DNA of 64,000 nt, taken from assembly GCF_029813115.1 (NCBI RefSeq), contig NZ_JAPZDS010000017.1:1-64000 (forward strand), in the 5' to 3' direction. A model generated the notes under the pieces. The model saw only the letters and a list, made by a program, of their open reading frames with translations, was not told the origin of the DNA and made no database searches. This document shows positions 1 to 64,000 of this stretch, in pieces. Within the stretch, counting starts at the first letter, position 1. Each line of letters opens with the position of its first letter. The position numbers and the translations under genes are program-made. This stretch comes from Aureimonas sp. SK2 (GTDB lineage Bacteria > Pseudomonadota > Alphaproteobacteria > Rhizobiales > Rhizobiaceae).

Positions 1-1620
1 CTTTTGTCGGTCATGTCCGACCAGACAGTTATACTCTGCACGGATGTTCCGCCGCCCCAGCTACCCGCGGTGCTGCGTACCCTTACCGACATACAGGTCA
101 TCATCGACCCTTTGGATGCCGGAGCTATGACAGGAATGCTCCGTCGACGCTTCACAGGTTGGGACGGTGTATGGCCAGCCGATTGCGATCCGGCGAGGCT
201 CTCTCCGGCTTTGATTGACGTTGCCATGACGCGATCGGCAGATGCAGAGCGAGCGATCTCCGTTCTGACGCGGCTGCATCAAACGCCCACGTTAGGCATG
301 CAACGCTCATCAACGCCCCGTGTCGCGCCGTTCGCAACGCTTGACGGATACGGTGAAGCCAAATCCTGGGGGCTTCAACTCGCTGCCGACATAGCATCGT
401 ATAAGGCAGGCAACTTGCCGTGGTCGGACGTAGATGACGGCGCGCTACTTGCCGGGCCGCCCGGCACCGGTAAAACGACGTTTGTGCAAAGTCTGGCTGA
501 GTACATCGGCTGCTCATTCACGGCAACGTCGTATGCTGACTGGCAGTCCAGCGGCTCAGGGCATCTCGGCGATGTCACCAAAAAGATCGCCAAGATATTC
601 AGCGAAGCGGCGGAGGAGACGCCTTCCATCGTTTTCATCGATGAAATCGACACTCTCCCCACAAGGTCCGGCAACGCAGCGAGTCAGGACTGGTGGAACG
701 CCATCGTCAATGCACTCCTCGAGCAAGTCGACGGCGCCTGCAGGCCAGATGGCGTCGTGGTCATCGCAGCTTGTAATGCACCGCAACGTTTGGACCCGGC
801 TCTCGTCCGGTCAGGGCGCCTCGATCGCACGTTCCACATCGCGCTTCCCGATGAAAGCGCCCTGAAGTCCATCTTTTCTTCGTATCTCAACGACCTTGTT
901 TCGGACGCAGACATTTCCACAGTCGCGACAGCCTTAGCAGGGACCATATCCGGTGCGGACGTCGCCCGTATTGCCCGAGATACGCGAAAACGCGCTCGTC
1001 ACGAAAGGCGCCCGGTGGTTGGCGCCGACCTCATGGCAGCTGCTTTCCCGCCGGACCGTCGACCACAGGCGATGCAATGGCGGGTCGCGATACACGAGGC
1101 AGGCCACGCGGTTGCATCGATGGCAATGGGAAATCTTCCGTCCTCAATATCGATCATGGCGACAGCTTCGACTGAAGGACATGTGCGATTTTCCACCAGT
1201 ATCGGCGACGGCACTCTCGATGACGTAATGCGTTCACTCGTCCCCGTTCTAGCCGGACGGGCCGCCGAGTTGAGCATTCTCGGTGCCGCGTCGGCCGGTG
1301 CCGGAGGTGGATTGCAGTCTGATCTCGGCGTGGCCACGAGCATGCTCGCTGCCCTTGATGGATTGGCCGGTCTAGGCACTCGGTTGCGCATATCGGAGAG
1401 TGCGGACGGCGCGTTCGTGGAGACGCAATTGCGACGCCTCCACGCTGAGGCGACATTCCTTGTCTGGCTTCACCGAGCGGCAATCATCGATCTCGCGACC
1501 ATCGTGATGACGGCGCGTGTTCTGGGGGAGGACGCGTTGAAGCGCTTCGCGGCCGAGCACGGCTACGCACCGAATGCGGTTGAACCCATCGACAATGACA
1601 ATATGGGAGAGTTGGCATGA
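1..1620 (+). CDS. AAA+ ATPase with C-terminal M41 (FtsH-like) zinc peptidase, 5' partial
   Basis: ATP-dependent zinc metalloprotease of the FtsH architecture, but with no membrane segment in the visible part, so probably cytosolic. Counting from the TTG at 4, Walker A GPPGTGKT lies at about residues 151-158, Walker B IVFIDEID follows about 55 residues later, and an arginine-finger region reads SGRLDR. The peptidase HEAGH zinc site is at 364-368, and the downstream SDLG probably supplies the third ligand. The frame is open at base 1. The paralogue at 31523 has about 130 more N-terminal residues, so the true start probably lies upstream; the ATG at 13 is the first internal ATG. The stop overlaps the next start (ATGA). 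Substrate unknown. The fold is certain; the cellular role is not. Confidence 0.85.
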   Translation, partial: LLSVMSDQTVILCTDVPPPQLPAVLRTLTDIQVIIDPLDAGAMTGMLRRRFTGWDGVWPADCDPARLSPALIDVAMTRSADAERAISVLTRLHQTPTLGMQRSSTPRVAPFATLDGYGEAKSWGLQLAADIASYKAGNLPWSDVDDGALLAGPPGTGKTTFVQSLAEYIGCSFTATSYADWQSSGSGHLGDVTKKIAKIFSEAAEETPSIVFIDEIDTLPTRSGNAASQDWWNAIVNALLEQVDGACRPDGVVVIAACNAPQRLDPALVRSGRLDRTFHIALPDESALKSIFSSYLNDLVSDADISTVATALAGTISGADVARIARDTRKRARHERRPVVGADLMAAAFPPDRRPQAMQWRVAIHEAGHAVASMAMGNLPSSISIMATASTEGHVRFSTSIGDGTLDDVMRSLVPVLAGRAAELSILGAASAGAGGGLQSDLGVATSMLAALDGLAGLGTRLRISESADGAFVETQLRRLHAEATFLVWLHRAAIIDLATIVMTARVLGEDALKRFAAEHGYAPNAVEPIDNDNMGELA

Positions 1621-2558
1621 GAACCGTCGCAACGAGCGGTCGCCCGGACACCGGAGCGGTTGAAAAGCCGGACCTCCTTGTCGATGAGGCCCCCAGAACG
1701 TTGGAGGATACGGCGCGCCGATTGGAGACAACGGGACTGTTTCGGGTCCTTCGCCGTCTTGAACCCCGCCCCATTCGGGCGCTTCCCGATCGAACGAGTT
1801 CCACGGCCCTTCGCGTGGCGATTGTGCTGGATACAGAGACGACCGGTCTCGATCCGGAGGTCGATGAAATCGTCGAGCTTGCGATGATCGCGGCCACGTA
1901 TGACGAGCACGGCCTTCATGATGTCGTTGGGCGTTTCACCGGCCTGCATGAGCCGTCGAAGAGTCTCACCCCGCAAATCACCTCGCTGACGGGTCTCACG
2001 CTGGAGGATCTGCGTGGCCACCAAATCGATCCTGATGCCGTCGCGGCCTTTATCAAGCGCACAGACGTCGTGATCGCCCACAACGCAGAATTCGACCGCG
2101 AATTTTGCCGCCGTCGTTTCGCGAGCCTCTCAGCGAAGACGTGGCTGTGCTCGTATCGTGATATCGACTGGCGCTCGTTCGGTGCCGAAAACAGCCGCCT
2201 CTCCGGCATACTGGGGCATGTCGGGTTGTTCCACACCGCCCATCGCGCAATGGCGGATTGCGATGCCTTGGTGGAGATCCTGGCCGCGGACCGATGGTCG
2301 GCAGCAGAGCGTTCACCGTTCGCAAGCCTGTTGGCGTCGTTGGGGACCGCCAAAGTCGAGATCATCGCAGGCGGCCCGACCTACGCTTGGCGGGATCAGC
2401 TAAAGGGCCGCGGATATCGGTGGTCCCCAGGAACGGCAACGACACCCAAAGGCTGGTTTATTCAACTCGCCAAAGCCGATGCCGATCGCGAGACCGTCTG
2501 GTTGAGCTCCACAGTCTACGCGAAAGAAGGCGCCCCGATCGTCCGAAGTCTCCGATGA
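1617..2558 (+). CDS. DEDDh 3'-5' exonuclease (DnaQ-like)
   Basis: A 313-residue protein with an RNase T/DnaQ exonuclease fold. Exo I is DTETTG at about residues 72-77 (D72, E74), Exo II is HNAEFDREF (D160), and Exo III is H209-x4-D214, so the DEDDh catalytic set is complete. About 60 residues precede the domain. About 90 follow it and contain a short conserved-looking segment (GRGYRWSPG, then PKGWF) of a kind seen in several DnaQ-like proteins. The ATG overlaps the stop of the AAA+/M41 gene by 4 nt, implying translational coupling and a shared function. It is too distant in context to be the replicative epsilon subunit; a repair or defence nuclease is possible but is only inferred. Confidence 0.85.
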   Translation: MRTVATSGRPDTGAVEKPDLLVDEAPRTLEDTARRLETTGLFRVLRRLEPRPIRALPDRTSSTALRVAIVLDTETTGLDPEVDEIVELAMIAATYDEHGLHDVVGRFTGLHEPSKSLTPQITSLTGLTLEDLRGHQIDPDAVAAFIKRTDVVIAHNAEFDREFCRRRFASLSAKTWLCSYRDIDWRSFGAENSRLSGILGHVGLFHTAHRAMADCDALVEILAADRWSAAERSPFASLLASLGTAKVEIIAGGPTYAWRDQLKGRGYRWSPGTATTPKGWFIQLAKADADRETVWLSSTVYAKEGAPIVRSLR

Positions 2559-2711
2559 ACATCAGTTGTCGGGGCGCAATAAAACACGCAACGGGTTCTT
2601 AACCGTAGCGCCGAATTTAAAAAGAAAGATTTCTCGAGGCGATGTTCACGCTTCGGACGCACTACGTTCACGAGAACATTCGATCAAACCAGTCTGCACA
2701 ACCGCTATCCT

Positions 2712-2759
2712 ACACCGGGAAGCGTTAACAAGCTATATCTAACACCGGGAGGAGTTAAT
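2712..2759. repeat. Tandem pair of 18-bp direct repeats, 30-bp period
   Basis: Two copies of ACACCGGGAxGxGTTAAy start at 2712 and 2742; 15 of 18 positions match. Spacing by about three helical turns and the position upstream of tnsA would suit TnsB-type binding sites, but transposase binding is an inference. No third good copy was found nearby. Confidence 0.45.
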
Positions 2760-2994
2760 AGACAGTAAATCTTCGATTCCTTGTGTGGAATCAACATGAT
2801 CAAGAGTCTTTGTAGACCCGATACCCGCGATTCAGAGTCAATTCTAACGATTCTTGCTTGCCGAAAACGAGAGTCAACTGGGTTTACTCGCCGGAGGCCT
2901 GAAATCCGCAAGCAACCAGATCGTGCAGACTCGACCTTTGAAGATTGAATCGCTAACTCGATTGTCGATGCGGAGTTATCCAGACTTCGCAGGT

Positions 2995-3033
2995 AATGAC
3001 CGGGGGTGTGTCACAACACACACCCCCGTCATT
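2995..3033. terminator. Long GC-rich hairpin upstream of the transposition operon
   Basis: The 11-bp arms CGGGGGTGTGT and ACACACCCCCG flank the 6-nt loop CACAAC. Outer AATGAC/GTCATT arms extend the pairing to about 17 bp with a single bulged C. No U-run follows on either strand, so a simple Rho-independent terminator is not certain. It could instead be a protein-binding site or a structured boundary insulating the tns operon. Confidence 0.45.
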
Positions 3034-3241
3034 AGCGTCGGCGTCAAACTATGAAAGTTTCAACATGAACTAGTCGTTCACGAAGAGTACTCGGCCCTGC
3101 AGACTTCCAGGAACGCTGGCCGAGCAGTCATCCATCCATCACGTCCGATCATCCGATCGTGTGCCGACATTTGCCGATTGCTCGCCAATCGTCAAGCGCG
3201 GTACCGGCGATAGCGGACGGTTGCCCTGAAAGAAGGCGTCC

Positions 3242-3478
3242 ATGGTTAACCACCCGCTGGCCCCGGCCAGAAATTCGTCATCGCGTTCGGCACGACATAC
3301 GCCGCATCGTTACCAGCTCCAAAACCCGTTGCCGCTGCCGGGAAGCCGCATGGCGGCTCTGCTTATCGACTTGCTCGATCAGCACACGCATCCGGCGTTT
3401 GATCGTGAAGACCACCCCGTCCGACTCGCTCTCAGCCAGGTTCCCGCGCTCTTGAACAAGCACGGAGGCATGTCTTGA
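3242..3478 (+). CDS. Small ORF coupled to tnsA, function unknown
   Basis: A 78-residue frame starting with ATG behind an AGAAGG-like ribosome site. Its TGA overlaps the TTG start of the TnsA gene (TTGA). The C-terminal half looks like real protein (helical, with leucine-rich LLIDLLDQ and LALSQVPALL segments), whereas the N-terminal third is low in hydrophobics. I recognise no family. It may be a leader ORF coupling translation into tnsA, an extra transposon gene, or chance. The overlap geometry matches the other joints of this operon, which is the main reason to list it. Confidence 0.35.
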   Translation: MVNHPLAPARNSSSRSARHTPHRYQLQNPLPLPGSRMAALLIDLLDQHTHPAFDREDHPVRLALSQVPALLNKHGGMS

Positions 3479-4152
3479 AGACGCGGTCTCTCGTGAACGA
3501 AGCCACCTTCCGTCCGCACGTCGAATCGTCGGCGGCGATCCGTCCCCCGAGCCGGTCGCGGGGATCCGTTCGCGGCGCTTTCACCGATGCGACGGGCCGC
3601 GAGGTTGTCTACGCGAGCACACTGGAGCGGGATTTCAGCGTGATCGCACTGACGCATCCCGACGTTCAGGCTGTTCAAGAACAGCCGCCGACGGTCGCTT
3701 ATCGCGACGTTGCGCGCATCCGGCATCACACGTTCGACTTCATGTTGCGACTGCGCTGTGGGACGTCGCTCGCGATCGCCGTTAAGCCGTCTTGGCGCGT
3801 CGCGTCGTCTGGTCTTGAGCGGACGCTGACGTTGATCGCTGCCCAGCGGCCGACGTTCGCGGACCGCTTCGAGATCCGCACCGAGCGCGACATTTGCCGA
3901 GTAGCCGCTAGAAACGCCCGACTCATCCTGCACTCGCGCCGTTTGATGATCGACGATGCCATCGCAGAGGTGACGGCGATCGTCGAGTCGCTGCGAGGCG
4001 CTTGCACCATCGAGGTGATCTGCGCGCAGATACCGCATCAGCCGCTGGCCTTTTTCGCCGCCATTCGGCTGATCGACAACGGGCACCTGCGCTGTGCGAC
4101 CTCGGGTTTGATCACCGCAGCGACGCTCGTCGAACGCGTGGAACACGCCTGA
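3475..4152 (+). CDS. tnsA: TnsA-like transposon endonuclease
   Basis: A 225-residue TnsA-type nuclease, the subunit that cuts the non-transferred strand so that Tn7-like elements move by cut-and-paste. The TnsA catalytic triad is visible as E51 (STLERDF), D88 (HTFDFML) and K104 (IAVKPSW), with spacing close to that of Tn7 TnsA. The start is TTG, overlapping the small ORF upstream; no better ATG precedes the conserved region. It ends in TGATG, sharing one base with the tnsB start. With tnsB, tnsC and tniQ it forms a single operon. Shorter than Tn7 TnsA (273 residues), but both the nuclease domain and a C-terminal TnsC-contact-like region are present. Confidence 0.85.
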   Translation: MKTRSLVNEATFRPHVESSAAIRPPSRSRGSVRGAFTDATGREVVYASTLERDFSVIALTHPDVQAVQEQPPTVAYRDVARIRHHTFDFMLRLRCGTSLAIAVKPSWRVASSGLERTLTLIAAQRPTFADRFEIRTERDICRVAARNARLILHSRRLMIDDAIAEVTAIVESLRGACTIEVICAQIPHQPLAFFAAIRLIDNGHLRCATSGLITAATLVERVEHA

Positions 4153-6428
4153 TGTCAAAGGCACTCCCTCGAACCTCTGCCCACCTAATCACCGATCAAA
4201 CTCGACAGTCCGGCCAACGCTTCGCGTTCGCGCCCATGTCGCTCGTTGAAATCAGCGGGATTCTCTTCGTTCCCGTCGCCTCAGACGAGCATGCACATGT
4301 CATGAGGCGGGCTGATGCTCCTGACTTGGTCGAGAGTTTCACGCATGCCCACCTGGCGGACTACCAGAAGCGCGGGCTGCTGATCGAACGCGCCGGAGCG
4401 CTCTCCACGACGTCAGCTCTTCTAGCGGCAAGCCGTCCATGTGAACGATTGGTTGACCTGCCGAAAGCCCGGATGGAAGCCGTGCTTTTCCGCAAGCAGA
4501 TCTGCGATGCAATCCTCCGGGCGCTCGAACACGGCGAAACATCGCTTTCGGACAAAGCCCTGTCGAAGACCATCTCTGACGCGTGGCTTCAGTACGCAGA
4601 AGACGCAAGGCGCCGGACGTCGCCCGATGGTCGCTGCGGAAAGTCCACAACGATCCCCAACCCGCCGTCGCCTACGACGGCCCGCCGCTGGATGAAAATC
4701 CTCAAAGCGGCCGCCTACGATCCGATGTCGCTGTGCCCGAACTACGGCCGCAGCGGAAACCGGTTGTCACGCTTCGAACCGGAAGAGCAAGTTCTGCTTC
4801 GCCGTTTCGCCGCCCGCTATGCCAGCCTGCGCAAGCCTACGAGAATCGGCATCTGGCGTGAAATGAGAGCGATCGTCGACCGCCTCAATCGCATGCGCTT
4901 CCACGCCGGTCTGCGCCAGTTGGTGTGTCCCGGACGTTTGGCCCTCTCGCACGCGATTGACCAACTGGACGAATTTGCCGTCTACGTGGGTCGCGAAGGC
5001 GCCGATGCCGCCAAACGTCGGTTCGCAATCACCGCTCGAGGGCTGGAGGTCGACCGGCCGCTCGAACGCGTCGAGGCAGACGAGTGGAAGCTCCCTCTTC
5101 AAGTCATCCTGACGAACGCGGGATTGTGGAAGCAGTTGAATCGACTGCAGCGTAAGGCGGTTGAGACGAGCCGGCTCTGGTTGTCGACCGTGATCGACGT
5201 CCGCACGAAGGTTGTTTTGGCGATGCGGCTCAGCCGCACGTGCACGGCAGCGAACGCGATTTCGACTCTTCAAATGGCGGTATCCGACAAAAGCGCTTAC
5301 GCGCAAGCGGCCGGGTGCAAGTCGCCTTGGGATCAGGGTGGCATTTTCGAGACACTCGGCGCCGACGCCGGACCGTCGTTCAGATCCGGCGAGTTTCGTG
5401 GCACGGTGCTCGATCTGGGCGCGGAGTATCTAAACCCGCAGGCTGGCACGCCGCGCATGCGAGGCACGCAAGAGCGTCTATATCGGACGCTCCATAGCCA
5501 ATTCATCGCGCTGTTCGACGGTCGCTCGTTCATGAATGTCGTCGAAAAAGGCGATTACGACAGCGAGGCCAATGCGACCCTCGACATCGAAGCGATCGCA
5601 AAACTGATCGTTCGTTTCGTTGTCGACGTTTACCATAATACCCCTCACCGAGGGCTTGGCGGTCAGACGCCGCGCAATGCATGGATCGACCTTTGTCGAC
5701 GTTACGGCGTCCGGCCCCCGCCGTCGAAGGCGCAGGCTGCTGCGATCTTTGGCACCGTGGTCGAGCGGCGGATCACGAACTCGGGCGTTGCGTTCTGCGG
5801 TCTGCGCTACCAGTCCCTTCCCCTTCAGCGCATTCGACGCGGGAAGATCCGTCACGATGTAAAAATCCGGGTCGATCCTTCCGACCTCGGATGGGTTTGG
5901 GCATTCGACGGCTCCGTCTGGCAGCGCGTTCCATGCATGCGGCAAGGAATGGAGGGGGTCAGCCTGGAGCAGTGGCTCTTGGCGGCAGCGACTGCGAGAC
6001 GCCGCTACGCGGATGAAGCTGCAACATCCGAACCGGTGGTCCTAGAAGCGCTGCGTGACGTCCGGGCGGCCGCGGAGGGCGCAAGACGGCGAGCGGGTAT
6101 CGCCTCGCCTGTCCTTTCGGACGCAGACTACCGCCGTATCGAGAAGCACTTTTTCAGTGGTTTCGACAGAGCCGACGCAGACGCGATCGACATTCTGGCC
6201 GAACGCTCACACCCCGTAGAAACGAAGATGATCGATCACGACCCGGCTCCGCCGGAGCGGCTGGCAGTGTTGCCCCCCACCTCCATCGACGTCCGTGCTG
6301 TCGACTCTTCGGAGTATGCAACGGACGATGACTTGATAGCCGCCAGCTTTGTCTTGGAGCGCGACGTCGAACCGGACGAAGAGCCCGACGAGGATGACTT
6401 CGAAACCAAATTCACCTTGGAGGACTGA
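4152..6428 (+). CDS. tnsB: TnsB/TniA-like DDE transposase
   Basis: A 758-residue Mu/Tn7-family transposase that joins the 3' transposon ends to target DNA. The integrase (rve) core carries D310 (VEADEW), D405 (GADAGPSF) and E441 (GTQERLYRTL), giving the expected D-x35-E spacing. Downstream, NTPHRGLGGQTPRNAW marks the end of the rve core and is followed by a Mu-transposase-type C-terminal domain. The C-terminus is very acidic, as in TnsB proteins that contact TnsC there. The ATG at 4152 shares one base with the tnsA stop and keeps the family-length N-terminus; a longer upstream frame exists but would run inside tnsA. Confidence 0.9.
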   Translation: MSKALPRTSAHLITDQTRQSGQRFAFAPMSLVEISGILFVPVASDEHAHVMRRADAPDLVESFTHAHLADYQKRGLLIERAGALSTTSALLAASRPCERLVDLPKARMEAVLFRKQICDAILRALEHGETSLSDKALSKTISDAWLQYAEDARRRTSPDGRCGKSTTIPNPPSPTTARRWMKILKAAAYDPMSLCPNYGRSGNRLSRFEPEEQVLLRRFAARYASLRKPTRIGIWREMRAIVDRLNRMRFHAGLRQLVCPGRLALSHAIDQLDEFAVYVGREGADAAKRRFAITARGLEVDRPLERVEADEWKLPLQVILTNAGLWKQLNRLQRKAVETSRLWLSTVIDVRTKVVLAMRLSRTCTAANAISTLQMAVSDKSAYAQAAGCKSPWDQGGIFETLGADAGPSFRSGEFRGTVLDLGAEYLNPQAGTPRMRGTQERLYRTLHSQFIALFDGRSFMNVVEKGDYDSEANATLDIEAIAKLIVRFVVDVYHNTPHRGLGGQTPRNAWIDLCRRYGVRPPPSKAQAAAIFGTVVERRITNSGVAFCGLRYQSLPLQRIRRGKIRHDVKIRVDPSDLGWVWAFDGSVWQRVPCMRQGMEGVSLEQWLLAAATARRRYADEAATSEPVVLEALRDVRAAAEGARRRAGIASPVLSDADYRRIEKHFFSGFDRADADAIDILAERSHPVETKMIDHDPAPPERLAVLPPTSIDVRAVDSSEYATDDDLIAASFVLERDVEPDEEPDEDDFETKFTLED

Positions 6429-6430
6429 GC

Positions 6431-7543
6431 ATGGCGATTGAAACATCTAGTAAAGAACCGATCAACGCTATCGACCGGCTGCGTGCCCACCGCAATGCTG
6501 ATGATGTTGCGAAGAGCAAGCGCGTCCAGCACGTTCTGAATGCGTATCTCCCTTTGCCTCGTGACGAGGAACTTAAGGATCGCCTTAACGACCTTATCGA
6601 GCACTGCGCGATGGCCTTGGAACAGGTGTCCGAGGGACGCGCCCGTGGCCGTCTCTTGGAGGGGCGTGCATTCTGCCTGATCGGTCAATCCGGAACCGGA
6701 AAGACCACTGTCCTGCACAAAGCTCTCGCCCGCGTGAAGGCGTTCGAGGGCTATCAAGACCCGACCAGTGACAGCCTGCTGATCTCGATCGTTGCCCCCT
6801 CCCCTGGTGTATCGAAGCAAGTGGCGATGCAGCTTCTGAGAGCCCTTGGGTACAAGACCGAACGGGTTCTGCAGGAAAACGTCGCATGGGATCTGGTTCG
6901 TCGCCAGATCGCGTTGCGCGGCGTACGCTTCGTGCACATCGATGAGCTGCAGCATATCCATCAAGTCCCGAACCCGATCGAGATACAAAAGGTGCGCGAT
7001 ACGCTGAAGTCGCTCATGCAGAACAGCGTGTGGCCAGTATCGCTGATCCTGTCGGGAACGCCTGAGATCGCGCCATTCCTGCAAGCCGATACGCAAATCC
7101 GACGCCGGTGCACGATCGTACGGTTCGACAGCCTCAGCATGCCTCGGGACATCGCCATCGTGCGGACGATCGTCACGCAGTTTTGCCAACGCGGAGGCCT
7201 TGAGCACGATGGCTTGATACGCGATCCACGAAGCAAAGAGGATAAAGCCACCGACGAATTCGTCCGACGGCTCGCGCACGCATCGATCGATGAAATCGGC
7301 ATAGTCATCGAGATGGTGCAGGATGCGATCACGATCGCAATCCGAGCCGGAGACGACAAGCTGACGGACGGACATTTTGCGTCGGCGTATCAGCGTCGGA
7401 CCGGTTGCGACGCTATGCGCAACGTTTTCTTGGCCTCCGAATGGGAAACGATTGACGTGCGCAGCGCGCTGTATCCTGAAAACGCTTTGGAGGAAGAGGA
7501 TCGAAGCCGCCGCCGCTCTGTGAAGAACGGGAGCACACATTGA
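6431..7543 (+). CDS. tnsC: TnsC/TniB-like AAA+ transposition regulator
   Basis: A 370-residue AAA+ ATPase that links the target selector to the transposase. Walker A GQSGTGKT is at residues 85-92, and Walker B FVHIDELQHIH carries D171-E172; sensor-like LSGTPEI follows. The N-terminus up to residue 60 is helical and would be expected to touch the acidic TnsB tail. It begins two bases after the tnsB stop, and its TGA overlaps the tniQ ATG by one base (TGATG), so all four tns genes are translationally linked. The size fits TniB/TnsC proteins of smaller Tn7-like elements; Tn7 TnsC is 555 residues. Confidence 0.88.
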   Translation: MAIETSSKEPINAIDRLRAHRNADDVAKSKRVQHVLNAYLPLPRDEELKDRLNDLIEHCAMALEQVSEGRARGRLLEGRAFCLIGQSGTGKTTVLHKALARVKAFEGYQDPTSDSLLISIVAPSPGVSKQVAMQLLRALGYKTERVLQENVAWDLVRRQIALRGVRFVHIDELQHIHQVPNPIEIQKVRDTLKSLMQNSVWPVSLILSGTPEIAPFLQADTQIRRRCTIVRFDSLSMPRDIAIVRTIVTQFCQRGGLEHDGLIRDPRSKEDKATDEFVRRLAHASIDEIGIVIEMVQDAITIAIRAGDDKLTDGHFASAYQRRTGCDAMRNVFLASEWETIDVRSALYPENALEEEDRSRRRSVKNGSTH

Positions 7544-9393
7544 TGCTGCTCCACCGCTCGTTTGTCCCGCACCTGCATGAAGACGAGACGCTTACTAGTG
7601 CCGTCTCGCGCACGTCCGCCCGCCTCGGCCGCACCGCTCGCGACTTCTGCGCGGATTACGGAGGCGTCTTCCAGGGCATAGTGGAGGGTCGACCGGACGA
7701 ACTTCGATTGTTCGAGAGGACAATTGGACGCCCTTTTCCGGGGGTGATCGTCGAGGGGGGTGGCCGGACCTTCGCGATGGCGAACCAGCAGTTTCCGCGT
7801 CACCTCCTGAGCCGCGGCCGCCTGCGGGTGTGCCCTTGCTGCATCGAGGACGATATGAAAAGCGGCAGCGGGCCGATGGAGGCGAGACCGTATGGTCGAG
7901 CTATCTGGCTGATCGACGCGATCCGCACGTGCCATGTGCACGGCATGGCCCTCGTCGTTATCGACAAGGATCCCGCACCGTCCAGATTGCACGATTTTGC
8001 GCAACTCGTGGCGCCTTTTGCGGAAGGCCTCAGCCACGGCACATTCGCGACCAAGGGTAGACAGCCATCCCCCCTAGAGAGTCACCTGATCAATCTGTTT
8101 CAGGGCAGGACCGGCGGGACGGGCTGGCTCGCAACCTACCCGCCCTATGCGGTGGTTAGCCAATGCGAGATCTTCGGCGCGGTCGTTGCTCATGGCTCGT
8201 CGGCTACTCCCGCGTCGTTGACGGGGGATGAACTGTACGCTGCAGGCCAACTTGGGTTCGAAATTTTGGACGCGGGACCATCCTCGATCGAAGCCGCTCT
8301 GAAGAGCCTCGTTGCTGCTCACGGGGCGAAGAAAGGCGAGCTTGGCGGGCGGCTTGTGTTCGGACGCCTGTATGAATGGCTCGCGCATGAGACCGATGAC
8401 GCAGTCTACGAGCCGCTTCGCGTCATCATGAGGAACGTGGCGGTAAACGCGTTGCCTCTCGGACCAGGCGAAACCTTCCTTGGGAAAGCCGTTGAGGAGA
8501 GGAAGGTACATTCCATCCACACGCTGCATCGGTCGACCGGTGAACACCCGAAACGTCTGCGTAAGCTCCTCGTGGCCGCTGAAGTTGTCGGGCCCGAAAC
8601 CTCCGGTCTGTCGGACGATCGAGTCGTTTTCCCTGCCGCTGTTGCCGATAGCCTGAGTGGTAAAGTGCTAGGGGCGATGACCCTGGCCGGCGCAGCTCGA
8701 TACCTCGGTGTTCCCCGGCCGAACGACCGTGCTCTACTCACCTCGGGTGTCATCGACCCCTTAGTCTCGACGTCGCATCGCGGTCCCCTCAAGAATGTGT
8801 ACTCCGTTGCGGATCTCGACCGTCTGGTGGAGCGCCTCCACGCCGATGCCTCACCAATCGATGCGTCCGAGACGCACCTCGTGCCAATCCTGTCTGCCGC
8901 GAAGAAGGCGAACTGTTCCGTCATGGAAGTTGTTCAACTTCTGCTCGATAGGCGGCTTCGCGCGGTTCGCATCAAGCCGAATTTGAAGCCTTTCCCCTCG
9001 ATCGCGGTCGATCCCAAAGAAGTCGGTACGCTAGTCCGGGGACCCGAACACGGCGGGATGTCGCTTCGGGAGGTGATGCGCCGAATGGGAACGAACGATT
9101 CGGTCGTGAAAGCACTTGTCGATGCCGGTCACCTTCCGTCGAAACGAGCGATCAATCCGACGAACAGATGTCCACAAACGGTGGTGCTTGAACCTGACCT
9201 ATTTGAATTCTCGGCTCGGTATGTATCGCTGATGAACCTCGCCAAGGAACTCGGCGTGCATTTCCGACGGCTGAGCGCGGAGATCACTCGAGGCGGCGCG
9301 GTGCCAGCATTTGATCCGGAAACTGTTGGTGCAACGTTTTATGAGCGATCGGTTGTGGAACCGTTGATTGATAAGGCACCGACAGATCACTGA
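7543..9393 (+). CDS. tniQ: TnsD/TniQ-like target-selection protein
   Basis: A 616-residue TniQ-family protein. The N-terminal TniQ domain opens with the typical HEDETLTSAVSRTS pattern. It contains a zinc site: C97-x2-C100 in RVCPCC, then C130-x2-H133 in RTCHVHG. The long C-terminal half, with several winged-helix-like segments, resembles TnsD rather than short TniQ proteins, and suggests recognition of a fixed DNA attachment site rather than partnership with a CRISPR complex. No CRISPR genes or arrays occur in the window. The ATG at 7543 (one-base overlap with tnsC) is preferred to the TTG at 7540. A terminator follows at once. Confidence 0.85.
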   Translation: MLLHRSFVPHLHEDETLTSAVSRTSARLGRTARDFCADYGGVFQGIVEGRPDELRLFERTIGRPFPGVIVEGGGRTFAMANQQFPRHLLSRGRLRVCPCCIEDDMKSGSGPMEARPYGRAIWLIDAIRTCHVHGMALVVIDKDPAPSRLHDFAQLVAPFAEGLSHGTFATKGRQPSPLESHLINLFQGRTGGTGWLATYPPYAVVSQCEIFGAVVAHGSSATPASLTGDELYAAGQLGFEILDAGPSSIEAALKSLVAAHGAKKGELGGRLVFGRLYEWLAHETDDAVYEPLRVIMRNVAVNALPLGPGETFLGKAVEERKVHSIHTLHRSTGEHPKRLRKLLVAAEVVGPETSGLSDDRVVFPAAVADSLSGKVLGAMTLAGAARYLGVPRPNDRALLTSGVIDPLVSTSHRGPLKNVYSVADLDRLVERLHADASPIDASETHLVPILSAAKKANCSVMEVVQLLLDRRLRAVRIKPNLKPFPSIAVDPKEVGTLVRGPEHGGMSLREVMRRMGTNDSVVKALVDAGHLPSKRAINPTNRCPQTVVLEPDLFEFSARYVSLMNLAKELGVHFRRLSAEITRGGAVPAFDPETVGATFYERSVVEPLIDKAPTDH

Positions 9394-9416
9394 ACCAGCA
9401 GCGCAGTCATCTTCCC

Positions 9417-9447
9417 AAACCCCCGGCCTTACGCCGGGGGTTTTTTT
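9417..9447 (+). terminator. Rho-independent terminator of the tns operon
   Basis: A perfect 11-bp stem, AAACCCCCGGC against GCCGGGGGTTT, encloses the 5-nt loop CTTAC and runs into a seven-T tract, starting 24 bp after the tniQ stop. Confidence 0.92.
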
Positions 9448-9835
9448 AGTGCCTGATTCCTAGAGAGGTGGGTTGCGCCAGTTGTCTGACAGCAGGTTGA
9501 GCCACTTCAATGACTTCACCGCAAATGTAGTTGCGCCAACCTTCAAAAATTACTTATTGATAACAACGATTTACGTTCCACATGCGCCATCCTATGCCGT
9601 GTCTTTCATCTCGCTCGGCGTCGCAAAGGTTCGCTCGATCTCGCCTGAAGTTCGCTCACCTCCGGCAGCGTACTAAAGTTGGTAACCGGACTCTCAGCGG
9701 CACGATGGTTTGCCTCAGCGCACTCTGAAGCACTTGTCGTGGCACGTTAGCTCTGCCGCAGTTTCCGAAGGCCTGTAAAGCAGGCCTCGGAGCCTGGAAT
9801 TCGACGGCTTAACCTCGGTCGCATGAGGCGACGTC
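9448..9835. other. Non-coding stretch after the transposition operon
   Basis: About 390 bp with no supportable gene. It contains two GTTGCGCCA copies (near 9473 and 9529) and a small hairpin GGCCTG-N5-CAGGCC near 9769. The far end of the Tn7-like element may lie in or beyond this region, but no terminal repeat matching the 2.7 kb repeats was recognised. No tRNA or glmS-like attachment gene was seen. Confidence 0.3.
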
Positions 9836-9873
9836 AAAAGGCCCGGGCGGATCTCATTCCGCTCGGGCCTTTT
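9836..9873. terminator. Bidirectional hairpin terminator
   Basis: A 15-bp stem with one G-T wobble, AAAAGGCCCGGGCGG against CCGCTCGGGCCTTTT, encloses an 8-nt loop. The flanking A and T runs would allow termination in either direction. No complete gene ends immediately before it on either strand, so it may have belonged to a gene now lost. Confidence 0.75.
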
Positions 9874-10062
9874 CGATTCCAAGTTGGTCGCTTCACGACC
9901 GGGACCATCACCAGCAAGAGTCGGCGAACAGGCGCGCTGCGTCCGCATCCGTCGTCAGCACCGAGATGACCGCGGGCAGCGATCGGGGCGTTCGGTTGCC
10001 GCTTGCTCCGTCACCAGCCAGCCTTCGTCCACTGGCACGGTGAAGGGGATGGGAGGACCGAC

Positions 10063-10431
10063 ATGGGCACGATCGAGATCAACATGCGGCACGCCGAGCG
10101 CGACATCCGCTTCGCGAAGCTGCGTACGCCGCGCGAGGACGGCCCCTTGTCGCGTTGGGGACTTCGTATGCTCGTTGAGATGTCGGCCAACGACCTTCGC
10201 GCGCACTACGGCACGTTCGACTGCCTCGAGATGCGGCGCGACATCATCGACAAGATCAACGAGGGCATGAAGCGCGGGTACTTTCAGCGCCCGGCCGCGG
10301 CCGACCTGAACGAGATCTTGGACATGGACCTGCTGAAAGCCCGGTGCGAACTCGAGGCGTTCCGCTTCGAGGCCGAGGGTGGAAACCGCGCCGCTCCATT
10401 GGAGGTGGAAGAGCCACTGACGCCGCGCTGA
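10063..10431 (+). CDS. Hypothetical protein, 122 aa
   Basis: I do not recognise the family. The ATG at 10063 follows a strong GGGAGG ribosome site; the frame is open upstream but without such a signal. The product is charged and mostly helical (VEMSANDLRAHYGTFDCLEMRRDIIDKINEG, split by short loops), with no signal peptide or membrane segment. It has its own ribosome site, lies between a terminator and the deaminase gene, and shares their strand. Small orphan genes like this are common in island regions; its role is unknown. Confidence 0.6.
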   Translation: MGTIEINMRHAERDIRFAKLRTPREDGPLSRWGLRMLVEMSANDLRAHYGTFDCLEMRRDIIDKINEGMKRGYFQRPAAADLNEILDMDLLKARCELEAFRFEAEGGNRAAPLEVEEPLTPR

Positions 10432-10587
10432 CCCCCGGCACAGCGTCTGGTCGCTTCATCTGCGAGACGACGCGCCAGATCGCCGCTGTTCCCTTCGGCG
10501 CTCGTCGATCCAGTTCCCCGATTCGAGGGGTGGCCCGGACATCCAGCGCCCGTTTCGGGACAAGCGTGAACGGATGGACCGAGATCC

Positions 10588-11073
10588 ATGATCACCGACG
10601 TCGACAGAAGCCATCTCGAACGCTGCGTCCAGCTCGCCGCCGACGCGCTCGACGCAGGCAACGAGCCGTTCGGCTCGATCCTCGTGTCAGCGGACGGCCT
10701 CACCCTTCTCGAGGCCATCAACGAGGTCGGCAGCGGGGACGCAACGCAGCATCCAGAATTCGCGATCGCCCGCTGGGCGGCCGAGCACCTTGCGCCGGCC
10801 GAGCGTGCTGCCGCGACCGTCTACACCTCGGGAGAACACTGCCCCATGTGCTCCGCCGCGCATGCTTGGGTCGGCCTCGGGCGGATCGTCTACGCGTCGT
10901 CGGCGGCGCAGCTCGCGGAGTGGCAAGCGGAACTCGGGGCGGCGCCGTCGCCCGTCGAGTCGCTTTCGATCAATGAGGTGGCGCCGAGCATTCCATCCGA
11001 CGGCCCGTCGAGCGAGCTGGCCGAGCAGGTCCACCGCTTGCACCGGGCCTCCCAGGTCAGGCGGATGGGATAA
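10588..11073 (+). CDS. Cytidine/deoxycytidylate-type nucleoside deaminase
   Basis: A 161-residue zinc-dependent deaminase of the CMP/dCMP (TadA/guanine deaminase) superfamily. The zinc and proton-relay motif HPE lies at residues 55-57, and the second zinc motif is C85-P-M-C88 within SGEHCPMCSAAHAW. The substrate (guanine, cytosine or a nucleoside) cannot be told from sequence; the EHCPMC form and length are closest to the guanine deaminase/tRNA deaminase branch. The gene faces the interrupted gene ending at 11201, tail to tail. No regulatory site is visible. Confidence 0.8.
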   Translation: MITDVDRSHLERCVQLAADALDAGNEPFGSILVSADGLTLLEAINEVGSGDATQHPEFAIARWAAEHLAPAERAAATVYTSGEHCPMCSAAHAWVGLGRIVYASSAAQLAEWQAELGAAPSPVESLSINEVAPSIPSDGPSSELAEQVHRLHRASQVRRMG

Positions 11074-11200
11074 CTGGTTCGGTCGTCTCGGCGCCGTCAC
11101 CAGGCCCAGGTGCGTGCGGCGACAGCCCGATGGGCATGTCAGCACCAAGGGTCAGCAGCGCTTCGGTCCACGCCAATTTCACATCCACCGTCAGTCGGCT

Positions 11201-12607
11201 TTAGACACCGAAGTCGCAGGCGCCTGGAAGGCGGTTGAGGTTGCGCCGTCGGCACAGGTAGCCCGCACGCAGCATGGCTACCCCTTCCCTGCCCTCGGCA
11301 AGCCGATCGATCATGTCCCACCGCCCGGCGTGGCGGACCAGTTCGACGATCAACGGTTCGACGTCGGCGTAGCTCTCCTTCGGTAGACAGTTCATGGAGA
11401 ACCGGATCAAGGCGTCTGCCAAGTCGGCGTCGTCCTTGGCGTGTTCGAAGACCAGCCACGACCAATGCGCCTTCACGCCCGTGTCGAGGTTCGCCCAGGC
11501 CACTTCCTGGGGGTTGAGACCGAAGTCCAGCTCTCCCAACCTTCTGAGCAGCTATAGGGTCCGATGTCCGTCCGCGAGCCCGGCCAGCGCCGTGTCCATC
11601 CGTTCGGTGCGCACGACGCTGGCGTCGTCGTGCCTCACGGTCTCGAGGACGCGCAGGATCCTGCCCAAGCACAGCGCGGCGTAGGTCGACGACGTGCGGT
11701 CCTTGTCCCAGACGATCGTGGTCGCGCCGACCGAGGCTTCGAAGAACGGGCCAGGGTTGCGAAGCGCGATCGCTTCGAGGGATACGAGGCGCCCGAGGTC
11801 CTCTCCGGTCCATGGCAGCATCTGCCCGAGCACTTGGAGGAGTTCGGTTTCGCGCATGACGCGCTCCGCCGTCTCGTCCATCGGCGCACTGCGCGCCAGG
11901 GCGTCGAGCAGGATTCCGAGGACATGCACATCCGCCAGGAGGAAGGGGAAGCACTCGAGGTAGCGAGTGACACTCGGTCCGCTCTCGCCCCGAACGATCC
12001 CGGCCAACTCGTGATGCAAGATCTCCCTTCGGACCTCTCTCCCGGCCGCGACGATAGCATCGAACTCGTGCGCGCCGCCGACGATGCGGCTCCGGAGTTC
12101 GACGAGGCCGAAACGACGCTCACCGAAGGCTTCGATCACGGAGGTGGCGGGGACGGACAGACCCTCCGCGAACTCCACGTCCTTGTTCGCGAACTTGAGT
12201 TCGGCTTCGGACAGGAGATTACGCAACGCATCGGATCCTTGCGACCACGCCCGTGACGCCGCGCTCTCGAGTATCGCCCGGGCACAGGCTTCGAGGTGAT
12301 CGACAACGCTTTCCGATAGGCCCACCCCCTTCGCCGCAGACAGCGCATCGGCGACATCTGAGACGAGCCGCCGGGGTGCCGGATGCCGGGCAAGATGGAG
12401 CCACAGGATGGCGTGCGCGCCGCTGTCCCTCGGTTGCCACTCGCGCCCGTGTGACCTGCGCTGCTCCAGTTCCTGAGCCAGAGCGTCGGCGTCGACCGTG
12501 GAGGAGGCCAGCCACCGTTCGATCGGCGTCGACCCTCCTTTTTCCCCAGGACGCGGAAGGAGATCGCCGACAGCGATCTCGGCGAGGTCAATCCCTGAGT
12601 CCGTCAT
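11201..12607 (-). pseudogene. Unknown helical-repeat-like protein interrupted by an in-frame TAG
   Basis: Reads from ATG 12607 (GGGAGG site just upstream) to TAA at 11201, 468 codons. One in-frame TAG at 11552-11554 splits it into a 351-residue front and a 116-codon tail. Both parts have the same frame, composition and acidic-leucine style, so they were one gene. The product is almost entirely helical, rich in Leu, Ala and Glu, without a signal peptide; I recognise no family. It sits 160 bp downstream of the cytosine methyltransferase on the same strand, suggesting a former restriction or defence partner. A sequencing error or a functional truncation cannot be excluded. Confidence 0.6.
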
Positions 12608-12766
12608 GGTCCGCCTCCCCTCCGTCACCTGCATCGGAACTAGGGTGCGGGCGGGCGGGCGACTTCGCAAGGCATCGTCACCTGACAGGCGGATCACCTT
12701 GCCGTCTTCTGAAGTGGAACCGAAGGCGACGATCGGCTCCGTTGTGCGTTCCCCCGCGAGGCAGGA

Positions 12767-13864
12767 CTAGCCGGCCAGCACCTTCTCGATCCGCTCGCCC
12801 ACCCAGCGCATCATCGGCACCGGCATGGAGTTGCCGATCATCTTCGAGCGGCCGGTCTCGGAGGTCCACTGACCCGTCTTCTCGGACCAGTTCCCCTTCG
12901 GCGTCGGCTTAGGGACCAGCGACCAGTCGTCGGGGAAGCCCTGGAGCCGCTCCTCCTCCCGCGCGGTCAGCTTGCGGGCCATGATCTCGCCGGACTTGTC
13001 GCGGTAGTAGACGTAGTTCATCTGCCCGCCCCCGTTCTTCCGGGCGGTCAGCGTGCCGACGATCCCGGCCATCGGGACCTCGCCGTCCTGAACGCTGTAG
13101 ACGGGGCCGTCGGGCGTCGGGCGCAGCGGGACGCGCATGTGGATCAACCGTCCGCCGGAGACTCCGAGTCCCGTAAATGCTCGAGGAATTCCTGGAGACC
13201 TTTCGGCAGCGCTTTTTTCATGCGGGCGGTCCGGAGCGGAATGGCGTTGTGGACCTTCGGCTTCAAGTAGGATCTCGGCGGCGTCAGGGCCTCCGAGAGG
13301 AACTCCGACAAGCACGACGCGATTGCGCCGTTGGGCCAAGCCCCAGTGTTCGGCCCCGAGCAGTCGCCAAGCGAGGGATCGGCGGGGTCCCACGACTCGA
13401 CCAAAGTGCGTCCACCTTTTCCCTGGCGGAACGAGAGGACCTGCGGTCTCTCCGGCGAGAATTGCCAGGAGATGGCCGAACGCGTTGTCCTTCCCCGTGT
13501 CGAGGACGCCGCGGACGTTTTCCCAGACGACGACTTTCGGGTCGAGGGCATCGACAAGCTCCGCATACTTGAGGGTCAGGAGGCCAAGCTGGTCGGAGAG
13601 TCCGCCGCGCTTGCCCTTTGAGGAGAATGCCTGGCAGGGCGAGCCGCCGACCAGGACGTCGATGGGACCGCACGCCTTGGCCCGGTCAGCGAAGTCGGGC
13701 GCGGCGATGTCGCCGAGGTTCGGCACGTCGCGCAGGCGGTGCCGGAGGACGTGGTTCGCCATCCGATCGATTTCGGCGACGAATGCGGTCTCCCAGCCGA
13801 GCGGGTGCCAGGCGACGCTGGCCGCCTCGATGCCGGAGAACACGCTTCCGAATCGCATCCGCAT
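12767..13864 (-). CDS. C5-cytosine DNA methyltransferase (Dcm family)
   Basis: A 365-residue methyltransferase that transfers methyl from SAM to C5 of cytosine. Motif I SVFSGIEA starts at residue 7. The catalytic motif IV GGSPCQAFS carries C77, and WENVRG gives the ENV motif at 115-117. AQRRNR is motif VIII, and IGNSMPVPM near the C-terminus is motif X. The variable target-recognition region between VIII and IX is short, as in small phage- or island-borne enzymes. No intact cognate restriction enzyme is adjacent; the broken nuclease gene ending at 14002 is a candidate former partner. It ends in TAG. The frame then stays open into the next gene, probably by chance. Confidence 0.92.
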   Translation of the reverse strand: MRMRFGSVFSGIEAASVAWHPLGWETAFVAEIDRMANHVLRHRLRDVPNLGDIAAPDFADRAKACGPIDVLVGGSPCQAFSSKGKRGGLSDQLGLLTLKYAELVDALDPKVVVWENVRGVLDTGKDNAFGHLLAILAGETAGPLVPPGKRWTHFGRVVGPRRSLAWRLLGAEHWGLAQRRNRVVLVGVPLGGPDAAEILLEAEGPQRHSAPDRPHEKSAAERSPGIPRAFTGLGVSGGRLIHMRVPLRPTPDGPVYSVQDGEVPMAGIVGTLTARKNGGGQMNYVYYRDKSGEIMARKLTAREEERLQGFPDDWSLVPKPTPKGNWSEKTGQWTSETGRSKMIGNSMPVPMMRWVGERIEKVLAG

Positions 13865-14001
13865 CCGCTCCCAAGGATTCGATGTCCCTGGGTAGCGTCA
13901 GGCAGTGAAGGATCGGTTCACGGATCCTTGGCGAGATGGGCCGAGCGGGCGTCGTCCCCGCTGCCTTCGTCCGTCCGGGTATCTGCTCCGGCGGCAACGC
14001 G

Positions 14002-14910
14002 CTACATCTTCCCCGCGCGGGAAACCACCACCGCGTCGTGGACCATCGAGAGGCGCCTGAGCCCGTCGACCAGCGTGGCGTGCTCCTCGACGCGGCAGGA
14101 GTCGTCCTAGACGAACGGCACGAGCGAGAACCATCGGGAGTCGGACCTATAGAGGGACGCGTCCGCGACGACCTCCTCGACGATGTCCGCGAAACGCGCG
14201 CCGGGACGGTCGAACTTCACCTCCACGACGAGACCGAGGCTAAGGATGGTAAGTTCCATCCGCGGGTTCTTCTGTCCGACCGGCGACGCGTACTCCTCCG
14301 CGTGCAGGTAGGGGAACAGCGGCGCCAGGACGCCCCATAGAAGGGTTCTGGACATGGTACTCGTTCTCGACGTTCCACCGGACGGCGGCCCCGCCTCTCG
14401 TGCGGGGACGATACTACCACGTCCAGCCCCGCAGGGCGCGCGGGACGCCTTTCAGGAAGCGCACTACGTCCTCGACCTCCAGGCGCCCGAACCGCGCGGG
14501 CATGTTCGCCTCACACAGCGCGTCGAACGCACGGAGGGTCAGGCTCGCGTGGGCAGCCCCCGCGGACGGGCCGCATCGCAGGGCATTCCGCCAAGTGTCA
14601 CCCTGACTTGCTGCCTCGCCGTCCAGCAGCCCGATGTCCGCCAGCGCGACGCGCGCCTCTGGGAGCATCGCCGACAGGTCCGGCCGGTCGGCAGCCTCCG
14701 CGACATGGGCGGCGGCGACCATGAGGGAACGGTTAAACGTCGACAGGTTCGGCGGGGCGCCGGCCGACACCGCGAGGGCCCGGAGCGTTCCGGTCTACGA
14801 CAGGAGGTCAGCCGCCATCCCGCCGAGGGCGACGCCGAGCATGAAGACACCGTCGACCTCCAGGGTCGGGGGCGGAACGGACGGTTCCATGAGCGTCGCG
14901 ACAGCCAGCG
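14002..14910 (-). pseudogene. Remnant of a PD-(D/E)XK nuclease-like protein (3 TAGs, 1 frameshift)
   Basis: A decayed gene reading leftward. Fragments can be joined through TAG codons at 14795-14797, 14414-14416 and 14107-14109 and a +1 shift near 14338. The assembled C-terminal part reads ENEYHVQNLLW, then HAEEYASP, then LVVEVKF, which is the core of a PD-(D/E)XK nuclease domain found in uncharacterised island proteins (the VEVK lysine strand is visible). The last TAG sits where related proteins have tyrosine (PFV-Y-DDS). The 5' end is lost close to 14910, next to an oppositely oriented MFS remnant. Four lesions in 0.9 kb make a non-functional gene likely, unless the assembly is poor here. 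Confidence 0.65.
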
Positions 14911-14949
14911 AATCCCCTCCATCAGGACACCCTACCCTCCAGCGCGCAG

Positions 14950-15244
14950 CCGCCCTGCCGACGCGGCGCTCATCGGCCTTTGGGGTCTCTTCGCCGCAGC
15001 CATCCCCGTCGCGTGGTAGACCTGGGTGGCGAGGACCATGTCGGACGACGCGGAAGCCGGCGGCGGACTGCTGGTCGCCGTCGTGAAGTTCGCGATCACC
15101 TCGGGCGCCGTCGTCGCCGGCGTCCCGTTCGACGCAAGCGGCTACCAACCCACCTTCGCGGTCAGCGCGGCGCTTCTGGGACTGGCCGCCATCCTAGGCG
15201 TCATTTCGGCGCGCGCGGCTCGATCTGGCGCGTCACCTGCTTGA
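14950..15244 (+). pseudogene. 3' remnant of an MFS transporter
   Basis: Only the last 98 codons of an arabinose-efflux-type MFS permease remain. LWGLFAAAIPVAW and TWVARTMSDDAEAGGGLLVAVV match the conserved tail of that family, followed by two membrane segments. An in-frame TAG at 15017-15019 stands where related proteins usually have Gln (AW-Q-TWVAR), a CAG-to-TAG change. The first ten or so membrane segments are missing. The break abuts the 5' break of the nuclease remnant on the other strand, so both were probably cut by one rearrangement. Confidence 0.6.
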
Positions 15245-15403
15245 CCCTCACCAAGACCGCCAGACCTCACTGATTCTGCGGATGCCGAGCTTCCACGTCG
15301 GGGTGCAGCTTCGGCGCTTCCGGCTTGGAAATGCCGTCCCTGCGTTCGGCGACCCAAACGCCCCGCCGCCTCGCTACGGTCGCCGAACGGTGCTGCGACG
15401 GGT

Positions 15404-17182
15404 TCATGCGAACTTGAAGCCGAATAGCCCGCCTTCCTCCGTGTCGCTCAGCTTGACGGGCAATATGGCTGCCGTCGGATCGTCCTCCTCCTGGAAGGCC
15501 AGCGTCGAGAACTGGTCGACGTTCATGAGCGCGATGTACTGGGTTCCCAAGGCGGCGGCGGTGCGCCCTCCGACGACGATGGCCGTCGCGGCCTGCCGCG
15601 GATCCACCCCGTCGAACAGGTGGCTGTCGTGGATGAGGAAACCCGGCCCCCCGTGGCGCGGTTTGGTGACGGTGGCAAGCGCGTGGTCCATGCAGAAGAT
15701 CTCCATGTTCGCGATGCCGCCGCTCCTGTCCCCCTCGATGGATATGTCGAACTCGGGACCCCTCGTGGTGGCCTCGACTTCCAGGTGGCCGTCCCGTTCG
15801 GAGTAGAGTGCCTCCTTGGCCTCGGAAACGGCAAGCGCCGCTTCGTCGAGGACGAGCCAGCGGTCGTTGAAATCCGCGAGCAGACGCAGGCGCAGGCGCT
15901 CCCGTTCGATCTTGCTGTCCCCTCCCTCGAGCTCGAGTTGCTGCCGATCGCGGAACTCCTCCTCGAGGCGGTTCGCCTCCGAGATGCGGGACGCCAAGAT
16001 CCTCTGCTGCTCCACCAAGTCGCTGAACGCTCCCCTTCCGGACAGGGAGGCGAGTATCTCGCTACGCCTCCGCTCGCGGTCAGCGATCTCGCCCCGCAGG
16101 CGTTTAAGCCCCTCGGTTGCCTCGGCGACCGCAACCTCGAGGTGCCGGCGCCGGTTCGCCACGACCGAGGCGTGGAACGCTCGCACGTCCTCGAACGAGC
16201 GGAGGGCCTGCATGGGCAACTGCACTCCCGCCATCTCGTACATTGCCGCGACGTCCTGTTCGGGAGCCGGGCGATGGGAGTCTGACGTCGTCTCCAGGAG
16301 GTGCCTCACCTTCGTCTCGAGGATGGACGCATCCTTCGCGAGCGTCTCGAGCTCCTTCTTCAAGCGTCCCGCCTCGGCGGCGAGGTCGCCGTACTGGTCC
16401 AGGACGACGAACCCGCTCACCCTTCTGGTCGCTTCGGCGGCCTTCGCCTTTGCGACGGCCAAGTCCGCGCGCAGGGACGCCAAGGATCGTGCGCTGCCGG
16501 GATGACGCTGCGCGAACCGCCGCTTGAGGACCTTGACTTCAGCCTCGGCCCTGCTGACGTCGTCGAACTCGCGCGCGATCCTCCAGTCCAGCCCGAAGAG
16601 GTACGATAGGGCGACGCGTGCATCCAAGTCGCTCTGCCGCTTGGAGAACCTCGCCGCATCGAGAAACCCCCCGTCCTCGCGGCGCCGAGCGAAGTAGCCG
16701 AACAGCGAACGGAAGGTGGGGGCGTGGGGAAGCGACATGGCCGGGTCCTGGCCGACCCGGAGGCCGAACACGCGATCACCGAGCCAACGCCTCCATTCGT
16801 CGAGCGCCACGGTATGGCCACCGTCCCCGCCGTCGGATTGCCAGGTCATCCCGAGGGTGCCCGGATGCGGCGAGACGACGATCTTGCGCGGGTTCGACCC
16901 GCGACGGCGAACCTCCACCTCCACCTCTCCGAACATGAAGCGCCCCCTGAACTCGTACCCTTCCAAGGCGGGGTCGCGAAGTAGAGAGCCCTTGTCGGCG
17001 TTGGCACCGAGGAGGAAATGGACGATCTCGACGAGGCTCGACTTGCCGGAACCGTTGAGGGTCTCGGTGTCGCTCGCGTCCGCGTGGCGGTCGGCGAGGA
17101 GGATGTTAAGGCCCGGCCGGAACTCCACGCGCTTGAAGGTCGGCAGGTCGCTGTCGATCTCGACGATGATGACGGCGTCCAA
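15404..17182 (-). CDS. ABC-3C system SMC-like ATPase (DUF2326 type)
   Basis: A 592-residue ATPase of the ABC-three-component kind, a group computationally linked to defence and conflict. The N-terminus has a PTF-x-x-V-x-F start and Walker A NGSGKSS at residues 43-49. Long coiled-coil stretches fill about 210-430. The C-terminal lobe holds an ABC-signature-like GDRSGGI and the FLIHDSHLF Walker B block; IALMNVDQFSTL is typical of DUF2326. The start appears to be TTG at 17182, because no ATG precedes the conserved part. It follows the effector and middle-component genes on the same strand as their operon partner. Confidence 0.78.
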   Translation of the reverse strand: MDAVIIVEIDSDLPTFKRVEFRPGLNILLADRHADASDTETLNGSGKSSLVEIVHFLLGANADKGSLLRDPALEGYEFRGRFMFGEVEVEVRRRGSNPRKIVVSPHPGTLGMTWQSDGGDGGHTVALDEWRRWLGDRVFGLRVGQDPAMSLPHAPTFRSLFGYFARRREDGGFLDAARFSKRQSDLDARVALSYLFGLDWRIAREFDDVSRAEAEVKVLKRRFAQRHPGSARSLASLRADLAVAKAKAAEATRRVSGFVVLDQYGDLAAEAGRLKKELETLAKDASILETKVRHLLETTSDSHRPAPEQDVAAMYEMAGVQLPMQALRSFEDVRAFHASVVANRRRHLEVAVAEATEGLKRLRGEIADRERRRSEILASLSGRGAFSDLVEQQRILASRISEANRLEEEFRDRQQLELEGGDSKIERERLRLRLLADFNDRWLVLDEAALAVSEAKEALYSERDGHLEVEATTRGPEFDISIEGDRSGGIANMEIFCMDHALATVTKPRHGGPGFLIHDSHLFDGVDPRQAATAIVVGGRTAAALGTQYIALMNVDQFSTLAFQEEDDPTAAILPVKLSDTEEGGLFGFKFA

Positions 17183-17415
17183 GCAAGCGACACCACGCCG
17201 TCCCGTGACTCCACCGCCCCGATGGCGAACAGGAAACTGAGTGCGAGCGCGAACCAGTCGAAGGTGATCGACGTCGCGCCGCGCGGTCTCCCGCCCTCGA
17301 CCGCGGCCCAGAGCTCGCTAACTCCCCGCTCGGAGCCGCGAAGCTGCTCGAGGATGTCGGCTCCGATCACGAGCAGGGACCTGTCGGCGGGAAGGAACTT
17401 GCCGGGAAGTATCAT
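17180..17415 (-). CDS. ABC-3C middle component (MC6-like)
   Basis: A small winged-helix-like middle component joining effector and ATPase. It starts MILPGKFLPADRSLLVIG, a close match to the start of middle component 6 proteins. It continues with SELWAAV and FDWFALALSFLFAIGAVE, the hallmark of the same family, and reaches its expected end near 17180. The ATG overlaps the effector stop (ATGA). Oddly, no stop codon occurs at the expected place: the frame remains open to 16846, through the out-of-frame first 337 bp of the ATPase gene. A lost stop or a small indel is likely. The coordinates mark the conserved part only. Confidence 0.65.
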
Positions 17416-18362
17416 GGCCGGGACGGGACCCAGCCGGCCGGCGGCTCTTCGAAGATGACGCATCCCTCGAACATCGTCCCGACGAGGCTCCTCGCGGCGT
17501 TCAGTCTCACCGCCGGGTCGGTTGGCCTTGCCAGCATGTCGATCAGCCTCTGCAATATGGTTCCGGGGTCGAGGCCCTGCGTCCTCAGGTCAACGTACTG
17601 GCTGCGGAAGAAGTTCGGAACCTCGACGGAGGCGCGCGGGTCGCCGAAGCCCTCGATGCACTCCGCGACCGTTTCCGAGTGGAAGCTCGCCTGGAGAAAC
17701 GCAACCTGCCAGTCGTTGGGGATCCCGTTGAACTCCATCTTTCCGAAGGACACGGTCCCGACGGTCATGGCGGCGGGCGAGAGCCTGCCCGCGCGCTCCA
17801 TCACCTCGAAGATCATCCCGTTCACGACGTCGGGGAGCGAGGCCCTCTCCATCTCCTCAAGCGCGCGGATGCCCAGAAGGTATTCGAGATCCTGCTCGCT
17901 GAGGTCCTTCAGGTGGGCCCGAAAGGATTCGAAGCCGAAGTGGGACACGGCGATGCCCTTGCGTCGGCCGGCGTCGGTCGCGGCCTGCAACGCCAGCGCC
18001 GACTTAGTCGGAAGGGCGTTCAGGTTGTGGACGAACCGCCAGGACTTCATGTCCGGCACGGTCTTCCGCGCCGTCGCGAAGTCCGCCTCGATCTTCTTCG
18101 CGACGTAGAGGTCCCGGTCCTTGGCCGGGCCGGACGACGCGCCGTAGCATTGGTAGACCGTGCCGTTCGGCCCATGGTACCCGTCGAGACCGCCGTCGCC
18201 CCGGTTTCCGTAGGATTCGATGGGTACGAACGCGTCACCGTGCACGCACGCCATGAACCGGGCGAAGAAGTCCTGGAAGGCGTTGCCGGACGCCAGGAAC
18301 ACTGCGTTCCGCAAGGCGACCGTCCAATGTCCCAGATCCGCCAAGCCCGTCTCCCGAATCAT
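17412..18362 (-). CDS. ABC-3C system effector-like protein with nuclease-like N-terminus
   Basis: A 316-residue protein, first gene of the three-gene ABC-3C unit. Residues about 52-73 read NRGDGGLDG followed by GTVYQCYGAS. This is the pattern of an Mrr/PD-(D/E)XK-like nuclease fold (D60, then the QCYG strand), although the usual lysine of the QxK motif is not seen. The C-terminal half (about 190-316) matches the conserved tail region shared by ABC-3C proteins, ending in a domain likely to bind the middle component. It overlaps the MC6-like gene by 4 nt. DNA cleavage is inferred, not shown. Confidence 0.68.
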   Translation of the reverse strand: MIRETGLADLGHWTVALRNAVFLASGNAFQDFFARFMACVHGDAFVPIESYGNRGDGGLDGYHGPNGTVYQCYGASSGPAKDRDLYVAKKIEADFATARKTVPDMKSWRFVHNLNALPTKSALALQAATDAGRRKGIAVSHFGFESFRAHLKDLSEQDLEYLLGIRALEEMERASLPDVVNGMIFEVMERAGRLSPAAMTVGTVSFGKMEFNGIPNDWQVAFLQASFHSETVAECIEGFGDPRASVEVPNFFRSQYVDLRTQGLDPGTILQRLIDMLARPTDPAVRLNAARSLVGTMFEGCVIFEEPPAGWVPSRP

Positions 18363-18849
18363 GTGGCGCCGACCGCGCCCAGGTCACCATGGGACATCCT
18401 AGCCGGAACGCCGACGAATGACATCGGCCATGAGCCAGGGCGTCGGTCGGTCTCGATGACCGAGGGTAGCCCGCACGAAGTCCCCCGCAAACGCTGGCGC
18501 GGGGTCGCGCCGACGGTCGGAGGCGAATCGACGCGCGACGCGACCGCGTCGTCCCCAGCGCCTGGACCGAGAAGCACCGCTCGACGTCGACCGTCACGCA
18601 CGCCGAAGCCTTACCTTCCGCGTCCGCAGACCAAGCGTCCGAGGCCAACGGCGGCACACCGACTGCGAGAAGAACCGCAAGCGTACCAGTGAGTAGGGTG
18701 GACGAGTGCATGGCGGACACCGGGTGGGTTGAGGTTCCGCAGCTTACACGCCCAGCATCGCATCGCCCGCGGAATCTACTCGGAGGCATCCAGAACCTGA
18801 ATAGGCAGAGTCTACAATGGTCTGACGAGGAATGCGGCTGCGATGTTGA
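18363..18849. other. Gap with no firm gene; weak secreted-protein ORF
   Basis: About 490 bp between the ABC-3C operon and the MmgE/PrpD gene. On the minus strand, from ATG 18711, a frame begins with a convincing signal peptide (MHSSTLLTGTLAVLLAVG, cleavage near SADA) and about 20 plausible mature residues, then degenerates into arginine-rich sequence that overlaps the effector gene. It lacks a good ribosome site and is probably a truncated or frameshifted remnant. Confidence 0.3.
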
Positions 18850-20252
18850 TCATGGAGACTTCGAAGGACCAGCAATTGGAACGCATTCGAGCCATCGTTT
18901 GACATCGGGACAGGTATCCAATGCCATCAGCTCGTCCGCACACAGAGCGGCCACAGCGCCACCTCCCAGGTTTGTGCCGTATTTCTGGAAAACGTGCTCA
19001 GCGGCCATCGGGCGCTCCCGAGTACCAAGCGGGTAGAAAAGCTCCGGTCCGACGAACTCCTGACCTCCCTTCACCCTGACCATCGCCTGCCCTGCGGGCC
19101 TGCGGCGTGCACTTGCCATCTCCCCCTCGAACCGCGGATCAACGACGACGCGGACGCGTGCCGCAAGGTCGAGGAGCGTTGGATCCCGCAGGCTGACCGG
19201 ACCATACCAACGCTCCGCAGGTCGGTCCCCGGACGCCAAGACGGCGAGCGTGAACGGCAGGCTGAACTGCGCATCGATATCCGTCACGGGCCGCGAGTCC
19301 ATAAAGTCGCTGCCCATGCCGGAGAACGACAGGACGACGATCTCCTCGATGTCGTCCGCTCGCAGACCGCGTTCGTCGCGAACGGTCTGGAAGGACTCGA
19401 GGGCCGTATGCATCCAGCGACAGGTCGGGAAAGCCTTGAAGCTCGCGTTCCAGGCCAGCCATTCGGATCCGAGCCCGGAGACAAGGCACTCGACGTCGGT
19501 CTTGTCGGAGCCAAGCATGCGCCAGAGGCCGTGCTCTCCGTCGAGCACCGCCCGGGCACCAACGAGGCCCTGCTGGTGCAGGCGCACCGCCCGTACGCCG
19601 CTTTCGGCGGCCGGGGCGTTGAAGTCCTTGAACGACACGAGCGGCCGCGCGTCCCAGTTGTACTTTCTCAGGCTCGGGACGGAGGCGAGGGTGCCAGCGA
19701 GGCCGAAGGCGTTCTCCATGCCCTCGGCGTCGAGACCCACGAGGCGGCCGTAGGCGGCCGCGGCACCGACGACCTGGTGCTGACACACACCATAGACCTG
19801 CCGGAACCGCTCGAAGCTCGGCTGCATCGACAGGATGACGCGGGCGTTGACCTCGTAGGCCGCCGCGACCGCCGTGATGAACTCGGCACCCGTCACCGCG
19901 CTGTCCCAAACGCCCGACAGCGCCGCCGCGACAATGGTCGCGCCCGGATGCCCCATTCCCCGTCCGTCGAACTCTAGCCCGTCGTCGAAGTCCAGCGCGT
20001 TCATCGCGCCGGCGTTGACGAAGGCGGCGCCGATCGGACCGAGACGTGTCTCGGAACCAAGGATCGGGCACGGGCCGGCCGCGTACTCACCGACGGCGAA
20101 CCGCGCGAGTTGCCCGGTCAGGGGATTGGACGCCCCCGCGACGCCGCATCCGATGGAATCAAGGATATGAAGCTTGATCTTCTCCCGTAGGTCCGAGGGG
20201 ATGTCCTCGTAGCGGAGTTCGGCGGCGAACCGCGCGAGGGCGGCGGTGGCGC

Positions 20253-20256
<4 letters not shown>
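18850..20256 (-). CDS. MmgE/PrpD family protein
   Basis: A 468-residue MmgE/PrpD protein; the family includes 2-methylcitrate dehydratase, cis-aconitate decarboxylase and immune-responsive gene 1. Family hallmarks seen here are LHILDSIGCGVAG near residue 30, NALDFDDG-x7-MGHPGATIVAAAL near 90-110, and the C-terminal lid with RPAGQAMVRVKGG. The start is TTG, overlapping the stop of the ABC ATPase gene (TTGA), so it is the last gene of the importer operon. It therefore probably acts on the imported compound or its breakdown product as a dehydratase, isomerase or decarboxylase; the exact substrate is unknown. Confidence 0.85.
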
Positions 20257-21032
<776 letters not shown>

Positions 21033-21033
21033 C

Positions 21034-21699
21034 TCAGGCCCCCTTCGCCGCGTAGCGCCGCTCCAGGCCGTAGGCGAGGAGCGTGCCGGGATAGATGAGG
21101 ACGAAGTAGATGACGGCCACGATCGTGAAGGTCTCCAGCGGGAGGTAGTACTCGGAACTCAGCATCCGGGCTTGGTAGAGCAGCTCGTTGACCGTCACGA
21201 TGGAGGCGACGGACGTGTTCTTGGCGAGCTCGACGCCGCGATTGGTGAAGGCGGGCAGCATGCGGCGCATCACTTGGGGCAGCACCACCCGGCGCATCGT
21301 CCGAGCCGAGGTCATACCGAGCGCGCGCGCCGCCTCGGACTGCTCGCGGACGATCGAGCGGATGCCGCCGCGGTAGATCTCGGAGCAGTAGGCGGTCGCG
21401 TTCAGCGAGAGCGCCAGCGCGGCTGCCCAGAAGGCGGGGAGCTGGAGCCCGGTCAGGACGGGCAGCGCATAATAGAACCAGACGAGCTGGACGAGGACGG
21501 GGGTGGTGCGGAACAGCTCGACGAAGAGCCGCGCGGGCCACGCCATCCAGCGGCTTCCCGACAGCCTCAGGAGCGCGACGCCAAGGCCGAAGGACAGACC
21601 GCAGGCGAAGGCGATGGCCCAGAGGCCCGCCGTCAGGCCGACGCCCCGCAGGAGGAGGTCGGTATGGGCGAGGATCTCGCCGAACTGGAACTGTCCCAT
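21034..21699 (-). CDS. Polar amino-acid ABC transporter permease (HisM type)
   Basis: A 221-residue inner-membrane permease of the His/Glu/Gln/Arg family with about five membrane segments. The cytoplasmic EAA loop reads EQSEAARALGMTSARTMRRVVLPQ. ATG 21699 is chosen because it follows the upstream permease stop by two bases; a longer start at 21738 would overlap that gene. It would pair with the next permease as a heterodimer. Confidence 0.9.
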   Translation of the reverse strand: MGQFQFGEILAHTDLLLRGVGLTAGLWAIAFACGLSFGLGVALLRLSGSRWMAWPARLFVELFRTTPVLVQLVWFYYALPVLTGLQLPAFWAAALALSLNATAYCSEIYRGGIRSIVREQSEAARALGMTSARTMRRVVLPQVMRRMLPAFTNRGVELAKNTSVASIVTVNELLYQARMLSSEYYLPLETFTIVAVIYFVLIYPGTLLAYGLERRYAAKGA

Positions 21700-21701
21700 C
21701 G

Positions 21702-22370
21702 TCAGCCGCCCCGCCGCCGCATGCGTCCGTCGACCCATTCGACCACTTGGCTGACCGAGAACAGGAGCACGAAGAAGATCAGGCCGACGGTCGTGTAGAG
21801 CTCCAGAGGGCGGTACGTCTGGGTGACGACGACCATCGCGTTGTAGACAAGGTCGTGGAACGTCAAAGCGGCCGCGAGCGTGGTGGTCTTCACGAGCTCG
21901 AACGAGCGGTCGAGGAAGGGCGCGACCATGCGCCGGACCGCCTGCGGCAGGATGATGCGCCGCATCAGCCTCGCCCGGCTCATGCCAAGCGCCCTGCCCG
22001 CCTCGCGCTGCCCGCGCTCGACCGAGACGATGCCGGCCCGGAACACCTCGGCGAAGAAGGCACTGGACTGGAGACCCAGCGCCGCTAGCGCCGCCATGAA
22101 TGGGCTCAGCGTCGGCCCGAGCATCATCGGCAGACCGTAGAAGAACCAGAACAGATGCACGAGCGGCGGCGTGTTGCGGTAGAACTCGATGTAGGCGAGC
22201 GCCGGCCAGCTCAACGTGCGGTGGCCAGAGATGCGCATCATGGCCAGCGCGAAACCGACCACCAGCCCGACCGCGATCCCGGTGAGCGACAGGGCCACCG
22301 TGTTGGCGAGCCCTTCCGCAAGAACTCCGGCATTGCGCGTGACGGCCGAGAAGTCCCAGTCGTAGTTCAT
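21702..22370 (-). CDS. Polar amino-acid ABC transporter permease (HisQ type)
   Basis: A 222-residue permease, partner of the preceding gene. The N-terminal TVALSLTGIAVGLVVGFALA segment, the EFYRNTPPLVHLFWFFYGLP motif typical of amino-acid permeases, and the EAA loop REAGRALGMSRARLMRRIILPQ are all present. It lies about 55 bp downstream of the binding-protein gene in the same operon. Confidence 0.9.
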   Translation of the reverse strand: MNYDWDFSAVTRNAGVLAEGLANTVALSLTGIAVGLVVGFALAMMRISGHRTLSWPALAYIEFYRNTPPLVHLFWFFYGLPMMLGPTLSPFMAALAALGLQSSAFFAEVFRAGIVSVERGQREAGRALGMSRARLMRRIILPQAVRRMVAPFLDRSFELVKTTTLAAALTFHDLVYNAMVVVTQTYRPLELYTTVGLIFFVLLFSVSQVVEWVDGRMRRRGG

Positions 22371-22425
22371 GCGCGACCCGGCCGCTTGGCCAGCCGGGTC
22401 GACGCTTCAGGGCGCGGTGAGGGAT

Positions 22426-23298
22426 TCAAGCCTTGGTCCAGCTCGACGGAGAGAGCCCGGGAGCCGTCTTCGGGTCGATGCCGCGGAAGGTCAGGAACTC
22501 CTCGTAGATCTTCTGCGTCTCGCCAGTCTCGTAGAGATAGCCGATGGCGTGTCCCACCCAGTCGCGCCACGACTTGTCGGCCTCGCGGCGGACGGCGGCG
22601 CTCGACGCCGACGAGCGCACCGGGGTCGGCACCACGACCGTGCCGCGCTTCAGTCGGTTGCCGATCGTCACGAGCGCGGGGTGGAACAGCGAGAGCGCGT
22701 CGACACGGCCGGCCGCGAAGGCGGCGCCCGCCTCGTCCGCGTTCGGAAAGCGCTGGATGTCGGCCTGCGGCAGCCGCACGGTGACGTCGCGGTCCGGCGA
22801 GGTGCCGAGCACGACGCCGAGCTTCACCTCCGGCTTGTTCAGCGCCTCCCAGTTCGTCACGTCCAGCCCGTCGCGGGCGAGCACGGCCTGCGCGTAGTAG
22901 AACATCGGCTGGACGGGGAACTCGACCGACAGAGCGCGCTGCTGCGTCGCGTCCATGGCGAACATCACGTCGAACTGTCCGGCCTGAAGGCCTGCCACTG
23001 CCGTGCCCCAGGTCGTCTCCACGGGAACGGGCGTCACGTTCAGCTCACGCGCCAACGCCGCGCCGACGCCCCATCCGAGGCCCTTCCACTCTCCTGAGGA
23101 CTGGTCCTTAAAGAACCACGGTTCGCCCTGCGCAACGCCGATGCGAAGGTTGCCGCTCGCGCGTATCGCCTCGAGCGTCGAGGCGTTCGCGTCCTGCGCC
23201 CGCGCGGGAGCGATCCCGCCCGCCAGCCCGAGGCCGACACCGCCGAGAGCTCCGGCCAGCAGAAGGCGGCGGCGTTCCGAATTGACGTCATCACTCAT
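22426..23298 (-). CDS. Periplasmic amino-acid-type binding protein (SBP_bac_3)
   Basis: A 290-residue solute-binding protein, first gene of the importer operon. The signal region ERRRLLLAGALGG... ending APARAQD looks like a Tat-type leader (arginine pair before a hydrophobic stretch, cleavage after ARA). The mature part starts LEAIRASGNLRIGV, the classic SBP_bac_3 opening, and has PWFFKDQSSGEWKGLGWGVG and FDVMFAMDATQQRA as lobe signatures. It is divergent from the class IV aminotransferase gene across a 265-bp region that must hold both promoters. Ligand unknown. Confidence 0.9.
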   Translation of the reverse strand: MSDDVNSERRRLLLAGALGGVGLGLAGGIAPARAQDANASTLEAIRASGNLRIGVAQGEPWFFKDQSSGEWKGLGWGVGAALARELNVTPVPVETTWGTAVAGLQAGQFDVMFAMDATQQRALSVEFPVQPMFYYAQAVLARDGLDVTNWEALNKPEVKLGVVLGTSPDRDVTVRLPQADIQRFPNADEAGAAFAAGRVDALSLFHPALVTIGNRLKRGTVVVPTPVRSSASSAAVRREADKSWRDWVGHAIGYLYETGETQKIYEEFLTFRGIDPKTAPGLSPSSWTKA

Positions 23299-23563
23299 GC
23301 AGCTCTCCGGCAGGCTTCGAGAATCGGTACGGCCGCATCGCGACCGTCAGCAACAGGGATACGTCACCGCACGAGGCCGTGAACAGGGCATCCCAAAGCG
23401 TTCGGGGCCGCGAACGGGGAAAAACGTGCTACCGGACGGGAACGGAATCAAGCCGTGTTCGCGGTGCCTCCAATGTTGCCGTCGAACACTGGGGTTACGG
23501 CCCCGGGATCGCGGGCTCACTGCGCCCAACCCTCGAACCACCAGACAGGACGGAGCTAAGCGC

Positions 23564-24487
23564 ATGGAGTTGAGCGGCAAGGGAGCGCAGACCCCTCGTG
23601 AGGACGCCCGCAACGGCGAGGTGTTGATCTGGCTGAACGGCCGACTGGTCCCCCGCGCCGAGGCGACGGTTTCGATCTTCGACGCGGGCTTCGGCTTGGG
23701 GGATGGCGTTTGGGAAGGCCTGCGGCTCGTGAAGGGTCGATTCGTCTTCCTCGACGAGCATCTCCGCCGGCTTCAGGCGGGCGCCAGAGCGATAGCGCTC
23801 GAGATCGGGCTCGACCGGGACGGTCTGGAGGGCGCGCTGAAGGAAACGGCGGCAGCCAATGACATGCATGACGGGGTCCACGTCCGGCTCATGGTCACCC
23901 GGGGCGAGAAGACGACGGTCCATCAGGATCCCCGCAACGCGCTCGGCCGTCCGACGATCGCGATCGTCGCCGAGCACAAGCTTCCCGACCCGGAGATCAA
24001 GGAGTGCGGACTTTCGCTCTCGACCGTGCCGATCCGTTGCAGCGGCCCGGACACGTTCGACATGCGCCTGAACTCCCACAGCCGCCTCAACCTGATCCAG
24101 GCCCTGCTCCATGCGATCGGCGCAGGTGCCGACGAGGCCCTGATGCTCGATCCGCACGGGTTCGTGTCGAGCTGCAATTCCACCAATTTCTTCATCGTGA
24201 AAGACGGGATCGTCGCGACGTCGACGGGAGGCTACTGCTTCAACGGGATCACCCGGGAGAAGGTGATAGGGCTTTGTGGGGACAACGGCATCCGTTGCGA
24301 GTTGCGCAACTTCACCCTCGCCGAAGTCTACGACGCCGACGAGGCGTTCGTGACGGGCACCTTCGGCGGCCTGACGCCGGTACGGTCCATCGATGGTCGC
24401 TCCTTCAGCGTCGAGCGGACTTGGACCCGCAAACTGTCCCACATCTACGAGACCGAAATCGGCGTGGCATTAAGGGCCGGTCTTTGA
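23564..24487 (+). CDS. Class IV aminotransferase-fold protein lacking the PLP lysine
   Basis: A 307-residue protein of the branched-chain/D-amino-acid aminotransferase (fold-type IV) family. It has VSIFDAGFGLGDGVWEGLRL at the N-terminus, FLDEHLRRLQAG, GADEALMLDPHGFV and SSCNSTNFFIV, and ends with the TGTFGGLTPV PLP-phosphate region. In this family a lysine 18 residues before the G of GADEA forms the PLP Schiff base; here that residue is N170 (AAC, in RLNSHSRLN). All other landmarks align, so aminotransferase activity is doubtful. The ATG is preceded by GGACGGAG. It is divergent from the importer operon, suggesting a linked role. A one-base error (AAG to AAC) is an alternative. Confidence 0.85.
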   Translation: MELSGKGAQTPREDARNGEVLIWLNGRLVPRAEATVSIFDAGFGLGDGVWEGLRLVKGRFVFLDEHLRRLQAGARAIALEIGLDRDGLEGALKETAAANDMHDGVHVRLMVTRGEKTTVHQDPRNALGRPTIAIVAEHKLPDPEIKECGLSLSTVPIRCSGPDTFDMRLNSHSRLNLIQALLHAIGAGADEALMLDPHGFVSSCNSTNFFIVKDGIVATSTGGYCFNGITREKVIGLCGDNGIRCELRNFTLAEVYDADEAFVTGTFGGLTPVRSIDGRSFSVERTWTRKLSHIYETEIGVALRAGL

Positions 24488-24785
24488 CTTGAGACGCCGC
24501 CGCCGTCGCATCGAGCGACTGAGACATAGGATCGCTCCGTTACGAGCGCAGCGCACGGCGCCACGCTCGTCGCTCTGTTCAATGACTGAGGAAAGACCTT
24601 CGAGGAAGGGTCGCAGCTAAGGAACTGGGAGACACGTCAACGACTTAAGCCCGCCGCATCAGCAATTCGGCCTTCCGGATCTCAAGCAGAAATCCCTTCC
24701 CTCTATTCGGAGCAAAACGGGAACCGCATCCCTCGCCGATCTGTCTATCTTAGAAATAGACTGTTGGCATTCGAGGGGAAATGCC
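24488..24785. other. Intergenic region, no gene seen
   Basis: About 300 bp between the aminotransferase-fold gene and the flavoprotein gene. It probably holds the promoter of the flavoprotein operon; the GAGGGGAAA ribosome site ends it. No hairpin with a T-run and no ORF of note were found. Confidence 0.4.
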
Positions 24786-26312
24786 GTGGCGGATCAGGTC
24801 GACGTTTTGGTGATAGGTGGTGGACCGGCGGGGTGCTGGGCCGCCATGACGGCGCTCGAGGCAGGCGCCTCGGTAACGCTGGTGGAGAAGGGTTACGTCG
24901 GCACCGGCGGAGCGACCGCCTCGGGCAACACCACCATCATCTACACCGCACGCGGCACCGTAGAGCGCCGAATGTCCGTCGAGCAGCGGGTGCGGCTCGG
25001 GCAAGGACTCGCGGACGCCGAATTCATCGAACGGGTTCTCGATTGCACGAAGGAGAACCTCGACCGGCTGGCTGGCTGGGGCTACCCGTTCCCGTCCTAC
25101 GAGGACGGCCGGCCCTATCGCGGCATGCTGCGTGGCGTCGACTACCTACGCTTCATGCGCCAGCGCCTGATCAAGGGCGGTGCCGTACTCCGGGACCAGA
25201 GTCCGGCCGACGGGCTTCTCGTTTCCGACGGCGTCGTTTCCGGAGCGACGGGATACGACCGCCGGACGGGCGAGCGCTGGACAGTCCGGGCAGGCGCTGT
25301 CGTGATCGCGACAGGCGGGTGCGCCTTCCTCAGCGGAGCGCTCGGCACCAACAACCTGACCGGCGACGGCTACCTTATCGGCGCCGAGGCCGGCGCGCAC
25401 CTGTCGGGCATGGAATTCTCCGCGCAGTACGGGATCTCGCCGGCCAACTCCGGCGTGACCAAAGGCGTCGTCTACTTCTGGGCGACCTTCTCCGACGCGT
25501 CAGGCCGTCCGCTTGACGTTGCCGGCAACCGCCATGGCATCGCCCGGCATCTGATGGACGGTCCGGTCTACGCCATCCTCGACAAGGCCTCGCCGCGCCT
25601 GCGCGAGGGGTTCCGCAAGGGCCAGCCCAACATCTTCGTACCCTTCGACCGCATGGGCATCGACCCGTTCACCCAGCGCTTCGAGGTCACGATGCGCCAC
25701 GAGGGCACCGTGCGTGGCACGGGTGGGCTCCTCGCGGACGATCGCGGCCGGACTACCGTGCCGGGCCTCTATGCCGTCGGCGACGCCAGCTCGCGCGAGA
25801 GGATGTCCGGCGCGGTCAGCGGCGGCGGCGGTCCGAATTCGAGCTTCGCCATGGCGACAGGGTCGTGGGCCGGCGAGGCCGCCGCGGCGTTCGCATACGC
25901 TCTTGGCCCCCGCAAGCATACCCGAGTTGCCGCGCGAGCCCACGGCGGCGACAGGGCGGCTAACGGGAACGCCACGCATGTGATCGAGGCGGTCAAGGAC
26001 CGGATGCAGCCGCTGGAGAGAGGCTTCTTCCGCGACGAGGCGAGCCTGACGCAGAGCGCCGCGACCTTCGAGGCGCTCTGGCGTGACCGATCCTGGCGGG
26101 CCGACGGGCGTACGCGGGAGGCCGAAGCCCTCCTGGCAACGGCACGCTGGGCGACGGCGGCCGCGCTTGCCCGGAGGGAAAGCCGCGGGCTCCAGCGCAG
26201 GACCGACTTTCCCGACGCCGACCCAAGGGGCCCCCGCAACCTCCGCGCCGGCGGCATCGAGGCCGCCTGGGTGGCGGAAACGCCGGAGTCGGAGCGGAGG
26301 CTGGCGTCATGA
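24786..26312 (+). CDS. FAD-dependent oxidoreductase (fumarate reductase/AprA-like flavoprotein)
   Basis: A 508-residue FAD_binding_2 flavoprotein. The dinucleotide fold VLVIGGGPAGCWAAMTALE is at residues 8-26. ATASGNTTIIYTARG is the FAD-contact loop, VVIATGGCAFLSG the second FAD motif, and VPGLYAVGDASSRERMSGAVSGGGG the C-terminal FAD site. It resembles the AprA/SdhA superfamily but is shorter, and no intact succinate/fumarate His-Arg site was recognised. The start is GTG after GAGGGG. The next gene, a two-cluster ferredoxin, overlaps it by 4 nt, so the pair likely forms an electron-transfer complex acting on the substrate of the following ABC importer. Confidence 0.82.
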   Translation: MADQVDVLVIGGGPAGCWAAMTALEAGASVTLVEKGYVGTGGATASGNTTIIYTARGTVERRMSVEQRVRLGQGLADAEFIERVLDCTKENLDRLAGWGYPFPSYEDGRPYRGMLRGVDYLRFMRQRLIKGGAVLRDQSPADGLLVSDGVVSGATGYDRRTGERWTVRAGAVVIATGGCAFLSGALGTNNLTGDGYLIGAEAGAHLSGMEFSAQYGISPANSGVTKGVVYFWATFSDASGRPLDVAGNRHGIARHLMDGPVYAILDKASPRLREGFRKGQPNIFVPFDRMGIDPFTQRFEVTMRHEGTVRGTGGLLADDRGRTTVPGLYAVGDASSRERMSGAVSGGGGPNSSFAMATGSWAGEAAAAFAYALGPRKHTRVAARAHGGDRAANGNATHVIEAVKDRMQPLERGFFRDEASLTQSAATFEALWRDRSWRADGRTREAEALLATARWATAAALARRESRGLQRRTDFPDADPRGPRNLRAGGIEAAWVAETPESERRLAS

Positions 26313-26647
26313 TCGAGCTCGTCAGCCAGGACCGCTGCATCAAGTGCGACATCTGCGTCGCCGCCTGCCCCGACAACGTCTTCGACGCGGTGCCGGACGC
26401 CCCGCCCGTCATCGCCCGCCAGGACGACTGCCAGACCTGCTTCCTCTGCGAGCTCTACTGTCCGGCCGACGCCCTCTACGTCTCGCCGCTGACCTACGAG
26501 CGGGACGCGGTGTCGGAGGTCGACCTTGCCGCACGCGGGGTGCTCGGCAGCTTCCGCCGGGAGATGGGCTGGAAGAACGCCAAGCCCCGCGGCACCCGCG
26601 ACGACCTGAGCTACCGCATCTTCGAAGCCGGCACGATCGTGCCGTGA
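26309..26647 (+). CDS. 2[4Fe-4S] ferredoxin, partner of the flavoprotein
   Basis: A 112-residue ferredoxin. The cysteine sets are C10-x2-C13-x2-C16-x3-C20-P and C41-x2-C44-x2-C47-x3-C51-P, enough for two [4Fe-4S] clusters. The C-terminal 50 residues form an extension (FRREMGWKNAKPRGT) that may dock on the flavoprotein, as in AprB-like subunits. The ATG overlaps the flavoprotein stop (ATGA). Confidence 0.88.
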   Translation: MIELVSQDRCIKCDICVAACPDNVFDAVPDAPPVIARQDDCQTCFLCELYCPADALYVSPLTYERDAVSEVDLAARGVLGSFRREMGWKNAKPRGTRDDLSYRIFEAGTIVP

Positions 26648-26679
26648 TCCCGCTCCCCTTGTCCCAAAGGATTGAATCC

Positions 26680-27738
26680 ATGCGCCACGTTCTTTCGAGC
26701 CTCGCGCTCGCCGCCCTCCTTTCGACCTCGATCCAGGCGGTCGCCTCGGCCGAGGACCTGCCTCCGGTGATCCGCCTCGGCGACGTCGGTTTCGGCTTCG
26801 GCACGCCCTTCGGCGTCGGGCTCCAGGCCATCGCCGACGCCAAGGGCTTCGTCGCCGACGAGTTCAAGGGCACGCCCGTCAAGCTGGAATGGACCTATTT
26901 CACGGGGACTGGGCCGGCCATCAACGAGGCGCTGTCGAACGGCCAGCTCGACTTCGCCTCCTACGGTGCGGTGCCCAACATCATCGGCAAGGCCCGCGGC
27001 CTGCCGACAAGGATTCTCGCCTCCTACGGCGGTACGACGATCTTCGGCGTCTCGCGTCCGGACCTCGACATCATTGGCGTCGCTGACCTCAAAGGGCGCA
27101 AGGTCGCCATCCAGAAAGCCACGATCATCCACTGGGGGCTGATTTCCGCGTTGAAAGCGGAAGGATTGTCCGAGAAGGACGTGACGATCGTCGACCTGAA
27201 GAACGCCGACCAGCTCGCCGCGCTCAGCGCCGGCAGCGTCGATGCCGCTTTCGGCGCGGATTTCCTCCTGCCTCTCGAGGCCAAGGGCCTGGCCAAGGTC
27301 TTCTACAAGTCCTCGGACCAGGGCGCGTCCGGCGACGGCTTCGGGGCCTTCCTCGGCACGCAGGACTTCATCGACAAGTACCCGGAAGCGACCCAGAAGG
27401 TCGTAAATGGCCTCGTGCGGGCCGCGGAATGGCTGGGCCACGACGAGAACCGCGACGAAGCCTTCCGGATCTGGAGCCGCGCAGGAACGCCCGTCGAGAT
27501 CATCCGCAAGGCCAACGAGGGAACGGCGCTGCGGGTCAAGTACGATCCCCGGCTCGACGACCTGTTCCGTGCCCGCTACGCGAGCGGCATCGCCTTCGAC
27601 CGCGAGCAGAAGCTGATCCGCGCGGACGTCGATCTCGACGCCTGGGTCGAGTCGCGTTTCCTCGACGCGTCGGTGGCCTCGCTCGGGCTTCAGGCCTACT
27701 GGCCCGAACGCGCGGCACCGGCCGCCTTCCAGAACTGA
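26680..27738 (+). CDS. Sulfonate/NMT1-type ABC binding protein
   Basis: A 352-residue periplasmic binding protein of the SsuA/TauA/NMT1 family. The signal peptide runs to about residue 24 (LSTSIQAVASAED). The family features FDFASYGAVPNIIGKARG, RILASYGGTTIFGV, and LKGRKVAIQKATIIHWGLISALKAEGL are clear. The frame stays open upstream, but only ATG 26680 gives a leader peptide. It follows the ferredoxin gene by 32 bp and precedes two permeases and an ATPase. Such proteins bind sulfonates, taurine, pyrimidine precursors or nitrate-like anions; the ligand is unknown. Confidence 0.87.
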   Translation: MRHVLSSLALAALLSTSIQAVASAEDLPPVIRLGDVGFGFGTPFGVGLQAIADAKGFVADEFKGTPVKLEWTYFTGTGPAINEALSNGQLDFASYGAVPNIIGKARGLPTRILASYGGTTIFGVSRPDLDIIGVADLKGRKVAIQKATIIHWGLISALKAEGLSEKDVTIVDLKNADQLAALSAGSVDAAFGADFLLPLEAKGLAKVFYKSSDQGASGDGFGAFLGTQDFIDKYPEATQKVVNGLVRAAEWLGHDENRDEAFRIWSRAGTPVEIIRKANEGTALRVKYDPRLDDLFRARYASGIAFDREQKLIRADVDLDAWVESRFLDASVASLGLQAYWPERAAPAAFQN

Positions 27739-27748
27739 GCCGTCGGGC

Positions 27749-28594
27749 ATGACCATCCAGGTCGAGGCCACGCATGGCTACCGCCGCCGGGTGCCGGGTT
27801 GGGACGGCCCGCGGCGAGCGGCAGGCCTGTTGCGTGGCACCGCGGCGCGCTGGGCGCTGACCCTCGTCGGCCCGCTGGCGATCCTCGGCCTCTGGCAGGG
27901 AGCGATCGAACTGGGGCTCATGTCCGCGCAGGTCCTGCCACCACCTTCCTTGGTGTGGGCGACACTGGTCGATCTCGCGTTGACGGGCGACCTGTCCGCC
28001 AACCTCGCGCTTTCGGCGCGGCGCATCATCTTTGGGTTGGCGATCGGGGCGCCGCTGGGTCTAGCCTTCGGCCTGGCGCTGGCGCTTTCCCGGACGCTGG
28101 AGGACTATCTCGGGCCTACCTTCCGGGCCCTCGCAGCCGTCCCGTCGCTCGGGTGGATTCCCGTTCTCATCCTCGTCCTCGGCATTGAGGAGTCGCTGAA
28201 GATCGTGATCCTAGCCAAGGCCTGCTTCGTCCCGATGGCGATCGCCGCGATCGAGGGCGGGCGGGCCGTCCCGCACGAGTTGTCCGAGGCCGCCGCTGTC
28301 ATGCGCCTCGGAACTCTGACACGCTTGCGTCGTCTGACGCTCCCGGCTGCCATGCCCTTCCTGTTCCGCGGCCTGCGCCTGTCCGTGGGCCAAGCCTTCG
28401 TCTCGCTCGTCGTGGTGGAGATGCTCGCCGGCACGGACGGCATCGGCTACCTCATGGTATGGGGCCGGACCCTGTTCCAGCTCGACCTCGTGATCGCGGG
28501 GATGATCGTGGTCGGAGTGACGGGTTTCATCCTCGACCTCCTCCTACGCCGCGTGGAGCGGCGGGTCGCGCGCCGGTACGGCGCCGATGTCTGA
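27749..28594 (+). CDS. ABC transporter permease (SsuC/TauC type)
   Basis: A 281-residue inner-membrane permease with about six segments. The EAA loop reads ELSEAAAVMRLGTLTRLRRLTLPAAMP. It lies ten bp after the binding-protein gene and overlaps the second permease by 8 nt. Two separate permeases are unusual for Ssu systems, which commonly use a homodimer, and suggest a heterodimer. Confidence 0.88.
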   Translation: MTIQVEATHGYRRRVPGWDGPRRAAGLLRGTAARWALTLVGPLAILGLWQGAIELGLMSAQVLPPPSLVWATLVDLALTGDLSANLALSARRIIFGLAIGAPLGLAFGLALALSRTLEDYLGPTFRALAAVPSLGWIPVLILVLGIEESLKIVILAKACFVPMAIAAIEGGRAVPHELSEAAAVMRLGTLTRLRRLTLPAAMPFLFRGLRLSVGQAFVSLVVVEMLAGTDGIGYLMVWGRTLFQLDLVIAGMIVVGVTGFILDLLLRRVERRVARRYGADV

Positions 28595-29378
28595 CGTCCT
28601 GGTCCCCTCCACCGGCCCGACCACGCTCCGACGCCTGCGGGGTGCTGCCGTTCCAACCGCGTTCCTGCTCATATGGGCAGGTCTGGCGGCGTCCGGTGCC
28701 CTCTCGGGACCGCTGGCGGTCTCGCCCATCGACGTCGTATCGGCTCCGTTCGCCGATCCCGACGGCCAGCAGGTCTGGCAGGGCCTCGCCCAGAGCCTCG
28801 TCCGCGTGGCGGCGGGCAGCCTGCTGGGCGGATTCCTCGGCCTCGCCGTTGGGGCTGCCTGCGGCCTCTCCCGCCCCGCGGAGCGCGCGCTCTCGCCTTC
28901 GCTCCATGCTGCACGCCAAGTCGCGCTCTTCGCCTGGATCCCGCTCCTTACGGCTTGGTTCGGTAACGGCGAGGTGACGAAGATCGCGTTCACGAGCCTT
29001 TCCTGTTTCTTCCCGATCTTCCTCGCGACCGAACGGGGCATGCACGACGTGGCGCCCCGTCTCGCGGAGGTTGGGCAAACCCTCGCACTGCGCCGCCGGA
29101 CGCGCTTCCTCAAGCTTGTCCTGCCGTCGGCTCTCCCCTCGATCCGCATCGGCGTCGAGGTGGCGCTGATCTCGGCCTGGATCGGGACGGTGGGCGCGGA
29201 ATACGCGATCGGCAACGGCCGCGGCGTCGGCAGCTTCCTCGCCAGCGCCCGCGACCAGTTCCGCATGGACCTCGTGGCCGTCGGCGTCATCGTCTTGGCC
29301 GGGGTGGGCGTCGCGCTTCATGCGCTGTCGCGCACCGCCTTCGCCCGACTGTTCCCTTGGATGGAGTCTCGCCCATGA
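28587..29378 (+). CDS. ABC transporter permease, second subunit (SsuC type)
   Basis: A 263-residue permease. The EAA-like loop is RLAEVGQTLALRRRTRFLKLVLPSALP, and IGVEVALISAWIGTVGAEY is typical of SsuC proteins. The ATG overlaps the first permease gene and the stop overlaps the ATPase start (ATGA). Confidence 0.88.
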   Translation: MSDVLVPSTGPTTLRRLRGAAVPTAFLLIWAGLAASGALSGPLAVSPIDVVSAPFADPDGQQVWQGLAQSLVRVAAGSLLGGFLGLAVGAACGLSRPAERALSPSLHAARQVALFAWIPLLTAWFGNGEVTKIAFTSLSCFFPIFLATERGMHDVAPRLAEVGQTLALRRRTRFLKLVLPSALPSIRIGVEVALISAWIGTVGAEYAIGNGRGVGSFLASARDQFRMDLVAVGVIVLAGVGVALHALSRTAFARLFPWMESRP

Positions 29379-30124
29379 GCTCGCTCGAACTGCGCGGCGT
29401 CGCGAAGGACTACAGCGTGGACGGTGTGCCCGTCCCCGTTCTGCGCGGCATCGATCTCACCGTCGAGGAGGGCGAGATCGTCGCGATCCTCGGCGCCTCG
29501 GGCTGCGGCAAGTCCACCCTCCTGCGCCTGATCGCGGGTCTCGATCGGGAGCACGTCGGAAGCGTGCGGGCGGAAGGTCGCGAGATCACTGGTCCCGACA
29601 CGGACCGCGGCCTCGTGTTCCAGGACCACCGCCTCTTTCCATGGCTCACGGCCGAGGAGAACGTCGACCTCGCGCTCGACAGCCTCGGCCTCGATGCGGC
29701 GACGAGGCGCGAGCTTGTTCGACGCCACCTCGACCTCGTCGGCCTCTCGGACTTCGCCCGGGCCTATCCGCGACAGCTCTCGGGCGGCATGGCGCAACGC
29801 ACGGCCATCGCACGCGCGCTCGTCACCGAACCGCGCATCATCCTGATGGACGAGCCGTTCGGAGCCCTCGACTCCTTCCTGCGCATGCGCCTTCAGGAAG
29901 AGCTCCTTCGCATTTGGGAGCGCCGCGACGTCTCGATCGTCATCGTCACGCACGACATCGAGGAGGCGTTGTTCCTGGCAGACCGGGTCGTCGTCCTGGA
30001 CTCGCGGCCCGGACGCATCGTCGAGACGGTGTCCGTCGACGTGCCCCGCCCGCGCGATCGCAACGGTACCGGCCTCGTGGAATTGAAGCGTCACCTGCTG
30101 TCGATCCTCGGCTCCAGACACTGA
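29375..30124 (+). CDS. ABC transporter ATP-binding protein (SsuB/TauB type)
   Basis: A 249-residue ABC ATPase. Walker A is [16 protein letters not shown], the Q-loop [12 protein letters not shown], the signature [15 protein letters not shown], Walker [17 protein letters not shown], and the switch [14 protein letters not shown]. These are the classic SsuB/NrtD forms. ATG 29375 overlaps the permease stop; a TTG 18 bp upstream is possible but unnecessary. It ends the operon that began with the flavoprotein. Confidence 0.92.
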
Positions 30125-30541
30125 GGCGGACACGTCCGCATCGGCGACAGGAGAGCTTATCTTGGCAGCGCCCGATATCCGTGCCGACAACAGCGACATG
30201 GCGGAGGTCCCCTCGAACGCGTTCGGCTCAAGCGCACGCGTGCGCCAGCGCATCGGCAGTGCCCGCTCCCAATTCCGGATCGCACCACTGGCTAGCGGGA
30301 GGCAGGACGATGCAACCGCTCACCGGACGCGGGGGTCACCGCCGGACCGTTGACTCTCTCCGCCGACGGGACGTAGCCTGCTGCGCATGCGACCGTGCGA
30401 CTCGCCTCCGCTGACCTGCATGCGCTTCATCGGCGTCGCGGGCGCGCGCGACGTCCGTCCCCACCCTTCGATACGCTGACCGCTAGCCCTTCCCGAGGCT
30501 GACGGACGCGAGGCACTGCCCCGTCCGAGCGGAGCGATCCC
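30125..30541. other. Gap with one weak small ORF
   Basis: About 415 bp between the importer ATPase and the 197-aa gene. From TTG 30162, behind a good AGGAGAG site, a 63-codon frame begins (LAAPDIRADNSDMAEVP) and ends at 30353 in low-complexity Arg/Ala-rich sequence. It may be the severed start of a lost operon gene. No T-tract terminator was seen. Confidence 0.3.
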
Positions 30542-31135
30542 ATGTTCACAGACAAGCTCGCAGGCGCTCGCGCGCCGATGTCCTCACGCCGGACCGATGG
30601 CCCGCGTGGCGACGGCCCCGGTTACCGCCCCCTGCGCTGCCAGGGTGAGGTCGCGTTTGCGTCACCCCTGGCAGCCGACGTCGCGCGCCTCCTCGACGTC
30701 GATCCCGAGGTGGACCACTGGCGATGCTGGATCGCCGTGGACGGCCTCCCCTTCCCCACCGACTTCGTCACGTACGGCGACCGGGGCGTAGAGCATGTCT
30801 TCGTCCGGCCGGAGGGAACGACGGATGCGGATTGCGATGACCTGCCGTCCGGCTCCCGTGTCGTGACACCCTCCGACATCGACCCCGTCCGCCTCGAGAA
30901 CGCGAAGCTCATCCTCCCCCTCGCCCGCTGGCGCGTCAGTCTCGACGACAGGGTGCGGTTGCTCGCCGCCCTCGACGAAGAGGGAAGCGTGACGCTCGCG
31001 GACTGCCTCTCGATCATCCGCCACACCTCGCGCCCGGTCGCCGCCGTGGCCGCACTGGCGCTGGCCCGCGTCGTCGACCTGGATCTCGACATGCCGCTCG
31101 GAGCCCGGACGAGGGTGATACGCCGCGCCGACTGA
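30542..31135 (+). CDS. Hypothetical protein, 197 aa, upstream of the AAA+/M41 gene
   Basis: I do not recognise this family. The product is soluble, with a basic, disordered first 30 residues, a mixed alpha/beta middle (HWRCWIAVDGLPFPTDFVTYG), and a helical C-terminal domain (about residues 140-185, RLLAALDEEGSVTLADCLSIIRHT) that could be a helix-turn-helix or adaptor. The start has a GGAGCGA-like site. It is on the same strand as, and 60 bp before, the small gene that overlaps the AAA+/M41 protease, so it may be an adaptor, substrate or regulator of the protease; that is a guess from position. Confidence 0.6.
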   Translation: MFTDKLAGARAPMSSRRTDGPRGDGPGYRPLRCQGEVAFASPLAADVARLLDVDPEVDHWRCWIAVDGLPFPTDFVTYGDRGVEHVFVRPEGTTDADCDDLPSGSRVVTPSDIDPVRLENAKLILPLARWRVSLDDRVRLLAALDEEGSVTLADCLSIIRHTSRPVAAVAALALARVVDLDLDMPLGARTRVIRRAD

Positions 31136-31194
31136 CATCGCCCTCCCCATCAGTCACGCGCCGCCGTTGCCGCGGCCATGCGAAGGCCATTACG

Positions 31195-31530
31195 ATGCCC
31201 ATCTTCCTCACGCCGTCCTCGGGGCCGGACGTGCTCGACCGCGAGATCGAAAGCACGGCCGCCCTCCTGCGCGACCTCCGGTACCTGCGTGACCATCGCG
31301 CGCCGTCCGATACCATGTTGGCGGACGCGCGTGTCCTCAGCGCTTGGTCCTCGGAGTTGCGAATGGTCCCGTGCCTGCGCGGCCGGCCCGCAGGCCATCC
31401 AGTCGTCCGCGACGGGCGCGACGCCGTCACGTCGCCTCTGCGCGTCGTCGCGCTCGACGCCGGCTACGTTCGCACCGAGAGCCGGTTCTGGCTTCTCGGC
31501 GCTCCCGCTGCGGGAGGCGGCCATGCATGA
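31195..31530 (+). CDS. Small conserved-looking protein, possibly DUF6634 type
   Basis: A 111-residue soluble protein with a helical first half (EIESTAALLRDLRYLRDHRAPSD) and a beta-rich second half. The block VLSAWSSELRMVPCLRGRPAGHPVV, and the near-terminal VALDAGYVRTESRFWLLG, recall small alphaproteobacterial proteins labelled DUF6634; this match is from memory and unverified. It overlaps the AAA+/M41 start by 8 nt, implying translational coupling and a shared role. Confidence 0.6.
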   Translation: MPIFLTPSSGPDVLDREIESTAALLRDLRYLRDHRAPSDTMLADARVLSAWSSELRMVPCLRGRPAGHPVVRDGRDAVTSPLRVVALDAGYVRTESRFWLLGAPAAGGGHA

Positions 31531-33472
31531 CCGCCTCGACTTCAACGATCTGCCGACATCGCTCGCCGGACGACTGACACCCTCGGCGCTAGTCGCTGAC
31601 GCGCTCTTGCGTCAGACGATCACCGAGGGTGGCTGCGAGCGCTTCTTCGAGGGTGGATCACGCCTTGTCGTAATTCACGGCGTCCGACCCGACGACGCCT
31701 CCGTCCTGTGCGATGCGGTCCATGACCTCATCGGCGGTACGGTGGAATGCTTCGTCCAGATCAATGCATCGGCCCGCGACTGGACCGACCTGGCCAGCCA
31801 GCGTCCCCAGTACGTCGAACGCCTTCTCATGGACGCGAGCGTGTCGACGCGTCCCCTTGCCGTCCTGAGCCGGAGGCGGACGGAAGTGCCGGGCGTCGTT
31901 GGCACGGTGGCCGACGGCGTCATTCCGCTTGCCCGCAGCCAAGAAGCGATCGCCGACATCGTGAGGGAAGCGGCGGGCTTCCAGCCGGACGAGAGGCTTC
32001 TGGCCCGCCTTGCACGGCTGCCTCTGCCGTTTCTCAACCTAGCGATTCGCCCCGGCATGTCGGCCGACCGCATGTGGCGGATCGCCGGGCGGCTGGTCAG
32101 GCACCGGCCCGAGCTCGAGCGGGAGCGCCGCCCCGCCAAGCTGACGGATGCGAAGGTCAGGAAGCCCTCGGACGCCAGCGTTGTCGCGACCCCGCAGCCT
32201 GCCCCCGAGCGCTTGGAGGACCTCCCCGGCATGGGCGAGGCAGGCCGTTGGGGCCTGAGGCTCGCGGCCGACCTGGCCGAGTACCGCGCCGGGACGCTGC
32301 CATGGTCGGATCTCGAGAGCGGAATGCTCCTCCATGGCCCGCCCGGGACTGGCAAGACGCTGTTCGCGCGGGCGCTGGCGGGGTCGTGCGAGATTCCCCT
32401 TCATTCGCATTCCATTGCCGCTTGGCAGGCGAAGGGGCACTTGGGTGACATGCTGAAGGCGATGCGGGCCGCCTTCGCCGAGGCCCGGAAGTCGGCGCCC
32501 TGCATCCTGTTCCTCGACGAGCTGGACTCGGTCGGATCGAGGGACGAGCCGCTCGGCGACAATGCTTCATACCAGCGTCAAGTCGTGAACGGGTTGCTCG
32601 AATGCCTGGACGGCGCCGCACAACGTGATGGGATCATCGTGGTCGGCGCCACCAACAAGCCGGACGTCATCGACCGGGCGGTGCTCCGGCCGGGTCGCCT
32701 GGGACGGCACATCGAGGTCCGGCTTCCAGACCTCGCCGGCAGGGTCGGGATCCTCGAACATCACCTCCGCGGCGAGCTTCCCGACGCCAACCTCATGCGT
32801 CTGGCCGACGAGTTCGGCGAGGCGTCGGGCGCGGCCTTGGCACAGCTCGTCCGCGAGGCGCGCGGGCTCGCCCGGAGGGTCCGGCGCTCGATGTCGGAAG
32901 CAGACCTCTGGGCCGCCCTACCGCCGGGCGTGCTACTTTCGGACGCGGCCTTCCGTAGGATGTGCGTTCACGAGGCGGGTCACGTCGTGGCCGGCCTGGA
33001 GATGGCTGCGGTCTCCGGGCTGGTGCCGACGCGGGTCAGGGTGCGGCGCCGCGTGCGGGATGGAGAGGGCAATCAGACGGACTTCGATGTCCTCGAGGGC
33101 ATCGACCAGTCGCGGGAGAGCGTCGAGGCACAAATTGTCGTCATGCTCGGTGGGCTCGCAGCGGAGGAGGTCCTCCTCGGCTCGCGCAGCACCCTCGGCG
33201 GCGGCTCACGCGACGCCGACCTCGTCCGCGCAACTCGGCTAGCGACGAGCTTCGAGTTCTCCTTCGGACTGGGCGGCCACCTGCATTCCGTTCCGACGAC
33301 TGAGCTCGCTTCGGCCGCGGCGTGGCGCGACGGCGAGCGGTCGCGTGACCGTGTGGAACAGGTGCTCGGGCGGTGCTTCGGGAAGGCGAAGGCGATCGTC
33401 GAGAGACGCCGCGAGGAGATCAATGCGTTGGCGTCCCGTCTAGCTAAGACGAATGCGGTGACGCTTACCTGA
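31523..33472 (+). CDS. AAA+ ATPase with C-terminal M41 (FtsH-like) zinc peptidase
   Basis: A 649-residue paralogue of the protease at the left edge of the window. Walker A GPPGTGKT is at 272-279, then Walker B CILFLDELDS and RPGRLGR with the arginine finger. The peptidase HEAGH is at 483-487, and a later D in GGGSRDADLV is the likely third zinc ligand. About 230 N-terminal residues form a separate domain without membrane helices, unlike housekeeping FtsH, which has two. The stretch GMGEAGRWGLRLAADLAEYR before Walker A is shared with the first copy. The ATG at 31523 (8-nt overlap) gives a complete protein; a longer frame upstream would run inside the small gene. Confidence 0.88.
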   Translation: MHDRLDFNDLPTSLAGRLTPSALVADALLRQTITEGGCERFFEGGSRLVVIHGVRPDDASVLCDAVHDLIGGTVECFVQINASARDWTDLASQRPQYVERLLMDASVSTRPLAVLSRRRTEVPGVVGTVADGVIPLARSQEAIADIVREAAGFQPDERLLARLARLPLPFLNLAIRPGMSADRMWRIAGRLVRHRPELERERRPAKLTDAKVRKPSDASVVATPQPAPERLEDLPGMGEAGRWGLRLAADLAEYRAGTLPWSDLESGMLLHGPPGTGKTLFARALAGSCEIPLHSHSIAAWQAKGHLGDMLKAMRAAFAEARKSAPCILFLDELDSVGSRDEPLGDNASYQRQVVNGLLECLDGAAQRDGIIVVGATNKPDVIDRAVLRPGRLGRHIEVRLPDLAGRVGILEHHLRGELPDANLMRLADEFGEASGAALAQLVREARGLARRVRRSMSEADLWAALPPGVLLSDAAFRRMCVHEAGHVVAGLEMAAVSGLVPTRVRVRRRVRDGEGNQTDFDVLEGIDQSRESVEAQIVVMLGGLAAEEVLLGSRSTLGGGSRDADLVRATRLATSFEFSFGLGGHLHSVPTTELASAAAWRDGERSRDRVEQVLGRCFGKAKAIVERRREEINALASRLAKTNAVTLT

Positions 33473-33523
33473 AACGGCAGGAACAGGTCTTGATGCTAGG
33501 ATTGCTCCGAATGGAAACTCCAT

Positions 33524-34444
33524 CTATGACTTCGAGCGCTCGTGCAGCCTGGCCGTGGCGATCCCGGCAAGCTCTCGGATGAAGAGGTCCAGAACCGACG
33601 AAGCTCGTTCGGCTTCGCGCGTCGCAATGACGAACGGCGAGGCGATGGAGGCTTCCGGCGCCATGACCGGCACCAACTCTCCCTTGTCCAGCCATGCCTT
33701 GGCATAGTGGTTGGGCAGGTAGCCGAGGAAGCGCCCCGATAGGACGAAGATGGCGACCGCCTCCATGTTGGAGGCCGTTGCCGAGACGCGGGCGCCCGGG
33801 AAGTGCTGTAGTTCACGTAAGTTGCTGTAGGGGCGCACGACGAAGGGATGGGCCTCGACGTCCGCCCGCGTCAGGTCGGCTGGCGCCTTGGCGCGCAACG
33901 GATGTCCGGGCGAGCGGTAGAGCGAGTGTGCTTCTGCGCGCAGCGGTGTGAAGCGAAGTCCCCGATAGGGTTGGACCTCGGGCAGGATGGCGATGTCGAT
34001 GCCGCCGTTCCCGAGATCCGCGACCAGATCCTCCGGGATCTTGATCACGATCTCGATCCGCGCCTCGGGCGCACGCTGGGTGATGGCTGCGACCACCTGA
34101 TGGATCGGCAGTTCGTCGTCCGTCACCGTGTTGTCCACGAGGCCAAGGCGCAACGTGCCAGTGATGCGATGACGCAGGTCCCCGACATCGCTCTCGAAGG
34201 AGTTCAGCGACAGGAACAGGGCTTTGGAGCGTTCGTAGACGACGGCACCGCGATCGGTCAGCTCGAAGCCGCTGCGTCCGCGCCGGCATAGGCGAAAGCC
34301 GAGCCGGTCCTCGAGCGCCTTCACGTGGAAACTTACCGCCGACTGGCTGAGGCCGAGCGCGACCTGCGCCCCGAGGAAGCTGCGGTGCTCAACGACCGAG
34401 CGAAAGACGGCGAGCGAGCGAAGGTCGGACTGCGCGATCTGCAT
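33524..34444 (-). CDS. LysR-family transcriptional regulator
   Basis: A 306-residue LysR regulator. The N-terminal winged helix reads LRSLAVFRSVVEHRSFLGAQVALGLSQSAVSFHVKALEDRLG, with the effector-binding domain from about residue 90. It is divergent from the amino-acid importer and ureohydrolase operon starting at 34552, which it probably controls in response to the imported compound. The gene ends in TAG, showing that TAG is a normal stop in this genome. Confidence 0.92.
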   Translation of the reverse strand: MQIAQSDLRSLAVFRSVVEHRSFLGAQVALGLSQSAVSFHVKALEDRLGFRLCRRGRSGFELTDRGAVVYERSKALFLSLNSFESDVGDLRHRITGTLRLGLVDNTVTDDELPIHQVVAAITQRAPEARIEIVIKIPEDLVADLGNGGIDIAILPEVQPYRGLRFTPLRAEAHSLYRSPGHPLRAKAPADLTRADVEAHPFVVRPYSNLRELQHFPGARVSATASNMEAVAIFVLSGRFLGYLPNHYAKAWLDKGELVPVMAPEASIASPFVIATREAERASSVLDLFIRELAGIATARLHERSKS

Positions 34445-34551
34445 CGGCGATACATCAGGATCCTCGATGTGAAGGCCATACCTTTCCTATTCTTCGGGAG
34501 CAAGTGAACTGCTCTTCTGGGTCCGTTCGAAACGTCTCCCCGGAGCCAAGC
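34445..34551. promoter_or_regulatory. Divergent LysR/importer control region
   Basis: A 107-bp region between the LysR gene and the binding-protein gene. It includes a short dyad, AAGG-N5-CCTT, at 34472-34484, a possible part of a T-N11-A LysR site. No good sigma-70 hexamers were recognised. Assignment rests on position. Confidence 0.35.
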
Positions 34552-35394
34552 ATGCGCCTCTCCCGCCTCCGCCATGCCGTCCTATTCTCCGCCGCCCTCG
34601 CGCTCCTCGCTCCGACCCAGGCCTCCGCCGGCCTCTTGGACGAGGTGAAGGCGAAGGGGGTCCTGACCGTCGGGACCGAAGCCCGTTTCCCCCCATTCGA
34701 GTTCGTCGAGAACGGCGAGATCGTCGGCTACTCCGCCGACATCATGCGGGAGGTCATGTCCGCGATGCCGGGCGTTCGCTTCGAGCGCCTCGATCTGCCC
34801 TGGCAGGGCATCCTGCCGGGCCTCGCCGCCGGCCGCTTCGACTATGTGGCCACCTCCGTAACGGCGACGCGTGAGCGGGCAGCCGCCTACCACCTGTCCG
34901 TCCCCGTAGCGGACGCCACCATGGCCATCCTGAAGCGCAAGGGCGACGCCGAGATCGCCAAGCCCGAGGACGTCGCCGGCAAGCCCGTCGGCTCGCAGGC
35001 GGGCTCGGCCCAGCTCGCCGCGCTTCAGACGCTGGCAGGCCAACTTGAGAAGGCCGGCACGCCGGTGGCGAACGTCACGACCTATGTCGACTTCAGCGAA
35101 GCCTATGCCGATCTCGCCGCCGGTCGCATCCGTGCCGTCGTGAACTCGCTTCCGAACCTCCTCGAGGCGGCGCGCCAGCGGCCGGACGTATTCGAGGTCG
35201 TCCAGCCGACCTTCGGGCCGAAGACCTACTTCACCTGGGCCGGACGCAACGACGCCGAAAGCGCCGACCTGAACGCGCTGGTGGACGCTGAACTCGTCAA
35301 GCTCAACCAGTCGGGCAAGCTGCGCGAGCTTCAGGTGAAGTGGTTCGGCGCACCGATGGACCTGCCCAACGCGTTGCCCGAGCCGGCGAGCTGA
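34552..35394 (+). CDS. Periplasmic amino-acid-type binding protein (SBP_bac_3)
   Basis: A 280-residue solute-binding protein. The signal peptide is about 25 residues (ALALLAPTQASAGLL). The mature protein opens VKAKGVLTVGTEARFPPFEFVENGEIVGYSADIM, the standard SBP_bac_3 form, with YVATSVTATRERA at the ligand site. ATG 34552 is chosen over a GTG-like upstream extension because it gives the leader. It begins the importer operon divergent from the LysR gene. Confidence 0.9.
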   Translation: MRLSRLRHAVLFSAALALLAPTQASAGLLDEVKAKGVLTVGTEARFPPFEFVENGEIVGYSADIMREVMSAMPGVRFERLDLPWQGILPGLAAGRFDYVATSVTATRERAAAYHLSVPVADATMAILKRKGDAEIAKPEDVAGKPVGSQAGSAQLAALQTLAGQLEKAGTPVANVTTYVDFSEAYADLAAGRIRAVVNSLPNLLEAARQRPDVFEVVQPTFGPKTYFTWAGRNDAESADLNALVDAELVKLNQSGKLRELQVKWFGAPMDLPNALPEPAS

Positions 35395-35419
35395 GACATC
35401 GGATCGAGGCGCTCCGGGC

Positions 35420-36073
35420 ATGATCGCGTTCCTGCAAGACCACGGGCCGGCCCTTCTGGACGGCTTGATGACGACGCTCCTCGTCAGCGGCGGCGCGCTC
35501 CTCCTCGGTGCGCCGCTGGGCCTCGCGATCGCGGCCTGCACCCTGTCGCCTCGTCGCCTGCTGGCGGTGGCGGCCGGCCTCTACCGATCCTTCTGGCGCG
35601 GCACGCCGATCCTCGTCCAGCTTCTCGTCGTTTTCTACCTCCTGCCGATGGTCGGACTGACGATCCCGCCCGCCTTGGCGGCCACACTCGCCCTCGCGTT
35701 GAACACGGCGGCCTTCCAGTCCGAGATCTACCGGGCCGGTCTCCTCGCCGTCCCGCGCGGACAGATCGAGGCGGCACGGCTCCTCGGCATCGGCCGCGGG
35801 GCCGCCTTCCTGCGCATCGAGGCGCCGCAGGCCGTCCGCCTCATGCTGCCCGCGCTCGTCGGTGAGATGCTGGCGCTGGTGAAGAATTCGTCGCTGGTCT
35901 CGGTGATCGCGGTGACGGAGATCACAAGGCGGGCGCAGCAGATCGCCTCGTCCACCTTCCGCCCGCTGGAGGCCTACGGCGCGGCGTTGGTCCTCTACCT
36001 CGCCATCGCCGCCGTCCTCGCCGGGATCGGCCTCTGGCTCGAACGGCGGTTGGCTTCGGGAGGGCGGGCATGA
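35420..36073 (+). CDS. Polar amino-acid ABC transporter permease
   Basis: A 217-residue HisM/HisQ-type permease with about five membrane segments. SFWRGTPILVQLLVVFYLLP and the EAA loop IEAARLLGIGRGAAFLRIEAPQ are typical. Its stop overlaps the second permease start (ATGA). Confidence 0.9.
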   Translation: MIAFLQDHGPALLDGLMTTLLVSGGALLLGAPLGLAIAACTLSPRRLLAVAAGLYRSFWRGTPILVQLLVVFYLLPMVGLTIPPALAATLALALNTAAFQSEIYRAGLLAVPRGQIEAARLLGIGRGAAFLRIEAPQAVRLMLPALVGEMLALVKNSSLVSVIAVTEITRRAQQIASSTFRPLEAYGAALVLYLAIAAVLAGIGLWLERRLASGGRA

Positions 36074-36735
36074 GCGAATGGCTCACCCCGGCGGAGCTGG
36101 CGCTCTTCGCGCAGGCCTTCGCGACGACGCTTGCCATCTCGGCGGCGGGCATCCTTCTCGCCGTTCTTCTGGCCATGCCTCTGGCCATTGCCCTGCGAAG
36201 CCGCTCCGCCCTCCTGCGCCGCCCGGCGCGTCTCTACACCGAGTTCATGCGCGGCGCGCCCCTCGTGATCCTCCTGTTCCTCCTCTACTACGGCGGGCCG
36301 TCGGTCGGCGTTCTCCTGCCCGCCACGACGATCGGCGTCGTCGGGCTCGGATTCTACGGCGCTGCCTACTTCGCGGAAATCTTCCGGGCCGGCTTAAGCG
36401 GTGTGCCGCGGGGCGAAGTCGAGGCCGCGCGTCTCCTGCGCCTCGGTCGCTCGCAGTGCTTCCTGCGCATCGAGGTGCCCCAGGCGGCGCGACTCTGCAT
36501 CGCCCCGGCGACCGGACAGGCGATCGCGCTTATCAAGGAGTCGGCGGTGCTGTCGATCATCACCATCGGCGAGCTGACCAAGGTCGCTGGCGAGATCAGC
36601 AACATGAGCTTCGCCGTCGTCACCCCCTACCTCACCGCCGCGCTGCTCTACTGGGCGCTGGTGGAACTCGTCGCCCGCCTCGGTCTCAAGGCCGAGCGCG
36701 CGCTCGGCGCACCGGAGAGCCGGACCCATGCCTGA
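36070..36735 (+). CDS. Polar amino-acid ABC transporter permease
   Basis: A 221-residue permease, partner of the preceding gene. [20 protein letters not shown] and the EAA loop [22 protein letters not shown] are present. It overlaps the ATPase gene by 8 nt. Confidence 0.9.
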
Positions 36736-37504
36736 TCCCGTGATCCGCGTGCGCGGACTGACCAAGCGCTTCGGCACCCGCACCGTTCTCGACCGGGTCG
36801 ATCTCGACGTCGCCGCCGGGGACGTGACCTGCATCATCGGCCCCTCCGGCTCGGGCAAGTCGACGCTACTGCGGTCGATCGCCTTCCTGGAAGCCTACGA
36901 CGAGGGCGATGCCATCGTCTTCGGCAGGCTGATGGGCTGGCGCGAGACCCCGCTCGGGCGCGAACTGGCGGGCGAGCGTGAACTCGCCGAGGCCCGCGCG
37001 CCGCTCGGCATGGTGTTCCAGCACTTCCACCTCTGGCCCCATCTCAGCGTCCTCGACAACGTCACGCTTGCCCTTCGCCTTGTCGGCAGGATGGGGCGCC
37101 GGGACGCTGACGCGGCCGGCCTCGCCATGCTGGAGAAGGTGGGGCTGGCGTCGCACGCGCGCCATCGCCCCGAGCAACTGTCAGGCGGCCAGAAGCAGCG
37201 CGTGGCGATCGCCCGAGCGCTGGCGGCCAAACCGAAGGTGATGCTCTTCGACGAGCCGACTTCGGCGCTCGACCCCGAACTCGTGGGTGAGGTGCTCAGC
37301 GTCATGAAGACGCTCGCCGCCGAAGGCATGACGATGCTGATCGTCACGCACGAGATGGGCTTCGCAGCCCACGCGGCCAACCGCGTCGTGTTCATGGACG
37401 GCGGGCGGGTTGTCGAGGAGGGACCGCCCGGGCCCCTCTTCGCGGAGCCTTCGAGCCCGCGCCTCGCACAGTTCCTGCAAACCTGGCGCGAGCGCGCCCT
37501 ATGA
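36728..37504 (+). CDS. Polar amino-acid ABC transporter, ATP-binding protein
   Basis: A 258-residue GlnQ/HisP-type ATPase. Walker A is [11 protein letters not shown], the Q-loop [13 protein letters not shown], the signature [15 protein letters not shown], Walker [13 protein letters not shown], and the switch VTHEMGF. About ten extra residues after Walker A ([17 protein letters not shown]) are common in opine/octopine-type subunits. The stop overlaps the ureohydrolase start. Confidence 0.92.
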
Positions 37505-38484
37505 GCCTGGAAGGACAGACGATGAGCGCACACGGATACGAAAAGGGCCGCCTGAACCTTCCCTTCGTCGGCATCTCGACGTTTGCCAAGAGCCCCTATG
37601 TCGAGGACTGGAGCCGGATCGACGCCGACGTCGCGATACTCGGCGCGCCCTACGACTTCGGGACCCAATGGCGCGCTGGCGCTCGCTTCGGGCCGCGGTC
37701 GATCCGCGAGGCCTCCACGCTCTTCTCGTTCGGTCATGCGGGAGCCTATGACCACGAGGACGATGTCACCTACCTCGACGGCGTCCGGATCGTCGATATC
37801 GGGGACGCGGACATCGTCCACACGGACACGATCGCCAGCCACGCGGCGATCGAGACCGGCGTGCGCGCCATCTTGGCATCGGGCGCCATGCCCGTGGTGC
37901 TGGGCGGCGACCACTCGGTCAACATCCCCTGCATCGCGGCCTTCGAGGACCAGGAGCCGATCCATCTCGTGCAGCTCGACGCCCATCTCGACTTCGTCGA
38001 CGAGCGGCACGGGGTCCGCTTCGGCCACGGCAGCCCGATGCGGCGGGCGGCCGAGCGCCCGTGGGTGACCGGCCTGACGCAACTCGGCATTCGCAACGTC
38101 TCGTCCACCGCAAAGGAAGGCTACGAGGCAGCCAGGGCCATGGGCTCGGACATCCTGTCCGTGCGGCAGATCCGCAAGCTTGGCGTCGATGCCGTCGCCG
38201 AGCGCATTCCGGCCGGCAAACGGTACTACCTATCCATCGACATCGATGGCTTCGACCCGTCGATCGCGCCGGGGACAGGCACCCCGAGCCATGGCGGCTT
38301 CACCTACTACGAGGGCCTAGAACTGATCGCGGCCCTCGCCCGCCGCGGCAAGGTCGTCGGCATTGACCTCGTCGAGGTCGCGCCGGACTATGACCACTCC
38401 GGCTCTACCGCGATCCTTGCCGCACAACTCCTGCTGAACGGGATCGGTCGCGTTTGTCATCAGCGGAAAGCGCGCGACGGCTGA
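37501..38484 (+). CDS. Agmatinase/ureohydrolase-family amidinohydrolase
   Basis: A 327-residue binuclear manganese ureohydrolase. The metal ligands are all present: H in VVLGGDHSV, the D-x-H-x-D of [10 protein letters not shown], and the D-x-D of [10 protein letters not shown]. The family hydrolyses agmatine, guanidinobutyrate, guanidinopropionate, formiminoglutamate and other guanidino compounds, releasing urea or formamide. Last in the operon with the amino-acid-type importer, it implies uptake and hydrolysis of a guanidino compound. The ATG at 37501 overlaps the ATPase stop (ATGA); ATG 37522, nearer the family start, is also possible. The exact substrate is open. Confidence 0.87.
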
Positions 38485-38656
38485 TCCGCGATCTGGCAAG
38501 ATGTCCGCTCCTGTGGGGCCCAGCCTCAAAAAAAGTAGTTACGCAATCGACCCAACCCGGTCGGCCGAACTGCCTTCGAGGATTCTCTGAAGCGGTTGTT
38601 CGCTGCGCCCTATCGACTTCGGATCGAGGTGGCTAGCGATCTCTCTCCCGGCGGCA

Positions 38657-39130
38657 TCACAGATCTTGGACAGAGGCAGGCGGCTGCATGAACTCGATCG
38701 TCGCGCCGTCTGGACCAACAACGTAGATCACGCGCGTTCCGGCCCGCGCACCGCTTGCGATCGACTGCGGAATGCCCTGCGCCTTCCAGCCGTAGGCGGC
38801 GATCCGCACCAGCAGCGAGTCTATGTCGTCGACCACGAGGGCCAGATGCGCAAAGCCCGGGTCGAACGGGTTGGCCGGCACGGTTGGCCGATCCAGCCCC
38901 CGATACTCCAGGAGTTCGATCGTCTGATCCGCCAACGAGACGATCGCCATGCGAACCTGTGCCCCATGCGCTCCCGTCACCTGACCGAGGAACTCGCCCC
39001 CCATCTCGCCGGTCCGCACAAGTCGTGCACCAAGCCCATCGACCCAGAACCGAAGAGCCTCGTCGAGGAAGGCGACCGCGAAGCCGACATGATCGGCGCG
39101 ACGCACGTGGATGCTCGTGTGTTCCGTCAT
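38657..39130 (-). CDS. VOC/glyoxalase-family protein
   Basis: A 157-residue vicinal-oxygen-chelate protein with two beta-alpha-beta-beta-beta modules. The first opens RRADHVGFAVAFLDEALRFW, and the second carries FAHLALVVDDIDSLL. Metal-ligand candidates are H in ADHVGF, E in IELLEY, H in FAHLAL and E in ATIEFM, the usual pattern. Members include glyoxalase I, methylmalonyl-CoA epimerase and dioxygenases; EFLGQVTGAHGAQVRMA recalls dioxygenase-like or epimerase-like forms. A longer start at 39163 is possible. It faces the ureohydrolase operon tail to tail. Confidence 0.78.
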   Translation of the reverse strand: MTEHTSIHVRRADHVGFAVAFLDEALRFWVDGLGARLVRTGEMGGEFLGQVTGAHGAQVRMAIVSLADQTIELLEYRGLDRPTVPANPFDPGFAHLALVVDDIDSLLVRIAAYGWKAQGIPQSIASGARAGTRVIYVVGPDGATIEFMQPPASVQDL

Positions 39131-39207
39131 GCGAAACTTCCTGCCGGCAAAGGGGTCAATCACCTACAACGGGTCGTCGCCGGTCTTCCGGCTATGTCCC
39201 CTTCCAT

Positions 39208-39311
39208 GCATTCGTCATTTGGAAGCGGACCGGCAGGAAACCATCCGGTCGAGGCGATCGGCGCGGCGGAGCCGGACGCCCGGAAGCGGCCCAACCGCAA
39301 TCGACCCAATT
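39208..39311. repeat. Dispersed intergenic repeat, copy 1
   Basis: A roughly 100-bp segment with blocks AAACCATCCGGTCGAG, GCGATCGG and GGACGCCCGGAAGCGG, repeated with about three-quarters identity at 48299-48395. It is non-coding and GC-rich. Both copies sit between transcription units, bracketing the IclR-regulated operon. Confidence 0.55.
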
Positions 39312-39654
39312 GCGACAGTTCTCAGAAGTCATGGCTCTTGGCTCGGCAGACATTCGAATTACGCAGTTTGCTCAGCCCAAACAGCTAGAGCTGAAGCGTC
39401 TACCGAAACAATAGATGCGGGTCTCATCCGACGTCGGATGCACCTCCACTAGCTTCCGATCCCATAGTTCGATGTAGCCGTTCGGTCCGTTCGGCAGTGG
39501 CGCCAAGTGTTCGCCAGGGTGGCGTCTCGTTGACTTCCATCTCCGCTGTCGATGACGGCGTGGGATTTTCTCGGCAGAGGATCGAGCTCGTAAGAGCTGC
39601 CATCACCCCAGATACGTTGCCCCCAGCCGGCGGAAGCCGCTGGATCTGATCACC
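39312..39654. other. Non-coding stretch before the IclR gene
   Basis: About 340 bp with no convincing gene on either strand. Upstream transcripts presumably end here; no T-tract hairpin was recognised. Confidence 0.35.
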
Positions 39655-39683
39655 TTGACAAGCGATACGAACACCAGCAAAAT
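39655..39683 (+). promoter_or_regulatory. Candidate sigma-70 promoter of the IclR gene
   Basis: A perfect -35 hexamer TTGACA at 39655-39660, a 17-bp spacer, then CAAAAT at 39678-39683, which matches four of six -10 positions. The palindrome at 39699 lies just downstream, where a bound repressor would block initiation. Confidence 0.5.
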
Positions 39684-39698
39684 TCAAGATAATAAATA

Positions 39699-39716
39699 CG
39701 TTCAAAATATTGAACG
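39699..39716. promoter_or_regulatory. Perfect palindromic operator, likely IclR autoregulation site
   Basis: CGTTCAA-AATA-TTGAACG is an exact 7-bp inverted repeat with a 4-bp centre, size and symmetry typical of IclR-family operators. It lies 18 bp before the TTG start at 39734 and overlaps the alternative TTG at 39710, which argues for the later start. Confidence 0.65.
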
Positions 39717-39733
39717 ACGCTGGGAGGCGAGGT

Positions 39734-40495
39734 TTGAGCGGGCGCGGTGCGGAGCGAATTCTCGATTTGCTGGAATGGCTGTCCGCTCGCTCGGACGGCG
39801 TCTCGCTGACCGAGACCGCCTTGGCGCTCGACGTTCCCAAGAGCAGCGGCCTGCTTCTTCTGCGGCTCCTGACCGAACGCGGCTATGTCGAGCGCTTGAA
39901 GAACGGCACCTATGCCCTGGTTCGACTCCCCGGAGAGGTTCGCGCGGGCACTGAAGCCTGGGGCACGCTCCTGCGCCTCAGCGAAGCTCCCTTGCGCGAG
40001 GCCGTAGAGGCGTCGAACGAGACGGGCTTCGTGGCGGTGATGGAGGATGCCCAGATCCGCTACCTCACCAAGAGGTTGCCCCTGCGGGAAATCCGCTACG
40101 ATCGCGACATCACCCATCTGCGCCAGGCACATCTGGTGGCGAGCGGCCTGGCGATCCTGTCCGGGTTCGACGAGGCCTCGCTCGACGCCTATCTCGACGC
40201 CGCCGTGCCGACGCCGGAGGCCCGCGCGGACATCCTCGCGGCGGTGGATGAGGCGCGAGCAACCGGCTGCGCCGTCAATCTGAAGGGCGTCGTCGAGGGT
40301 GCGGCCGGCGTTGCCGCGCCGATCCGCGACGCGGAAGGGCGCATCGTCGCCGCCATCAACCTGTCGGGGCCGCGCGAGCGCATCGTCGCCCACGTCGCCG
40401 AACTCACCGGCATCGCCATCCGCACCGCGCAACGGGTTTCGGAGGAACTCGCGCGGCGGAGCCGGATCAGACCAGCATCCAAGGGAGGAATTTGA
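39734..40495 (+). CDS. IclR-family transcriptional regulator
   Basis: A 253-residue regulator. The N-terminal winged helix begins GAERILDLLEWLSARSDGVSLTETALALDVPKSSGLLLLRLLTERGYV. The C-terminal IclR effector domain has LVASGLAILSGFD and GVAAPIRDAEGRIVAAINLSGPRERI. The start is TTG 39734, with GGGAGGCGAG upstream, rather than TTG 39710, which lies inside the palindrome. It is the first gene, three bases before the binding-protein gene, so it probably controls the whole transport and catabolic operon and itself. Confidence 0.9.
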   Translation: MSGRGAERILDLLEWLSARSDGVSLTETALALDVPKSSGLLLLRLLTERGYVERLKNGTYALVRLPGEVRAGTEAWGTLLRLSEAPLREAVEASNETGFVAVMEDAQIRYLTKRLPLREIRYDRDITHLRQAHLVASGLAILSGFDEASLDAYLDAAVPTPEARADILAAVDEARATGCAVNLKGVVEGAAGVAAPIRDAEGRIVAAINLSGPRERIVAHVAELTGIAIRTAQRVSEELARRSRIRPASKGGI

Positions 40496-40498
40496 CGC

Positions 40499-41605
40499 AT
40501 GACCAGAATCAAGCTGGCCGCATGGGCGCTCAGTGCCGCCATCGTTTCGACGGGTGTGGCCCACGCGCAGGACGCCAAGGTGCCCGAAGGCTACCCGGCT
40601 GACTATCAGACCGTGATCGACGGCTCGCACGGCGAGAACGGCCTCGTCATTTACTCCAACATGGCCGACAACAACTGGGGCCCGATCCTTGAAGGCTTCC
40701 GCGCCGCCTACCCTTGGATCAAGGTCGAGACGCTGGACCTCGGGTCGGGCACCGTGCATTCGCGCTGGGAGGCCGAGGCGGGCTCGGGCTCGCGCACGGC
40801 CGACATCCTCATCTCGGGCGCCAACGACCGCTGGGCCTCCTACGGCATCGACGGCAAGATGATGCCCTACGAGAGCCCGGAATTGGCCAGGCTGCCGGAC
40901 TTCGCCAAGCCCTATCCCGGCGTCACGGTGCTTTCGGCCGATCCGCTCGTCATCACCTACAACGCCGCGCTTCTGCCCGAGGAGCAGCGCCCGACGGGCT
41001 TCGCCTCGCTCGTGGAGGACGCCCTGGCTGACAAGGGCACGTTCGACGGCAAGGTCACCACCTACGATGCCGCCCGCAACTCCTTCGGGCTCGCGGCCTG
41101 GTGGAACTACATGAAGGTGAAGGGCGACGACGGCTGGAAGCAGCTCGCCTCCATCGGCCCGATGATCCGGGGCGAGGTGTCGGGCGGCCCGATGAACGAG
41201 AAGATCGCGACGGGCGAGTACGTCACCGGCATCGCGGTCTCGGGCATCACCATCTTCCCGCGCCTGGAGCAGCCGGGCGGCGAACTCCTCGGTTTCGCCT
41301 TCCCCGACGACGGCACGATCATGATGCTGCGGGGCATGGGCATTCCGAAGGGCGCCGCCAATCCGAACTCGGCCAAGCTCTTCGTCGACTACGCTCTCGG
41401 CAACGCGGGCCAGACCCTGATCGGCAAGGGAGGCCTCACGCCCTACCGCGACGACGTCGACGAGACGCAAGTCCGCTACACGTTCCAGGGCATCGCCGAG
41501 AAGGTCGGCCAGGACAAGCTCATCGTCGCAGGCTTCGACAAGGGCCTGATCGACGAGGCCCCGGCCTTCGTCGAAAAGTGGAACGCCGCGCTGGCCGGGC
41601 GCTGA
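40499..41605 (+). CDS. Fbp-type ABC transporter binding protein
   Basis: A 368-residue periplasmic binding protein of the iron(III)/organic-acid SBP_bac_6/8 group. The signal peptide ends near GVAHAQD. The sequence GLVIYSNMADNNWGPILEGFRAAYPWIKVETLDLGSGT is the typical opening. The iron-binding paired tyrosines are not obvious, and the context is catabolic, so an organic acid or other carbon source is more likely than iron. An AGGGAGGAA site precedes the ATG. Confidence 0.87.
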   Translation: MTRIKLAAWALSAAIVSTGVAHAQDAKVPEGYPADYQTVIDGSHGENGLVIYSNMADNNWGPILEGFRAAYPWIKVETLDLGSGTVHSRWEAEAGSGSRTADILISGANDRWASYGIDGKMMPYESPELARLPDFAKPYPGVTVLSADPLVITYNAALLPEEQRPTGFASLVEDALADKGTFDGKVTTYDAARNSFGLAAWWNYMKVKGDDGWKQLASIGPMIRGEVSGGPMNEKIATGEYVTGIAVSGITIFPRLEQPGGELLGFAFPDDGTIMMLRGMGIPKGAANPNSAKLFVDYALGNAGQTLIGKGGLTPYRDDVDETQVRYTFQGIAEKVGQDKLIVAGFDKGLIDEAPAFVEKWNAALAGR

Positions 41606-41630
41606 TCGTCCGTCCCGCCGGGCGCGGCCG

Positions 41631-43391
41631 ATGGACGCCGCGCCCCACATCCTCGATCAGCGGATCCTAGCTATGACAACGACCGCGCTGGACCGGGCCG
41701 AGACGCCCGGCATCGACCGCTCGCGCCTGATCTTCTGGGGCGTGGCGCTCGTCACCACCCTCCTCGTGATCGGCCCGATCGCGCCCATCATCGCACAGGC
41801 CTTCCTCGACCGGCCGCTCTACGCGCCGGACACCGAGTGGACGCTGACGAATTTCGCGCGTCTCTTCGGCGATCCCGCGATCCTCACCATCTTCGGCAAC
41901 ACGCTCTACTTCGCCGTGCTGACCATGGTGGTCGCGCAGATCTTCGGCTCGGTGATGGCCGTCGTGATCGGCCGCACCAACCTGCCGGGCCGCAAGTGGA
42001 TCGGCGAGATCCTGATCTGGCCGCTTTTCGTCTCCAACCTCGTGATCGCCTTCGGCTGGCTGACCATGTACGGCCCCTCGGGCTACGTGTCGCTCGCCGT
42101 GCGCTCGTGGTTCGGCTTCATCCCCTGGAACCTCTACTCGCTCACCGGCATGGGCATCGTCGCCGGCCTCAGCCAGGCGCCGCTGGCCTATCTCATGTGC
42201 CTCGGCGCCGTGACCAAGGCCGACGCGCAGCTCGAGGACGCCGCCCGCTCCGCCGGGGCCGGACCGTTCCGCGCCCTGTTCTCCGTCACCGTGCCGATGA
42301 TGCGCCCCGCCATGATCTACTCGGCGGTGCTGAACTTCGTGATCGGCGTCGAGATGCTGGCGATCCCGTTGTTGTTCGGCGCGCCGAGCGGCATCAACAC
42401 CGTCACCACCTTCCTTTACAATGTCGGCATCAACGCCGCGGTGCGGCCCGACTACGGCATCGTCGGCGCGGCCGCCCTGATCCTTCTTCTCGTGGTCGCC
42501 GGCCTCGTCTGGCTCCAGGGCTTCCTGATGAAGGGCTCCGGGCGCTTCGTCACGGTGCGCGGTAAGGCGAGCCGGGCCTCGACGCTCGATCTCGGGCCCT
42601 GGCGCTGGATCGCCTTCGCCGTCGTCGGCGCCTACGTGCTCTTCACCATCGTCGCGGTCTTCGCAGGGCTCGTGATGCGCTCGGGCGTGTCGTTCCTCAC
42701 GCCGCTGATCCCGTTCTGGAAGCTTCTGTCGACGGCGAACTACGAGACCGTCTTCGCCTCCGACACCTATGTCCGCTCGATCGTCAACTCGGTGCTGATC
42801 GCGCTGATCGGCGGCGTGGTCGGCACGTTCTTCATCGCCGTGATCGCGCTCGTCGCGCGGCGTTCCGAGTTCCGCTACGCGCGGCCTTTGGAATACGTCG
42901 CCCTCTTCCCGCGCTCGCTGCCCGGCATCATCGCGGGCCTCGGCTTCTTCTACGCCGTGGTCTGGGTGCCGGGGCTCGACGTCATCCGCGGCACGATCGT
43001 CATTCTGATCGTCGCCTTCATCCTGCGCTACATCCCCGTCGGCTTCGGCGCCATCGCACCGGCCCTTTCCCAGATCGGCGACGAGCTGGACCGGGGCGCC
43101 CGCATCTCCGGCGCGGACTGGTGGACGACGGTGACGCGGATCATCCTGCCGATCCTGAAGCCCGCGCTCTTCTCCTGCTTCGCGCTGCTCTTCATCCACT
43201 TCTTCAAGGAATACGTGACCGCCGTGTTCCTCTACCAGCCGGGGTCCGAGATCATCGGCTCCACCATGCTGCAACTGAGCGCCCAGGGCGACAACGGACC
43301 GGTGGCGGCCCTCGCCACGATCCAGGTCGTGATCACCGCCCTCTTCGTCATCCTCGCGCGCCGCGTCTTCGGAGCCAAGATCTATGGCTGA
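41631..43391 (+). CDS. Fused ABC transporter permease (FbpB type, two domains)
   Basis: A 586-residue inner-membrane protein with two fused permease halves and about twelve segments. Each half has its own EAA loop: LEDAARSAGAGPFRALFSVTVPMM in the first and LDRGARISGADWWTTVTRIILPIL in the second. ATG 41673 (MTTTALDR) is an alternative start; neither has a strong ribosome site. It overlaps the ATPase gene by 8 nt. Confidence 0.9.
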   Translation: MDAAPHILDQRILAMTTTALDRAETPGIDRSRLIFWGVALVTTLLVIGPIAPIIAQAFLDRPLYAPDTEWTLTNFARLFGDPAILTIFGNTLYFAVLTMVVAQIFGSVMAVVIGRTNLPGRKWIGEILIWPLFVSNLVIAFGWLTMYGPSGYVSLAVRSWFGFIPWNLYSLTGMGIVAGLSQAPLAYLMCLGAVTKADAQLEDAARSAGAGPFRALFSVTVPMMRPAMIYSAVLNFVIGVEMLAIPLLFGAPSGINTVTTFLYNVGINAAVRPDYGIVGAAALILLLVVAGLVWLQGFLMKGSGRFVTVRGKASRASTLDLGPWRWIAFAVVGAYVLFTIVAVFAGLVMRSGVSFLTPLIPFWKLLSTANYETVFASDTYVRSIVNSVLIALIGGVVGTFFIAVIALVARRSEFRYARPLEYVALFPRSLPGIIAGLGFFYAVVWVPGLDVIRGTIVILIVAFILRYIPVGFGAIAPALSQIGDELDRGARISGADWWTTVTRIILPILKPALFSCFALLFIHFFKEYVTAVFLYQPGSEIIGSTMLQLSAQGDNGPVAALATIQVVITALFVILARRVFGAKIYG

Positions 43392-44460
43392 CCTCGTCCT
43401 CGATCATCTCACCATCCGCTACGGCGGCGTCACCGCCGTCAACGACATCTCGCTGACCGTGGGCAAGGGCGAGTTCTTGACCTTCCTCGGTCCTTCCGGC
43501 TGCGGCAAGTCGACGACGCTGTTCTCGATCGCCGGTCTCAACCACGCGACGTCCGGCACGATCCGGATCGGCGACACGGTGCTGTTCGACGGGCAGAAGG
43601 GCATCTCCGTCCCGCCCGAGCGGCGCGACATCGGGCTCGTGTTCCAGTCCTATGCGCTCTGGCCGCACAAGACGGTGGCGGAGAACCTCGCCTTCCCGCT
43701 GAAGCTGCGCAGGCTCGGACGCGCGGAGCGCGACGAGCGCATCCGCGAGGCGCTCTCGCTCGTCGAGATGATGCCCTACGCGGAGCGCTATCCGTTCGAA
43801 CTGTCGGGCGGCCAGCAGCAGCGCGTGGCGCTGGCGCGCGCCCTGGTCTACCGGCCGCGCCTCCTGCTCCTCGACGAGCCCCTATCCAACCTCGACGCCA
43901 AGCTGCGCGAGCGCGCCCGCGTCTGGCTGCGCGAGCTTCAGGAGCGCCTCAACGTCACCACCATCTACGTCACGCACGACCAGGCCGAGGCGCTGGCCGT
44001 CTCAGACCGCATCGCCGTGATGAGCATGGGGCATCTGCGCCAGCTCGGCACGCCGAAGGAGATCTACGAGAACCCCGCCGACGCGTTCGTCGCCGACTTC
44101 ATCGGCTCGTCCAACTTCCTGACCGGCAGCATGATCGGCGAGGCGGGCGGCCGGGCGCGGGTCCGGCTCGGCGACGGGACCGAACTTTCCGTCCCTGCCG
44201 GCCGCGCCTCGCCGGACGGCGGCCTCGTCGTGGCCGTGCGCCCCGAGCGGATCGAGCTCGTCGGCGGACCCGGCGAGAACGCCATCCGCGTGGAGATCGC
44301 GCAAGGGACCTATCTCGGCTCGGTCTACCAGTACGAGGTTTCGGGCGGCGGCTCGCGCTTCCGCATCCAGACCACGCGGCCCGTCGAGAGCGGGACCGCC
44401 TTCGTCCGCATTCCGCCGGAAGCCGCCGCGATCTTCGCGGCCGGACCGGACGCGAGCTGA
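43384..44460 (+). CDS. ABC transporter ATP-binding protein (FbpC/PotA type)
   Basis: A 358-residue ATPase. Walker A is GPSGCGKSTTLFSIAG, the Q-loop VFQSYALWPHKTV, the signature LSGGQQQRVALARAL, Walker B LLLLDEPLSNLDAKLR, and the switch VTHDQAEALAVSDR. A C-terminal TOBE domain (about 270-350, VAVRPERIELV) is present, as in FbpC, PotA and MalK-like subunits. Confidence 0.92.
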   Translation: MADLVLDHLTIRYGGVTAVNDISLTVGKGEFLTFLGPSGCGKSTTLFSIAGLNHATSGTIRIGDTVLFDGQKGISVPPERRDIGLVFQSYALWPHKTVAENLAFPLKLRRLGRAERDERIREALSLVEMMPYAERYPFELSGGQQQRVALARALVYRPRLLLLDEPLSNLDAKLRERARVWLRELQERLNVTTIYVTHDQAEALAVSDRIAVMSMGHLRQLGTPKEIYENPADAFVADFIGSSNFLTGSMIGEAGGRARVRLGDGTELSVPAGRASPDGGLVVAVRPERIELVGGPGENAIRVEIAQGTYLGSVYQYEVSGGGSRFRIQTTRPVESGTAFVRIPPEAAAIFAAGPDAS

Positions 44461-44471
44461 GGAGCGCCGCC

Positions 44472-45689
44472 ATGACGACACTCCCGAACGTCATCCGGTT
44501 CGACGCGGATGCGGGCGGCCCCTTGTCGGGCGTCCGCGTGCTCGATCTCTCCCGCCTCGTCGCCGGCAACATGCTGTCCGTGCAGCTCGCCGACTTCGGC
44601 GCCGACGTGATCAAGATCGAGTCCGCCTCGGGCGACCCGTTGCGAGACTGGACCGACGACGGCCAGTCGCTCCACTGGAAGACTTACGGACGCAACAAGC
44701 GCTCGATCCTGCTCGACCTGCGCCAGCCGGACGGCATGGCGGCGCTGGAGGCGCTTCTGCGCACCGCCGACGTCTTCATCGAGAACTTCCGGCCGGGCAC
44801 GCTAGAGACGATGGGCCTCGCCCCCGACCGGCTCCTGGAGCTGAACCCCGACCTCATCGTGGTGCGCATCTCGGGCTTCGGTCAGACCGGCCCTTATGCG
44901 CAGTATCCGGGGTTCGGGACGCTGGTCGAGGCGATGAGCGGCTTCGCCACGCGCACCGGCTTCCCGGACCGCGAACCCGTCCTGCCGCCCTTGGCCCTCG
45001 CCGACATGATCTCCGGCATCTACGGCGCGCAGGCCGTCACCATGGCGCTTCTCGCCCGCGAGAAGGGCGCCGCGCGCGGCCAGGTCATCGATCTGTCGCT
45101 GCTCGAGCCGATGTATGCGGTGCTCGGGCCCGAGGCGGCGATCCACCGCGTGACCGGCAAGGTGAAGCAGCGCACCGGCTCGGCGTCGAACACGGTCTCG
45201 CCGCGCAACGTCTATCTCTGCTCCGACGGAAAGTACGTCGCCCTCTCCGGGTCGATGCAGGTCGTCGCGATGCGCATCTTCGACATCATCGGACATCCCG
45301 AGATGAAGACCGATCCGCGCTTTGCGACCAATGCGGAGCGGGTGCGAAACCGCGCCCTGGTCGACGAGGCGGTCGGCGCCTGGTTCGCCGGGCATCCGCG
45401 CGACGAGGCGTTGCGGATCATGCGCGAAGCGGGCGCCACCGTGGGCCCGGTCTACGACATCGCCGACATCGCGGCGGACCCGCACTTTTCCGAGCGCGGC
45501 GTGATCGTCGAGGTGGAGGACGCCGACAACGGCTCCCTCCCGATGCACAACATCCTGCCGCGGATGTCGGGCACGCCCGGCGGCTGGCGCCGCCCGGCGC
45601 CGCGGCTCGGCGAGCACACGGACGAGATCCTCGCCGAGGTCGGCCTTGATCGGCCGGCCGAACCCGCCGCCCGGAGACAGCGCGCGTGA
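44472..45689 (+). CDS. CaiB/BaiF-family CoA-transferase
   Basis: A 405-residue family III CoA-transferase. It opens PLSGVRVLDLSRLVAGNMLSVQLADFGADVIKIE, and the catalytic aspartate lies in LALADMISGIYGA. The family moves CoA between carboxylic acids such as formyl/oxalyl, succinyl/itaconyl or citramalyl. In this operon it would activate the imported acid for cleavage by the CitE-type lyase encoded next. Its stop overlaps the next start (GTGA). Confidence 0.9.
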   Translation: MTTLPNVIRFDADAGGPLSGVRVLDLSRLVAGNMLSVQLADFGADVIKIESASGDPLRDWTDDGQSLHWKTYGRNKRSILLDLRQPDGMAALEALLRTADVFIENFRPGTLETMGLAPDRLLELNPDLIVVRISGFGQTGPYAQYPGFGTLVEAMSGFATRTGFPDREPVLPPLALADMISGIYGAQAVTMALLAREKGAARGQVIDLSLLEPMYAVLGPEAAIHRVTGKVKQRTGSASNTVSPRNVYLCSDGKYVALSGSMQVVAMRIFDIIGHPEMKTDPRFATNAERVRNRALVDEAVGAWFAGHPRDEALRIMREAGATVGPVYDIADIAADPHFSERGVIVEVEDADNGSLPMHNILPRMSGTPGGWRRPAPRLGEHTDEILAEVGLDRPAEPAARRQRA

Positions 45690-46558
45690 TCCGCTCCCTC
45701 CTCTACGTTCCCGGCACGAGCGAACGCTTCATCGCCAAGGCCCACGAACGCGGCGCTGATGCGATCATCGTCGACCTCGAGGATGCGGTCGTGGCCGAGA
45801 GAAAGGCCGAGGCGCGCGACGCACTGACGGAGACAGTCGCCGCCGTTCGTCGCGGCGGCGCGCTCGTCTTCGTGCGCATCAACAACGATCGCGAACTCCT
45901 CATGCCCGACGCGGAAGCCGCCTGTCGGGCGGGCGCCGACGGGCTCTACGTCCCGAAGGTTGGAGATGCCGGCCTCCTGTCGGATCTCGCCGCCCATGTC
46001 GCCCCGATCGAAGCGGCCCTCGGCCGGCGTCCCCTCGACTTCGTGCCGCTGATCGAGGACCCCGGCGCCATCTTCGACGCGCGCGCCATCGCCGCAGGAC
46101 CGCGCGTCCTCGCGCTGAGCGCGGGCGCCGAGGACATCGCCACCGCGATGGGCGCCGAGCCGGTGCCCGACGTCCTGCGCCTGCCCAAGCTCCTCATCCA
46201 CATGGCGGCCAAGGCCGGCGGCGTCCTGTCCTTCGGGCTCCTGCGCACCGTCGCCGACTATTCCGATCGGGATGGGATGTTGGCGGCCGCCCGCGAGGCG
46301 CGCCAGTTCGGCTTCGACGGCGCGAGCTGCATCCATCCGAGTGTCGTGCCGGTCCTCAACGAAGCCTTCTCGCCGAGCGAGGCGGAAATCGCCTTCGCTC
46401 GGCGCGTCCTGAGCGCAGACGTCGAGGCCCACCGCGACGGTCGTGGCGCCTTCCTCGTCGACGGCCGTTTCGTCGACGCGCCGATCCTGGCCCGGGCCGA
46501 ACGGCTTCTCGCCCGCGCCCGGTCGGTTCCCAACCAGAGAGGAGGCCCCGATGCCTGA
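45686..46558 (+). CDS. HpcH/HpaI (CitE-type) acyl-CoA lyase
   Basis: A 290-residue TIM-barrel lyase of the CitE/malyl-CoA/citramalyl-CoA group. The family opening RSLLYVPGTSERFIAKAHERGADAIIVDLEDAV is clear. The magnesium-binding acidic residues are in FVPLIEDPGAI and ALSAGAEDIATAMG, and GFDGASCIHPSVVPVLN is the adjacent acyl-CoA motif. Starts with GTG coupled to the CoA-transferase gene. The likely reaction is cleavage of a (methyl)malyl- or citramalyl-type CoA into acetyl-CoA or another acyl-CoA plus a 2-oxo acid. Confidence 0.88.
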   Translation: MIRSLLYVPGTSERFIAKAHERGADAIIVDLEDAVVAERKAEARDALTETVAAVRRGGALVFVRINNDRELLMPDAEAACRAGADGLYVPKVGDAGLLSDLAAHVAPIEAALGRRPLDFVPLIEDPGAIFDARAIAAGPRVLALSAGAEDIATAMGAEPVPDVLRLPKLLIHMAAKAGGVLSFGLLRTVADYSDRDGMLAAAREARQFGFDGASCIHPSVVPVLNEAFSPSEAEIAFARRVLSADVEAHRDGRGAFLVDGRFVDAPILARAERLLARARSVPNQRGGPDA

Positions 46559-47561
46559 GGACCATCCGACGAAAGGGTCGCGCGCGCGCCGCATCCTCGT
46601 GACCCACAATTCCATCGCGCCGTCCGCCATCGAGCTCCTGAACCGGCACGACATCGACGTGTTCTTCTCGCCGCCCTACGACCCGCCGGAGATCGTCGCC
46701 GAGCGTGCGTGCGAGCTGGCGGTCGACGCGATCATGGTCCGGCAGGGCAAGGTCAACGATCTCGTCATCGGCGCGTCGCCCCGGCTCAAGGTCATCGTCA
46801 AGCACGGCGTCGGCATCGACAACATCGACGTCGCGAGCGCCGCGCGGCGCGGCATTCCGGTCCTGCGCTCCCTCAACAGCAACTCGCTGGCCGTCGCGGA
46901 GCACACGATCGCTCTGGTGCTGACGCTTCTTAAGGAGATCACTTGGCTCGATCCGGCCGTGAAGCGGGGGGAGTGGCCGAAGCCGACCTTCATCGGGCGC
47001 GACATCGCGGGTTCGGTGATCGGCCTGATCGGCTTCGGGGCGATCGGCCGCGAGACGGCACGCCTGGCCGAGGCGCTCGGCATGGAGGTCACGATCCACG
47101 ACCCGATGGCCGCGCCCGGCGCGATCGAGGCGCTGGGTTACACGCAGGCCGACCGACTGGACGATCTCCTTGCCGCCGCCGACATCATCAGCCTCCATTG
47201 CCCGCTGACGCAGGCGACGCGCCATCTGATCGACGCCGCGCGCCTTGCCCGGATGAAGCCGACCGCCTTTCTCGTGAACACGGCGCGCGGCGGCATCGTG
47301 GACGAGGCGGCGCTGGCCGCGGCGCTCGCCGAGCGCCGCATCGCCGGGGCCGCGCTCGACAGCTTCGCGAGCGAGCCTCCCGCCGCCGACAGCCCGCTCT
47401 GGAGCCTCCCGAGCCTCGTCGCGACCCCGCATATCGGCGGCGTCACCAACGGATCCGCCCGCGCGATGGCCGAGATCGCCGCGCGGCACATCATCGACGT
47501 CCTCGACGGCAAGGCCCCCGATGCAGCGAGCCTGTCCTCGCCCGACGCCTTCGCCGCCTGA
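46551..47561 (+). CDS. D-2-hydroxyacid dehydrogenase
   Basis: A 336-residue NAD(P)-dependent dehydrogenase. The nucleotide fold is GFGAIGRETA (GxGxxG). The catalytic arginine is in NTARGGIVDE, the glutamate in the region AALDSFASEP, and the histidine in ATPHIGGVT. AGAGGAGG precedes ATG 46551, which overlaps the lyase gene by 8 nt. It interconverts a 2-oxo acid and a D-2-hydroxy acid, possibly glyoxylate/glycolate or a substituted pyruvate. The glycerate-dehydrogenase/SerA-like form does not fix the substrate. Confidence 0.88.
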   Translation: MPEDHPTKGSRARRILVTHNSIAPSAIELLNRHDIDVFFSPPYDPPEIVAERACELAVDAIMVRQGKVNDLVIGASPRLKVIVKHGVGIDNIDVASAARRGIPVLRSLNSNSLAVAEHTIALVLTLLKEITWLDPAVKRGEWPKPTFIGRDIAGSVIGLIGFGAIGRETARLAEALGMEVTIHDPMAAPGAIEALGYTQADRLDDLLAAADIISLHCPLTQATRHLIDAARLARMKPTAFLVNTARGGIVDEAALAAALAERRIAGAALDSFASEPPAADSPLWSLPSLVATPHIGGVTNGSARAMAEIAARHIIDVLDGKAPDAASLSSPDAFAA

Positions 47562-47583
47562 CGACACGAAAAGGACTGACGAC

Positions 47584-48273
47584 ATGCCCGTGGGCTTTCG
47601 CATCAACCGCACCTGGACCCGCACCGCCGCTGCGATCGTCGAGGACGCTCGAACCCTCCCCGTCGCCAACGTCAGCGATTGCATGTCGCGCCTCGCGGCC
47701 GGCGGACCGCAGCTTCGCCCGATGCACCGGGACGGCGTCCTCGCCGGCCCCGCCCTCACGGTGCGAACGCGGCCCGGCGACAATCTCATGCTGCACAAAG
47801 CGATCGACATGGCGGAAGCCGGCGACGTTATCGTGGTGGATGCCGGCGGCGACTGCACGAACTCGCTGATGGGCGAACTGATGCTGGCGCACGCGATCGG
47901 GCGCGGGGTCGCCGGCTTCGTGCTCTATGGGGCGATCCGCGACGCCGAGGCGTTCCAGGCGCGCAACCTCCCCGTCTTCGCGCTCGGCATCACCCATCGC
48001 GGCCCCTATCGCACGGGTCCTGGCGAGATCGGCTATCCCATCTCGTTCGAGGGGCTGACCGTCATGTCTGGAGACCTTGTGCTCGGCGACGCGGACGGCG
48101 TGGTCACGATCGCCAGGAAGGATGTAGAGACCGTAATCTCCGCGGCGCACCGCAAGCACGCGGCGGAAACGCGGCAGATGGAGGAGACGGAAGCCCGCAC
48201 CGTAGATCGATCCTGGGTGGATAAGGCGCTGGAGGCTGCCGGCTGCACCTATGAAGACTTACAGGGAGTCTAA
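47584..48273 (+). CDS. RraA-family aldolase
   Basis: A 229-residue RraA-like protein of the 4-hydroxy-4-methyl-2-oxoglutarate (HMG)/oxaloacetate aldolase type. The conserved features are ANVSDCMSR, LAGPALTVRTRPGDNLMLHKAI, VIVVDAGGDCTNSLMGELMLAHA, and the Arg-Asp pair of VLYGAIRDAEAF that binds substrate and metal. An AAAAGGA site precedes ATG 47584. As the last gene of the operon it may release pyruvate from a branched hydroxy-oxo acid. RNase-regulator function is unlikely in this context. Confidence 0.88.
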   Translation: MPVGFRINRTWTRTAAAIVEDARTLPVANVSDCMSRLAAGGPQLRPMHRDGVLAGPALTVRTRPGDNLMLHKAIDMAEAGDVIVVDAGGDCTNSLMGELMLAHAIGRGVAGFVLYGAIRDAEAFQARNLPVFALGITHRGPYRTGPGEIGYPISFEGLTVMSGDLVLGDADGVVTIARKDVETVISAAHRKHAAETRQMEETEARTVDRSWVDKALEAAGCTYEDLQGV

Positions 48274-48651
48274 GGCTGCAAATGCGTCCGCTTTTCGTAC
48301 ATTCGGCGATGAAACGGACGGTCCGCAAACCACCCGGTCGAGCCGATCGGCTCCAAGGAAGCGGACGCCCAGAAGCGGACCCCCCGCTTTCGACCCTTCC
48401 AAGACCTTTAGGCTGTCGTAGCGAGGCTCCGGAAGCGGACGTTCCGTTTAAGGAACCGCGCGGCCACGGCATGGCTGCCGCCGCCAAGGGTTGCCTTCGC
48501 AGCGAAACTCGCCGATAAGCACGGTGAGTTTGGACCCGTTCGATCGGGTGGCTACGCTGGGCGCCGATCCCCCGGCCAATTTGAACCCATTCTGACCGTT
48601 GCGTGCCCAAGGGCCGACCGTCGGGTTCACCTCCAAGACTGAAACTCATCC
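48274..48651. other. Intergenic region with dispersed repeat
   Basis: About 380 bp without a gene, separating the catabolic operon from the SulP gene. The first third is the dispersed repeat; the rest is unremarkable and must hold the SulP promoter. Confidence 0.4.
48299..48395. repeat. Dispersed intergenic repeat, copy 2
   Basis: Matches 39208-39311 with blocks AAACCACCCGGTCGAG, CCGATCGG and GGACGCCCAGAAGCGG. Same orientation as copy 1, and non-coding. Confidence 0.55.
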
Positions 48652-50133
48652 ATGCAGATCGAAACACTCCGCCGCGAGTGGTTCGGGAACGTGCGCGCCG
48701 ACCTCCTCGCGGGGCTGGTCGTCGCGCTTGCGCTCATTCCCGAAGCCATCGCCTTCTCCATCATCGCCGGCGTCGACCCGAAGGTCGGCCTCTACGCCTC
48801 GTTCACGATCGCCGTCCTCACCGCCGTCTTCGGTGGCCGTCCGGGCATGATCTCGGCCGCCACCGCGGCTACCGCCGTCCTCATGATCACGCTCGTGCGC
48901 GACCATGGGCTCCAGTACCTCCTTGTCGCCACCGTCCTCGCCGGCCTCCTCCAGGTCGCCGCCGGTCTCCTGCGGCTCGGCGACGCCATGCAGTTCGTCT
49001 CGCGCTCCGTCATGACGGGCTTCGTGAACGCGCTCGCGATCCTGATCTTCATGGCGCAGATCCCCGAACTCGTCGGCGTGCCGTCCCTGACCTACGCCAT
49101 GGTCGCGCTGGGTCTCGCCATCATCTACCTCTTCCCGCGCATCACGACGGCGATCCCGTCGCCGCTCGTCGCCATCGTCGTCCTCACCGCGATCTCGCTC
49201 GGGTTCGGCATGGACCTGCGCGTCGTCGGGGACATGGGTGAGCTGCCCTCGACGCTTCCCGTCTTCCTCCTGCCGGACATCCCGCTGAACCTCGATACGC
49301 TCCTCGTCATCCTGCCCTACTCGGCGGCGGTCGCCGTTGTCGGGCTTCTGGAGTCGTTGATGACGGCGCAGATCGTCGACGACCTCACCGACACCTCGTC
49401 GGACAAGAACCGCGAATGCGTCGGACAGGGCATCGCCAACACGGTGACGGCCTTCTTCGGCGGCATGGCGGGATGCGCGATGATCGGCCAGTCGGTCATC
49501 AACATCAAGTCGGGCGGACGGGGACGGCTGTCCTGCGCGTTTGCCGGCGTCGCCCTCCTGTTCATGATCGTGGTGCTCGGCGACTGGGTCCGCGTGATCC
49601 CAATGGCTGCCCTCGTCGCCATCATGATCATGGTCTCGATCGGCACCTTCTCGTGGGGCTCGCTGAAGGACCTGACGCTTCACCCGAAGCGGTCCTCGCT
49701 CGTCATGCTGGCGACCGTCGTCACCGTCGTGTGGACCTACAACCTCGCCATCGGCGTCGTCATCGGCGTGATGCTGTCGGGCGTGTTCTTCGCCTCCAAG
49801 GTCGCCCAGATCTTCCGCGTCACCTCCGAGCTCTCGGTGGACGGGCGCACCCGCACCTACCGTGTCGAGGGTCAGGTCTTCTTCGCCTCGACCGGGCGCT
49901 TCGCCTCCGCCTTCGACTTCAAGGAGGCGCTCGACCGCGTGGTGATCGACGTCGGCCCCGCGCACATCTGGGACCTCTCCGGGGTGGCCGCGCTCGATCG
50001 CGTCATCCTGAAGTTCCGCCGCGAGGGCGCCGAGGTCACCGTGCTCGGCCTCAACGAGGCAAGTGCGACGATCGTCGACAAGCTCGCCGTCCACGACAAG
50101 CCCGGCGCCATGGATCGCCTGATGGGCCATTGA
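48652..50133 (+). CDS. SulP-family anion transporter with STAS domain
   Basis: A 493-residue inner-membrane SLC26/SulP transporter with about ten to twelve membrane segments in the first 390 residues. The signatures are [25 protein letters not shown] near the start and [33 protein letters not shown] in the middle. The cytoplasmic STAS domain occupies about 400-493 ([22 protein letters not shown]). Candidate substrates are sulfate, bicarbonate and dicarboxylates. It lies 14 bp before the stress-protein gene. Confidence 0.9.
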
Positions 50134-50147
50134 GCGAGGAGACCCGC

Positions 50148-51002
50148 ATGACAAAGATCATCGCCTGCATCGACGGCTCGGCCTACGGCGCGAGCGTCTG
50201 CGACCACGCGGCCTGGGCCGCACAGCGGCTCGTCGCTCCCGTCGAGGTCGTCCATGCGCTGGGACGCCGCGACACCTCGAGCGCGCCGTTCGACCTCAGC
50301 GGCAGCCTCGAGTTCGGCGGCCGCGAGGCCCTGATCGGCGAGCTTGCCGAACTCGACCGCCAGAAGGCCAAGCTCGCCACGACCCGCGGCCACCACATCC
50401 TCGCCGAGGCCGTCGCCCGGTTGCGGTCCGACGGGGTCGGCGAGGTCACGGAGAAGCTCCGGCACGGCGACGTGGCGGACACGATCACCGACCTCGACGC
50501 CGAGACGCGCCTCGTGGTCATCGGCAAGCGCGGCGAGGCCGCCGACTTCGCGAAGGGCCATCTCGGCTCCAACCTTGAGCGCGTCGTTCGCTCCGCGACC
50601 AGACCCGTCCTCATAGCCGCACGTGCGTTTCGACCGGTCGAACGGGCCCTCATCTGCTTCGACGGCAGCCCGTCGTCGGAACGGCTCATCTCGAAGCTTA
50701 CCCGCAGCCCGCTCCTGTCCGGGACACAATGCAAGCTCCTGTTGGTCGGCGAGGCATCGGAACATGCCCAGTGCCGGCTGCGCGCAGCCGAGCAGATCCT
50801 GAAGACCTGCGGCTTTCCCGTCACCGTTCTGATCGAGGACGGCGAACCCGACGAGGTCATCGCAAGCCGCGTGAAGGCGGACGGGATCGACCTCCTGGTG
50901 ATGGGCGCCTACGGGCACTCGCGCATTCGCCACCTCATCGTCGGAAGCACGACGACCGCGCTCATCCAGTCCTGCGCGATCCCCGTGCTCGTGATCCGGT
51001 GA
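50148..51002 (+). CDS. Tandem universal stress protein (UspA x2)
   Basis: A 284-residue cytosolic protein with two UspA domains. The first opens KIIACIDGSAYGASVCDHAAWAA, the second RALICFDGSPSSERLISKL. The second ends VMGAYGHSRIRHLIVGSTTTALIQ, the ATP-binding G-x2-G-x9-G(S/T) type, and the first has a related KRGEAADFAKGHLGSNLERVV. ATG 50148 follows a GAGGAGA site. Pairing with a SulP transporter is common in proteobacteria, suggesting stress- or ATP-linked control of the transporter. Confidence 0.9.
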   Translation: MTKIIACIDGSAYGASVCDHAAWAAQRLVAPVEVVHALGRRDTSSAPFDLSGSLEFGGREALIGELAELDRQKAKLATTRGHHILAEAVARLRSDGVGEVTEKLRHGDVADTITDLDAETRLVVIGKRGEAADFAKGHLGSNLERVVRSATRPVLIAARAFRPVERALICFDGSPSSERLISKLTRSPLLSGTQCKLLLVGEASEHAQCRLRAAEQILKTCGFPVTVLIEDGEPDEVIASRVKADGIDLLVMGAYGHSRIRHLIVGSTTTALIQSCAIPVLVIR

Positions 51003-51556
51003 TCGCGGCCGGCAGTGCCGGGCGGACCGCCCCGGGCTTCGTGCTCGTGGCGTTCGACGGCGCCCACTGCGACCGCATCCGCAAATCGCTCGGGATCCGC
51101 ATTCCGTTCACGAACCTCCTGCGGTTCCTCGTCCCCGACGACAAGCCGGTGCGGGCGGTCTATCACCGCGATCGACGCGACCGCACGGAAGCCGAACGGC
51201 TGGACGGGCTCCTGCGTCACCTCAAGCGAAAGGGCTTCGAGGTGCGTGGGGCCGGGCCCGACGACATGGGGAACGGTCCCCGCGAGCGGTACGGCACCAA
51301 CCTTGTGGAACTCGCGGTCGCCGTCATCGGGCTGGCGGACGAGGCGCGCCGTGTCGTGCTGGTCGGCGGGGACCGCAAGCTCGTGCCCCTCGCGCAGGCG
51401 CTGCGGGAACGGGGCACGCATCTGACGGTCGCGACATCGCTTGCGATCCCGGAGGTCATCCGCGCGTCGCCGGAGCTTCTGGCCGAGGCCGACGCGGTGG
51501 TCGACTTCACCGCGGAGGTGCTCGCCGCGGCGGACGACGGAACGCGAAACGACTAG
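50999..51556 (+). CDS. NYN-domain (PIN-like, LabA/DUF88) protein
   Basis: A 185-residue NYN-type protein related to PIN ribonucleases. The first acidic residue is in VLVAFDGAHCDRIRK, and the second part has NLVELAVAVIGLADEARRVVLVGGDRKLVPLAQALRERG, with the aspartate of VGGDRKL. Most of the acidic set is present, though the first motif is FDG rather than the usual D-x-x-N. GTG 50999 overlaps the stress-protein stop by 4 nt, so it is co-translated. RNA cleavage is likely but not proven. It ends in TAG. Confidence 0.75.
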   Translation: MIAAGSAGRTAPGFVLVAFDGAHCDRIRKSLGIRIPFTNLLRFLVPDDKPVRAVYHRDRRDRTEAERLDGLLRHLKRKGFEVRGAGPDDMGNGPRERYGTNLVELAVAVIGLADEARRVVLVGGDRKLVPLAQALRERGTHLTVATSLAIPEVIRASPELLAEADAVVDFTAEVLAAADDGTRND

Positions 51557-51612
51557 AGATGGTCCCGGCACCCGCCGGGGCATCGTACGGAAGACAATAC
51601 GGAAGGCATGGC

Positions 51613-52853
51613 ATGGGGCGGTTCATCGCCGACAACGCACGGTGGCTGGCGGGCGGCTTCCTGCTCACCCTCTTCTCCTCCTTCGGGCAGACCTTCTTCA
51701 TCTCGCTGTCGAACCCTGGCATCCGCGAAGCCTACGGGCTGACCCACGGCGAGTTCGGCGGGCTCTACATGCTGGCGACCCTCGGCAGCGCCTTCACGCT
51801 GCCCTTCCTCGGCCGCGTCATCGACCGCTACCGCACGACGACGGTGGCGGCCGGGACGATCGCGATGCTGGCGGTCGCGACGATGGCCATGGGCCTGTCG
51901 GCGTCGCTGCCGTTCCTGGTCCTCTCCCTCTACCTCCTGCGCCTGTTCGGACAGGGCATGATGACCCAGACCGCCCTGACCGCGACCGGCCGCTGGTTCG
52001 CCGCCAACCGCGGCCGCGCAGTGTCGCTCGTCACGCTCGGCCAGCAGGCGGGCGAGGCGTCGTTCCGTTCCTGTTCGTCCTCATCGCGGGAGCGATCGGC
52101 TGGCGACAGTCCTGGTTCACGGGGACGGCCACCCTCCTTTTCGTCGCGCTTCCTGCCGTCTGGCTGCTCCTGCGGCGCGACCGCATCCCGCTGAATGATC
52201 CGGTCGCGAGTGTGCGCACGGTCGCGCGGGACTGGACGCTTTCCGAGGTCCTGCGCGACCCGAACTTCTACCTGATCTCGATGGGCGTCTTGGCCCCGCC
52301 CTTCGTCGCGACGACGATCTTCTTCCACCAGGTCTACCTGACGGAGCTGCGCGGCTGGCCGCTGACGCTGTTCGCGGCGGGCTTTGCGGTCATGTCGATC
52401 GCGAACGTCACCTTCACGCTGTTCTCCGGCTGGCTGATCGACCGCCTGTCGGCGGCCCGCGTCCTGCCGATGTTCCTCTTGCCGCTGGCTGCGGCCAGCT
52501 TCGTCGCCGCCTTTGTCACCGCGCCATGGGCGATCTTCGCCTTCATGGCGCTGATGGGCGTCAGCAACGGCTTCTCGTCGACCCTGTCGGGCGCCATGTG
52601 GCCCGAGCTCTACGGCACCCGGCACCTCGGGGCGATCCGCTCTGTCGTGGTGGCGACGATGGTGTTCGCGAGCGCGGCAGGTCCGGGGCTGACGGGCTAC
52701 CTCATCGACGCCGGGGTCGACTACGACCTCCAGCTCGCCGCCATGGGCGTCTACGCGCTGGTAGCGGCCGCCGGCATGTGGGTCGTGTCGCGGCGGATCG
52801 TCCGTAAGCCGGAGCCCGGATCAGATCATGTGCCGCTAACGCTCCGCCGCTGA
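51613..52853 (+). pseudogene. MFS transporter with a one-base frameshift
   Basis: An oxalate/formate- or cynX-like MFS permease of about 413 codons, starting ATG 51613. The first five membrane segments are in one frame as far as LGQQAGEA; at about 52057-52061 the frame must shift to continue with VVPFLFVLIAGAIGWRQSW and the remaining segments. One missing G in GGCGAGGCG would explain it. The rest is intact, so either the gene is recently broken or the assembly has an error. Its last 18 bp overlap the converging dehalogenase gene. Confidence 0.75.
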
Positions 52854-53540
52854 CCGTCCCCAACGGCGAACGATCTCGGCCGCGAGGTGGTGAAGATCGG
52901 GGGCGACGACATCCGGGAACGGGACGCCTTCGGCGCGCAGCGCCGCATTCCCGGGGCGTTCGACCAATCCTGCAACGCACCCGGCCGCTTGAGCGCCGAC
53001 GGTGTCCCAGACATGGCAGGCGACGAGGCAGAGATCGGCCGGCAACACGCCCTCGCCCTCCGCCACCATCCGGTAGGTCTCGGGCGCCGGCTTGAAGCGG
53101 CGGACCTGATCGACGCTGTAGCTCCGGTCGAAGAACGAGGCGAGGCCGGCCCGCTCGAGCGGGCTCGGGGCCGCGGACGGAGGCGAGTTCGTCAGCGTGA
53201 CCAACCGGAACCCAGCCTGCTTGAGCATGGCCAGTGCGGGTGCGGCGTCCGGATGCGCCGGCATGGCCCGCAGAAGGGCGCCCAACTCCTCGACGTCGCT
53301 CTCTGCGACAGAGACCCGCCGCACGTCACCGATCATCCGCAAGACTCCCGCCGCCAGTTCGTCAAAGCGGACGTACAATCCGGAGAGCGTCAACGCCTCC
53401 GACTGGAGGATCAGTTCGGAAAACCACTGCCGCATGACCGATGCGTCGCTGAAGAGCCGTGCGAACAGGGGCTCCAGCACGGTGATGTCGAGCAAGGTCT
53501 CGTTGACGTCGAAGACGATGACGGAAGGGGTCTCAGGCAT
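52836..53540 (-). CDS. Haloacid dehalogenase, type II (HAD superfamily)
   Basis: A 234-residue HAD hydrolase. The catalytic aspartate is in motif I VIVFDVNETLLD (D11), the threonine in LVTLTNSP, the lysine in FKPAPETYRM, and motif IV reads ACHVWDTVGAQAAG. These are the forms of L-2-haloacid dehalogenases, which hydrolyse 2-haloalkanoic acids. ATG 53540 fits the family; the frame is open 90 bp upstream. The next gene upstream, on the same strand, encodes a vanadium haloperoxidase, an interesting pairing of halogenating and dehalogenating enzymes. It ends in TAG. Confidence 0.85.
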   Translation of the reverse strand: MPETPSVIVFDVNETLLDITVLEPLFARLFSDASVMRQWFSELILQSEALTLSGLYVRFDELAAGVLRMIGDVRRVSVAESDVEELGALLRAMPAHPDAAPALAMLKQAGFRLVTLTNSPPSAAPSPLERAGLASFFDRSYSVDQVRRFKPAPETYRMVAEGEGVLPADLCLVACHVWDTVGAQAAGCVAGLVERPGNAALRAEGVPFPDVVAPDLHHLAAEIVRRWGRSAAER

Positions 53541-53577
53541 TCCGACGACCGGCCTCCTCAGCCCCAAATCGTATCGG

Positions 53578-55029
53578 CTAAAAGAAGGACTGCGCCTTCG
53601 CCCAAGCCTTCTCGCCGACCTTTCTACCAAGATCTAGGCCAGCGACATTTCCCTGGTAGAAGTGGATGCCTCCGAATATCCTCGACTCGCCCGCACTGAT
53701 GGCCGCCTCGGTAAACGTCTCCCATGTGAGCCTGACTGGGAGCCCGTTGATGTCGGGATCGGCGGCGAGCGGTAGTTCTTGAAGGTGCTCCAGCGGGAAG
53801 CGATCGCTCTCGGAGAGAGAGCGCCCTGACGCTACGGACCTGAAGTGCTTGAGGACGGTTGCCGCTGCCATGCTGAATGCGCTGTGCCCAGAGCAATATT
53901 CAGGAAAGGGAGGCGTCGGGAAGGTATCCTTCTGGAAAGGCCGCCACTTCTCCCCCCGCACTTTCGTTGTGCCTAGCCCCGGCCCACCCCAAGCATCGAT
54001 CGTGAAGCCTGCATACAGCCAACGAATAGCGGTGATCGGCCTCACATAATCGTAAAAGCGTTTCGCTTCCCAAGTGGCGATGCTGGCGTCGAGAATTGAA
54101 TTAGACAGGGCGAAGAAGAGTTTGGCATCCTTGTCGACGTCGTGGAGGTCGTGGCGCGAAACTTCACCAGCGATCTCGCACCAATGCCCCGGCGGCAGCA
54201 ACGAGCGCGGCCCATCCGCCCAATATTCGGCAACGATCTTCTGCTCTAAAGAAAGCCTTTGCTGTACCTCCACAACGTATCGAGCTTGGTCGAGAAAGGC
54301 TTGGCTGGTGAAGCTTTCGGGCGGCGAGGGACGGAACTCGTCCCCGCTCGTGAGGGAGAACGGCTTGACCTGTCCCCAATGGGGGCCGATGAAAGCTGGC
54401 GTCGTGACCATGCCGACGGAAGGGTCAATGTACGAGAGCGGCTGCCAGCGTGCTACTTCGGTGACGTGAGCGCGGCTGGTCCCCGAGAAAGACATGGCCG
54501 GTTGGTTCACGGCCGCATACCCGGTATAATCAGCGTAAGGAATACGGGATCCGTCCGGTGCGGGAGGCGGCGACCCCGATCTGTTTCCCGCTTGGTTGGC
54601 ACCATCGTCCGCGCGGGCGGCGAGCACAGCCTTCGCCGCGGCGTTCCCGATCACCGCCGGACCGCTACCCGTCGTCGCTGTCGACTCGATGTCGAGTCCG
54701 AGGGACGTCATGTGACCGTCCAGAAGAGCCTTAATGCGACTGTTGGGGAACAGGTCCAGCGAAGTCCTGTAGATGGCATGGCTGATCGCGACGTTCTTGT
54801 TGCCAAGCGTTCGCTTGGCGACAGGCTCTCGACCGGGGCCGCCGGGCAGTGGCGGCTTCGCACTGTGGTCATAGGACGACCATGCCTGGAACGCAGCCGT
54901 GTATACCATCGACAACAGGCGCGCGACCATCGGCGGTCCGAGCCTGAGGGACTTCTCGTTAGTTCCGATCTCCAGGGCTTTCAAAAGAACGTCGTTCCAG
55001 CGAACGACGATCGTGTCGGTGACGAGCAT
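53578..55029 (-). CDS. Vanadium-dependent haloperoxidase-like protein (PAP2 superfamily)
   Basis: A 483-residue protein, helical, without an evident signal peptide. The vanadate/phosphate site motifs are K-x6-RP in AKRFYDYVRP, the SGH of EYCSGHSAF, and SR-x5-H in ESRIFGGIHF, with the usual spacing. These define the vanadium chloroperoxidase/acid-phosphatase superfamily; the length and the SRIFGGIHF form favour haloperoxidase-like proteins. Slightly AT-richer and less biased in codon use than its neighbours, it may have been acquired. The dehalogenase gene follows 37 bp downstream. Confidence 0.82.
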   Translation of the reverse strand: MLVTDTIVVRWNDVLLKALEIGTNEKSLRLGPPMVARLLSMVYTAAFQAWSSYDHSAKPPLPGGPGREPVAKRTLGNKNVAISHAIYRTSLDLFPNSRIKALLDGHMTSLGLDIESTATTGSGPAVIGNAAAKAVLAARADDGANQAGNRSGSPPPAPDGSRIPYADYTGYAAVNQPAMSFSGTSRAHVTEVARWQPLSYIDPSVGMVTTPAFIGPHWGQVKPFSLTSGDEFRPSPPESFTSQAFLDQARYVVEVQQRLSLEQKIVAEYWADGPRSLLPPGHWCEIAGEVSRHDLHDVDKDAKLFFALSNSILDASIATWEAKRFYDYVRPITAIRWLYAGFTIDAWGGPGLGTTKVRGEKWRPFQKDTFPTPPFPEYCSGHSAFSMAAATVLKHFRSVASGRSLSESDRFPLEHLQELPLAADPDINGLPVRLTWETFTEAAISAGESRIFGGIHFYQGNVAGLDLGRKVGEKAWAKAQSFF

Positions 55030-55152
55030 GCCTCACTCCACTTCCTGAACGGAGACGTGACTGCGAGCGACTGCTGTAGGGTATGCTACGGAGGTACGAA
55101 GAGTACTGAGGTTATCCTCTGAAATGACCCAAGGAAAGGTCGGCGCGAAGAT

Positions 55153-55770
55153 TTAGCCTGAGCGATTTCTTAATACCGCCATGCCGAGCCTCAGCCGAAG
55201 GGCGGTGGTCATCACGCATAAGGCAGCGTAGCCGTACGCGATCCCGGCGTAGTAGGCCGGGAAGAGGCACATGGCGGCGAACACCGCGATCGTCTCGGCA
55301 CCCTCGGCCAACGCCCCCACGTAGTAGATGCCCTTGGCAGGGAACTTGGTCGAACTCAGGCCCCGTCGCTCGGCCAGAAGCGAGAAGGCAAGGAAGCTCG
55401 TTCCCGTCCCGACGAAGCTGGCGATGAGCACGGCGGCTGGCAGGGCATTCGCGTCCGGGTCCGCGAGGGCGAAGGCAAGCGGCACGAGCGTGTAGAAGGC
55501 GAAGTCGAGGACGATGTCCAGAAACGCGCCCCGGTCCGTCGGGCTGGTCGCGCGCGCGACGCTCCCGTCGAGGCCGTCGACCAGTCGGTTGGCCGCGATC
55601 GCCAGAAGGCCGGCGAGGTACCAGTTGGCCCAGATGAGACCGAAGGCCACGACGCCGAGCCCGAACCCCGTCCACGACAGCGCGTCGGCCCGCACGCCTC
55701 GCTTCGCGAGCACCCGTGCCATGGGGACGAGGACGCGGTTCTGGAGCGGGATGATGCGATGGTCGAACAT
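55153..55770 (-). CDS. CDP-alcohol phosphatidyltransferase (YnjF-like)
   Basis: A 205-residue membrane enzyme with about five segments. The CDP-alcohol motif DG-x2-AR-x7-G-x3-D-x3-D reads DGSVARATSPTDRG then FLDIVLD. It forms a phosphodiester lipid from CDP-diacylglycerol or another CDP-alcohol. In E. coli ynjF is in the ynjABCDEF cluster, and here too a YnjB-type gene lies nearby, so YnjF-like is the best guess. It is 18 bp downstream of the TVP38-DUF547 gene on the same strand. Confidence 0.85.
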   Translation of the reverse strand: MFDHRIIPLQNRVLVPMARVLAKRGVRADALSWTGFGLGVVAFGLIWANWYLAGLLAIAANRLVDGLDGSVARATSPTDRGAFLDIVLDFAFYTLVPLAFALADPDANALPAAVLIASFVGTGTSFLAFSLLAERRGLSSTKFPAKGIYYVGALAEGAETIAVFAAMCLFPAYYAGIAYGYAALCVMTTALRLRLGMAVLRNRSG

Positions 55771-55788
55771 GGCGGCTTGCCGGTCCCG

Positions 55789-57225
55789 TCAAAGGGCGTT
55801 GAGCGTCCAGTCATAGGCCAGGAACGCGATCCGCGCGCCCTCCGGCAACTCTACGGGGGCGTTCGCCCGGATCCAGCCGGCCACGTCGCCCCCGCCGAAG
55901 TCCTTTCGATACCAGTCCATGACCTTGCTGACGCGAACGGTGGCGCCGTCGACAGAGTAGCCCTTCGCGGGATTGGCGAAGGTCCTGTCCACCTGGTCGG
56001 CGAGCTGCGCATCGAGAAGCCTGGCGACGTAGGGTTCGGCGCGCAGGTCCGGACAGGAGATCGCCGCACAGTTGACGGCGAAGTGGATCCTCGGTTCGCC
56101 GAGCTTGCGGATGGTTCCGTGCTCGATGTCGTCGAGGCTCATCTCCCGACCGCCGATCGGCCAGCGGAAGCGCTTCCAGGGGCTGGCCAGCAAGCCGCCG
56201 AGGTTCTTGATCGAGCGCGTCTCACCCTCTCGGGTGATGAGATCGACCGTCAGGAAGTTGTAGGCGTTGATCCAGTAGGCAAGCTTCTCCTGCCGACTGA
56301 CGGCGGAATTCGGATCGGACGCCAACAGGGTCGCCAGGGCCTCGGCATGCCGCGCGTCCCTGCGCCACGATCCATAGTCGACGCCCGCGTAAGCGATGCC
56401 GTTCCTGCGGGCTGGACGGACATGGGCGCTCAACAGTCCGCCATACGCCGTCGCGAAGCGCTCGTACGATGCGTCGGCTGCGCGAGCCTCGATCGCCCCG
56501 CCGGCCAATGTGAGCCCCGCGGCGGCGAGCGCGACCAGCGCGGCGGTCCCCGAGCGGCCCGACTTCCATTTCCGGTAGGCGACGGGAAGGAGCGCCACGA
56601 GACCGAGCAGCGTGAACGCCACCAGGACGTCGGCCGACACCAGATCCGAGAGGCTCGAGATCGTGCCGAGCTCACGGCCGAGATGCGCATAGACGAACGT
56701 GCCGGGAACGATGCCGAGAAGGGTCGCAAGGACGTAGGTCCGCAATCCGACGCCCAGGAGGGCAGGCGCGATGTTGACGGCAAAGAAGGGAAACAGCGGC
56801 ACGAGCCGCATGAAGAGCAGGTACTCGAAGGCGTTCCGGCGGAAGTTCTCCGAAACCCGCTCGGCCAAGGGGCCGGCCCGCGCGCGCAACGCGCCGCCGA
56901 CCGACGAGCGCGCGACCAGGAAGAGGATGGTCGCGCCGACCGTGGCGGAGACCACGGCGAGGGCCCCGCCGACCAGAGTGCCGAAGAGAAAGCCTCCGAG
57001 CAGCGTCATGACGGACGCCGCGGGCAGCGACAGCGCCGTGATCGCGACATAGGCGGCGAAGAAGGCCGCTCCCGAGAGGACCGGCCGCGCTTCAACGTAG
57101 GACAGAAGCTCCTCGCGCCGCGCCTTCACCGTCTCGATGTTGAGGTAGTCGGTCAGTCCAAGTGCGTAGGCGCCGAGCATGAGGACGACGATGACCGCGA
57201 CGAGAACCCATCCGCGACGGGACAT
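55789..57225 (-). CDS. TVP38/TMEM64 (VTT) membrane protein fused to DUF547
   Basis: A 478-residue two-part protein. Residues 1-215 are a VTT/SNARE-associated (DedA-like) membrane domain: GGFLFGTLVGGALAVVSATVGATILFLVAR and FFAVNIAPALLGVGLRTYVLATLLGIVPGTFVYAHLG. A further hydrophobic segment at about 225-247 leads into a DUF547 domain (about 250-478) with EKLAYWINAYNFLTV and HFAVNCAAISCPDLR, a cysteine-histidine pattern that suggests catalysis or metal binding. DUF547 would be on the outer face of the membrane. TVP38 proteins next to MerA-like reductases are common, but the DUF547 fusion is less usual. Confidence 0.85.
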   Translation of the reverse strand: MSRRGWVLVAVIVVLMLGAYALGLTDYLNIETVKARREELLSYVEARPVLSGAAFFAAYVAITALSLPAASVMTLLGGFLFGTLVGGALAVVSATVGATILFLVARSSVGGALRARAGPLAERVSENFRRNAFEYLLFMRLVPLFPFFAVNIAPALLGVGLRTYVLATLLGIVPGTFVYAHLGRELGTISSLSDLVSADVLVAFTLLGLVALLPVAYRKWKSGRSGTAALVALAAAGLTLAGGAIEARAADASYERFATAYGGLLSAHVRPARRNGIAYAGVDYGSWRRDARHAEALATLLASDPNSAVSRQEKLAYWINAYNFLTVDLITREGETRSIKNLGGLLASPWKRFRWPIGGREMSLDDIEHGTIRKLGEPRIHFAVNCAAISCPDLRAEPYVARLLDAQLADQVDRTFANPAKGYSVDGATVRVSKVMDWYRKDFGGGDVAGWIRANAPVELPEGARIAFLAYDWTLNAL

Positions 57226-57277
57226 GGGCGATACCTTTCGATCGACGATGGAAAGCCGAAGGGGGGACGAGGATGGT

Positions 57278-58711
57278 TCACCAGCGCGGGATCTTGCGGA
57301 GCATGGACACGATGCGACGTGTCCGATCGCTGAAGAGGGCCGGGCTGTACCATTCCCCCGCGGCCTGTTTGGAAACTTCCGAGAGCGTCGGATAGGGAAG
57401 CACGAGGGAGGCGACGTCGCGGAGCTTCAACCCCTTCGCGATGGCCAGGGCCCAGAGACCGATCAGCTCGCCTGCGCCGGGACCAACGATGGAGCAGCCG
57501 AGGACGCGCCCGTTCGGTAGGGCGACGACCTTCAGGAGTCCCTCCCGGCGCCCCTCGGCGACCGCACGGTCGAGGTTGCTCATGGACTTGGTGAGGCATC
57601 GAACCCCGTCGCCGTGCCGCGCCCGGGCGGTCGCGAGGGTCATGCCGACGTGGGCGAGTTCAGGATCCGTGTACGTCACCCAAGGCAAGGCACCGTAGTC
57701 CACCTTGGCCGGGAGACGGAAGGCCAGGTTCCGGATGACGATCCCAGCATGGTAGCCGGCGACATGGGTGAACTGCGGCCCCCCCGTGCAGTCGCCAACG
57801 GCATGGATGCGTCGATTGCTGGTCCGGAGCCGCTTGTCCACGTGAATGCCCTCCCGCCCGAACTCGACCTTCGCCCGGTCGAGAGCCAATCCCTCGACGT
57901 TCGCGGCCCGGCCCGTTGCGACGAGGACGTGGGACCCCTCCAGACGGCGCGTCGCCCCGTCGACGATGGCCTCCACAACGTGTCCCGCGTCCCCGTGCCG
58001 GACGGACCGGACCTCGGCGTGTTCCAGAATGTCGACGCCCTCGCCGATGAGGCTCCGCCGCACCACCTCGACGAGGTCGGGATCGTCCTTCGGCAGGATC
58101 GTGCCCCGGCTGACGACGGTGACGCGCGAGCCGAGGCGCCGATGGGCCTGCGCCATCTCGATCCCGATCGGGCCGCCCCCGATGATGACGAGTTGGGCGG
58201 GCACCGTCCCGACGTCGAAGAGGCTCTCGTTTGTCAGGACGCGCGCGGGATCGAGTCCCGGGATAGCCGGGATGGCCGCACGCGATCCCACCGCCAGCAC
58301 GAAATCGCGGGCCCTGATCGTCTCGCCGGCAACGGTCAGAGTCCGCTCGTCGAGGAAGCTTGCATGGCCGCGGATCACGCGCACGCCGAGGCCCTCGAAG
58401 CGCTCGACGGAGTCGTGGGGAGCGATCGTCGCGATCACCCCTTGAACATGCGCGTCCACCCCCTGACGGTCGGGGTCGAAGGAATGCGACGGGACGGCCG
58501 CCAGATGGGGGGTCCGGTGGGCGTGGACCAGCTTGGCCATCGCAAGCAGGGACTTCGAGGGCACGCAGCCCGTGTTCAGGCAGTCCCCGCCCATTCGCCC
58601 GGCTTCGACGAGGACGGTCCGCAAGCCGAGTTGCGCCGCACCGGCCGCCACCAAGAGACCGCCGGAGCCGGCGCCGACCACGCAGATGTCGCAGTCCATT
58701 CCGTCGCTCAT
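57278..58711 (-). CDS. MerA/dihydrolipoamide dehydrogenase-like FAD disulfide reductase
   Basis: A 477-residue class I pyridine-nucleotide disulfide oxidoreductase. FAD fold VVGAGSGGLLVA, redox-active C44-x4-C49 in GGDCLNTGCVPSK, NAD(P) fold IIGGGPIGIEMA, the second FAD motif VGDCTGG, and C-terminal YPTLSE. The last replaces the usual His-Pro-Thr, and no MerA C-terminal cysteine pair is present, so mercury reduction is unlikely. These proteins occur with TVP38 and YnjBCD genes. It probably transfers electrons to an unknown disulfide or quinone-like acceptor. Confidence 0.87.
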   Translation of the reverse strand: MSDGMDCDICVVGAGSGGLLVAAGAAQLGLRTVLVEAGRMGGDCLNTGCVPSKSLLAMAKLVHAHRTPHLAAVPSHSFDPDRQGVDAHVQGVIATIAPHDSVERFEGLGVRVIRGHASFLDERTLTVAGETIRARDFVLAVGSRAAIPAIPGLDPARVLTNESLFDVGTVPAQLVIIGGGPIGIEMAQAHRRLGSRVTVVSRGTILPKDDPDLVEVVRRSLIGEGVDILEHAEVRSVRHGDAGHVVEAIVDGATRRLEGSHVLVATGRAANVEGLALDRAKVEFGREGIHVDKRLRTSNRRIHAVGDCTGGPQFTHVAGYHAGIVIRNLAFRLPAKVDYGALPWVTYTDPELAHVGMTLATARARHGDGVRCLTKSMSNLDRAVAEGRREGLLKVVALPNGRVLGCSIVGPGAGELIGLWALAIAKGLKLRDVASLVLPYPTLSEVSKQAAGEWYSPALFSDRTRRIVSMLRKIPRW

Positions 58712-58747
58712 CCGCCGTTCCTCTCAGACTTCTTCACGCCCGCAACG

Positions 58748-59467
58748 TCAGAAACGGGTTGTGAGGTTGGTTAGCCACTCGGGAGACGCGGCGACGATCG
58801 CCGCCTCCGCCTTCTTGTCCAGACCCGAAACGACGAGGATGCCGACGGTTACCAGGACCGCGCCCAGGACCATCTTGCCGCCCCGGCCGGCACCGAGCAG
58901 GCGGCCGCGCCAGCGAACGAGTGCCTCACGCGACAGGGTGCCGAGCAACAGGAGCGGAAGGGCGGCACCGACGCCGAACGCCAGCATGGTCATCGTGACC
59001 TGCCCCAAGTTCTCCCCGCTCGCGGCCATCATGGATGCCGCACCGAGGGTGGGCCCGACGCAGGGACTCCAGACCGCTCCCAGGAGCAGGCCGACGAGGA
59101 ACTGACCACCCAGCCCGCTTCCCTCGAAGCCGCCGAACCGATGCTCGGCCCACGTCCCGACCGGGCTCGCAGCCGTTGCAAGCCTCGTCTGAAGCCGCGG
59201 AACCATCAGGACCGCGCCGATGCCGACGAGGACGAAGCCCCCGATCGTGCGGAAGACGGCGAGGTCGAGCCCGATCGAAAAGCCGACGAGCGCGACGAAC
59301 AACCCGATCGCCGCGAAGGATATGGCAAGACCCGCGGCCAGCGCCGCGGGTCCCATGCGATGCTGTGAGACCGCGGTGCCCAGCACGACAGGCAGAAGCG
59401 GCAGGACGCAGGGCGACAGCGTCGACAGCACGCCCGCCAGCAGTGCGAACAGCGCGGTCACGTTCAC
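58748..59467 (-). CDS. CcdA/DsbD-type membrane thiol-reductant transporter
   Basis: A 239-residue membrane protein with about six segments. The two redox cysteines are in TLSPCVLPLLPVVLG and VWSPCVGPTLGAAS, the CcdA hallmark. It carries electrons from cytoplasmic thioredoxin across the membrane to periplasmic thiol proteins. The GTG start overlaps the stop of the secreted thioredoxin gene (GTGA), its evident partner. Confidence 0.9.
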   Translation of the reverse strand: MNVTALFALLAGVLSTLSPCVLPLLPVVLGTAVSQHRMGPAALAAGLAISFAAIGLFVALVGFSIGLDLAVFRTIGGFVLVGIGAVLMVPRLQTRLATAASPVGTWAEHRFGGFEGSGLGGQFLVGLLLGAVWSPCVGPTLGAASMMAASGENLGQVTMTMLAFGVGAALPLLLLGTLSREALVRWRGRLLGAGRGGKMVLGAVLVTVGILVVSGLDKKAEAAIVAASPEWLTNLTTRF

Positions 59468-59871
59468 TCTCCCTTCGTGGAGGCGAACAGGGCCGCGATG
59501 GAGGCCGGGTTCGTGTCTCCGACGGAGCGACCGGTTTCCTTGGCTCCGTCGAAGGCGATCAACGTGGACTGCATCCGGGCGTTCAATGCCCGAACGACGT
59601 CCTTCTGGTCGTCGAACGACACGTGGAAGATCTTAATGTCGGCATGCGCGGGGTCGGCCGCGAGCTTTTCGATGATCGGCTTCTGCGCGGCGCAGGTCGG
59701 GCACCACGGCGCCGCGATGTCGACGACGATCGGCTTTCCGTCCGTCTGGGCCTTCTCGAAGGCGGCCATCTCGAAGGGCTCGATCTCGGCAGCAAACGCG
59801 GCGCCGTTCCCGAACGCGGCAACGGAAAGAACGATCGCCGCCGCGGCGGTCCTTAGGGTCATGACGCTCAT
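59464..59871 (-). CDS. Periplasmic thioredoxin-like protein
   Basis: A 135-residue protein with a signal peptide ending near AAFAAEI (residue 28). The active site is W-C57-P-T-C60 in VVDIAAPWCPTCAAQKPII. It would be reduced by the CcdA-type protein encoded next. Transcription starts in the 109-bp gap shared with the divergent TetR gene, where a palindrome is found. Confidence 0.9.
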   Translation of the reverse strand: MSVMTLRTAAAAIVLSVAAFGNGAAFAAEIEPFEMAAFEKAQTDGKPIVVDIAAPWCPTCAAQKPIIEKLAADPAHADIKIFHVSFDDQKDVVRALNARMQSTLIAFDGAKETGRSVGDTNPASIAALFASTKGE

Positions 59872-59902
59872 GTGTAGTCCTCCGTTACGGTCAGGGCTAC
59901 CT

Positions 59903-59924
59903 TTTTGGAGCGATCGATCTAAAA
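59903..59924. promoter_or_regulatory. Candidate TetR operator in the divergent gap
   Basis: TTTTGGAG-CGATCG-ATCTAAAA is a 22-bp dyad with a perfect 6-bp core and six of eight arm positions paired. It lies between the thioredoxin and TetR genes, where a local repressor would control both directions. Confidence 0.5.
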
Positions 59925-59980
59925 TAACAAGCGGTCGACCGGCTCATGTCGGCGTCGTGATCCACCGGGGATTTTGCGTG

Positions 59981-60604
59981 ATGGGGCGTAACAGGAGCTT
60001 CGAAGAGAGCGAAGCACTCGACAGGGCGGTGGAGCGGTTCTGGTCCCATGGCTACGCCGCATCGTCCGTGCGCGACCTCGGAAGGGCCATGGGCATGAAC
60101 CCGGCGAGTTTCTACAACGCCTTCGGCGACAAGCGGTCTCTCTTCAAGCGGTCGCTCCAGCACTACCTCGACGGGTCGAGCCGGAAGCGTGTCGCGCTGC
60201 TCGACGCGAGCCCCGCCCCCCGGGAGGCGATCGTCTCCTTCCTTGACGCCGTCGTCGAGGCTTCGGCGCGAAGCCGGGACGGCTGCCTCCTCGTGAACTC
60301 GGCGGCGGAGGTGGCGGCGCATGATCGCGAGCTGGGCGACGACGTCGCGGCCGGCCTGCGCGAGGTGGAGGAGGCTCTTCACAGGGCCGTCCTGCGTGGT
60401 CAGGCCGACGGCTCCATCTCGAACCGCCTGGATGCCGCGGCTTTCGCAAAGGCCATCCTCGGCACGATCGTCTCGATCCGCGTGATGGCGCGCACGGCCG
60501 CAGGCACTGCCTACCTCCGCGCGCTCGCGGACACACAGATCGCGATGCTGTCGCCGGTTTCGCCCGACGGGATCGGATCGAAGCATCCGACGGCCGGCGG
60601 CTGA
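59981..60604 (+). CDS. TetR/AcrR-family transcriptional regulator
   Basis: A 207-residue regulator. The N-terminal helix-turn-helix reads ALDRAVERFWSHGYAASSVRDLGRAMGMNPASFYNAFGDKRSLFKRSL, and the C-terminal ligand domain has CLLVNSAAEVAAHD, typical of the TetR_C group often linked to electrophile or redox response. ATG 59981 sits at the family start. Divergent from the thioredoxin-CcdA operon and upstream of the peroxiredoxin-like gene, it probably controls this redox cluster. Confidence 0.9.
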   Translation: MGRNRSFEESEALDRAVERFWSHGYAASSVRDLGRAMGMNPASFYNAFGDKRSLFKRSLQHYLDGSSRKRVALLDASPAPREAIVSFLDAVVEASARSRDGCLLVNSAAEVAAHDRELGDDVAAGLREVEEALHRAVLRGQADGSISNRLDAAAFAKAILGTIVSIRVMARTAAGTAYLRALADTQIAMLSPVSPDGIGSKHPTAGG

Positions 60605-60651
60605 GACGCAACGCACCGCCGCACCGCCACCCCCAATCCAAGGACAACGTC

Positions 60652-61185
60652 ATGAACCACACGACCCCGCTTCCCGGCGACAGCGCCCCCGCCCTCAAGT
60701 TCCCCGTGCTCGGAGGGGAGGCGTTCGACCTCTCGGATGCCAAGCCCGAGAATTTCACCGCCATCTTCTTCTATCGCGGGGTTCACTGCCCGATCTGCAA
60801 GAGCCAGTTGGAAGAACTGTCCGGCAAGCTCGAGGCGTTCCATGCGCTGGGCGTCGAGGTCCGCGCGGTCTCGATGGACTCCCGTGAGCGCGCCGAGCGG
60901 CAGGCGACCGAGTGGAACGTCGGCGCGCTCCCGATCGGATACGGGCTGTCCGAGGAGAGCGCGCACGCCTGGGGCCTCTTCATCTCCGCCAAGGCGAAGG
61001 ATCCCGAGCCCGATCGCTTCGCCGAGCCCGGTATCGCCGTCCTGTATCCCGACGGACGCATCTACGCGCTCCATCTACAGAACGTCCCCTTCGCGCGGCC
61101 GCGGCTGGACGATCTCGTCGGGGGCCTGAAGTTCATCATCGAGAACGACTATCCGGTCCGCGGCTCGGTGCCGACCGGGAACTGA
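60652..61185 (+). CDS. Peroxiredoxin-like (AhpC/TSA) protein
   Basis: A 177-residue thioredoxin-fold protein. The active site Y-R-G-V-H-C46-P-I-C49 has a CxxC rather than the single peroxidatic Thr-x-x-Cys of standard AhpC. The PGDSAPALKFPVLGGEAFDL opening and GIAVLYPDGRIYALHLQNVPF are typical of the AhpC/TSA-like subgroup. Probably a cytosolic peroxide or disulfide reductase. It lies 48 bp after the TetR gene with a CAAGGACAA site. Confidence 0.85.
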   Translation: MNHTTPLPGDSAPALKFPVLGGEAFDLSDAKPENFTAIFFYRGVHCPICKSQLEELSGKLEAFHALGVEVRAVSMDSRERAERQATEWNVGALPIGYGLSEESAHAWGLFISAKAKDPEPDRFAEPGIAVLYPDGRIYALHLQNVPFARPRLDDLVGGLKFIIENDYPVRGSVPTGN

Positions 61186-61249
61186 CGCCCGTCGACGCAC
61201 CGCATCCCTGCCGCCCCCGGATCCCCGTTCAGAATACGGAAAACGTCCT

Positions 61250-61966
61250 TTGACCAAACGTCCGACCGTCCGCTTCTCGCCATCTCGCCGGCATGTCGTT
61301 CTCAGCCTCGCCGGACTCGTTCTGTCGGGGTGCGCATCCCTGCCGCGCCAGCAGGCCCGGGCCATTCCGGCCGCGGCTCCCCCGCCGCCGCCGCTAAGGC
61401 CCCTCATGTACGATGCCATGCCGGACGAGGCGTTCCCTGTTCCGGCGGTCGACGTCTCGAAGGTGGACCAGCGCTTCTGGAGAAGCGAAGTCGTGAACAC
61501 GACGAACGAGCCCCCGGGGACGCTGGTGGTCGATACTGACGCGAAATATCTCTATTTCACGCAGGCCGATGGCTCCGCGGTGCGCTACGGGATCGGCGTC
61601 GGTCGCGAGGGCTTTTCCTGGTCAGGCCGTGCCAAGGTCCAGTACAAGCGCAAGTGGCCCCGCTGGACGTCGCCGGACGAGATGGTCGCCCGGCAGCCCG
61701 AACTCGAGCCGTACTCCATCGCCAACGGCGGAATGGATCCGGGCCTGACGAACCCCCTCAGCGCGCGTGCCCTCTACATCTTCCAGGACGGCCGCGACAC
61801 GCTCTACCGCCTGCATGGGACGCATCAGGAATGGTCGATTGGCCGGGCGGTCTCGTCGGGATGCATCCGCCTCCTGAACCAGGACGTCGCCGACCTCTAC
61901 GAGCGCGTCCCCGACGGGACGCCGATCGTGGTGCTGCCGTCCAGCGCTCCCGCGGCTGCCGCTTGA
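61250..61966 (+). CDS. L,D-transpeptidase (YkuD) lipoprotein
   Basis: A 238-residue L,D-transpeptidase. The lipobox L-S-G-C28 follows a hydrophobic leader, so the protein is likely lipid-anchored. The catalytic block is HGTHQEWSIGRAVSSGCIRL, with C205 as nucleophile. It forms 3-3 peptidoglycan cross-links or attaches proteins to peptidoglycan. The start is TTG 61250, preceding the leader by about 20 basic residues. The stop overlaps the next start (TTGA). Confidence 0.88.
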   Translation: MTKRPTVRFSPSRRHVVLSLAGLVLSGCASLPRQQARAIPAAAPPPPPLRPLMYDAMPDEAFPVPAVDVSKVDQRFWRSEVVNTTNEPPGTLVVDTDAKYLYFTQADGSAVRYGIGVGREGFSWSGRAKVQYKRKWPRWTSPDEMVARQPELEPYSIANGGMDPGLTNPLSARALYIFQDGRDTLYRLHGTHQEWSIGRAVSSGCIRLLNQDVADLYERVPDGTPIVVLPSSAPAAAA

Positions 61967-63150
61967 CGGCGAGCCATCCGAGCGAAGCCCATCCGCGCGG
62001 TCGGGGCGCTCCGCCGCGTCTCCTGCTGCTGGGCGGCGGCCATGCGCATGTCGAGGTGATCAGGCGCCTCGGTCTCGCCCGTGCCGGAAACTGCGAGCCG
62101 CTGCTGGTCTCCCCATCGCGCCTCACGCCCTATTCCGGCATGCTGCCCGGCTTCGTTGCCGGGGACTACGGCTTCGACGACGTCCATGTCGATCTTTCGG
62201 CGCTCTGCGCGGCTTCGGACATTGCCTTTCGGCAGGGCGAGGCCGCGGGCATCGACGCCGAGCGACGGAGCGTCGCCCTCGCCGACGGCTCGGTTCTTTC
62301 CTATGACCTGCTCTCTCTCGACATCGGTTCGCGACCGTCGCATCCGAGCGGCGCCCAAGAGGGTATCGCAGTGAAGCCGATCGCCTCCTTCGCGGAGCGG
62401 CTTCCCGACATCGACCGACTGGTGCGAAGCGCCGAACATCCCGTCCGCCTTGCTGTCGTGGGTCAGGGAGTAGCGGGCGTGGAGATCGCGTTCGCGCTCC
62501 GCCGACGCTTTGCCCGCAGCCCGGACCGCCGGCCCGTCGAGATCCTGCTGGTCGGGCGTTCGGACGAACCCATGCCATCTCGCGGCGTTCTCGCACGTCG
62601 GTTGGTGGCGAGGGAGCTTCGCAAGGCGGACATCACCACGGTCGATGGCTTCGACGCGGTCGCGTTCTTCGACGGCGTTCTCGTGGCCTCCGACGGACGC
62701 CGCCTCGACGTCCGGGAGGTGGTCTGGACGACCTCGAGCGCGGCACCGCCCTGGCTTCGGTCCAGCGGTCTCGCTCTCGACGAACGCGGCTTCGTGCGCG
62801 TCGACCGTCACCTGCGTTCGGTTTCGCATCCCGCGGTGTTCGCCGCGGGCGACGTCGCATCCCTTTACGATCCACGCCCGAAGTCGGGCGTCTTCGCAGT
62901 TCGAGCCGGACCCGTCCTCCACCACAACCTTCGGCAGGCGCTGTCCGATGCGCCGCTGCGCGCCTTTCGGCCGCAGCGGCACTGGCTGGCGTTGATCTCG
63001 CTCGCGAACGGGAGCGCGATCGCCGACAAGTGGGGACTGGCGGCGAGTGGGCGCTGGGTCGCTCGCTGGAAGCGCTGGAGCGACACGAGTTTCGTCGAGC
63101 GCTACGCAATCCCGCCGCGCGCTCCATCACGAGGAGGCAACCGCCCATGA
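61963..63150 (+). CDS. NDH-2/SelD-associated-type FAD-NAD(P) oxidoreductase
   Basis: A 395-residue flavoprotein. The FAD fold opens RLLLLGGGHAHVEVIRRL, the GHAHV form of the branch often fused to or near selenophosphate synthetase. Further motifs are TPYSGMLPGFVAGDY, SLDIGSRPS, VVGQGVAGVEIAFALRRRF for NAD(P), and VFAAGDVASL for FAD. No membrane helix is seen, but NDH-2-like proteins bind the membrane peripherally. TTG 61963 overlaps the transpeptidase stop, and its own stop overlaps the YnjB-like start (ATGA). Confidence 0.82.
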   Translation: MTASHPSEAHPRGRGAPPRLLLLGGGHAHVEVIRRLGLARAGNCEPLLVSPSRLTPYSGMLPGFVAGDYGFDDVHVDLSALCAASDIAFRQGEAAGIDAERRSVALADGSVLSYDLLSLDIGSRPSHPSGAQEGIAVKPIASFAERLPDIDRLVRSAEHPVRLAVVGQGVAGVEIAFALRRRFARSPDRRPVEILLVGRSDEPMPSRGVLARRLVARELRKADITTVDGFDAVAFFDGVLVASDGRRLDVREVVWTTSSAAPPWLRSSGLALDERGFVRVDRHLRSVSHPAVFAAGDVASLYDPRPKSGVFAVRAGPVLHHNLRQALSDAPLRAFRPQRHWLALISLANGSAIADKWGLAASGRWVARWKRWSDTSFVERYAIPPRAPSRGGNRP

Positions 63151-64000
63151 GACGAGCGAAGCATCTGACCCTTGCCGCCGCCCTGGCCCTCATGCTCCTA
63201 CCGTCTGCGCTCCCGGCGGGACCCGCGCATGCGGTCGAGACGGCGTCGCCCGAATGGCAAGCGACGCTCGCCGCGGCGAGGAACCAGTCCGTCCAGTTCC
63301 ATGCCTGGGGCGGGTCGCCCAACATCAACGACTTCATCGCCTGGGCCGGCGGCGTCGTCAGAGACCGCTTCGGCATCACGCTGAACCACGTGAAGCTCGA
63401 GGACACCGCGACCGCGGTCTCGGCGATCGTCGCCGAGAAGGCGGCCGGGCGCCTTCAGGGCGGATCGGTGGATCTCGTGTGGATCAACGGAGAGAACTTC
63501 GCGTCCCTCAAGGAGCAGGGGCTGCTGGCGGACGGCTTCGCGACGGAATTGCCGAACTGGCGCTACGTCGATACCATTAACCCTGGGATCACGACGGACT
63601 TCACGCTGCCGATCGAAGGGCAGGAGTCTCCCTGGGGCCGCGCGAAGCTCGTGTTCTTCTACGATTCCGCGCGCACCGCCGAGGCGGACCTGCCCCCCTC
63701 CACCGCGGACCTCATGACTTTTGCCAAGGCCCATTCCGGGCGCTTCTCCTATCCGGCGCCGCCCGACTTCGTCGGATCGTCCTTCCTGAAGCAGGTGCTT
63801 CTCGAACAGGTCGCCGACAGCAGCCTCCTCGAGCGCCCCGTGGACGAAGCGACGTTCGCCAGCGTGACGGCCCCCCTCTGGGCCTATCTCGACGCGCTAA
63901 AACCTCTCCTGTGGCGTGGGGGGCGCGACTTTCCGGCCAACTACCCGGCCATGAAACAGCTCCTCGCCGACGGTGAACTCGACATCATCTTCGCCTTCAA
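63147..64000 (+). CDS. ynjB: YnjB-like ABC transporter binding protein, 3' partial
   Basis: The first 284 residues of a periplasmic binding protein running off the window. The signal peptide ends near GPAHAVE. The mature part has VQFHAWGGSPNINDFIAWAGG, VDLVWINGENFASLKEQGLL, and GRFSYPAPPDFVGSSFLKQVLLE, matching the YnjB family. GAGGAGG precedes the ATG. YnjC/YnjD permease and ATPase genes are expected beyond the edge. The substrate is unknown; thiamine-like or sulfur compounds have been suggested for YnjBCD-type importers, without proof. Confidence 0.82.
   Translation, partial: MRRAKHLTLAAALALMLLPSALPAGPAHAVETASPEWQATLAAARNQSVQFHAWGGSPNINDFIAWAGGVVRDRFGITLNHVKLEDTATAVSAIVAEKAAGRLQGGSVDLVWINGENFASLKEQGLLADGFATELPNWRYVDTINPGITTDFTLPIEGQESPWGRAKLVFFYDSARTAEADLPPSTADLMTFAKAHSGRFSYPAPPDFVGSSFLKQVLLEQVADSSLLERPVDEATFASVTAPLWAYLDALKPLLWRGGRDFPANYPAMKQLLADGELDIIFAF

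Follow-up and report, generated by a model that had tools for sequence, protein, structure and literature searches.

A soluble-looking FtsH-type protease family with alternative DNA-enzyme-like partners and linked to Tn7-like elements

Results and Discussion

The window, a 64,000-nt stretch of DNA from Aureimonas sp. SK2, opens with a gene for an AAA+/M41 protease, which is followed by an exonuclease-like gene (Table 1). A preliminary description had placed this pair beside a transposition operon and a defence-type island, and both were found: tnsABC-tniQ, then methyltransferase and Lamassu-like genes. No tRNA gene occurs in the window.

Table 1. Features located in the window.
Feature	Position	Strand	Evidence and remarks
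AAA+/M41 protease gene, 539 aa visible	1..1620	+	Pfam, FtsH-family PDB matches; 5' end lost at start of contig C9
DEDDh 3'-5' exonuclease-like gene, 313 aa	1617..2558	+	Pfam, PADLOC, motifs; 4-nt overlap with protease gene
Direct repeat of a 30-nt unit (two copies, 77% identical)	2698..2757	+	Between exonuclease and tnsA
tnsA-like gene	3475..4152	+	Pfam Tn7_TnsA-like_N 22.0 bits, below 26.5 cut-off; clusters with other TnsA-like ORFs
tnsB transposase gene	4152..6428	+	Pfam Mu-transpos_C, PADLOC TnsB; start inferred from overlap with tnsA stop
tnsC/tniB ATPase gene	6431..7543	+	Pfam TniB 2.9e-13
tniQ target-selector gene, long, 617 aa	7540..9393	+	Pfam TniQ 1.3e-14
Pair of ~22-nt repeats (units by eye)	9696..9765	+	In other genomes, follow tniQ or lie shortly downstream of nrdJ
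16-nt inverted repeat, terminator-like	9836..9873	.	Similar hairpin at other loci
C5-cytosine DNA methyltransferase gene	12767..13864	-	Pfam PF00145 1.9e-36; PADLOC MTase_II
PDC-M68B/LmuB-like (Lamassu-like) gene	15404..17182	-	Pfam DUF2326; PADLOC PDC-M68B 422 bits, LmuB 1.3e-8
LmuA-like partner gene	17412..18362	-	PADLOC LmuA 2.8e-5

In the first ORF, Pfam recognizes AAA (2.9e-30) and Peptidase_M41 (31.4 bits versus a cut-off of 29.9). The translation contains GPPGTGKT from residue 152, IVFIDEID at 210 and an arginine-finger region at 256, as well as the M41 motifs HEAGH at 365 and SDLGVAT at 440, in which D441 is presumably the third zinc ligand. The order that characterizes the FtsH family, AAA followed by M41 with HExxH and a third-ligand Asp, is thus present. 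An AlphaFold2 model of the visible chain reached a mean pLDDT of 83.5, and the best 50 of 1531 PDB matches (E ≤ 0.001) all belong to the FtsH family or to FtsHi motor complexes, with 16–26% identity to the window protease. HExxH is found in 82 of 83 relatives and the third-ligand pattern in 63 of the 83. On motifs and predicted fold, the protein is an FtsH-fold AAA+/M41 enzyme with predicted ATP-dependent proteolysis. The preliminary description had called this set complete, which applies to the motifs; the ORF itself is incomplete at its 5' end, the first base of the window being the first base of contig C9.

The alignment with the family profile begins at profile position 130 of 659. The window copy therefore lacks about 130 residues at its N-terminus, and the absence of membrane helices, also claimed before, is unreadable from it. 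This absence can be judged from the relatives, most of which have 620–800 aa. Among the 71 whose N-terminal part could be measured, 63 have no 19-residue segment there above 1.7 on the Kyte-Doolittle scale, versus segments above this threshold in 21 of 21 housekeeping FtsH proteins. The family is probably mostly soluble-looking.

The exonuclease-like protein matches Pfam RNase_T (1.2e-18) and PADLOC DEDDh (2e-27). Its residues D72, E74, D160, H209 and D214 form the DxE, D and H-x4-D pattern of DnaQ-like DEDDh exonucleases, and its start codon lies inside the protease stop codon. The complete DEDDh set and the 4-nt overlap described earlier were thereby confirmed.

Downstream of the pair, tnsA, tnsB, tnsC and tniQ follow in this order on the same strand, the arrangement of Tn7-like elements; by eye, the TnsA-like protein has the nuclease triad E, D, K. 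The 30-nt repeats may be operator or transposase sites, and a transposon end between the exonuclease gene and tnsA is a possible reading. No further copy of their motif occurs elsewhere in the 64-kb window, and at three loci (L044, L045, L053) the matching gap seemingly, by eye, holds a short reading frame instead. The ~22-nt repeats after tniQ are probably element-end sites, and a similar hairpin follows such repeats in L199, L200 and L201. The left end lies beyond the contig start. In genomes G307, G174, G102 and G037 these repeats stand about 71–236 nt 3' of nrdJ, a pattern that 19 of the 24 genomes searched do not show. In the window's own genome the nrdJ contig ends 763 nt past the nrdJ stop. 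The positions of the ~22-nt repeats suggest nrdJ as a possible attachment site. Another candidate for the element end, window positions 9608–9691, has further copies in contig C89 of the same genome and close to contig ends in G309 and G310; the copy in G309 lies about 120 nt past nrdJ. A general repeat search for element ends gave only coding-looking pairs, and Rfam gave only sub-threshold matches at the right flank.

To what extent the exonuclease belongs to the protease was judged from both sides. Among 86 protease loci, chosen from the best matches of our searches with near-duplicates kept, an exonuclease stands beside the protease in five, and the one in L084 is a non-homologous, by eye DEDDy-looking enzyme. 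Homologous pairings are those of the window, L058, L093 and L095 (4 of 86), with G037 and G307 fetched later. The remaining 81 loci have no adjoining exonuclease, and a universal partnership was rejected. Conversely, 297 genomes gave 82 exonuclease matches, of which at least 5 (in G000, G174, G102, G037 and G274) adjoin an AAA/M41 gene among the top protease matches listed, with few candidates scored per genome. G307, from the same genus, adds a sixth adjacency. The other 77 of the 82 have no adjoining protease among the matches listed. By a rough estimate that assumes approximately 150 protease matches and genomes of about 4,500 genes, chance would give about 0.02 adjacencies versus the 5 seen. 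The adjacency thus extends beyond this strain and, on this rough estimate, greatly exceeds chance, but only a minority of loci show it.

The exonuclease family is common on its own, with 398 matching plasmid records, and at none of 11 fetched loci where it is not next to a listed protease was a protease match found. Mapped on the protease tree, the label for homologous exonucleases needs four changes, or three without the partial G307 row, and well-supported branches force only two changes of a label that includes L084. Because of these changes, the exonuclease looks like an exchangeable rather than an obligate partner. The stand-alone abundance would also suit cargo of an ordinary kind, in which a gene for proteostasis and a widespread exonuclease lie side by side with no joint function, and two forced changes would allow a single old pairing followed by losses. 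This explanation is improbable in view of the excess over chance and of the DNA-enzyme-like partners described below. Of the six homologous pairings, two (L058 and G307) have an exonuclease that has lost its catalytic residues, so that plain digestion of DNA is a less likely shared function.

Other partners are more frequent. Counted within 800 nt (counts within 7 kb are higher), a TnsA-like protein seemingly without catalytic residues (F1) accompanies the protease in 27 of 86 loci, a PD-(D/E)xK-like protein (F3) in 17 and a metallophosphoesterase (MPE) in 16; a co-oriented F1, F3, MPE or exonuclease (EXO) gene is present in 59. None of the five partner families occurs in 17 loci, and DUF6634 alone in 10 more. 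Partner labels are clustered on the protease tree: none of 500 shuffles was as low for F1, F3 and MPE, and 5 of 500 for EXO. The MPE label changes 5 or 9 times, depending on how loci with a second partner are counted. Among twelve profile pairs compared by hhalign, F1 matched one of two TnsA-like sets (probability 93, E 3e-7) and not the other (probability 13). At the F1 positions read by pattern and equated with TnsA by eye, E occurs in 1 of 17 readable sequences and the K of D-x-K in 0 of 15, from 27 in total; both catalytic residues, E and K, seem to be missing from F1.

Overlaps of 4 nt with the protease gene are shared by two unrelated enzyme types, the exonuclease in the window and L058 and the metallophosphoesterase in L048–L050 and L129. 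They suggest coupled expression, as would be expected of a toxin-control or protein-quality unit in which the protease holds a harmful partner enzyme low, and stress or element loss frees a conditional effector. An Xre/MbcA/ParS-type antitoxin annotated beside the protease in L085 and by-eye PIN and HTH neighbours would fit as well. We consider such a unit quite unlikely: F1 and two of the exonuclease partners look dead, and nuclease toxicity is impossible for these.

The mobile-element setting proved stronger than first described. A soluble-type AAA/M41 gene lies within 45 kb of tnsB in 28 of 47 tnsB loci (expected ~1.7) and within 11 kb in 17 of 47 (expected 0.42), with uniform gene placement assumed and contig breaks ignored. 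The 47 loci derive from 56 tnsB rows, 9 fragments or weak rows being left out. Housekeeping-FtsH-like M41 rows (~1e-72 to 1e-80) were removed by hand and some fragments kept; the linkage in G209 rests on such a fragment. The protease is on the tnsA side in 27 of the 28 linked loci, also on the same strand in 12, and directly upstream of the tns genes in several. The locus L250 of Rhizobium sp. CF080 has the arrangement F1-protease-tnsABC-tniQ. In other families of the order it lies within 4.4 kb on the tnsA side in 5 of 11 genomes with tnsB. The family is therefore recurrently and strongly linked to Tn7-like elements. It is not confined to the tns operon, since a TnsB-family gene lies within 7 kb in only 9 of the 86 protease loci, with none found in 77, some of which are cut by contig ends.

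Such linkage, together with a commonest partner that resembles TnsA and may act as an adaptor, could mean that the protease controls transposition. It would remodel or degrade the element's own transposition complex, much as ClpX acts on the Mu transpososome, and its partner, TnsA-like or exonuclease, would dock there or trim flanking DNA. In the part of PMC3325207 considered here, ClpX is needed for Mu transpososome disassembly and flap resection. We regard this as possible but rather unlikely. The protease is missing within 45 kb in 19 of the 47 tnsB loci of these assemblies, TnsB is mostly not found close to the protease, and a one-sided position is what cargo of any kind would show if the element ends at tniQ.

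Distance correlations also speak against it. After host control, TnsB and M41 are uncorrelated (r = 0.03, 21 elements), unlike TnsB and TnsC (0.65, 21 elements); TniQ likewise follows TnsB, and TniQ–M41 is weak (0.17, p 0.046). M41 and F1 reach 0.60 (16 elements). Other values weigh against an accessory module: a PIN-like cargo protein tracks TnsB better than the protease does (0.35 after host control, 12 elements), M41 correlates with the distances of the host housekeeping FtsH at 0.51, and without host control it correlates weakly with TnsB (0.20, p 0.015) and TniQ (0.37, p 0.0004). The 22 elements were picked for holding the protease, and short proteins were dropped (TniQ 19 of 22 and M41 21 of 22 kept); without this filter TnsB–M41 is 0.14, TnsB–TniQ 0.49 and TnsB–Dcm 0.02. 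The partial Mantel test thus weakens the protease as a core transposition gene. Since its tree follows F1 and not TnsB, the protease would be an exchangeable accessory module, and protease plus partner behave, as far as sequence distances tell, as a coherent module moving between elements.

PADLOC recognized no complete known anti-phage system for the protease-exonuclease pair. The pair matched AAA-type profiles (IetA, TRIP13 and others more weakly) as well as DEDDh and PDC-S48; the IetA match of the window protease (1.7e-24) covers the AAA domain alone. ORF families named by eye as Dcm and PIN neighbour the protease at other loci, as does a helicase of which one scanned member matches PDC-S37/Hhe. 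These defence-type neighbours are guilt by association, the neighbourhood counts being without matched control. Single-sequence queries, which reach close relatives, found no relatives in viral contigs.

Taken together, we favour, with a probability of about 0.45, an accessory, cargo-type module of Tn7-like transposons in which the protease and a DNA-enzyme-like adaptor or effector would serve element defence or competition. In the cytosol, the protease would assemble into an FtsH-like hexamer. Its partner, whether a nuclease (live or dead), a TnsA-like protein or a phosphoesterase, would bind a particular DNA or nucleoprotein structure and deliver bound proteins to the protease, or cut after the protease clears them. 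The element would benefit by being rid of proteins that come from incoming phages, plasmids or rival elements. For the pair in the window, the intact exonuclease could then degrade exposed DNA. A more specific form, a transposon-borne immune or exclusion system, is unlikely in its full detail. There, dead nuclease relatives (F1, pseudo-exonucleases) would be adaptors recognizing rival transposition or replication complexes and feeding the soluble FtsH-type protease, live-looking partners (the window exonuclease, metallophosphoesterases, PD-(D/E)xK proteins) would destroy the stripped DNA, and a partner swap would re-target the protease.

Comparison with Known Systems

The protease shares with FtsH, m-AAA and i-AAA proteases the AAA-M41 domain order, the Walker and HExxH-D motifs and the predicted fold. 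It differs from FtsH in the mostly missing strong N-terminal hydrophobic segment of its relatives, the partner genes and the mobile-element location. The region of the FtsH pore motif, located by eye, reads YADWQSSGSGHLGD here and differs as well. The IetAS defence system consists of an AAA ATPase and a serine protease. The module resembles it in combining these activities and in the IetA profile matches, but here the ATPase and an M41 zinc domain form one chain, and it is a nuclease-like protein that acts as partner.

An additional FtsH on genomic-island DNA is also present in Pseudomonas aeruginosa clone C, where FtsH2 has retained its transmembrane helices as well as the pore motif MFVG; the portion of PMC6629908 considered names no nuclease partner. 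Tn7-like transposons are described to carry large cargo including defence systems, with varied target selectors (PMC8649781, PMC10293859, in part), and the window element has their tnsABC-tniQ set. FtsH or a peptidase does not appear in the main text of these two papers, protease occurring only in reagent names of PMC10293859, and nrdJ was not found there. The proposed analogy to ClpX and Mu lies in an AAA+ unfoldase tied to a DDE transposase; unlike the window protease, ClpX is host-encoded and not on the element (PMC3325207, in part). In the literature searched, no description of a protease-plus-partner module of this type was found.

Conclusion

The apparently dead TnsA-like partner makes both ideas, conflict between elements and transposition control, directly testable, and nrdJ, as a possible attachment site, offers a clue to how long TniQ proteins choose their targets. 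FtsH is a textbook example from membrane biology. A branch that looks soluble, travels on mobile elements and swaps DNA-enzyme-like partners would, if true, point towards AAA+ proteases in a new role: guarding against foreign nucleoprotein complexes in inter-element conflict, or controlling Tn7-type transposition.

Results and Discussion

The window takes up the first 64 kb of C9, a contig of 80 kb in the 4.56-Mb draft genome of the host. The preliminary description had taken the soluble-looking AAA+/M41 protease at its start as complete. All motifs are indeed present in the visible translation (Walker A, Walker B, arginine-finger, HEAGH and SDLGVAT), but the 5′ end of the reading frame is open and the gene is truncated at the contig edge. 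Among the best 50 PDB matches of an AlphaFold2 model of the protease (mean pLDDT 83.5), FtsH, AFG3L2, YME1 and FtsHi entries rank at the top, so the low M41 score is no artefact. The overlapping DEDDh exonuclease could be confirmed, its start falling within the protease stop codon. The genes tnsA, tnsB, tnsC and tniQ lie 3′ of it on the identical strand. With a GC content per kb of 0.55–0.62 in bases 1–10,000 and of 0.60–0.72 beyond (mostly >0.64), and with no gene predicted there by a window-trained codon model, bases 1–10,000 look foreign to the chromosome. Right past the transposition genes, a Lamassu-like pair (PDC-M68B/LmuB-like and LmuA-like, 15404–18362) is found with a C5-methyltransferase nearby.

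Features of the window
Feature	Position	Strand	Basis or context
Protease AAA+/M41	1–1620	+	Pfam AAA 2.9e-30; M41 31.4 bits (cut-off 29.9)
RNase_T/DEDDh exonuclease	1617–2558	+	Pfam RNase_T; catalytic residues present
Pair of ~22-nt repeats	9696–9765		3′ of tniQ
Hairpin	9836–9873		3′ of tniQ
Second AAA/M41 gene, same family	31523–33472		Search of host genome

Matches to the window protease at 1e-20 occurred in 294 of 297 genomes of the host's family. In many of these the top match merely reaches housekeeping-FtsH level (about 1e-26 to 1e-31), and a distinct group matches far better. The frames of 85 fetched relatives mostly span 620–800 aa, few being shorter or longer. No strong hydrophobic segment precedes Walker A in 63 of 71 relatives; all 21 housekeeping FtsH proteins from the same genomes carry a strong N-terminal one. 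HExxH is present in 82/83 relatives and the third-ligand pattern in 63/83, the third-ligand Asp being invariant across a nine-sequence alignment. Plasmid records matching at 1e-20 number 374, a raw count that may include proteins from outside the family. The host genome holds two further family genes. The copy inside the window lies in chromosome-like DNA (GC ~0.69) with, by eye, transporter-like genes on either side; the third copy (G000:C34) has an internal stop.

The protease is strongly linked to Tn7-like elements. In the 47 tnsB loci counted (nine weak or partial rows left out), a soluble-type AAA/M41 gene lies within 45 kb of tnsB in 28 (1.7 expected) and within 11 kb in 17 (0.42 expected). 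It stands on the tnsA side in 27 of the 28 linked loci, 12 times on the same and 15 times on the opposite strand; the side by itself may be a sign that tniQ marks the element end, nothing more. In the wider order tnsB was found at 1e-40 in 13 of 347 genomes, 11 of them outside the host's own family. Five of these 11 have the protease on the tnsA side, no more than 4.4 kb away, and the exonuclease was detected in none of the five. Rhizobium sp. CF080 (locus L250) exemplifies the arrangement with F1 (a TnsA-like partner), protease, tnsA, tnsB, tnsC and tniQ. At loci L044, L045 and L053 a similar short frame of about 40 codons was seen by eye between protease and tnsA, directly upstream of the latter. 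Neither full-text term searches of openly accessible main texts nor term searches within PMC8649781, PMC10293859 and PMC11406308 turned up a soluble protease of the FtsH type described for Tn7-like elements.

A search of 24 genomes with a pattern for the second repeat 3′ of tniQ located seven places in five of them. Two lie after tniQ (window, G307), four lie about 71, 74, 97 and 236 nt past the nrdJ stop in G307, G174, G102 and G037, respectively, and one lies in G174:C41, where no tniQ or nrdJ was seen in the fetched stretch. L199 has inverted copies between tniQ and the direct ones, one recognised by pattern and one by eye, and in G274 a hairpin stands directly 3′ of nrdJ. The inferred attachment site lies immediately 3′ of nrdJ, and elements would span roughly 70–100 kb (G102, G037). 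For the window host, whose nrdJ contig (C30) stops 763 nt past the nrdJ stop, the site is a prediction from other genomes. The pattern is absent from 19 of the 24 genomes, several with linked protease and tnsB, and the site can therefore apply to part of the elements only. Stretches 86–94% identical to window positions 9608–9691 occur in host contig C89 and, close to contig ends, in both G309 and G310, the G309 counterpart lying about 120 nt 3′ of nrdJ; this segment resembles an insertion-sequence end and may be one.

Pairing of protease and exonuclease extends beyond this strain, but to a limited degree. The 82 exonuclease matches are spread over 70 of the 297 genomes; at least five adjoin a protease among the protease matches listed (host, G174, G102, G037, G274), and G307, found via its flank, is a sixth case. 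Eleven other exonuclease loci examined gave no protease match, and four annotated plasmid exonuclease loci have unrelated neighbours. The order protease-exonuclease-tnsA-tnsB-tnsC-tniQ is common to the window, G307 and G037, and the proteases of the latter two are not near that of the window on the tree (G307 row partial).

ORFs neighbouring the protease were clustered by homology in 86 loci, partners being counted within 800 nt on the identical strand. These were F1 (~210 aa, 27 loci), the PD-(D/E)xK-like F3 (17), a metallophosphoesterase (16) and an exonuclease (5), with at least one of the four in 59 loci. The small protein DUF6634 recurs at 17. A Pfam search with F1 found nothing at E ≤ 0.1; the F1 profile aligned with one TnsA-like set at an hhalign probability of 93 (E 3e-7) and with the other at just 13. 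Compared with TnsA by eye, 1 of 17 readable sequences retains the glutamate and none of 15 the lysine, so F1 is probably a dead TnsA. F3 was assigned by a weak Pfam match (AHJR-like, E 0.011) and a D...DxK motif seen by eye. Among six homologous exonuclease partners, the DEDDh residues are complete in four (window, G037, L093, L095) and gone in two (L058, G307); the exonuclease of L084 is of a different type. Partner labels cluster on the protease tree yet change often (F1 12, F3 7, homologous exonuclease 4 times), so the protease mostly has a DNA-enzyme-like partner but seems to exchange one for another. Locus L084 (Methylorubrum extorquens CM4 pCMU01) shows a row of metallophosphoesterase, protease, non-homologous DEDDy-looking exonuclease and second phosphoesterase, with two TIR genes nearby. 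In L231 (G274:C9:88000-107000), positions 6732–10660 hold consecutively the TnsA-like F1, an exonuclease that is catalytically dead, DUF6634 and a second exonuclease that is intact, with no protease match, i.e. partners without protease.

Two possible functions lead. Control of transposition would fit the close linkage to tns genes and the TnsA-like, apparently dead F1, with ClpX acting on Mu as precedent for such AAA+ control (PMC3325207). The role originally proposed, in which protease and nuclease together would act on invading DNA or on transposition complexes, is still among the two leading options. A part in defence or competition would agree with proteases away from tns genes, with defence-type neighbours and with module exchange between elements. 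The latter is suggested by tree distances in elements holding both proteins compared (22 at most). With host FtsH as control, agreement was 0.65 for TnsB-TnsC, 0.49 for TnsB-TniQ, 0.03 (p 0.36) for TnsB-protease and a weak 0.17 (p 0.046) for TniQ-protease; without it, TnsB-protease reached 0.20 (p 0.015) and protease-host FtsH 0.51. With host control, protease and F1 agree strongly (0.60, versus 0.03 for TnsB-protease), and both therefore seem to travel as one unit between elements inside host lineages. Such exchange fits an accessory module and speaks against a dedicated transposition subunit, and would be compatible with regulation.
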